Below are positions 1 through 39,303 of a DNA stretch of 39,303 bases, in pieces (position 1 is the first letter of the stretch; every line of letters starts with the position of its first letter). The notes beneath the pieces were generated by a model. That model was not told where the DNA came from. It was given only the letters and a program-made list of their open reading frames with translations, and searched no databases. The position numbers and the translations under genes were made by a program. Origin of the DNA: Scedosporium boydii (lineage: Eukaryota > Ascomycota > Sordariomycetes > Microascales > Microascaceae); assembly GCA_002221725.1 (NCBI GenBank), contig NJFT01000306.1, positions 1 to 39,303 of the forward strand, in the 5' to 3' direction.

Positions 1-38
1 TTCCTGTATTGTGGTGACTAGAAGTGTGGAAATAATCC

Positions 39-1934
39 ATGATTGAAGTTGGATGGGCTGAAATGGCGATGTGGTTTTTTGGGGGGGCGGAATGGGGGGG
101 CGGGCGGAAAGTGGGGTCGTCAACTTACTGTGCGGATACTACAATGTGGCGCCAATTTATTTCGGAGGCAGAAGATTGGCGTTTAGTCGACAGTGAGTCA
201 TGGGGTGAAGCGGGCAGACCCAGAAAAGGTCACCGAGGGAGCCCGATTTGCACTTGCTTCAGCCCAGACGGAAGCCAGATCGCAGTTTCTTATAAAGGTA
301 CGTCTATTGAAAGCAGGTCTACGGAAACGGGACTTCTCATCGGCAGAAGCAAAATCGTGGGTGCCCGAGACGGCCGTTGGGAGGAAACTTTCGGCCATGC
401 CACACGACTTGCTTGGAATCCGGCGACTGAGCATGTAGTCGGCATAAACCAAAATGGCGTAATATTCAAGTGGTATCCCCTAGATCTGGAAAGGCTGGAG
501 ATGGATAAGTCTCCAATCGCGGCAGAAATTGCGTGTAGCCCGAATGGAAAGTTCATCGTCTCTGGTCAACGTGACGGCTCATTAAAGGTCTTTGCCTTTG
601 ACAACTTCAGCATTCTATACAGCCTCACGGGCACGTCACCACCCGCAGCTCTCGCTATCAGCAGCGATGGACGCCGCATCTATGACCTCCGGCGATCTTT
701 TTGCAACGTTTGGGAGCCCAATGCACTCACGCTCATGGCCGAAGAGGACGAGAAGAGGAGTGATACGCCCAGCGCTTTATACAAGACTTCTGTGGATATG
801 CCACTTGATGCCTCCGAGGATACCGCAAGCTTAAAAGATCCTGTATCTGCATTAGTTGGCGCTGGGGTGGGTGAAGCATATGCCTTTGGCAGTGACGGCG
901 GAAACCTCACTTACGTACCTGGATCTGGTGTCGAACCCGTTATTGTTTCCTGCGGCTCGCTCAGTATCACTTGCATGTCTATGGATATAAGCGGGGCAAT
1001 CGTGGCTGTCGCTACTCTTGACAACGCAATTTCCGTCTACCAATTCGAAGTAAGCGATGGTGGCAACGTTCGACCGTCTCGATCGTTTTTCCGTCGCTCG
1101 ACCCGCCCTATACGCCAAATTGCCGTTTCTAGTAATGGCTCTTTTCTAATTGCTCAATATGAGACCCTCTCTGAGGTGTTCTCGATAGTCAAAGGAACCT
1201 CTGTCGCATGCTACCCGACTTCTTCAGAAACATCACGTTGGGCACGAGATCCACGCAACCCCACTACCTTTATATGTGCCAACGAGTCACAGGTATTGTT
1301 CTGTGATGCGTCGGGGGAGCATTCTGGACTCGCCGAATTGTTAAGTCATCAATGTATCCTTCCCTCCGAAGGGCCAACTATCACCGACGCTTTTTCAAAA
1401 ACGTCTCTACTGAGAATCCCGGGGCTAGGGGTCAGTAAAACCCTGATAGCTCCAAATGGAACTCACGCCTTGTTTCAACTGTTCCCGACTACTCCATCGC
1501 GGTCTAATTCGACATACCTGCTATTTTCCTTGCCCAAGGCAGGTTCCCAAGGCAGCCATTCAAGGGGTACGCTGGCAGCATCAACGCCTTCACCACAGCT
1601 CCTCCCTGGAGCGGTCGCGGAGCAGATTAAAGTCGCTCTTGGGTTTATACAAGGATCACGAAACAATCGTCAATATTTTCCGCCTGCGTACATAGACAAC
1701 GACATACACACCTACTCGCTTGTATTTATCGACCACGAATTCTGGATATGCTCTTATAATCTTCAAGGTAGGGACTTAAGTAATATCATCCGGCATTTCT
1801 TTTTACCTCGAGATTGGATTCTCCTGGATGCTCTCGAGCTGGCGCATGTGACTCCTGATGGCCGGTTACTATGTCCTCGGGATGGGGAAGTCGCGGTTAT
1901 CTATAATGGGTTGAGGATGCCGTGGGACGGGTAG
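39..1934 (+). CDS. WD-repeat C-terminal part of a STAND/NLR-type protein (N-terminus uncertain)
   Basis: A 631-codon open frame reads as a degenerate WD40 beta-propeller. FSPDG-like blade starts occur at about residues 74 (FSPDG), 168 (CSPNG), 210 (SSDG) and 373 (SSNG). It ends in a block around residue 588 (HFFLPRDW, then LLCPRDGEVAVIYNG) that I know from the C-termini of fungal NACHT/NB-ARC-WD proteins, where the propeller is the sensing domain of a non-self recognition or signalling receptor. No nucleotide-binding domain is present here. The first ATG follows an in-frame TAA at 33-35, and codons up to about 140 run through G-rich low-complexity DNA, so residues 1-35 are doubtful. Met at 144, or an upstream exon outside the window joined to this one, is more likely. 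It could be the last exon of a larger gene or a 5'-truncated relic. The family is fairly sure, the start is not. Confidence 0.6.
   Translation: MIEVGWAEMAMWFFGGAEWGGGRKVGSSTYCADTTMWRQFISEAEDWRLVDSESWGEAGRPRKGHRGSPICTCFSPDGSQIAVSYKGTSIESRSTETGLLIGRSKIVGARDGRWEETFGHATRLAWNPATEHVVGINQNGVIFKWYPLDLERLEMDKSPIAAEIACSPNGKFIVSGQRDGSLKVFAFDNFSILYSLTGTSPPAALAISSDGRRIYDLRRSFCNVWEPNALTLMAEEDEKRSDTPSALYKTSVDMPLDASEDTASLKDPVSALVGAGVGEAYAFGSDGGNLTYVPGSGVEPVIVSCGSLSITCMSMDISGAIVAVATLDNAISVYQFEVSDGGNVRPSRSFFRRSTRPIRQIAVSSNGSFLIAQYETLSEVFSIVKGTSVACYPTSSETSRWARDPRNPTTFICANESQVLFCDASGEHSGLAELLSHQCILPSEGPTITDAFSKTSLLRIPGLGVSKTLIAPNGTHALFQLFPTTPSRSNSTYLLFSLPKAGSQGSHSRGTLAASTPSPQLLPGAVAEQIKVALGFIQGSRNNRQYFPPAYIDNDIHTYSLVFIDHEFWICSYNLQGRDLSNIIRHFFLPRDWILLDALELAHVTPDGRLLCPRDGEVAVIYNGLRMPWDG
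81..117 (+). repeat. G-run tract
   Basis: Seven Gs (81-87), seven Gs (94-100), then GGG and GGGG runs, preceded by a T6 run, form a G-rich tract inside the doubtful 5' part of the WD-repeat frame. Four runs of at least three Gs could fold as a G-quadruplex. Its composition is unlike the coding sequence that follows, which argues that the frame upstream of about 140 is not coding. Confidence 0.6.
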
Positions 1935-2476
1935 CAATAGCAACATCTTTTCGGTCCGGATATGATCGAATAACAAGGCCGGGTTTATGGATGACTTTGT
2001 AGTTATTAGTCTAGTGGAATCTTGAGACGGGACTGGATCAGCTTCTTAGCACGGCTAGGCGTGCAACTTCAATTCGTTCCAAATGGACGAGGCAATAAGC
2101 TCAGTCATTTGCGAAAAAGGGCAACTTAGCCAATAGGTCCACCGCAAGTCGCATCACAATATTGTCTACTTCTTCCTAATAAAACCCCTTACGAAGTATT
2201 AGTGATAACTTATGTTAATGATAAACAATGGTCAAGAGCTGATGACCAGGTAAATGAAGATCAAGGAGATCATAGTATTTCTGATAGAAACAGCTCAATG
2301 TAAGATGGACAACACAACGAAGGACAACTTGGTTTTTCACGTCTCTGTACCCCACAGAGCTACCAGTAAAAGAGGACTCATAGCTGCCACCGGGGGTAGT
2401 AAAACACGGCAAGTTCTCTTTGTCGAGGTTGCCGAACAGGACCCAAAAGTTTTAAAAACTTTCCAATTTATTCGTC
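1935..2476. other. Intergenic, no gene recognised
   Basis: This 540-bp stretch between the WD-repeat gene and the hydrolase pseudogene has only short, unconvincing open frames on both strands and no domain that I recognise. It presumably holds the 3' flank of the first gene and the former promoter of the hydrolase. Confidence 0.5.
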
Positions 2477-3384
2477 ATGGCTACTCTCACTGCTGACTAG
2501 GAATTCATGGCTGCTCTTGCACCTCTGCTGCAAGGAGGACAGAATGTGGACAAGCCAAAGCTGCATGATGCGCAAGGCAGAAGAGCTCGGTATACCTCGT
2601 TCACAGCAGCAAGTCCAGCGATTCACCCGGAGGTGGGCTTTGGAATACTTCAGATTCAGCGAGAAGACGGAACACCACTCAAAGTCTATCACCTTGGAAG
2701 GCGGGATTCAGACAAGTCATGCCCGCCTTCAGCAGTCGTCATCCACATGAACGGTGGGGGTTTCATTGCCCTCAGCCCCGATATCAGCATCGAACGACTC
2801 TCGCATATCGTCCTAGACACGGGCGTCCAGGCATTTTCTATCGACTAATACCGGCTTGCTCCCGAGCATCCGTACCCCGCCGCCTTGGATGATTGCTGGA
2901 CAACACTCACTTGGAGTTCGAACGCCGAGGTTCTTCATGCTGACCCAAGCCGAATTGCGGTCATGGGCGAAAGTGCTAGTGGGGGACACGCGGCGGCTCT
3001 AGCAATCCAAACACGGGACACTAGGTTGTCACCACCTATCGCACAACAGATCCTCTCATCACCTATGTTGGATGGTAGAACTACCGGAGATGTCCCCGGA
3101 GAGTTTAAGATATGGGATGCCGAAGACATACCGATTGGACGGCCTGCCTTGGCAGGGCCCCCGACCGCCTGACAGATGCTGCGAGGCTCCCGAGTCTTTA
3201 CCTCGACACGAGTCAGTTCGACCTCTTCGCCGAGGAAAATATCAGCTACGTGCAAAAGTTTCTTAAGGCTAGTGTGGAGATTGAGTGTCATGTGTATCCC
3301 GGGCTCCCACATGGGTTTGACGGGCTTCTGCGGACCCATTACGGAGCCCAACAGTTGGAAGCAAATAGGAAGCGCCTCTTATAG
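2477..3384 (+). pseudogene. Alpha/beta hydrolase (HSL / Abhydrolase_3 type), disabled
   Basis: Conceptual translation across three frame segments gives an esterase/lipase of the hormone-sensitive-lipase family. It has an oxyanion-hole motif HMNGGGF near 2748, the YRLAPEHPYP block after 2849, the nucleophile elbow GESASGG near 2967 and the C-terminal LPHGFD block with the catalytic His near 3310. A start at 2477 is read because the residues after it look like the usual N-terminus, but codon 8 is TAG (2498-2500). A second in-frame stop, TAA at 2846-2848, sits as an extra codon between Asp and Tyr of the conserved DYRLAPEHP block. A frameshift near 3125-3145 moves the rest into another frame, and a short stretch before the final domain also looks deleted. 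Catalytic motifs are otherwise well kept, so inactivation is probably recent. The enzyme would have hydrolysed small carboxylic esters. Confidence 0.85.
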
Positions 3385-4899
3385 AAGTTGTAAGGAACCC
3401 GAACTCATAAGTCCCGCCCATTCAATTTACAGTGGCCTTTTTCATTTTTTATCTTTTATTTTTAATTTTTTTTTTCTTCGTTCCAAGCTTGGCCCAGGTG
3501 CGCGCTTTTCGTTCCGGTCCGCTAGCCTACTGAGACGGGGAATGAGGTGACTGGTGTGAGAAGGGCACGGGAGCTTCTGTGGAGTGGAAGAGTGGCGGCG
3601 GAAGAACTTTCTTCCTTGCCCAGGGGGCCAGGGCATAGCTATTTCTTTTCTTTTCTTCCTTCTCATTAGGAAGAAGGACAAGTTCTTCAAGTTCTTCATC
3701 ATTATCAGTTCTTTTCTTCAGTTCTAATTAATTTCTTTTACCTAGTTCTAATAGGTTCTTATCAATGGTGACGTCCTGCTGCTTGTTTCGGCTTGATATA
3801 TGTCATAGGGTGCTCCTTTGGGCACTGACATAATTCTTTAACCTCTCCCTATTTAGAGGTTTCCTTCTTCCTGATCTGGCTCTATTCCCATTGATCAACA
3901 GTTCCGACAACCATCCATTCCTGTCAGGGGTTCTGCAGCAGCTTCTTGCGGGAAATACTACTAACCATTGACCAAACGATTCCTTTCTTTTCTTGCGGTG
4001 TGCGGGTAGGCTGCACTGCTCCGTCTCACTACTAAACGTGATTTTGTGACGAGTTATAGTCATCCGCGATTACCGAGAGAAAAGACTCGCCCATCTCGTT
4101 TCATAGCCAGGACCGGCGCGAGGAGGAGACGGGCGTACCGGCTCTTGATGACCAAGCCCCACACACGGCGTTTCGGGCATGACGGACCCACCGGGTGCCA
4201 ACAAGGAAAACCAGAGCCTGCCAATGTTCGCGATAGTGGTTCTTTTCTTAGAATGGGTGAACAGGACAGTCAAGAACATATACAAAACGGAAGGCGTGTT
4301 ACAAAACCCACTACGGCGATCTACGGGAGTGCCCTCCGCCGGTGCCACAGTTGCCTCTAACTCCCTCACAACTCGGGATACGGGCATTACAACGTCCCTT
4401 TGCCCGGGGTGCCGGACAAAATGAGACCCGGAATATAAAAGGCTATATTTTCTTAATGCGGTTCCATGTAGTGACCGAACTTGCGGCGGCGGGCGGGGGC
4501 CGCGGGGAAAAAGAGGAGCCGGCTCCGGCACTTCCCAGCCGATCTCTACCTACTGGGAGGGAAGTAGAGGCCTCTACTATTATTACTATGGACTGAAGTC
4601 TTAACAATAATAAAATAAATCTCTCTTATCTACGAGGTCTCTTGGACGTCGCTGAACGGAGAAATAATTAAGAAGACTGATAGTATATATAAAAGTATAG
4701 GTTATATTATTGAAGGTAACGGCAACATCTTAGTATGCTTGCCTACTAGGCTGTAGGCGCAACAGAATCCCTGTCCCTACGAGTCCTGGTTGTTACCCCA
4801 ACGGAGAGAAGACTCCGATTTGTTGCGGTCGGGTCCAAGTTCCGCGGACGCCGCAGAGGCCACGGAACTGGTCGGAACATTCCCTAATACCTGATACCA
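3385..4899. other. Intergenic, pyrimidine-rich, no gene recognised
   Basis: About 1.5 kb without a supportable gene. Positions 3430-3480 and 3640-3740 are T/C-rich. Around 4070-4550 the DNA is GC-richer and open on both strands (longest frame 153 codons on the minus strand), but neither translation resembles a known family. Around 4600-4730 the DNA becomes AT-rich. The composition changes suggest remnants of old repeats, but I could not identify terminal repeats or transposon domains. Confidence 0.4.
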
Positions 4900-5038
4900 G
4901 GGACAGGTACTGTAGGTAATCTGCCTGTGACATGGTTGAGAAGTGACGGCCCTTTCGATAATTCAAATGAAGAGTATTGAATTTGGCTAGAGCTTCAGAC
5001 ATTTCGATCGAACTAGGAGGAGTTGACCGCTCTGCCCA
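4900..5038 (-). pseudogene. Truncated, diverged copy of the 5' end of the membrane-protein gene at 5598-7590
   Basis: Positions about 4903-5010 align with 7488-7592, the first codons and start region of the neighbouring membrane-protein gene, in the same orientation. Shared words include GTAGGTAAT, GTGACATGG, GAAGTGAC and CTAGAG; similarity seems to run some 25 bases further into the upstream region (TTGA.CG.TCTG). By eye identity is roughly three quarters. Differences include many transitions (for example CCCG to CCTG, CTGGG to TTGAG, GCCGAATCTGG to ATTGAATTTGG) and a small deletion. Only the start codon and about 35 codons are represented and nothing downstream matches, so this is a duplication relic. 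Repeat-induced point mutation is one possible source of the transitions. Confidence 0.7.
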
Positions 5039-5597
5039 GCACATATTCCCCTTCTTCTCTTTTCTCTTCCTCTCCGAAGACAAGGCTCTCATCCTTAGAT
5101 TCCCTTCCTTCTCATCACTGCCACAGACCCGCCACCACATCAAGTTCCTAACGTGGGCTTCAGTCTCGCACCAGACTCTAGGCCCATAATTGACACATCG
5201 ACTGACTTACCGTCGTCATCCGCATCACAGTGATCTGTTTCGAGAACAGGTTTTCATACAAATTACCAGAGTCGCCCAAATTAAGGGAACACTGGGGAGT
5301 GGTTACTTTGGATAACTGCAAGTACATTGATATGACGCGATCGATAAACCATTCCTTGGAGGTTAACTACTTGCGCGAAACGAAACATGATGTTCCAAGT
5401 TGAGTGTTCAATATAAATCCCAATGGACAGTGGGCTGAGGCAGAGCACCTTAATGGTCAGCCTATATATGACTCAGATTAATGTGGCCCACTGTTGACAA
5501 GTATCATATTTCATGATATGTTGATTTAGAAGCCTTATTCATACACAGAGGAAGGCTGTACGTAGAGAGTGTGCACAACAAGGAGCAGTTTAATGCA
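5039..5597. other. Intergenic, no gene recognised
   Basis: Between the duplicated fragment and the 3' end of the membrane-protein gene I see no convincing coding sequence and no recognised motif. The stretch is moderately AT-rich. Confidence 0.4.
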
Positions 5598-7590
5598 TTA
5601 CCAGAGAAAATAGGAATATCCACCATTGGGCATCCTTCCAATCCCCACCCGCTGGCTCTTCCCCTCAACCAGCTCGGAAAACATATCGTCCACCTCCATT
5701 ACCGGCGCCGTAGCCGTCGCAGGCTCAAACATGGCCGCCACCACGCTTTGAACCGTCGTCCGTTCCACGACCTCTTTCGTCTCAGGGTCCCGGACGGCCA
5801 AGATGGCGAATATCGTGAGAATCGCGCCGACCAAGCAATACAGAAAGTTAGAGACTAGAAGGGCCGCGAGCGGTGCTATGGGTATGCGAGAAACGATGGC
5901 CGGAGTGCGGTACTGGGCGGAGAATGCCGGAACAGGTCGTAGGGCGGTGACTGAAACGCTCACAGCGACGCGGCTGTATTCGGCTGCCCAGTTATCAGCA
6001 TACCTCTGTGCCGTTTCTGTATCCCCCGTGTAACTGAAAGCTTGGTAGGCATCGGTCACTCCGACACGCGCCTGCGTGATGGGACTGCTCAAGGCGTTGG
6101 TGACGGAAAAGTTGCTTCCGCGGGCGTCCCACTTCACGACGCTGCCATTTTGATACTGATAGGTAACATCGTACACTGTTGTCGTACAACCGAGGATCAT
6201 GGCGAGGTCGCCGTGCACCTGATAAGCGACCTCGAGGTCGTCTCGCGGATGGGGCCACGCTACTTCGAGGAAGGCAGCCACCAGAAGAGAATATGTGCTA
6301 CCCTCAACGCCGGTGGTGCTCAGTGTCTGCGTGAATTCGGGGTCATTGTAAAACTGTATTCGTATACCGCCGATCTTTTGGATATCTCCGGAAAAGCCAC
6401 TCTTCGTGCAGTTGAACGGCGTTGCGGCGCCGATGAATTTTTCGTATTCGAGGCCGCACTCGACGCTCTTGGGTATGCACGTCGTACTCATTGCGAACGT
6501 CTCCGCCGAATAATCCTGCACCAAATTCTGCTCTGTCGGCGCCGGGGCGAGGTAGAAATAAACGCGTCCCCCTTCGGCGTGATATTTCGCCGTGAGGGTG
6601 GAAGAGCGATTGCCCAGTACCGACATGCTAGTAATCGTGTCGTCCTCCACAACGAGGAAAGTATTTGTTGCCGCAGGGTTCAACGTGCAGGCGGGTTCGA
6701 CAGGGGCTCCGGGTTCTCTGTCAAAGTACCAGTTTGACTGTGCTCGGTAGGAGTTGTTGTTTATTAGACAACGTTCGTGAAGGTTTACGCTGAGATTTGT
6801 TCCGGGGCTCGGGGAGTAGCGATAGAGGTTTACGGCTTCCGTCGAAAGGTGTAGCCATGTATCGGTAACGGCGACGAGGAGACTATAATGTCGCACACGA
6901 GTGCAGTGCGAGTCAGCTCCCGTCCAATTGGGCCTCAGTGGCTGTCAAGGTAATTTGATGTTGGGAGGACATAATGGGGTGAAGATACCTTAGAAACACA
7001 CCCAGCAGGAGAATCCCCGACAGAAATTGAACTGGCGAAGCTAGCTTCGATCTTTTAGACTTGTATGCCGTAAAGTAGGTGAACAGTCTCAAAATGGTGC
7101 GCCAGACAGATCCCGCTCTCATCTCGAGCAACATCGCCAGCTGATAGGGGGTCGGAACGTTCGTGACATCCCCGTTTTTCAGTGCTGTTACGAATCTTCG
7201 ACTTGACCCATAGGAACCTAGCATTAGAACAAATCCGCTGAGCACCGCCGCCAGTGTACTAGCCCATGACGTAATTGTTGTGAACGTAGTCGCGTTGATG
7301 TCGACATAGACTGCGGCCTCAGACCTGAGCGACTCGACGAAGTGGTTGGGTTCTCGGAACTTAACCACCAGCACGATGAGAATGACGTTGAATATGAACA
7401 TTGGAAGAGTTACAACGGCAAAACCAAAGCAGATGTCTGTCCAGGTCCCCTTCATCCGTTGATTCTTGGGTCCTTCGACGCCGAGGGCAGGTACGGTAGG
7501 TAATATGCCCGTGACATGGCTGGGAAGTGACAGCCCTTTCCCCGGTTCGAATGATGAGTGCCGAATCTGGGGCTCTAGAGCATGAGACAT
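5598..7590 (-). CDS. Multi-pass membrane protein of unknown function, one-base frameshift
   Basis: Two long minus-strand frames (7590 to about 6920, then about 6950 to 5598) together make a protein of about 663 residues. Three hydrophobic segments lie in the first part (ICFGFAVVTLPMF..., TLAAVLSGFVLML, FLSGILLLGVFLRYL). A long, probably extracytoplasmic domain with several N-x-S/T sites and cysteines follows, then one more membrane helix (IPIAPLAALLVSNFLYCLV...) and a cytoplasmic tail. I know this architecture from uncharacterised ascomycete membrane proteins but cannot give a function. The frames differ by one base. They overlap in 6917-6950, where no GT donor exists, so an intron does not explain the switch; one surplus base (for example in the GGG at 6919-6921) does. 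A removed base makes the whole length a multiple of three. Start ATG at 7590. A diverged copy of the 5' end lies at 4900-5038. Confidence 0.7.
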
Positions 7591-9130
7591 TCCGATTAAC
7601 TGGCTCGGGTTGAACGTTCTGGCAACTTGGTGACCAGACTGGGAAATGGTGAGTCTTGGCCAGAAGCCCGGCGCAATCAGTGAATCGGGGATTTTGAGAT
7701 GGGAACGTGAGGATATGAACTTGTGAAGTGAGGGACCACCAGGCTGGGGCTGAAGACATCTGATCAGATGGGACCAATCGAGAGGGTCGGTAGCGCACTG
7801 TCTCCTTCAGATTGTGCTTGCGCTAATTCAGCATGGCGTTCAATAGTGCGATGCAACAGCAACAAGCCAACATAACACGGCCGGCCTACTTCCTGTTCTC
7901 TGGGTCAACTCAACGTTGCTCCGCTATTCCGAATTCGGGCACTTTCTTCGGATCCCTGCAATGAGACGAGACGTTCAATTCCACGCCTTTCAAAGTCAAT
8001 AGCACGAGAGGCTGGGCTGGACCCGCAGTGCAGTGTCCCTAATTAGAGTATCAGAAATTTGGTATTCCTTACAGAACAGAAAGTACGTAGTTGCGGTGTT
8101 CACTAGTGAAGAAGCAGAACGAAGTCGGGAAGTAGACAGCATCTAAACACCTTGAGGTCAGTTCTTTTCTCCATACTAGTTCTCGCCAGTTTCGGTCTGC
8201 TTGCCTCCACAAATATAAGAAGAACGCGTTTAGTCTGTGCTTGATGGTTGTACTTTGATGCTGTGTAGACTGCAGTTAAAGCGCCACCAGTGTTAATGAG
8301 CATACAATTTGAATACCCTGAATGTCAACTAAAATATATTGATATAATACGCAAGTAAGTTTCCTCTCCAGGCTACTACAATGGCTTCAACACAGGAACG
8401 GCGTGCGTTCGCAGAGTTCCACTGCCGACATGTTCTACATAATCACAATAATACAACGCCGAATTTCTTGTTTACTATGCCTTTTTTTTTTCTAGTCTCG
8501 AGATTTAAAGTAACTTTATACCTCACACGAGTTGACAGTCTCAAGAGAGAGCCAACACTTACTTACCGAATCCCCCAAAGCCCCGTAGGCCTTGCATTGA
8601 TACCGTAGATTGCTATGCCGCTGGGCAGCATCGGCGACGGACCAGACACACTCCGCTCCCTCCTCCGAATCGAGTATACTAGCAGGGCACCAGAAGAGGC
8701 ATAGCAGGGGTAGAGGCACGCGGAGAAACATGCAAAAGCAAGGAAGCGAAAGAGAAGAGACTACACTAACTCTGCCCCAAATTCCTTATCCGAATTCAGC
8801 ATCGCTGAGGCAGCTATCTGATTGCAGATGCCCATCGCGGACCCGTCCAACCCGCATTCAAATAGGCATCGTACATTAAAGCCTGGGTCAATGGCTGGGT
8901 TTGGAAACCCCGCAGGAACCGTGGCCATAAGAGGACTCGGCGGATCAGAGGGATGTAGTAGTCGGCGGGAAAAAGTCTGAAGGGGGTACAAGGAGGAGTC
9001 GGATGGTTAGGTGGCAGCTTGATCTTATCCAGTGGGGGTGGAGGGTCCTGGGAAGATTCCAGATTCCATTCCCATCCCCCAGTTACAATGCCCTCCCACT
9101 TGATGCAGATCTGACACCGGGAGGCCGTGA
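7591..9130. other. Intergenic, no gene recognised
   Basis: The 1.5 kb between the membrane-protein start and the LysM relic holds only short overlapping frames without recognisable domains. The part next to 7590 must contain the membrane-protein promoter. No repeat family was recognised. Confidence 0.45.
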
Positions 9131-9484
9131 ATGTCAGGAACTATATTATCTACGGTATTTCGAGATAGAGAATTACTCACGCCAAAAAACCACAACTTGC
9201 AGCTAGTCTTGTGCTTGGCCCCGTCTCCATCATCGTCCTCCCCTTCGTCGGTAACATCCTCCGGCACTACTCAGCCTTCAAACAGCGTCACTACCCCAAG
9301 TCCGATTCAAGATGGAATGGTCACTAACTTCAAGACCTTCTACTTCGTGAACCAGGATGAAACGTGCTTGACCGTCACCTCGGAGAACAAGATCACGGTG
9401 GAGCAATTACACTGGAACCCCGCAGCCAACTCTGACTGCTCTGGTCTCTGGGCCAATACGTACGCTTGCGTTGCCGTTTTTTAG
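9131..9484 (+). pseudogene. LysM-domain protein, relic or last exon
   Basis: The 117-codon frame has a Ser/Pro/Thr linker (residues 31-60) followed by one LysM module (about 68-115). Visible LysM features are FYFV, DETC, NKITVEQL, the WNP core, a DC pair partner and SGLWANTYACV at the end. LysM modules bind chitin or other N-acetylglucosamine polymers; secreted fungal LysM proteins act at the cell wall or in host contact. There is no signal peptide, the Cys usually found just before the F-Y-x-V strand is absent (TNFKTFYFV), and the loop before WNP is shorter than usual. An AG at 9202 could be the acceptor of a last intron, but I found no upstream LysM exon in the preceding kilobase. I read it as a decayed 3' remnant; a very diverged complete gene is less likely. 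Confidence 0.6.
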
Positions 9485-9899
9485 AGCCGGTAACCAATGG
9501 GCAACTGTTATACTTTCCATAAAACCACAACTGGCGTGGTAAAACGGCCTTGTTGAATATCACCTCTTCCCAAGTGCTCGATATAATAGATAAAGATCCA
9601 GAGTTGGCAGTAGTTGTTGCGATAAATAAGTGATTTGTTGCCAGCTCCTCCTCTGAAGGCGAGGCACAGTCCCGCTCACTATACTACGCTAATAGGGTGG
9701 TAAGAATCAAAAGGCAGGGCGCGTGCTCCGAGAGAAACGTGAGGTATTCGTAAATAAAGTAGACTTTCATTTGCTTCCGTAAACTGGGGGATAATGAAGA
9801 AGAACCCCCTTTAAGATAGCTGGCTTTTTTTTGGTTTGTTTTTTCCTTTTCTTCTGACTCGAAGAAAATCCAGCCAATGTTATTCCCTTCCTCTGCCCC
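9485..9899. other. Intergenic between convergent genes
   Basis: This stretch separates the LysM relic (+) from the 3' end of the regulator (-). It contains a T-rich run near 9825-9850 and no coding frame of note. Confidence 0.45.
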
Positions 9900-12602
9900 T
9901 TAAACTAAATCAATTTCCCTGTGCATATTACCGAGTGCCTGGTACAATAGCCCTGCAGTACTCCTCGCCATATCAGACTTCTTACCTAAAAACCAGAGCC
10001 CCTTAATACACTCCTTACATCGCCTTAAACTCTCCTCGCAAGTTTCACCTTCATGTCCTAGATCCGTCACCTTCGTCTTCCATAAATCTTGTGCCCGAGC
10101 GATGTGCAGGGCTCCTGCTTTTGTAAAGGCTCTGATAACAAGCACCGTCCATGGCTCAGTGAGAATTGTGCACTTGTTGACGGCGAAATGGAAGTCAGGT
10201 GGTGGTATGGACTGGGACTGGGAATTAGATTGGGGCGTAGCATCGCCGTACGTCGAGTCTGCTGCCCCGGGGGGCACGGAAACCCTCGCCAGGTCAGATA
10301 CCTCGTTGGCGCTAGCCTTCCGGATTCTCTCGGCGACCTTGTTCTGGATACGAGCTCGGCCGGCTTCTGTATTGCCGAACTGCGTCCTGTCGACAAAGTC
10401 AAGTAGGTCGGCAAACAGTAAGGCAGCCAGGTGCCAGTGCGCTGATATGCAAAAGAACCAGCTCTGGATTCGGGGAGGTACACAAGGGAAATCTCGGACG
10501 AGGTCCTTAAAGAACGCCCCATAGGTCGTGTTCCAGTAGCGATAGAGTGACATGGCACTCTGGATGATGTCCTCCACAGAGCCGGGGTGCTCCCTCCTTC
10601 GAAGCGAATTTTGCAACCATGAAACATGCCGGAAAAGTAGGACCTTGACTGGGCCTGCTCGGGTTACCGCCTCGGCGGCGGCTTCGTAAGAGCATGGCCA
10701 GCGCGGTATGTGTTTTGGCCTCTCTGGATCATCCTGGATGAAAAGCGGCGTTGACCATCGTCGAATAGACAGTCCGGTCTGGCTGGGTTTCGAAAGGGCG
10801 TCATTCGTTGATGTCTCAGCAGAAGCAGTTGCGTTGCAGTGCTGAGAGTCCTCGTCAGCGACAACAACTGGTCTCTCATTCATCGACGAGGAGACAGTAT
10901 CGAACATAACAGCGAGCCAATATACAAGACCCACAGTCTTTTCATGTTGTTGTACTTCATCACATGACGATGAGGTTTCCGGCGTTCGTCTGTCCATTTC
11001 TCTGCCTCGGCCGCCTGATATTATGCCTAGCTGTTGAGCATCCCAGTGGAATTTTAATGAGTGAGCCTTGCGTATCGCGCTCTCTAGGTGGGTAGGCGTG
11101 CCGTCTTTGGCGATGGCCGCCTCAAGTCTCGCCGCCAGGGGGTTACTACTATCGTGAAGGGCCCCGCGGAGATGTCGTGGCTGGATTTCGAAGTGCTCAA
11201 TATCCTCAAAGTCCCATGGTTTTTGGCAAAGTCCAAAAATAAGCCCAGCACAAGTAACCCTGAAGCACTCTATGCCGGAGGTTTTTCGAAGCGCTTCCTG
11301 AGCCTGCTCCCAGAACGAAATTTGAATATTGCGATCAAACTCCTGTCCCAAGTCGTCCACATTGAACCTCTCCGATGCCGGCCCGTATCGTTCCCGTTCG
11401 CGATGACTGCCTTGTGCCCATTGACTAGTAAAGGCCATGATGGCAAGGTGCAACGCCTTAGTGGCCGCTTGGTTCTCCTTCGCAGTTAGCCGAATGAGAC
11501 CCGTAGAGCGGGCATATCGGTCTAGCTGAATAACGCGGGAGTATATTCGGTTGGACCAAGTGCTGCCTTGCTCCTCCGCCGTCCATCGAGATCGGCCCTG
11601 CGTTAATAATCTCATGCTCGCTTTATCCGTGTATGGACAAGTTTCCTCAGTTAGCCAACAAGAAAGGCTGTGCTCTAATACGTCGTGGTAGATACGGAAC
11701 AGACTCTCCGAAATCATAGTGTTGTTCGATTGCGACACGATTGCCTCGTTGAGTGCGTAAAACGAAAAGGAAGGAGCCTGTGGTTCTTGCCACGCACTTG
11801 ATCGCCGACTGAATGGGTTCCGCGAAGATACATACAGAACACCGCGATCTTCCTCGTCATCTAGGTCCTGGTTTAGGCGAGTGTTCTCTGAGCCCCAGGA
11901 TGACGCAGGGAAGCCGACACTCTGACGCGGAGTTTGCTCTGTCTCCCATCCGGGGGACACACCGAAACCCATGTCAACGGCTCCGGGCTTTTCAGTAGCT
12001 TCAGAGAGGAGAAGTTCCGGCATTCCGAACTGGAGCGCCTGGTGATCATCTAGGAAAAAGCAGGGGTTCGGTGTGAGGGAGGAAAAGGGGTCGGGCTCGA
12101 GCGCGAGTACAGGAAGCTTGTCTAGCCATGCATGCGATGCGGTACCTTCGTGGAAGCCTGGTTGATTCTGTAACACACGAGTGTGGGCCGGGTCGGGCAT
12201 ACTTGTCATCGTCGTCGCCGTCGATGTCGTCGATTCAACAGCTATTCGTGTGTCGGGCACAATGTTCTCTACCGGCCGGTCAATTGAATCTGACCTCCGC
12301 TGGCGCTTGGCTAGTCCGTGGGTCATATGAGGTTTGCGATCCTCGGCATCGCTTCGGCGTCTCGATCGTCGTGTCGACTGGAGCTGGGCATGCGCCCAGG
12401 TGTATGTACATTTCTTTCCCGTCCTGATGCAATAGGCGCACGGCTGGGATAGATCCTCGACTTCTAAAGAAAGGATTAGACGCCCGTAAGCCGGTTCTCA
12501 GATAGGTCCGGAGGAGCCGCGCTTACCACCGACAGGAAAGACATTCGAGCAAGCTCGTTTTGATCGCCGACATTGATCGCAGGACCGATTCTGGCGACGC
12601 AT
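9900..12602 (-). CDS. Zn2Cys6 transcription factor with fungal-specific regulatory domain
   Basis: Two exons: 12602-12527 and 12463-9900, with a 63-nt intron (12526-12464, GTAAGC...TTTAG). The product is 879 residues. The N-terminus carries a binuclear zinc cluster, C8-x2-C11-x6-C18-x15-C34-x2-C37-x6-C44, split by the intron in the loop, followed by a basic stretch (STRRSRRRSD) that would contact DNA. The central and C-terminal parts resemble the fungal transcription-factor (MHR) domain, with a block SLFRIYHDVLEHSLSCW near residue 280. The start at 12602 is chosen because it gives the complete cluster directly after MRRQNRS; the Met at 12326 would lose it. Its 5' end faces the 3' end of the Baeyer-Villiger gene, so it is a candidate local regulator of the 13.5-19.7 kb genes, probably through CGG/CCG pairs like those at 15923-16383. 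Target and inducer are unknown. Confidence 0.9.
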
Positions 12603-13457
12603 CGTCTGCTCGCGACACGACCTAAGTCGACAGAGATATAAAATATTCGCCTGGGAGTTAATTTAGAATAATAAAATACAATCGGGTGTCCGATAGGAAT
12701 GCCGCGTGGATGGCGCTGGCGCTGTCCTCATCAAAGCTGATGCAAAATGGGGTTGTGGTGCTTGGCGAGAGATCGATGTGTGGGGCTTCAAGGATTCCAA
12801 GAACGTGAAAAAGCTCTGATCTGTCATCAGAGGCAAGAGACCTATATGTAACCTTGTTCGGTTCTCCATTCGCTACCAGAACGTAGTCCGGTCCACCGGA
12901 GCCCCTATTTCCCCGCCTTTTGCGGGGGGCGGGAGCAGGTATTTTACTATTGGACGAAGTGGTCGCTGAAGGTGCACGCTAGGCTCAGTTAGTTCCATGC
13001 AGCAGAGTCCTTTCGTATACTGTATAAAGTAGAGGGACTTGACTGGAACATATTCTTGCTAGTTCATTCTGTTCAGCTTTGTACAGATACCACCGTGGAA
13101 ATATTTCTCAAGAATCACACCTCAGATCGACGGAGTACCGATGTTGATGCATGGCTAGTACAAAAGTAACCTGGCGCACCACCGGCATCAACTCGCAGGC
13201 ACTAGACCTGGACGAGCTTGGAAAAGTCAGCCCAACATGCAAAGGCGAAATTAAGCTCCAATTTTAAAGTCGAACCTGCAGGGCTCTTCCTGCTACAGTG
13301 GGTCAAGCAGCCTGGTCAGAGGTCGGGTGGGGTAATACGAAGTAAGACATCAATGAATCAATCAATGATCAATATCTGCAATATTTCAATTTAACTCCCT
13401 AAAACTACTGGCCTGAAACAATTTCGATATCTTTGGCCTGGACTGACGTGGAGGTTA
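12603..13457. other. Regulator promoter and intergenic region
   Basis: No gene recognised. The part next to 12602 should hold the regulator promoter. A small inverted repeat, CCCCGC-CTTTT-GCGGGG, lies near 12911-12927, with AGCCCCT just before it that resembles a stress-response-type element. I saw no copy of the GCGGATCCGC palindrome here. Confidence 0.4.
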
Positions 13458-15522
13458 TTAAGCCTTCACAATATCAAACCCAGCCATGCTGTCCAAAGCT
13501 TGTCGAATTTCCACAGCGTACGCGGGAATACCGCCAACGTAGCAGACAGGTTCAAACACCTTGCCCGGAATGCTGCCGCCCATGTACGTCGACCTTGTGG
13601 TGGGGAAGAGAGTGGCGTTATTAACTTTAACGAGCTGGTCCTTCCACTCCTTACAAGCCTCGGTCTTGGGGTTGATGTATTGGATGTTGTTCATTTCCAT
13701 CTTGCGGATGCAATCGGCGATCCACCTGCCCTGAACCTCGATCGTCGAGGGCCCGTTGCTGAAAAGCGTCGGGGCATGCGCTCCATAGAGATGGAACATG
13801 TTGGGGTAGCCACCGACAGTCAGGCCGAGGAAAGTGGAGGCACCAGGGGCCCATTCGTCTTCAAGTTTGGTCCCATGGATACTTTCAAGCCCCAGTTGGG
13901 TCATCACTGTCAAGTCATGTTAGAGTTGAACTCAGAGCAATACAAAGCGGTGTTCATGGGTTGGAGCATTCATCATGCATGCATACCTCCAGTGACAACA
14001 TCCTATAAATTTTCGGTGAGAACGAAAAGTCAGTCAACGTCCTTAGCAGCCAGAAAAGGCTGGAAAAATAAACTCACGAATCCGGTCGCGACCGCAATCA
14101 CATCGAACTCATGATGAGATCCATCTTCGAGGATGATTCCCGTCTCGGTAAACTCCCTGATAGCATTATCCTGAATGTCAACGACGTCGACAGACGGCCG
14201 GTTAAACTGTTCGTAGTAGGTGGCCTCCAAGCAGGGTCGTTTAATGCCGAAGTAGTGAGGCATCTCGAGTGGTGCAAGAAGGTCCTTCAACCTGGGATCA
14301 TCGATCCTGGCCCTCGTCTTCTTAGCCCAGAAATTGTAGGATTCCTTGTTCGCTTCTGGGTTAAAGAGGTTGTCTTTGTAGAGACCGACCCAAAATCGGA
14401 ATCCGCCTTCATCCCAGACCTTCTCGTAAAAGGCCTCACGCTCCTCGGGTGTGTCGTCGAACGTGTTCTTCTCGTACCAGCCATAGTGGAACCCGGCAAA
14501 GTTCTTCTCACGGAAACGGAAAAGCTCGGGGTATAGGGCCTTCTTATTGTTCTGCTCCTCCTCGGTGTAATAGCGCCGACGCATAGGCACGGCCAAGTTC
14601 GGGGTGCGCTGGAACACCTTGAGGGATCCCGCGTTGGGACCCCAGGCCTGCACAATTTGTACACCTGAAGCGCCTGTACCGATAACGGCACAGCGCTTTC
14701 CACGAACATCGATTTCTTCGTCGGGCCAGAAGGAGGAGTGGTGCATGATGCCCTTGAACTTGTCCATCCCGGGCCATGGCGGGAAGTATCGCTTCGCGGC
14801 CTGTAGACAACTTTGTGTTAATAATAATAATCGGCTGCAACGGGCTGTAATTGCAGTCGCGGAAGAATGCGAGGGATGGATGGGCCCCCTTTCTGATGAC
14901 TCTTAGAAACGACAACTTACAAATCCAGTACCAAGAATCAAGTACTTGGCCTTGGTCGTTCGACCGTCGGCAGTTTGCACATTCCATCGCCCAGATGAAG
15001 TGTCAAACTTCGCACCAGTGACGACGGTGTTAAAGGCACAGTTTTGTTTGATATTCAAAACCTTGTCGACGTGATCAAAGTAGGACCGGAGTTCTTTGTA
15101 GTCTGGGTAGTTGGTCGACCAGTTCCACGTCTTCCAGACCTCTGGGAAGGAGAACTCATACTCCGGGATTTCCGAATCGACGGCGGCTCCAGGGTAGCAG
15201 TTCCATCGCCAGGTGCCGCCCATATCATTACCAGCTTCATAGATCACGGCATTCATGCCACGGTCCCGAAGCGTCTTGAGCATGAAGATACCGGCTATGA
15301 TGAGAATATTCAGTGGTCAGTCGTCGAATTACCAACTCGAAAAGTTTTGAGTGCTTGCAAAACAACCTGGGGACCGTATTTACCAAAGCCAGCGCCGACG
15401 ATCAAAGCGTCGACCTCAAGATTGTTGGCATAGGGGCCAGCTGAATTAGTTTGGGGCGTGACGGCATAGTCGGTCAAGTCCGTATTGAACTTCTTAGTCG
15501 TGTCAACGGTTTCTTCACGCAT
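13458..15522 (-). CDS. Baeyer-Villiger-type flavin monooxygenase
   Basis: Five exons: 15522-15384, 15294-14921, 14800-14078, 14002-13987 (16 nt) and 13906-13458, giving 566 residues with all phases consistent. The introns are 89, 120, 75 and 80 nt. The first Rossmann motif GAGFAG (43-48) is made by splicing exons 1 and 2. The Baeyer-Villiger fingerprint F-x-G-x3-H-x3-W-P is at 186-197 (FKGIMHHSSFWP), the second nucleotide-binding motif GTGASG at 212-217, and ATGF closes exon 3. The microexon supplies the DVVTG loop that joins ATGF to the C-terminal domain. Such enzymes use FAD, NADPH and O2 to turn ketones into esters or lactones in the cytosol. The gene diverges from the SxxK hydrolase at 16600, sharing a promoter with palindromic motifs, and is next to a Zn2Cys6 regulator. 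The substrate cannot be read from sequence. Confidence 0.93.
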
Positions 15523-15922
15523 GTTGCTGTGTAAAATGGTCTACCAATTAGCGAAGATGTAAGTGATTTGATAGAATGCGATCGATAGCAGAGAGTTGCT
15601 CTGTTTCAGTAGATCCGAGTGAGAGTGTGAGTGTGGGAGAGGAATGGATTTATCTCCAACTCAAGGATGCGAGGTCATCTTCTTAATTACACCAAATGAT
15701 ACTATCACGAAGCATTTGCTCGACTGCCCGCACACTCGAATGTAACCGCAAGAGCGTGGATTGTGGCGGGACCGACATGATGTCGAGGATCACAGCACCG
15801 GTCGCGATACGCGTCGTCACCATAGGAACCGCAACGCAGGCCAGCACCAGCCTGCACGCAACATGCCTCCATCTCGTCACAATGCGTAGTAGTGTAACTG
15901 GAATTGCTGGCGACAGTCGAAG

Positions 15923-15932
15923 GCGGATCCGC
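15923..15932. promoter_or_regulatory. GCGGATCCGC palindrome, copy 1
   Basis: A perfect 10-bp palindrome with two CGG triplets in inverted arrangement (CGG-N2-CCG overlapping at AT). The same ten bases recur 102 bp away inside a longer palindrome. It is a candidate binding site for a dimeric zinc-cluster protein. Confidence 0.45.
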
Positions 15933-16024
15933 ATGAACGATGAAAACCAGGCCATGGGAGGCCTGGGGAGCCTGGGGAATGGAACCAAGATCAAGGACTC
16001 GAATGCCGACACCATCAGCTTCAC

Positions 16025-16038
16025 CTGCGGATCCGCAG
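16025..16038. promoter_or_regulatory. CTGCGGATCCGCAG palindrome, copy 2
   Basis: A perfect 14-bp palindrome whose core is identical to the site at 15923-15932. Its length makes chance occurrence in a 1-kb promoter uncommon. It is a candidate operator shared by the two divergent genes. Confidence 0.5.
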
Positions 16039-16599
16039 ATGTATCACTGCAGTCGCCAACTCGGCTCTCAGCTTTGTGCGGGGTAAAAATACCGATTCCA
16101 AATCGGGTTCCGTACAGCATGCGTTGGGCATGCTTCGTTGTCCATTTTCGGTTAAGTCGACTATCTTCCCCACGAAACCTTAAACCCGGTCCGAATCTCA
16201 TGGCAACCCCCGCACCGAACCCGCCCTACTTCATCTCCCCCAGTCATTACTGGAAACTGCAGGTCATATCCCCGATCGTGGGGTACTTTGTAGAACTCGG
16301 AGACGCGGAGCCGCAAGTATCCCTCGTGATCGGTCCCGGTCGTGGACTTTGGAGTCTCTCGTGGGCTCTCCGAGCCGGCGGAGTTTGGTTTGGCCGAATT
16401 TGAACCCCGCTCTGTACTTGTAGATCTTCTCATGTCTTAAGAAGCGTGCATCTTCATGTAACTCGCCTTCATATCTACTCCTAAAGCACACCACGAACTT
16501 GCTAGTAATCAAAACAAACCACAAACCTCTTTTCCAACATCTCGCTTCTTTGACGTTATTCCACCATCGAATTCTTGCCCTTCGCCAACCCATTGCAAG

Positions 16600-17980
16600 A
16601 TGCCCTTTAACCCGGAAACTGTCGACCGCCTGCGGGCTATTGTGGATGGGGCTTGTGCCGACCCGAATACCGGGGTCCCTGGAACGACCGTGGTCGTCGT
16701 GGGAAAGGATGGCAAGGAGCTCTTCGCCCACTCTGCAGGCAAGCGAGGCGTCTCATCGAATGAACCGATGACTCTCGAAAACATCTTTTGGATCGCGTCG
16801 TGCACTAAGATGTTGACAGGCGTAGCATGTATGCAGTTGGTTGAGCGAGGACTTCTCACTCTTGACGATGGAGTGCAGCTTGAAGATATTTGTCCCGAGC
16901 TAAAAACCCTTAAGGTTCTTAAACCTGATGGGACGTTTGAGGAAAAGAAAAATCGTATTACCCTGCGCATGTTGCTCACTCACACTGCCGGCTTTGGCTA
17001 CGCTTTTTTCAACGAACGGCTTCGTGACTGGGGTTTCCCGGCCGGAGTAGACGAATTCTCTGGTCGCATTGAGGACATGATGACACCGCTGTTATTCCAG
17101 CCTGGCGAAGGTTGGGAATATGGTGTAAGTGTAGCTTCATTGATGCGAGGACTAGACGCTAACCACCACACACAGGTCAATCTCGATTGGGCCGGCATCG
17201 CGTTGGAACGTGTGACCGGTTTGACGCTCAATGACTACCTCCAGAAGAATATCATTCAGCCGCTCGGTCTGAAGGACATGAACATGTTCCCGTCCCCTTC
17301 CATGCGGTCTAGGCTGGCGTACATGCACTCCAGAGAATCAGACGGTACGCTGCGGCCGAGGGACCACCTCCACCGTGCTCCCTTGGTCGTGGACCTAGAC
17401 GACAAGGCCGAAGTTGCTCGAATATTCAATAGCGGCGGGGCTGGCATGTTCGCCAAGCCACAGGAGTATGTTAGTAAGTTAGATCCATTTTACTTTCCAC
17501 CTATGTCTATCCAAGCATATGCGTTTGGTTAGCCCTGGACAAGATACTGATGGCTTTGACGTAGAGGTGCTCGCCGTTCTGCTAAACGACGGCACTTGCC
17601 CGCGAACCGGGGTCCAGATTCTACAGAAGGAAACGGTCGATGTCATGTTCACTAACAACATACCCAAATTCCCCGACTTTGGCCGGCAGGGGATTCCGGC
17701 TGCGAAGCCGGACCTAACGGGGGCTATTCCCGAAATTTATCCCGTGGAGGGACGGCCGCCCCAGGGATGGGGATTAACGTTTATGCTGACTAATGGTGGC
17801 CCAACGGGGCGCTCTCGGAGTACAGCAATGTGGGCTGGTCTCGCGAATCTTTGGTGGTGGTGCGATCGCGAGAAGGGTGTTGCGGGTATGGTCTGTACTC
17901 AGATTCTTCCCTTCGCAGATCTTAAGGTGTTGGGGATGTGGTTTGAGCTCGAGACGGAGGTGTATAAGGCGCTATCCTGA
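16600..17980 (+). CDS. SxxK esterase / acyltransferase (LovD-like, class C beta-lactamase fold)
   Basis: Three exons: 16600-17124, 17176-17473 and 17565-17980, encoding 412 residues, very close to the usual size of LovD-type transesterases. The nucleophile motif S67-C-T-K70 follows FWIA. HTAGFGY is near 129. W-E-Y174-G-V-N-L-D is restored at the first splice site and offers the general-base Tyr. WAG (364-366) lies near the C-terminus, where the third active-site element of the fold sits. Family members either hydrolyse esters or move an acyl group between a carrier and a natural product. The first intron (17125-17175) is 51 nt and has no stop, so its retention would insert 17 residues. There is no signal peptide, so it should be cytosolic. 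It diverges from the Baeyer-Villiger gene; hydrolysis or transfer of the ester made there is an attractive but unproven role. Confidence 0.9.
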
Positions 17981-18888
17981 TGAGATTAACGACGTTGAGG
18001 ATGCGCGACTACTCGCCGCTGATGTTATTAGTATTCAAGATTACCAGAATTAAGTTGATTTACTGTTTCATGGCCGTTCAACCTGTCAACTTTTAACCGA
18101 GGAAACCTGCCGCGTTTGTCAGGTACCAAACATTGCAAGAATAATTTCAGCCTTCTCGCAACGACGAGGCTAATTCTCCGAAATCTACACATCGTTTTAG
18201 GGGAACAATATTATTTGCATTACGCCTTCCTGGTCATGTTCCCCTTAGGCTTGGGTTGGGGATTATCTGTCCAAGAACACTGGATCCAAGCTCATGTCAG
18301 CGAACGAGAGCCTGGGATTGGCAAATATTCACGGCCGTCGTGCCAGGTAGTCTTGGAACATTCCAAGGTTTCAACTCAATACAATAAGCCAGGCTCGAAG
18401 CTGTCAATACCCTACCTCAATGGTGTTAATATGGATCGAACAGCTTTAATCTCGGCCCCAGATGGCTTCATATTGCGCATCTAGGCAGGGAAGGCGGACT
18501 TGAAAGCCGTCATTTACCCCACTTTCGGATTTTCAGCTGGTGGACACTGGCGTCTGGGTTTTGGGGGCGTGATTGTGTCCATTGGACGCCGCAAATCTTG
18601 CGTCTCTGAGAGGTCATCAAATTCGGCGCATTCATCGCCACAGCCCCGCCTCTATTCTATTTGTGGCGCAGCCGACCGAATTGGGGAGAGAGGAGATGAC
18701 ACTTCAGGCATCAACATAGCCAGCCGCTTTGATGCTGCCTAGAATGCACAACGGAGATCACCGAGGATGTCAATCCAACGCCATCGTAGATAAATAGACA
18801 AGTCTGGGCGAGAAATCCGGATGTTCTCAACCACCAACATCTTTTGCTTTTATAATTTTTCCAAATCCAGCTATAGATACCGTTCAAC
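17981..18888. other. Intergenic, promoter of the dioxygenase gene
   Basis: About 0.9 kb with a 122-codon frame (18116-18484) that resembles nothing I know and is not annotated as a gene. A 7-bp inverted repeat CTTGGAA-CA-TTCCAAG lies at 18352-18367. A TATAAT-like element near 18851 precedes the dioxygenase start at 18889 by about 40 bp. I saw no copy of the GCGGATCCGC motif. Confidence 0.4.
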
Positions 18889-19740
18889 ATGCTACAACCG
18901 GTCGTTTATACCTTCAATGACATCTCCATTCCACCTACCTTCCTGGCCGACCCGCCGCTGACGGCGATAACAACCAAACACATTGATTTCGCCTCGTCTC
19001 CCTTGCCAAAGAATGCAGGGCGCATTGCCCTCGTCCTCGAAAATGTCCTCTCAAAAGACGAGTGTCAGGAGCTTCTCCGCCTCGCCGAAGCCTCTGTGCC
19101 GGGAGGGAATGGTGAGTCACCGTGGAGACCTGCGCTGGTCAGCGCAGGTCCGGGATTAGAAGGGCCAGCGCCAGGTTATAGAGAGAGTGACCGGATTATT
19201 TGGGATCAGCAACAAGTGGTGGATCTCCTCTGGGCACGGTGTTCTCAGGCGGAGGGTCTGAAGGAGCTCCTTGCAACAGTACCTGGTGGGCCGAGATGTG
19301 GAAAGGGGCATTGGCAATTTAGGAGATTCAATAATCGGATGAGATTCCTGAAATACTCCCCAGGGCAGTTCTTCAAGCGTATGTGTTCTTCCATGAATTA
19401 CCTTTGAGATAGTTTCGGATAATGACTAACAACTTCGCTGGTAGCTCACGTTGATGGGCCCTATTGGTACGAAAACGAGCAGGGTACCTTTGAGACACAA
19501 TACACGGTGCATCTTTACCTAAACGATTCAGTCGAGGCCGATCCAAACTCTACGCTCGTGGGTGGCGCAACTTCATTTCTATCGTGGGATCGGGAGAAGC
19601 GTTTGGATGTGAACCCGAGGGCAGGGAGTGTCTTGATCTTCCAGCATTCGGGTTTGCTTCACGAAGGGGCTATCGTGAAAACCGGCACGAAATATACAGT
19701 CAGGACTGATATTATATATCAGTGGGTTCCGGAGACATAA
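18889..19740 (+). CDS. 2-oxoglutarate/Fe(II)-dependent dioxygenase (prolyl 4-hydroxylase-like)
   Basis: Two exons, 18889-19378 and 19445-19740, with a 66-nt intron, give 261 residues. The metal triad is visible: H165-V-D167 (PHVDGPYW, whose Pro codon is formed by splicing) and distal H236 in LLHEG. R250 in KYTVRTDIIY is the probable 2-oxoglutarate carboxylate ligand. The fold matches the P4Hc / 2OG-FeII oxygenase superfamily, whose members hydroxylate protein or small-molecule substrates with O2, Fe(II) and 2-oxoglutarate. There is no signal peptide, so cytosolic or nuclear. It follows the SxxK hydrolase on the same strand at a distance of 0.9 kb and may belong to the same pathway, although stand-alone fungal proteins of this type also occur. 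Confidence 0.88.
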
Positions 19741-20615
19741 GGGTTCTAACCCTCGAGATTGACCTTTAGAAGTTCTTTCATTTTTTGGGGCTAGATGAGA
19801 GGAAGGTGGAGAGTGTTCCGCTTGCTCGTATCATATTGTAGACCTAGACATACTCTGGACCTTCGAAGTTGTCTTTGCTGATTATATTCCCCCCTTTCCC
19901 CGAGTATACCTTTCCTACTTTCCCAATACCTCTTCAGTACCGCACGACGATGAATGTCCAGTCTCGAGGTGTCCGACATCGGTTGCCCAGCGCTCAGTGA
20001 ATCGCCCCACACCACCAGTCAAGACTCCTAGGCCATGCATAGGAACCCTGAGAGTATTTGCTTAGAATATATCTATCAATGTCGGAACCTGGCCGTTCAT
20101 TCCCCGTTCAATAGTTCCAATCGTACACCGGAAACCCCTTAAAAATGCCTCTCGTTGCTGTCTAGCAGCCACCGAGCCATTAACTCTGATATGAGCAAAG
20201 GAAAGTAAGATTGTCTTTTGGGCATAAAACTGTTCGAATTTTGCCGGAATGAAGTGTGGTGTATATGGCCCTCTTAAATGGACCGAGATGTTCTGATGGT
20301 AGACCAGACCATTCTGGTTCCTTCAAAATAGCTTCCTCGGAGTGGAGAGCTATACCTGAGATATGTAATATACAGATGATTATTTACGTAGTACGGGTGT
20401 GCTCGGCGAGCACTGGAGAGCGTGTCAACACTCCCCAGCAGGGTTGATGAACGCATCAGACTGGCGACTTCTTCGTTGTGCTCGAGGAACAAACGTCAGT
20501 CGGGGGGCGGGGGGGTGGGCATCTAGCCCGTGGTGGGACTGCCGTGGAAGTATCAAGCTAAGAGAATGGTAGCGGCATCATGGATTTTCCTTATAGTCAA
20601 CCTCAACATCGTTGT
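19741..20615. other. Intergenic between convergent genes
   Basis: No gene recognised between the dioxygenase (+) and the rhodopsin-like gene (-). The stretch contains a G-rich tract at 20502-20519 (G6, C, G7, T, GGG). Confidence 0.45.
20502..20519 (+). repeat. G-run tract, possible G-quadruplex
   Basis: The sequence is six Gs, a C, seven Gs, a T and three Gs. Such a tract can form a quadruplex and is also prone to sequencing error. It lies in non-coding DNA about 100 bp beyond the stop of the rhodopsin-like gene. Confidence 0.6.
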
Positions 20616-21985
20616 TTAGAATAAGTCGACCTGACTTGGTTCCGTCCCACATTCCATGGCTGGGTGGGCACCGGTTCGTACTAGATTGACTGGCGTCGTC
20701 TTTGAGTGTAAAACCACGAGAGGGTTGAGGCCTTGAGGGCTCTGGCTCTTAGCAGCACGGCTTACGCTCCAACACTGTCCGGTCGCACTCCCGATTGTGG
20801 GCAATCTGACGGAATAGATGCCTGGCGTTGAGTTCCCGCTAGCCGTGCGAATGAGGACTCGGAAGGTCGGTATACACGCGGCGACGATAGTAATGGATCC
20901 CTCGGCGGCGTCCCAAATGATGGGGTTGACAGTGTCATCTGTGTTATGTAGGCACGTAGAGTGCGGTTAGAAACGCGACGTTGGTCAACGGGGTCAAGAG
21001 TCGAGTTGCTGGGAAGGAATTACATAGATCATCGGTCAGCATCCGGGGAAGCTTAGCTGTTTTGATTATGGTCGTGATTCCAGCACTATTCGGGGCTCAC
21101 GTTAGTCCTGTTTCCCGGATTTCCTCTAGTATGGTGGAATGTCACACAATATACCCATGCTCATAGCAATAGCAGTACCAAATTTTTCTCGTCGCCTCAT
21201 ACGGAGACCAATGAGGATCTTCCAGGGTAGTGTAGCGAGAACGAAGTCCACAGTTCTGGAGTAGGCTAGAACACATCTCGTTTAGTATGGTCACCGCTTA
21301 GTACGGCGGACGCCCTTTGTGACGGAGAAAGCACATCAATTAATGTGAGGAGCAGACTTACCACCGGCGAATATGCTGTAGTACACCACTGTTTTACGGT
21401 CCCAACACTTTCCCGGTACATCGAGGTCCCACTGCTTTGAGAGGGGCCGGCATTGAGTCCACCCAAAGAGGGCGCTGAGGCCCAATGCAATATTCACGGT
21501 GACAATGATGATCCACAAGAGCCTCTTGATATAGCCTTCGGTGACACGGAGAAGGGTGATGGCAACCGCGGGTTTAGTCCAGGCAATCGCGATTATACTA
21601 AACGTAAATCGGACCAAGGTCTGGATGACAAAATCGCGAAGATTTTGAGGGGGGCAGATCCCAGGTATGCTTCCCATAGCCAAATGCAACGACCATATTC
21701 GTCGTGACGCCTGATTGTACAAGTAGAAAGGCCTTGAAACAGGTCATCACCGATGGCAAGTTTATCGTCAATGGAGGAAACAACCGAAGAGTACCGTACC
21801 CAAGAAGCGATCAAGATATAATCGTCCCACCAGAGACAGCGATTGCTGTAGAATTTGCAAAATATCCGCAAGCTAAGGAAGAGAGAGGCAAATCCCGTTA
21901 GAGCCCAGGTTGCTGCAATGAGGCTGGGCCCTTTATCATCGTGAGGAAGCCGATCTAGTTCCTCTAGAGTCCACGCCGCTTCCAT
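20616..21985 (-). CDS. Seven-helix rhodopsin-like membrane protein (SAT4/PTH11-related), one-base frameshift
   Basis: Five exons: 21985-21800, 21732-21362, 21265-21148, 21085-21024 and 20938-20616. The introns are 67, 96, 62 and 85 nt. Family hallmarks are LWWDDYILI in helix 2, LPPQNLRDF, helix 3 with WTKPAVAITLLRVTEG, WTQCRPLSKQWD in the loop after helix 4, VDFVLATLPWKIL in helix 5, FGTAIAMSMGIFAGIT in helix 6 and WDAAEGSITIVAACIPTFRVL in helix 7. These proteins sit in the plasma membrane; some relatives (PTH11) act as G-protein-coupled sensors, most are uncharacterised. Within exon 2 the frame changes at a run of six Cs (minus strand; plus 21649-21654): five Cs would keep DLPPQNLRDF in frame and make 352 residues with all exon phases correct. 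As written, translation would go out of frame there. Start at ATG 21985; the short N-terminus is normal for the family. Confidence 0.82.
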
Positions 21986-24274
21986 GCTCAATTTGTAATT
22001 TAACAATTTGGGGCGAAGAAGGGCCGATTATCGCCGCTCTGTTGAAGAGGCCCAGAACGAATTGACAGTCATGCTTGGTATCGCGATGCGGTTGGGCTTT
22101 CTGGGTTCCGGACTGTACAGCTCACATCGTCGAATCGGAGGGTCTGGTTGAACAAGAGGTTCAACTTCGTGACTTTACTGAGAGAGGAAGAAGGGAGGGT
22201 TTAAATGGGAAGCTCCTCGATCTGATGATCACCGGGGAGATCTGCATTGGTTCATTGTGGTGTCAATGCGTTTTGTCCTGGTCAGTGTCAGACGACCCAG
22301 GGGTAACAAGCCTTGCCAGTGCCCCGGACCATTCATGCAACGGGACGGCCCCCGGGAGTAGCGTCCCAGATTTCGCTTCCCAGAGGCACAAAGCGCCAGA
22401 CTAGTGCTTGTTAGCCACGGCACCATTGAAGCCTCAACTTCGTAGACTTCGTACGATCAATTGCAGTGCCTCTGAAACGAGTAAACTAATCTCTTACAGT
22501 CAATAAGGACTGGGAAATTGAAATTGACGGGGATGATAGCGCTCGAGAAGCCGGCTCCTCCGCCAACAAATATGAAGCCGTTGGGACATTATGCCGTGGT
22601 TGGGTTACTGAATCAGGGGGTTCACGAAGTTGTCCCAGAAAACCGGGTTCGTGATGAAGTTGGTGGAAATGGGCGCTAAACCGCATCTGGATGTATTACC
22701 AGAATGGTTCAAAGTAACGCCTGGCTTCGACTGCCCGAACCCGAACGGCCGGAGGTGACATCGACAATTACCACGATCTTCTTACCTGTCGAAGACGTAT
22801 TCAGGTCCATGAGATCTCAGATTGAACCCCAACGAGCAATTGACAAGATTTCTGATGGACGAAATACACCAGGTACATTACTGATAGGCCTTATTGCCTC
22901 GGTCAATGACGTCGACAGGATCGGTCTCGGTAACTGAAATTGTAAGACGACGAGAGCTGGGCCATGCCCGCCCCCGTCAGGTTGCCACCATCAACAACGT
23001 TGTAACGTTGGAATCGGTGACACCATCTAGCCAAAGCCATCCCCCCCTCAAGGATAATTTTTTTTATTTTATTTTTTTTATTTTTAAGCGACATCTGCCC
23101 TATCACCATCTCGCTACTTAGTAATAGATAATAGCTGAGAGATGGTTTTGACCCTCGTCCTCCGTCTTAATAACCGGTTCTCCGCTTTATCGAAGCCTTG
23201 TCGTTACCATCCAGCTCTGCAGCCGAAGCGAAATATCTCCGCAAATTTCCTCATTCCGGACGCCAAGCTCTTCCCAGAGTGTGGAGTTAGATCTTATATA
23301 GACCGTATCGTCGTCTATTATCACGTTTGTTTCACCGCACTCTCACACCTCTTATCGATGGAAGAATTGCAAATTACCTTCCAAACTTGCTGAAATTATT
23401 AAGTTCAATTTTATAAGCGAGAAATTTCAACAATCGCACCACGATCCCTCCTTTGTACTACTGAAAGTCTGTGGGCCTGCAGGACATCCCGATCCACAAG
23501 ACACCGGGTGGTGACATGATGACTGTGCCATCCATATCGAGAAGCCTCTCTGTGACGAACGGTAGCCACCGTCAACGACGAGACCCCCTTGTCCCAGAAG
23601 TATGCGAACGCGAATCCTATGCTGCGAATTTTACTTTACAAATCCCTTGAACTTCAATGGTTATTAGAGGAATAACGATACTTGAGATGCAGGAGATAGC
23701 AAGTATCGGATTTGCACCCACAAAACAGCCCAGGCCTTGACTCAGATCCAAAGGGACCAGAATCCGTACTAAAATTGTCAATTATTCGACGAGGACGATA
23801 TGAGGAGAGGAATCTCTACTACTTACGAGAGTAAGAAAAGAAAAAGCGATAAAATAGAGATCAATGTCAAATACCTCGTCTTATTGGTGAGTTGAAGACA
23901 GCTCGCTATTATTAAGGAAGGATCGGGGTTATGGTCCACATTCGCCCGAACTCGTGTATATGTACTGCGTACTTTATATATCTTGTTGGTAGAATTCCGG
24001 CACGTCTCCGGGTTACTACTGGGAAGTTATGCGCGAAAGTCAAGGAAGGGTTCTCAGCTTTTCTGCATGCAAAAACCCCGGTCACTTAGTAGCACGCTGG
24101 TTGCCGCTCGAGAGAAGTATTCCTCCAGGCACTAGGAAAGCCGAACAGAATAGCTGTCGAAATTCAACGATGCATATTTCCAGGAACATATGAACTTATC
24201 TTTCTTGAAGACGAAAAAGTCGACCGAGATGGCGACTAAATCATCAATAAGTAGATAGTACAAGTGGACGCTGG
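21986..24274. other. Gene-poor region, possible decayed sequence
   Basis: About 2.3 kb in which I find no supportable gene. The minus strand between 22230 and 22930 has several short fragments that look protein-like (for example FVGGGAGFSSAIIPV near 22540, and VTETDPVDVIDRGNKAY near 22900) but they are broken by stops and belong to no family I can name. T-rich runs lie at 23058-23090. From 23400 on the DNA is AT-rich with no frame of note. Confidence 0.35.
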
Positions 24275-24279
24275 AAAAA

Positions 24280-24310
<31 letters not shown>
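24275..24310 (+). repeat. Microsatellite A(14) then (GA)11
   Basis: Fourteen As (24275-24288) run directly into eleven GA units (24289-24310). It is a simple repeat in non-coding DNA and is likely to be length-variable between isolates. Confidence 0.95.
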
Positions 24311-25908
24311 TAAACGAGGATAATGTTAAGGTGATGCTACCGTTCAATCTCCTGCATATCGAGCACTGTGGAGAAAGGAGGATATCACGGGCGAGAGGAT
24401 GCCGTGTGGATAGCTTATCACCTTCAATTCGTTACTAAAACACCACGCCAACCTTTGTTTTGTGGGGAAGGGATTCCAATCCGTCCGTCCCCTCCCATTC
24501 AACTGCCGTTTCCGCACTCGCATCCACTGCGGCTACCCTTTGCCTATCCACTGAAGACCCGCGTGCTGTCTAGTAGCCACGACCTCCTGCTACGGTTGCC
24601 TGGATCCACCTTAAAATACAACTTCAAGTTCTGGATGAAAGACGACGGAGGCCATCTACTGTGGAAGCACGGCACTAATATATAAAAAAGGGATCGGTGG
24701 AGGTTTTAGATAATGGAAAGCTTGTTTATATCAAAAGTAGGCTTGGCGGGAGAGCGGGAAATAATTCCGGACTGAAGGAGGTCACGCCATTAAAGAATTG
24801 GGTTGGGTTGGCGATATAACACGCCACAGGACGGATTCTATGCCCCAATGTCGATGCTCCGGGGGTGGTCAAGTACAAAGGTTAAACTTCCACTCCTGCG
24901 AGCTTCAGCCCCTGGTCTTCTCTCCACAGATAATGCTGAGCCGTAAAGTGATCTAAAAAGAGGCCCATCTCTATCAAAGTGACATATGTCCTAAACAGTG
25001 CTGGGATGATCACTTTACATTGCGCTACCTAATTATTACATTAGACGGCTCACTCGATAAATATAAAACCAGGGGAAGCCTGAGCCATGACGATGATGGC
25101 ATGGCCGAGTGGTTGCGGCTATTTTATTGCATCACCATTCTTAATATCATGTACATACATAATAAGAAGGAAACCGCGTGCTCTGCGCTCTGCGATCGAC
25201 CAAATAGTGCGCAGCATAGAGAATTTGCCAAGTTCTAGCCAAATGAATGGGGCAAGGGAAGAAATTGAGGCTCAGAGATCCAAGTCATTCTCATCTGCGC
25301 TGGATGATGGTGTCTCCAGCCGAATGGGACTGGAGAAGCACGCGGAGAATATATTGATAGATAATAAAGAAGGTCACGAATTTCCCGCAGCCTCTGGGAT
25401 GCCTGCTTGCGCAAGCGTTGTATAAAAGGTCAGAAGGCCCGGGTAAAGAGTCGCTCAGCCAATGGACGATCTTACGAGCCCCGTTCAGGATTTGCTGGGG
25501 CTCTGGGGGCAATATCTATAATTGCCGGTGATATATTACATTCTTTTCCCTGTATTATTCCCCGGATATACGAGAGTCCATCCAACACCACAACATCCGC
25601 AATTTAACCCCATCCAATCCCATGAAGTCAACACCATTAAGGCACTTTGTCAGTCTCATGAGATTGGTCATGGAATATATCTCGATATTCACTCGGCGTT
25701 TCGGCTTATTACCAACAGCGGCAGTTCACACGTAAATGGCCACCAGATATCCCTCCTCAGGCTCAGCAGTCTTGCCTGCTGGCCATTCTTAAAGACCAAG
25801 GGAAGACATCGAACTCGGTCCAAACACCTCTTTCCTTTTCCTTCGATCCCCCAAGTTGCCATCGGCTTATTACTGTGCGACATTCAAGTTCAGTTCACCT
25901 ACTTCAAA
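24311..25908. other. Intergenic, promoter of the DUF1996 gene
   Basis: No gene recognised over 1.6 kb. Open frames of 105 to 112 codons (24368-24685, 25087-25425) have no recognisable domain. A TATAAAAG element at about 25422-25429 lies some 480 bp upstream of the next start codon, which would imply a long 5' leader if it is used. The open frame continues upstream of 25909 but without family-like sequence. Confidence 0.4.
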
Positions 25909-27327
25909 ATGCATTGGACTTCTCTTCTCGCCTTGACGGCGCTTGCCGAGGCCGCGCCCCAGTTCGGCGGTGGTGGTGGTGTTACCATGTTGCGATTCGG
26001 ATGCACCCAGGTCGTCATTGACCGCCTTGACCCCCTGGTCAACCCTGGCCAACTCCCCTCCACCCACGTCCACCAGATTGTCGGAGGAAACGGCTTCAAC
26101 GCCTCTATGACCACTGGTGATGTGTCGGAGACCGCGACGTGCACCACCTGCCAGTTCGCTGACGACTTCTCCAATTACTGGACCGCGAACTTGTACTTCA
26201 AGGCTAGGAACGGCACCTTCAAGCGTGTGCCCCAGTTCGGCAGCCCGTATGTAATTTTTTTTGTTTCTGGTTTTTGAGGGGCAAGGACACCTGTTCGGCT
26301 GGGAAATACAGTACTAACTAAACCTATACTCTAGACTTCAATTTGGTGACCAATTCAGCACCCAGATCAACGGTGGTATCCTGATATACTATGTCTCTGC
26401 TCAGCCTGGAAAGATTACTGCCTTTGCACCTGTAAGTTTTATTGCTATGGCGACGAAAAACGTACTGTAATCAAGAGCTGTTGCTGATTTTCCCGTTAGG
26501 GTTTCCGTATGCTCGTCGGCGACCCGGCCGACCGCGAGAGGCCCGCTAACCTGAAGAGGCAAAACTGTTTCCGATGCTACACCGGTCCCAACCACGGTGG
26601 TGACGTCGGTGCTCCCTGCCAGGATGCCGCGTAAGTTTGCGCCGCCTACGGCCCTTCGTGATTTTATTTCTCTTACTTATTGGCTGTCTAGCCACGACCA
26701 CGACGCCTTGCCCAACAAGGTCTGCCCCGGTGGCATCCGATCCAACGTTCTCTTCCCTACGTAAGTCGTTCACCTTCCCTGTGATTCTCTAGTAGCGCGG
26801 AATATTGACAATTACAAGCTGCTGGGACGGCAAGAACCTCGACACCCCCAACCACAAGGACCACGTTGCGTACCCCGTCAGTGGTCCCGCCACTTTCCTC
26901 AGCCTTGGCGGCAACTGCCCTGCTACTCACCCCGTTCGCATCCCTCAACTCATGTACGAAGTCAACTGGGACACTTCCGGCTTCAACGACCAGTCTCAGT
27001 GGCCCGAGGATGGCTCCCAGCCCTTCGTGCTCTCCATGGGTGACCCGACGGGCTTCGGCCAGCACGCCGATTACGTTTTCGGCTGGAAGGACAAGTCGCT
27101 CCAGTCGGCCATGGACACTTCCGGCTGCTTCGGCGCCCAGTGCGCTAACCTCAAGAGGCAGAGCATCGACCAAGCCAGGTCTTGCACTGTTCCCACTCTT
27201 GTCAACGAGGATGTTGACGGCTGTAAGTCTACCTCCTTAATCAATTCACCACTCGACAAGTCATCAGGTAGCTAACGAGACAAAACTAGGGCTCACCACT
27301 CTCCCTGGCGTTGACGTCGTCGCTTAA
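25909..27327 (+). CDS. Secreted DUF1996 protein
   Basis: Six exons: 25909-26246, 26335-26431, 26500-26630, 26692-26760, 26819-27222 and 27290-27327. All phases agree and 358 residues result. A signal peptide (MHWTSLLALTALAEAA) with likely cleavage after Ala-15 or Ala-16 is followed by a Gly run and the DUF1996 domain: MLRFGCTQVVIDRLDPLVNPG, THVHQIVGGNGFN, CTTCQFADDFSNYW, the HDHDALPNKVCPGGIRSN block, and CWDGKNLDTPNHKDHVAYP. The start at 25909 is chosen because it begins the signal peptide, although the frame is open upstream. DUF1996 proteins are secreted or wall-associated in filamentous fungi and their biochemical role is not established; conserved Cys and His residues suggest disulphides and perhaps metal or glycan binding. 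It is intact and looks functional. Confidence 0.93.
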
Positions 27328-29194
27328 GTCTATATATAGAAGATAATGTCTGGGGGTGCGGATCCTGAATCTAGCAGCAATATGTACTAAGTAGGGTGTG
27401 GGAACAAGGAAGCATCTCACTCCCAAGGCCCCAAACCCATTGGCCAGATCTGTTGGACCTCAAATCACAGTTGAAGACGAGACTTAGTTAAAACCCTTCC
27501 GTAGGGCGAGCTAGGTAGCAATTTCGTTTCTCGTACCACCAATTTAACTCGTTTCTTAACTTCACTTAATACAAGCTAAATTTATGATAGAAAGATGAGG
27601 CTCGCGTTGTGTTGTGCCCGATGTGAGAGCTTAAGTGATGGTTTTTTGTCCGTTTTCAGCCTCTTTAGACATGTGTAGGACAGAAAGCAGGCCGCATAGA
27701 TTGCGAGGGAAAAGTAAGGCGATTGACATGGCGGCGGTTTGAAAAGGGCCGATACCGACTGCGAGGTCAATCGGTTGAAGTGTCCAGTCCAGTGAAAGAG
27801 GTCTGGTGAAGTCAAGTGACTCGGCTAACTTGGTCAAACCTCGGGCCCACCCCAGAATCCCTTTACCCGCAGCGGTTCATTATTGCTCTTTAAGTGTACC
27901 CTGACTACGCTCTCGTCGCTTCTGATCACTTCTCCCGGATTCCGCCCGTGTTGAGCATAACAGGTTTGCCCCTCGCCGATATGATTTGCCTATAAGACGA
28001 TCGTTCGGAATGACAAACATCCGGGTCTCCCATTCGTTCGTGGAAAAGCGCGGGGGTGGGCAAAGCGGCTCATCACATCACTTTTCGGAATAAAATATGT
28101 TGACATCGCAATGGGGCATGGGTCACATACGCATGTGCACAGCACGGTTGTAAATTTTCCGATGTGTAATCTGCGTTCATTTGTAACTTCCGATTCGAAG
28201 ACCTTCACTGTGGACGAGCCAGTGTCGTGTCCAACACGGAAAATATGAAGAGAAGAAAAATTCTCAGAGTAGGACTCGTTGAAGGTAAGAGTTAAATGTA
28301 GGGCCGCATGTAACTTATATCGTCCTCGGCCCGGGAGTAAATCCGATCTGGAAATCTCCGAGGTGCGCTTCGCTCTAACGTCGCTGTCAGAAGGAGAGCT
28401 TGTTCATATTTACGGGTAATATTCACATGTTCTTGGAAAAACTGGAGGTAGTCATCAACACGTGACTATAATTTCGCCTCTGCACCAAGGTATCAATTAC
28501 GACCTTCGGCATGAGACTCAAAAATACTCGTTACCACAAGCCGCACAAAATTGGCAGCATCTTTCTGGCATTTCCCCCGTCCTGGAAGAGAGGAAGAATC
28601 CATCGTTACGAAGGTCTAGATGTTATAACTAAGTGCCCTTAAGCCGTGTAGATGACACGAAGGTTATCCCTTGACATTCATTAGGCGATGGCAAGCTTCG
28701 AAATATCCAGTCCCGATTCGAAATTGCAAAGGGTGATACGTCTGGGCCATGGGCATTTATCTTCCCCCACTCTTAGTATCCTAGGCTTCGAAATTCAAAT
28801 CTGTATAATAGGGGTTCCGTGATTTTGAGTTGCATGTCGTAATGGGGTTTGGCCCCTGGCGTACGAGGAGGCGCTGCCAAACATAACGTCTTAGTTAGTC
28901 TCTTAGTCTGGATGGCCCGGATGGCCCCAGCTTCAATTGAGTATTGCCACGGTGTCATTGACACTTCGGGATATAATTCAACCGCATGTTAAAATTGAAT
29001 TCTAACAAAGCTCGGGAAATTTCTTTTCAATCCCAGTTACAGCTCTTCTCAAGCTCTTCCAAGGCAGACATTGATAATGCTCCTTCCGAGGCTTCCCGTT
29101 AACCGTTATGTTTGTTGCAAATCGAGTAACGCGTGGCAGAATATGAGGAGGAAAGGGGATGGAGGGTAAGTTAGTTTGAAATTAACACTTTGAC
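27328..29194. other. Intergenic, no gene recognised
   Basis: About 1.9 kb with only short open frames, none resembling a known protein. The base composition is unremarkable and I recognise no repeat. Confidence 0.45.
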
Positions 29195-30349
29195 ATGACG
29201 TCCCGAAACTTTGATGTTGTCCGTGGCCGACGTGATAGAGTTGAACAGCTCTATATAAACCTACGAATTCTATTCCGTTCTCCGAGGATCAAATCTCTTA
29301 TCATACTCGATATAACCAATCCTGACTCGCACAAACTTTTAAATCTCACACCGGGATGGCGCCTACGAACTTTGTGGAGTTGGTCTTTTGGAACCGCATG
29401 GATCGCGAACCCTCCCGATTCATATTGGGCACAATCGGATGCTCATATCCTTGAAGCTTACGCCGCACTGAAGAGACATGGCGTCACGAAACTCGACACA
29501 GCTGTCATATATCAAGATTCGGAAGCAAAACTCGGCGAGACCAACGCTGTGAAGTCTCACGGCTTCCGAATTGACACGAAATGGCCAGGGGGGTTCGCAT
29601 TGGACCGTCCACAGCCCACCCGGAAGGAGACCCTCGATGAGATTAACGCCAGTCTCGAGCGATTAGGTGTGGAGCAAGTGGACGTTTATTATTTTCACGC
29701 CCCCTTTGCTGGTTGGGATTTGAGGCCTATTCTGGCTGGTGTCAACGATGCTTTTAAAGCAGGCGCTTTTCGAAGATTTGGGCTCTCCAACTTCACCCCG
29801 CAGCAAGTCCGGGAGGTTTACAATTTGGCCAAGGAAAATGGCTTCGTTCTCCCTTCTGTCTATCAAGGCAACTACTCTGCTGTTGCCAGGAGGGTTGAGG
29901 ATGACTTATTCCCTCTGTTCCGAGAGCTAGGAATTGCCTTTTACGCGTACTCCCCGACTGCTGGCGGGTTTCTAGCAAAGACGAGACAAGATGTGGAGTC
30001 AGGCCAGGGGAGATTTGGGGCGGAATTTCTATGTGGGATTTACCACAAATTGTATGTCAAGAAATCCTATCTTGACGCGCTTGACCGCTGGGCAGAAATC
30101 GCGGAGGCCGAGGGGGTGTCGAGGATCGAGCTCGCGTATCGATGGATCCGCTTTCACAGCGCCTTAAAATACGAACATGGAGATGCTATTGTCTTCGGTG
30201 CGAGCAATATCGATCAGCTGGAGAAGACTCTAAGCTTCTTCGACAAAGGGCCGTTGAGTTCGCGGGCTTCTCGACTTATTGAAGAGACTTGGGAAAGTGT
30301 CAAAGATGATGCTGGGACGGACAATTTCGCCGCGTTGACGGGGAATTGA
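29195..30349 (+). CDS. Aldo-keto reductase (AKR7 / aflatoxin-aldehyde-reductase-like), probable 5' frameshift
   Basis: The open frame has 384 codons, but family similarity begins only at residue 66 (FGTAWIANPPDSYW). Catalytic residues are present: Asp in KLDTAVIY, Tyr in the same block, Lys in IDTKWPGG and His in YYFHAP. NADPH-binding elements follow: VYQGNYSAVARR, FYAYSPTAGGFL, and GASNIDQLEKTL at the C-terminus. The enzyme would reduce aldehydes or ketones in the cytosol. The first 65 residues look unrelated to the family. An ATG at 29356 in another frame gives MAPTNFVELVF, a typical start for this family, and would join the main frame if the T4 run at 29386-29389 were T3. The likely true protein is therefore about 330 residues starting at 29356, with either a real one-base insertion or a sequence error. 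As written, only the longer, odd N-terminus is possible. Confidence 0.85.
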   Translation: MTSRNFDVVRGRRDRVEQLYINLRILFRSPRIKSLIILDITNPDSHKLLNLTPGWRLRTLWSWSFGTAWIANPPDSYWAQSDAHILEAYAALKRHGVTKLDTAVIYQDSEAKLGETNAVKSHGFRIDTKWPGGFALDRPQPTRKETLDEINASLERLGVEQVDVYYFHAPFAGWDLRPILAGVNDAFKAGAFRRFGLSNFTPQQVREVYNLAKENGFVLPSVYQGNYSAVARRVEDDLFPLFRELGIAFYAYSPTAGGFLAKTRQDVESGQGRFGAEFLCGIYHKLYVKKSYLDALDRWAEIAEAEGVSRIELAYRWIRFHSALKYEHGDAIVFGASNIDQLEKTLSFFDKGPLSSRASRLIEETWESVKDDAGTDNFAALTGN

Positions 30350-31220
30350 AGAGTCTCGAGTCAAAATATTACTATTATTCTTCCTACGAAGCTGTAACGA
30401 GGTCTAGAATCTAGTGAAGAGCCCTAAATATCATATTTCGTTAGTTTTTACGTTTAAGCCTCCACTGCAATCTCGGAACACATTTGAGGCGTGACCGAAA
30501 ACGGCAAGATTTAAGATGCCGTCTTATGCAAATGACTTCTAATATAACCTCTCTCCCTCCTTTACGCTGAATGTTGCTATAAAGGTTCCTCGTTTGAATC
30601 GAAATAAATATGGTGGATCGGATGGCGTTCAAAGTTAGCGGAACTTTTGCGAACGACGGAGGCGCGGTATGCTTCTCTCTTATTCCATTCCACGATCTCT
30701 CAGACTGGCCACCTCTCACAGCTGAACCATCTGGTTTTAAGAAGAGTAGTAGAAAACAAGAATGAGGACAACAAGCGGGCCCCTGCACCTGTGGTATAGA
30801 TAATCCGGGGTTCTGGTCGAGTCACGCATCACCCCGTTTATTTAGGAATTGATGTTTCATCAATGGCCATGGAAAATCATATAATTAACAGCTGGACACC
30901 TTCGTGCGATAAATGAAAACCAATGTTCCGAGCAGAACGGATATAGAGGACTAAGTCGGACATAATGCCAAGGATCACTATTACGGATGAGCTGTAGGGA
31001 CTGTTTTGGAGATGTAATGATGGCTTTCCAATTGTCCTCGGAATCCATATTTTACCAGCCACGAAAAAAATGAAATAGATCTGATATTACGCTCTTGTGG
31101 AACCCATATCAAGAATATAAAAAGCGTTGGAATGAAGGCTTTGACCCTCCACGGAGGAAGATTTTCATAAGCATGTGAAACGAGTGAAGAACCTAGGATT
31201 GAGCATTTGCGTTCTAAGCC
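30350..31220. other. Intergenic between convergent genes
   Basis: No gene recognised between the aldo-keto reductase (+) and the carboxypeptidase (-). A minus-strand frame of 115 codons at 30441-30788 has no recognisable domain. Confidence 0.45.
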
Positions 31221-33529
31221 TCATTCACTTTCCGCACGGGGTTCGACAACAATAAAGTTGTGCACAACAGCAGTACCGTCAGCCAATGCCTGGATCTGGT
31301 TGGATGTACAGGTTAGCTGGATGTCAAAGACGTAGCAGACTGGGGCGAGGGATTCCGGAGCCTTGGCCGTGACGTCACGCACAGAAGGAGGTCCTTCTGA
31401 GTTGTAACTTTCTGATGCATTAAGCTGGCCGGTGGCTACGTCCTTTCCTCTCATCGCACGGTCGAAGATGTGGAAAACTGTTTCCGGTTGGTAGTATGCA
31501 GCCGAGTGTCCGGCTCCGAATACCCTAGAAAAAGAAACGCCTCCATGCTGTCGAACGAATCCACCGCTGTAGGTACTGTTTGTCCGAAGTTTCGCGTAGC
31601 CGGCAGACCGGAACGAAGAGGATCCGGAGTATTCCATTCTCAGCGAAACTTCTTCGACACCAAACCCTACAAAGTCGAACAACACATTAGACACTTCGAC
31701 TCTCTCCATCCATCATCCGGGACGAACGACTTACAGTTGCACCTGTAATCCAGATCACCATAGTACATGACGACACTCAATCCACTGTTCAAGACGTGTT
31801 CCAAGGAGCTGATGTCCCGACGCATCGGGTCGCCAGTGGCAGCAAAGAAGGTTTGAACCACATTTGGGTCGCTGATTGAGAAATTGACAGGGGCTCCAAG
31901 ATCCTCCTGGACCCATCGTTGGTTGAAGAAGGCGGCAAACGAGTACTCGGGCGGATAGACACTGGGTTTGATGAGAGATATATCAAATGCGTTTCGCTAT
32001 TAGAAGATTTGTGTCAGCTCCCGCATCGACGTTATGTGAAAGGAAAAAAGAAAAGGAAAAAGAAAATAAATAAATAAATAAAATTGAAATTAAAATTTAA
32101 GGCCAGCAGACAGCTGATAGCTTCGAACCTGAATTAAACTTACATTGGAAACCTCGGTGTAAGCCCCTTGGACTATCCCGAAGCACACCGTACTGGCAGC
32201 GACGCAGAGTTCGTTGACCGATTCGTTGTCTCCGATGCTATCGGGGTCTCCTACGGCGGAAGCCTCGCGGCAGGCTTTGATAAGATCGGTACACCCGATT
32301 TCAGGTGCAGTGAGATTCCCCATGGCCATCTTATATACCTCAGGAGAGTAGGCTTGAATCCCGAATGTGTTATTCATAGCAAAGTCTGGGAAGCTTGGTC
32401 CTTGGATGAGAGAGTCAATACAGGCATTCCCGAGGCCCAGAGTCGATAGGTTAAGAGTCGTCGCGTTCTTATCGGAATGAGAACCGGCGAGTATATCGTC
32501 ATTCTGTTTCAGGAAATACGACAGGAACCCTGGGCCCCAAAATCCGCCATACTACAGACTCTCGTTAGATCATATTGTTGGGGTTTGTGTCTGGCCTATT
32601 GAATAATGCGAACGTACCGAAGTGGTCCACAGGCTGATTTCGTTATTGGCGGTCACATATTCAGGAAACCTAGATGTACATAGCAGAAATAAGTCATAGA
32701 TCTCCCCTATTGTTCGATAAGTAAGGCCGTCCAACTTACTCTTGGAACCACACCTGGGCAAATTTCCAGATCACCTTTGCGGCGGTTTCTGTAGTGTTGA
32801 CACTCGGAGAAAACTCTGGAGAGCTAACGGTCGCACGAACAGTTGTCACATTGGTCTCGGGCTCAGCGCCGCTTCCATCCAGGGGAGTGAAAGCTAACGT
32901 CATCAAATCGACAAGACCTTCAACGAGGGTACTGTACGAGAATCCAACACCAACAGGTTGGTCAACGTAGAGCATGTTGACATTCTTGTTCCAGGAAAAT
33001 GGGTTTGGGGTGGTGCTATTAGAATCCTCGTTTATATAACAGGGAAAGTTGCTGGAGGAGTCGAAGGAGGATGTCCCAGGCCCACCACCGAGGTAAATTG
33101 ATGTGGGCGCATTTCCGGGATCGTTTCTTGCCTCTACAGCCAGTTAGTTCGAGATTGAATGACTCCTGAGATCGAAGACACTTTACCAAAGTACCAAAAG
33201 AAATGTTGGCATCGAACCTCTTCTGCGGGTCTTGAAGTTCTAATAATAATTGACTGGGCAAGGTGACGTAACCGCTGTAGGCATTCACGCCTGGAGTAGT
33301 TTCACAAATGCTTGTCTGGATCGTAAGGTTGGGTTTGTTAATTTTCCGATTATTATGAGACAATCAAGTCAGGGGCCTTGTCAAGTCAGTATATATATAC
33401 CTTCTTGTAAGATACTGAAGCGCCAGGATAGCGTTCTGACGAGATTCTTGAGGTATCATGGTGTCTTGGAATGAAGCTCTTCGCCCCAGCGGCAGTCAAG
33501 AGGGCCAAAATAAGAAGAGATTGAGCCAT
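31221..33529 (-). CDS. Secreted serine carboxypeptidase (peptidase family S10)
   Basis: Seven exons: 33529-33401, 33315-33187, 33133 (or 33131)-32740, 32669-32618, 32551-32144, 31996-31735 and 31666-31221, about 605 residues. A signal peptide (MAQSLLILALLTAAGA) comes first. Family blocks are SICETTPGVNAYSGYV, ARNDPGNAPTSIYLGGGPGTSS, MLYVDQPVGVGFSYS, and KFAQVWFQEFPEY. The catalytic triad is S234 in TTSYGG, the second Asp in YYGDLDYRCN (about 453) and H511 in GAGHSAAYYQPE. The residue before the nucleophile is Thr, where family members normally have Glu (GESYGG/TESYGG). At the end of exon 2 the usual FWxFEARNDP is broken: one T is missing from a run (plus 33196-33199), giving SFGTL; splicing to the second AG (33131) would restore the frame with a two-residue loss. 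The enzyme would trim C-terminal residues from peptides outside the cell at acid pH. Confidence 0.88.
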
Positions 33530-35231
33530 GGTTAATCGAGGCAAACATTCAAGATGCTTGAAAGGCATCGGGTTCGGAAATCCGTGATCTACTTCGCGTA
33601 TCGCGCCTGTATTATTTACGGTAAGAAACAATCATCAATGATGGGCCGTTACGCAATACGATCCAAATACGATTCCTACAAGATCTGACGTGAGACACTC
33701 CCAGATGCCACGAGTCAAAGGCGCAGTTCAAAGCATGGCGATGCATCATTCTCCACTTCTGTAGAGTAAGCTGTAATCACGATGCTACGATCTATCTCAG
33801 TGTAACACTGAACGGTCTGTGGGTATGCTGAAGGTCATGCTCGTAGAGCTGAGGGTTGCCTTTACGAGACCCCGCACACCCAAAAAGTCGAAGGATTTTC
33901 GGCAGGATTGTGTGGCAGAATATGGTTGTGTTGTGACTAGTGAGACTCACTGATCCGTCCCAAGAAAGCCAGAACCAAGCAAAACGAACCAATAACCAAC
34001 CCCTAACACCCCGTTCTTGGTTCCATTTTCGGGGAAAACGTGCTGATCTGGCTCCAGACAGGACCCAGGGCGCATGACTGCAGAGATCAAAGCTATCTGA
34101 CTTTTTGTTAAATGAATGGTGGGTTGTCGGTTTCTGCGATTCCCGTAACAGTGGTTCTACTATCATGTAGGATCAATATCAATGCGTCTTGGATCCTTCA
34201 ATTTAATCGTAGCCCGAGCGAGATTCGATCTCAGATTCCCCCAATCTGGCCGAGGAGTGTATCATGCAGATCATACGACAGGCCGTAGCAACGAAACTAG
34301 TACGACATGGCGGTCAACAGCCATTTTGGGACACACTGAGTGAGGGATTAAGAAGACCGGGCTATATCCATCGGAGGCTCCTTTTGGTGGGGGATTTTAG
34401 CCTTATCATAGTCATCAAGTCTAACACAGGTGGCACTGGACTTCTCCAATGCGAAATGAAAAGTAATGGAGAAACCCGAGAGCTGTAATTCAGTATGAAA
34501 ACACTCTCCTTAATAATCCGAAAAAGTTCAATGAAAAGTAAGATGGAGGATCTCTCTTCTCCGCATTTGCCAAGATTAATCGAGTGTCCCAGTCATCAAA
34601 GAGGATCTCTTCGACAAATGACTGGTATAGTATTACATATAATGCCAATATTTCCTGCCACTGAGATATATTTGAACGGGCCAGTCCTAGTCCCCACATT
34701 GTCATGGCGTCCACCCTAGACAGTTGGACTCTATGAGCCGGAATCGCGAAGCCGGGATGGAAATGGCGGAGATATCCGTGATAGGATTTCCTACACCACT
34801 CATTTAAATATACATTACCTTGCTTCTTCTCTCCCTTTTTACCTTCTTGGCCGAGTCTTGCTGACTTTCCTATTTGAGAAATTGGTGGGGGATGTCGGGT
34901 ATTCGGAAGAGAATCTGGCTAAAGGACGTAGAGTATCCGCGTCAGAATCGTCAGGCGGGGGAGGAAGAAAACATACCAGCCCGCAAGCGAAGAGACATGT
35001 AGATTAGATAGATTCATTAATTTTGGGGAATTCCGGGTGCAGAATGCAGTTCCTTGCCCCTTTTCCGGCCGTGAGCCCCAGCGTTAGAATATTCTTGCTC
35101 CGTATATAAGCATATAACTTTTTAGCCACCGGGACAAATGTCTGCGATTATGTGGATGTAAAGGGAAACTTCTCCGCCTTTCCTCACCCGGTGCCTCCTC
35201 TATTGTTGTCGACACGTTCTGCGATTGAATC
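33530..35231. other. Divergent promoter region, no gene recognised
   Basis: The 1.7 kb lie between the carboxypeptidase start (-) and the cytochrome-domain start (+). No frame resembles a known protein. It should contain both promoters. Confidence 0.45.
35102..35109 (+). promoter_or_regulatory. TATA-like element of the cytochrome-domain gene
   Basis: TATATAAG lies about 125 bp upstream of the start codon at 35232, a plausible distance for a fungal core promoter with a short leader. Assigned by sequence and position only. Confidence 0.4.
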
Positions 35232-36089
35232 ATGAAGGTGACACTCGCGTTACAGGGGCTTCTCGGGCTCGTGGTGGGATTTCCGACGGTGGACGTAAAC
35301 CCTATCGAACGACGCCAAAAGATTGCGGTTGGAAGATATTGTAGCCCACAGACGAGCCTCTGCTACATGGATTACACGACGGACGTCAGATCATCTTTCC
35401 GCATAGCCATTCCCGATACCGCAACTACGGCCGGGGCTTTCGATGTTGCAATCCAAATCGTGGGCCCAGCAAACCAGGGCTGGGTGGGACTTTCGTGGGG
35501 AGGGAGCATGACAGATGCTCCTCTGACTGTTGCATGGCAAAACGGACAGACTGCTGTACTGTCGTCTAGATGGGCCACGTAAGTTGACATTAATCTTGAA
35601 AGAGAAAGCCGCAAAAAAGGGAGAAGAAGAAGACGAAAAAAAAAAAAAATGAAAAGCAAAAGAAAAGAGAACCCCAAAGAAAACTCACTAACTACCCGGG
35701 CGTGCGATTTTTTTGTTCTGCTACCAAATACTAACGTATATTTGTTAAATGGACCTAGTGGAAGACAAACACCGACAGTGTACACGACGGCGACCTATAC
35801 GATCCTAGCAGACACCGGGTCCAACGGGACGCATTTCACTCTAAGTGCCATCTGCAAAGGGTGTAGCTCTTGGACGCGAGGTAGCGGTAGCGTCAAGTCC
35901 CTGTCGCCAACCTCCGGCGTAAGATTTGCTTGGGCGTCGAACCCGCAGGTTAATTCGGTATCACAGCGGGCCAATCCTGCTTCTGGGTTCAGCTATCACG
36001 ACTATCACGGATACATCGATGCTAGTTTTGCTGATGCAAGGGTCCCAGCTGCTCAATTCCAGGCTGCCGCTGCTAAGGTAAAACCTTGA
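35232..36089 (+). CDS. Secreted CDH-type cytochrome domain protein (AA8-like, DOMON fold)
   Basis: Two exons, 35232-35578 and 35759-36089, separated by a 180-nt intron with a poly-A run, encode 225 residues. The N-terminus is hydrophobic (MKVTLALQGLLGLVVGF) and probably a signal peptide, followed by an ERRQ stretch that could be a propeptide. The domain resembles the haem b cytochrome of cellobiose dehydrogenase: GWVGLSWGGSM with the probable axial Met93, a CKGC pair (148-151), and FSYHDYHGYIDASF with the candidate axial His (196 or 199). No flavin dehydrogenase domain or carbohydrate-binding module follows, so it is a stand-alone cytochrome. Such domains pass electrons, for example to lytic polysaccharide monooxygenases. 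The end KVKP* overlaps a possible donor (GTAAAA at 36078), so one more small exon cannot be excluded. Confidence 0.82.
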
Positions 36090-37597
36090 AGCAGTGAGCT
36101 GGACGAGCCCTCGTGTCATGGATTCCATTTTGTCGTTCCTCAATCGGCGCCGTCCGAACCGTTTCGGAATAGAATGATGGTGGTACACATCGAGGTATAT
36201 AATGCGGTGGGGTTGAGAAGATGATGACATTTTGTTTCTTGATGGGGAGTATCTGAGACTCATGCATGTGGAAGCCCCCATTCACTTAGTCATATACATG
36301 GCATACGTCTTGAGAAAGACAGCGGACTGCAACAATTTTGTACATATCGAAAATTTCAAAGTATATATATCTCGCATTATATACAGCCTCAAACCTATAC
36401 CGTCAGGCGCATTCTGAACAAGGATATAATCCTTGTAAGTCGCCTAGCGCGGAGGAAGGTGGGTTTGGGGATGATCTGAGCATAATTGCCCTATTGCTTT
36501 TCTGCCCCTCTACAGAGAGATCAAAGATTCACAAGATATTCTCAAGAGAGCAAAAGTGTTGGCTGTCTATGGACTACAGCGTCATTGGCGGGGGTATACA
36601 ACATCCAATACAGTTAAAAACTTAGCTCGGCTGGGCAAAGTACGATCACAAGTGTCTATCAGAACGAACACTTCTGGAATCTCTCTTTTGTTATCAACGC
36701 CACAACAAATCGTGGAGCTAAGGCACAGTTGACATTGACGTGAGTCCAAGTTGCTCATTATTAGTAGCGACAAAATCCCATCCACAACCCTACTTGTCAT
36801 CTTGTTTCCTAGGTCAGGAAAGTGATGGAAAGAGGGGCTAATTTCAAGGTGATGTCGCGACAAGACGGCACTTCGAATCGCGGGAGTCTCATATGTCAAT
36901 GGCCGATACACCATCTGTCCTACAGGCTTAGCTGACAACTTGACAACCTTTCACCGTCGGGCTCCATTTTTTTCTCTTTTTCTTTTCATTCATCTCAATT
37001 TATTATCTTCTTCAAAGATGTGCATTTGCTCGGTACTCGGGATCTACGGAATTGGTTGATAAACTCTCCAATGATATCCCGCCATTTACTAATAAGAAAC
37101 CGACTGCTCATCAGGGCGTGGGGTAGCATGATCTGCAGTGCAAATACTGCGATAGGGTAGTAGATCGCACATCATGGAAGCAACCTCCTTGCATGGCCAA
37201 TAACAGAACGCTAGATGGGCACGTTGATTCAATGTTCCTGCAGTCCTCCCGGTTGATTTTATGAATTTCAGAAGGCTCGTGATTGAGATGTCGAGAAAAG
37301 ATTGGACATTGGGCCTTTGGTTCCAAAACCGGACACCGAAATAGGGCCCGGAAGTTGCATCGAGATATGGAAACTGGGTTCTGTTATTGCTTAGACGGAG
37401 AGACCAGGGTTGTAGAGATGCTCACATCCAGCAGAGAATGTAAGACGGGCACATACAGTACCACTGAGCTGCATGGTGGATTTGAGAGAGCATTGGAAGA
37501 TACCAATATATAAGGAAGGGTTTCTTCAAGAGTTTTCAATGTAAATTAGCGTAGATGTAAAAACTATGCACTAATCTTTGTCCTACTCTGAATCATA
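36090..37597. other. Intergenic, no gene recognised
   Basis: About 1.5 kb with only short frames. An 8-bp inverted repeat with a 3-bp spacer (ACAAGGAT-ATA-ATCCTTGT) lies at 36418-36436. The end of the stretch holds the promoter of the phosphatase gene. Confidence 0.45.
37506..37513 (+). promoter_or_regulatory. TATA-like element of the PhoD-type gene
   Basis: TATATAAG lies about 85-90 bp upstream of the start codon at 37598 and just after a CCAAT pentamer. Assigned by sequence and spacing only. Confidence 0.4.
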
Positions 37598-39303
37598 ATG
37601 CCATCTCTTGTGTCCCTTGTGGGAGCGGCGATCTGTGCCGCGGCAGTAGCCACTGCCTCCTTCGAGAGCAACCTCAATTACAATAGCCCTTCTCCCAGGC
37701 ACGTTCGCCTCGGCATTGATATTCCTCTCGTCTACCGCCGGGCTTGGAAGCGCGCAAACAATGCCTACGACCCTTCTGAATTGAGTTTCACCCATGGTGT
37801 GTCGTCTGGAGACCCTTGGGATAATAGCGTCATCTTGTGGACGCGTATTGCGCCAACAAACGAGTCCGATCAAAGCAACGCTCCGGTCGAGGGTACTGCG
37901 CCTCTATACAGTCATGAAACCGAAACCTACATCCAGGCCGACGCCAACCCAATCTGCGTCGAGTGGAAGGTTTTCGAGGAAAGGAAGGGCCGTTCATCTG
38001 ACCGAGTGGTATCAAGGGGAAAGGCATATACCACATCCGATATTGATTTCACGGTCAAGGTCTGATTTCAAAGTTAAAACCTGTGTACGTAGCTCGCCAA
38101 GAGTGACTCTAACGCCCTCAATGCAGGTCGAGGCCAAGGGCTTGCGGGCCTTCACAACATACTTCTATCAATTCTCTGTCTGCGGCTCGGAGAACAAGAG
38201 TCCCGTTGGAAGGACGAAAACCGCTCCAGGTCGCAACGACCGTGTTGATGAGGTTACTTTTGCCGTGTTTTCTTGCGGCAACTATCGTAAGTCGAAAAGA
38301 ACTTATGACAGTTAATGAACCCATGAACTCACAATTTGACAAATGGCAAAGCTTCTGGATACTTTAATGTCTACGGTAATGCTGCGAGGAAAGACAACCA
38401 CGACTATGTTGTCCACTTGGGAGACTACATTTATGAGAACAAGGCTGGAGGGGAGCGTGCCCATAGGCCGTCTTCTCTCCTCTTCACTCTTCACGACTAC
38501 CGAACAAGACATGGACAAGTAAGTGATTGCCTCGCTTCAATACTTTTCTCAAGGTTCTAACTAATGAGTTAGTATCGCACGGACCCTGATCTGCAACTTT
38601 TGGCGCAAAGATTTGCCTGGATCCCAACATGGGACGATCACGGTATGCACGAAATAAACGTTTGTCCACGAGTGTCTCTCGGAGAAAAGTTTGCTTACAG
38701 ATTTTCTACTTAGAAATTGCAAATAACGGTTATAGGGATGGGTTTAGCGCCTTGAATAACACGGAAGAGTCCTTCCTGAATGATGGGCCGCAGATTAGCG
38801 TTGATTCGCGCAAAGTTAACGCTGTGAGAGCTTACTTCGAGTGGATGCCCATCCGGTAGGTGACTTCCTATTCCTTCATGCGGACACTATAAACCTGACA
38901 CAGACCTGTGTAAAATTACAGCCAGGTCGATCTAGACGATAATCTGAGGATCTGGCGCTCCTTCAAGATGGGAAAGCTTCTCGACCTTGTCATACTCGAC
39001 ACTAGGAACTATGATCGAAGCATTACATCACTTGGTACGGCCATATATGACTGAATATGAATTAAGAGATAATACTAAACTAAGTCACAGGCTGGAATGA
39101 TCACTATATTGATCTCATCCGCGACGATCCTGGCCGTACTCTGATGGGTGGACGTCAGGAGAGCTGGTTCTACAACGCCCTTAGCGAATCTAAGGAAAGA
39201 GGGGCTACTTGGAGAATTATTGGAAATCAGATTATCTTTTCTCGTATTTTTCAAAATGATAAAGGAGGCATGAGCGGCGATAACTGGAACGTAAATACTA
39301 CGT
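37598..39303 (+). CDS. PhoD-type alkaline phosphatase / phosphodiesterase, 3' end outside window
   Basis: Seven exons are visible: 37598-38059, 38127-38286, 38352-38518, 38573-38642, 38714-38855, 38922-39034 and 39091 onward. All phases agree and the frame is still open at the window edge. A hydrophobic N-terminus (MPSLVSLVGAAICAAAVA) indicates secretion. The PhoD N-terminal domain (FTHGVSSGDPWDNSVILWTR) is followed by the metallophosphatase domain: SCGNYPSGYFNVYG, VHLGDYIYE, PTWDDHE and IIGNQIIFS, which carry the Cys, Asp and Asn/His-type metal ligands of Ca/Fe PhoD enzymes. The Pro of SCGNYP and the Glu of WDDHE are created by splicing. The first intron uses the rarer donor GTCTGA. PhoD enzymes release phosphate from phosphodiesters and monoesters, often under phosphate limitation. 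No damage is seen in the visible part. Confidence 0.93.

What the first reader, a model, noticed from the sequence alone, without database searches (positions are those of the whole stretch)
9900..19740. Candidate uncharacterised ketone-processing module: regulator, Baeyer-Villiger enzyme, SxxK esterase/transesterase, 2OG dioxygenase
Four adjacent, apparently intact genes have complementary chemistry. A Baeyer-Villiger enzyme turns a ketone into an ester or lactone; an SxxK (LovD/class C) protein can cleave or transfer an ester; a 2OG dioxygenase can hydroxylate the product or precursor; a Zn2Cys6 regulator lies next to them. No polyketide synthase, peptide synthetase or terpene enzyme is visible here, so a small degradative or tailoring unit is more likely than a full biosynthetic cluster. 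The grouping is an inference from position and enzyme class.
Basis: partly seen in the sequence, partly recalled or inferred. Interest (0 to 1): 0.75.

Follow-up and report, generated by a model that had tools for sequence, protein, structure and literature searches.

The report
Fungal ketone-cleaving two-gene module
Two neighbouring genes in this fungus, one that turns ketones into esters and one that probably splits esters, stay side by side in many moulds, so they look like a small ketone-breakdown unit; the third enzyme next to them is probably an unrelated neighbour.

Summary
[quoted passage not shown] The four-gene module is not supported as written. The conserved unit is the divergent BVMO/SxxK pair: in 34 of 40 fungal species with named rows for both, the rows have equal contig length, and locus tags are consecutive in 8 of 8 species where both show. 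The dioxygenase shares a contig length with a partner in 1 of 22 species (1 of 24 with two added by eye) and its orthologue has a prolyl-hydroxylase fold. The hydrolase's best family is bacterial methyl acetate hydrolase AcmB (277 bits, below the 550-bit cut-off), whose gene lies beside a BVMO gene in Gordonia. The shared 1,077-bp promoter holds five CGG-N2-CCG sites (0 of 2000 shuffles reach five). Most likely mechanism: ketone to ester, then ester to alcohol plus acid; substrate unknown. Fungal BVMO-then-esterase logic is known from VidF/VidP, with another esterase. New variant of a known kind, moderate interest.

The parts
13458..15522 (-). Type I Baeyer-Villiger monooxygenase, 566 aa; exons 15384-15522, 14921-15294, 14078-14800, 13987-14002, 13458-13906
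   Evidence: the best 120 database rows are at 66-77% identity and 91-100% coverage
16600..17980 (+). SxxK serine hydrolase (family VIII / class C fold), AcmB-like esterase, 412 aa; exons 16600-17124, 17176-17473, 17565-17980
15523..16599 (.). Shared divergent promoter region of BVMO and SxxK (1,077 bp)
15767..15774 (.). CGGN2CCG site (CGGGACCG)
15923..15932 (.). GCGGATCCGC palindrome, contains a CGGN2CCG site
16027..16036 (.). GCGGATCCGC palindrome, contains a CGGN2CCG site
16306..16313 (.). CGGN2CCG site (CGGAGCCG)
16331..16338 (.). CGGN2CCG site (CGGTCCCG)
9900..12602 (-). Zn2Cys6 transcription factor, 879 aa; exons 12527-12602, 9900-12463; candidate regulator, membership unproven
18889..19740 (+). 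P4H-type Fe(II)/2-oxoglutarate dioxygenase, 261 aa; exons 18889-19378, 19445-19740; probably a neighbour, not part of the module

Best explanation
The unit is a two-enzyme ketone-cleavage module. The BVMO uses NADPH and O2 to insert an oxygen next to the carbonyl of a ketone, giving an ester (or a lactone from a ring ketone). The SxxK enzyme (S67 nucleophile, K70 and Y174 as general bases) then hydrolyses that product to an alcohol plus a carboxylic acid, which enter central metabolism. The genes are transcribed divergently from one 1,077-bp region that carries an array of Zn2Cys6-type sites, so both could be switched on together. Shown: the genes, their catalytic motifs, their conserved linkage, the site array. 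Inferred: the enzyme chemistry (from family), that the hydrolase acts on the BVMO's product, that it hydrolyses rather than transfers, co-regulation, and that the role is catabolic. Unknown: the substrate and the regulator. The 2OG dioxygenase is most likely a bystander.
For: Equal contig length of the two rows in 34 of 40 species, nine of them on contigs under 110 kb and one of these 6,102 bases long, and consecutive tags in 8 of 8. AcmB model hit at 277 bits over residues 12-410; four fungal orthologues given to the same library score 242-282. Three other PF00144 reading frames of this genome (L001, L002, L003) score at most 42 against that model. S-C-T-K and Y174 invariant in 19 of 19 aligned sequences, the window's included. 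BVMO fingerprint intact; nearest solved structures are BVMOs. acmA and acmB form a bicistronic operon in Gordonia TY-5 and do acetone to methyl acetate to methanol plus acetate (PMC6215540, passage). Five CGGN2CCG sites in the shared promoter: 0 of 2000 shuffles with five or more; 2 of 2000 when any spacing from 0 to 15 counts.
Against: The AcmB score is below the curated cut-off (277 against 550), so it is not an AcmB equivalog by that test. LovD, a transesterase, gives the best PDB sequence and fold matches, so acyl transfer is not excluded. Three partial LovD-like frames of this genome also hit the AcmB model (94-134 bits). None of 29 fetched bacterial AcmB-family loci had a BVMO match in the 7.9-13.0 kb held, nor did any of the 80 loci, so the family as such is not tied to BVMOs. 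SxxK rows occur without a matching BVMO row, as in Lomentospora (88% identity) and the second copies of Sarocladium and Ilyonectria (lists capped at 120).
Confidence: 0.62

Rival explanations
1. The SxxK enzyme is a LovD-like acyltransferase, and the pair tailors a secondary metabolite made elsewhere.
For: LovD is the best PDB sequence hit (147 bits) and best fold hit (TM 0.70); BVMOs act, or are proposed to act, in fungal biosynthetic clusters (PMC4117958 and PMC5943271, passages).
Against: Higher score against the AcmB model than against LovD (277 and 147 bits, but from different kinds of search). No PKS, NRPS or terpene domain among the 24 models given to Pfam. Both proteins occur at 66% identity or more in many unrelated mould genera.
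Confidence: 0.13
2. The pair cleaves a steroid or similar side chain: ketone to acetate ester to alcohol, as VidF and VidP do in the demethoxyviridin pathway.
For: Several sources name the BVMO orthologues 'steroid monooxygenase'. VidF, VidP and VidH cleave the pregnane side chain, and the authors report such clusters as widely distributed in fungal genomes (PMC5943271, passages).
Against: VidP is annotated there as an arylesterase of 354 aa and a dehydrogenase VidH belongs to the trio; here the hydrolase is PF00144 and the next genes are the TF and the dioxygenase. The names are untested annotations. VidF was not compared because its sequence was not at hand.
Confidence: 0.15
3. All four genes form one regulated module, with the 2OG dioxygenase acting on the product or precursor, in this lineage and perhaps a few others.
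For: Four genes contiguous in 9.8 kb.
Against: 21 of 22 species show different contig lengths, five of them with tags that prove one assembly. The 2OG promoter has no CGGN2CCG site. Its fold class is prolyl hydroxylase, which mostly modifies proteins (the latter from established knowledge). One coincidence on a contig of this size among 22 species is not rare.
Confidence: 0.08
4. The genes are chance neighbours.
For: No expression data were at hand.
Against: 34 of 40 species with equal contig length, 8 of 8 with consecutive tags.
Confidence: 0.02

Closest known systems
acmA-acmB operon of Gordonia sp. TY-5 (acetone monooxygenase plus methyl acetate hydrolase)
   Same: A type I BVMO next to an esterase; the best NCBIfam model for the fungal hydrolase is AcmB over residues 12-410.
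   Different: Eukaryotic, with introns and divergent transcription instead of one operon; the hydrolase scores half the AcmB cut-off; of 585 sampled genomes in two bacterial classes only 3 gave a BVMO match at E <= 1e-130, all at 43% identity; substrate unknown.
VidF / VidP / VidH of the fungal demethoxyviridin cluster
   Same: Fungal BVMO followed by an esterase (PMC5943271, passages).
   Different: VidP is annotated as an arylesterase, a dehydrogenase belongs to the trio, and they sit in a 19-gene cluster.
LovD and PcEST (SxxK acyltransferase and lovastatin esterase)
   Same: Fold and SxxK/Tyr catalytic set; 26-28% identity in the fold alignments of the Pleurostoma orthologue.
   Different: No PKS domain seen in this window; I recall no BVMO partner for either.
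CAMO of Cylindrocarpon radicicola and BVMO AFL838 of Aspergillus flavus
   Same: Fungal type I BVMOs; 5j7x, which I recall to be AFL838, matches at 600 bits; AFL838 prefers aliphatic ketones (PMC4966971, passages); CAMO takes cyclic and linear ketones (PMC5225235, passages).
   Different: No partner hydrolase is mentioned in the passages that I saw; the CAMO sequence was not compared.

Membership tests
Type I Baeyer-Villiger monooxygenase | FxGxxxHxxxW(P/D) fingerprint | tested here: met
   FKGIMHHSSFWP at residue 186
Type I Baeyer-Villiger monooxygenase | Two GxGxxG nucleotide-binding motifs | tested here: met
   GAGFAG at 43 and GTGASG at 212
Type I Baeyer-Villiger monooxygenase | NADPH- and FAD-dependent ester formation | not testable with these tools
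   needs purified enzyme
SxxK serine hydrolase (family VIII esterase / class C fold) | SxxK plus catalytic tyrosine, and the fold | tested here: met
   S67-K70 and Y174 invariant in 19 of 19; fold match on the Pleurostoma orthologue, mean pLDDT 70.6
AcmB methyl acetate hydrolase | NCBIfam NF052559 curated cut-off, 550 bits | tested here: not met
   277 bits
AcmB methyl acetate hydrolase | Gene beside a BVMO gene | tested here: met
acmAB acetone pathway | BVMO is an acmA orthologue | tested here: inconclusive
   acmA itself was not at hand; no match at E <= 1e-130 in 296 genomes of the class of G001 (no positive control), 3 of 289 in the class of G003, each 43%
LovD acyltransferase | Polyketide synthase neighbourhood | tested here: not met
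   no PKS domain among the 24 models given to Pfam; this window only
LovD acyltransferase | Acyl transfer activity | not testable with these tools
   needs assay
VidF/VidP/VidH side-chain cleavage | Arylesterase-type VidP and dehydrogenase VidH with the BVMO | tested here: not met
   partner is PF00144; the adjoining genes are a TF and a 2OG dioxygenase
P4H-type 2OG dioxygenase | HxD..H iron site and the fold | tested here: met
   H165-V-D167, distal H236 inferred from LHEG at 235; best fold hits of the Neonectria orthologue are prolyl hydroxylases

The most novel reading that the evidence does not exclude
This is the fungal counterpart of acmAB: a conserved, dedicated and co-regulated gene pair by which Pezizomycotina use methyl ketones or acetone as carbon, giving the missing genes for subterminal alkane and ketone breakdown in moulds, under a Zn2Cys6 regulator that reads CGG-N2-CCG.
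Probability: 0.25. Interest if true: 0.58.

Novelty: new variant of a known kind. Interest (0 to 1): 0.38.

Why it matters
The physiological substrates and roles of BVMOs are described as widely unknown (PMC4498894, abstract passage). A partner esterase that stays beside one BVMO lineage across many moulds gives that lineage a testable job and a ready-made two-step biocatalyst. It would also offer genes for a fungal ketone-to-ester-to-acid route whose chemistry is reviewed in PMC4192553 (section 3).

Tried and rejected
Four-gene module: rejected for the 2OG gene (1 of 22 species).

Bacterial origin of the pair: the genome-contig scan with the SxxK alignment kept 80 loci of 314; tblastn with the BVMO (E <= 1e-5) matched none of these 80. 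26 of 394 genomes in the class of the Streptomyces genome G001 had AcmB-family hits at E <= 1e-80, 28 places in all; I fetched all 28 plus one Chimaeribacter locus; 0 of 29 had a BVMO match in the DNA held. Three bacterial BVMO loci (3.9-4.6 kb held) had no SxxK match. So no bacterial donor is claimed.

Horizontal transfer shared with Stylonectria: suggested by 35-tip trees of both genes. With all 120 rows the SxxK joins Lomentospora (support 1.0) and then three Verticillium rows and Clonostachys rhizophaga (0.869), not Stylonectria; the BVMO stays near Stylonectria with weak support (0.57, then 0.735). Dropped. The correlation of the two 35-tip trees (r 0.578, 0 of 2000 permutations as high) is weak evidence, since shared species history gives it too.

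Duplicated module in the same genome: no second pair seen; next BVMO 46%, next SxxK matches 27-45% in pieces.

Identity of 6y48 (best PDB match of the BVMO, 878 bits): the paper search listed one unrelated paper.

Growth of Graphium and other Microascales on propane or acetone: a recalled lead; the search listed three papers, none read.

In print: I saw no description of this pair in the listings (open-licence PMC papers only); that does not show that none exists. No paper was read whole: passages of 11 papers and one section of PMC4192553.
Full report
Setting. The window is numbered G000:C306:1-39303 in a 42.9-Mb, 442-contig assembly. The genes have introns and the nearest SxxK protein listed is from Lomentospora prolificans (88%), so this is an ascomycete, probably of the Microascales; the species is not known to me.

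The observation. All four genes are present and open. Models: TF, minus strand, 12527-12602 and 9900-12463, 879 aa. BVMO, minus strand, five exons between 13458 and 15522, 566 aa; SxxK, plus strand, three exons between 16600 and 17980, 412 aa; 2OG dioxygenase, plus strand, two exons, 18889-19740, 261 aa. Pfam gives Zn_clus, FMO-like, Beta-lactamase and 2OG-FeII_Oxy_3. The motifs looked for are complete. BVMO and SxxK are transcribed away from each other from a 1,077-bp region.

What travels together. The protein search gives, for each row, the length of the longest contig that carries it, and often a locus tag; the lists are capped at 120 rows. Among named rows, 40 species appear in both the SxxK and the BVMO list. 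Nine of these contigs are shorter than 110 kb, and one, of Trichoderma ceciliae, is 6,102 bases. In the 8 species where both rows show tags of one ordered series, the tags are consecutive in all 8 (for example NLU13_0253/0254, FZEAL_5441/5442, G7046_g2663/g2664). Of the six species that disagree, Diaporthe eres and Penicillium atrosanguineum carry tags from different assemblies; the other four (Fusarium oxysporum, P. chermesinum, Trichoderma virens, Verticillium dahliae) I could not resolve. Equal contig length is a proxy: contig names, orientation and distance were not shown. The species span Sordariomycetes and Eurotiomycetes (classes recalled). The dioxygenase behaves otherwise: in 22 species with rows for it and for a partner, contig lengths agree in 1, Clonostachys rhizophaga; in five of the 21 others the tags show one assembly, in the rest assemblies may differ. 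Two more species, seen by eye, also disagree.

The hydrolase. The best NCBIfam model is NF052559, methyl acetate hydrolase AcmB, 277 bits, E 1.7e-82, residues 12-410; the curated cut-off is 550. Four fungal orthologues score 260, 242, 274 and 282. Among other PF00144 reading frames of this genome, L001 has no listed hit to it at E <= 1e-5, L002 42 and L003 33 bits; the partial LovD-like frames L004, L006 and L008 score 134, 125 and 94. By PDB sequence and by fold the nearest solved proteins are LovD, PcEST (lovastatin esterase in the entry titles) and other esterases of this fold (model of the Pleurostoma orthologue, mean pLDDT 70.6, with three low-confidence stretches). So it lies between AcmB and LovD by score; hydrolysis is the more likely activity, and it is inferred.

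The BVMO. The best PDB match is 6y48 (878 bits), then 5j7x (600) and 6jdk (548). I recall 5j7x as the Aspergillus flavus enzyme AFL838; the paper PMC4966971 reports that AFL838 prefers aliphatic ketones (passages). At E <= 1e-130 no match was listed in 296 genomes of the class of G001, and 3 of 289 in the class of G003 gave one, each at 43% identity. alone shows little, as the tool notes, since it had no positive control.

Regulation. The shared promoter holds five CGGN2CCG sites (15767, 15924, 16028, 16306, 16331); two are full GCGGATCCGC palindromes, the only two in the window. In 2000 dinucleotide shuffles of the region none had five or more, and 2 of 2000 had five or more for any spacing from 0 to 15. 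The whole window has 14 such sites with 8.5 expected (7 of 100 shuffles reach 14), so the excess is local. The promoters of the dioxygenase and of the TF have none. That TF has a 74% paralogue at C108:3108-5811, and searches with the BVMO, SxxK and dioxygenase listed no match on C108. Its neighbourhood could not be read.

Mechanism. Ketone plus NADPH plus O2 gives ester or lactone (BVMO); water and the SxxK enzyme split it into alcohol and acid. The order of steps, the catabolic role and the link between the two enzymes are inferred from family chemistry and conserved linkage. Precedents: acmA and acmB in Gordonia (PMC6215540, passage) and VidF with VidP in a fungus, where the esterase is annotated as an arylesterase (PMC5943271, passages). 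Yeasts form decyl acetate from dodecan-2-one (PMC4192553, abstract), and the introduction of that paper reviews hydrolysis of such esters in bacteria and in the mould Cladosporium resinae (section 3).

Against my reading. The AcmB cut-off is missed. 0 of 29 bacterial AcmB-family loci have a BVMO match in the fetched flank, so the AcmB label does not by itself imply a BVMO partner. Lomentospora has the SxxK at 88% but no Lomentospora BVMO is among the 120 rows listed, which may be loss, annotation or listing depth. Second SxxK copies without a BVMO row exist in Sarocladium strictum and Ilyonectria robusta. The SxxK of Clonostachys rhizophaga, the one species with the dioxygenase on a contig of the same length, falls in the same small clade as the window's SxxK, so a lineage-limited link to the dioxygenase is not closed.

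Verdict. Observation confirmed; interpretation partly supported. The conserved pair is worth a biochemist's attention; the dioxygenase should be dropped from the claim for now, and the regulator left open.

Noticed in passing
window 2510-3384, +: A degraded alpha/beta hydrolase (Abhydrolase_3) with an in-frame stop inside a conserved stretch and a change of frame further on; pseudogene or sequence error.
   Followed up: partly
G000:C108:3108-5811: A 74%-identical paralogue of the window's Zn2Cys6 regulator; searches with the BVMO, SxxK and dioxygenase listed no match on that contig.
   Followed up: partly
database rows P0031 and P0274, Clonostachys rhizophaga: SxxK and dioxygenase rows share a contig length of 319,576, the only such case in 22 species; this SxxK is in the six-member clade of the window's protein.
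   Followed up: partly
window 29186-30349, +: An open aldo/keto reductase frame 9.4 kb from the dioxygenase; the next match in the genome is 36% identical; no link to the pair was tested.
   Followed up: partly
window 5598-7806, -: Two long overlapping frames of a probable membrane protein without any Pfam match; the 448-aa frame 5601-6944 has no second copy in the genome.
   Followed up: partly
window 20616-39303: Neighbours: fungal rhodopsin-domain protein, DUF1996 protein, S10 carboxypeptidase, CDH-cyt protein and a PhoD-like phosphatase; nothing that marks a biosynthetic cluster.
   Followed up: no
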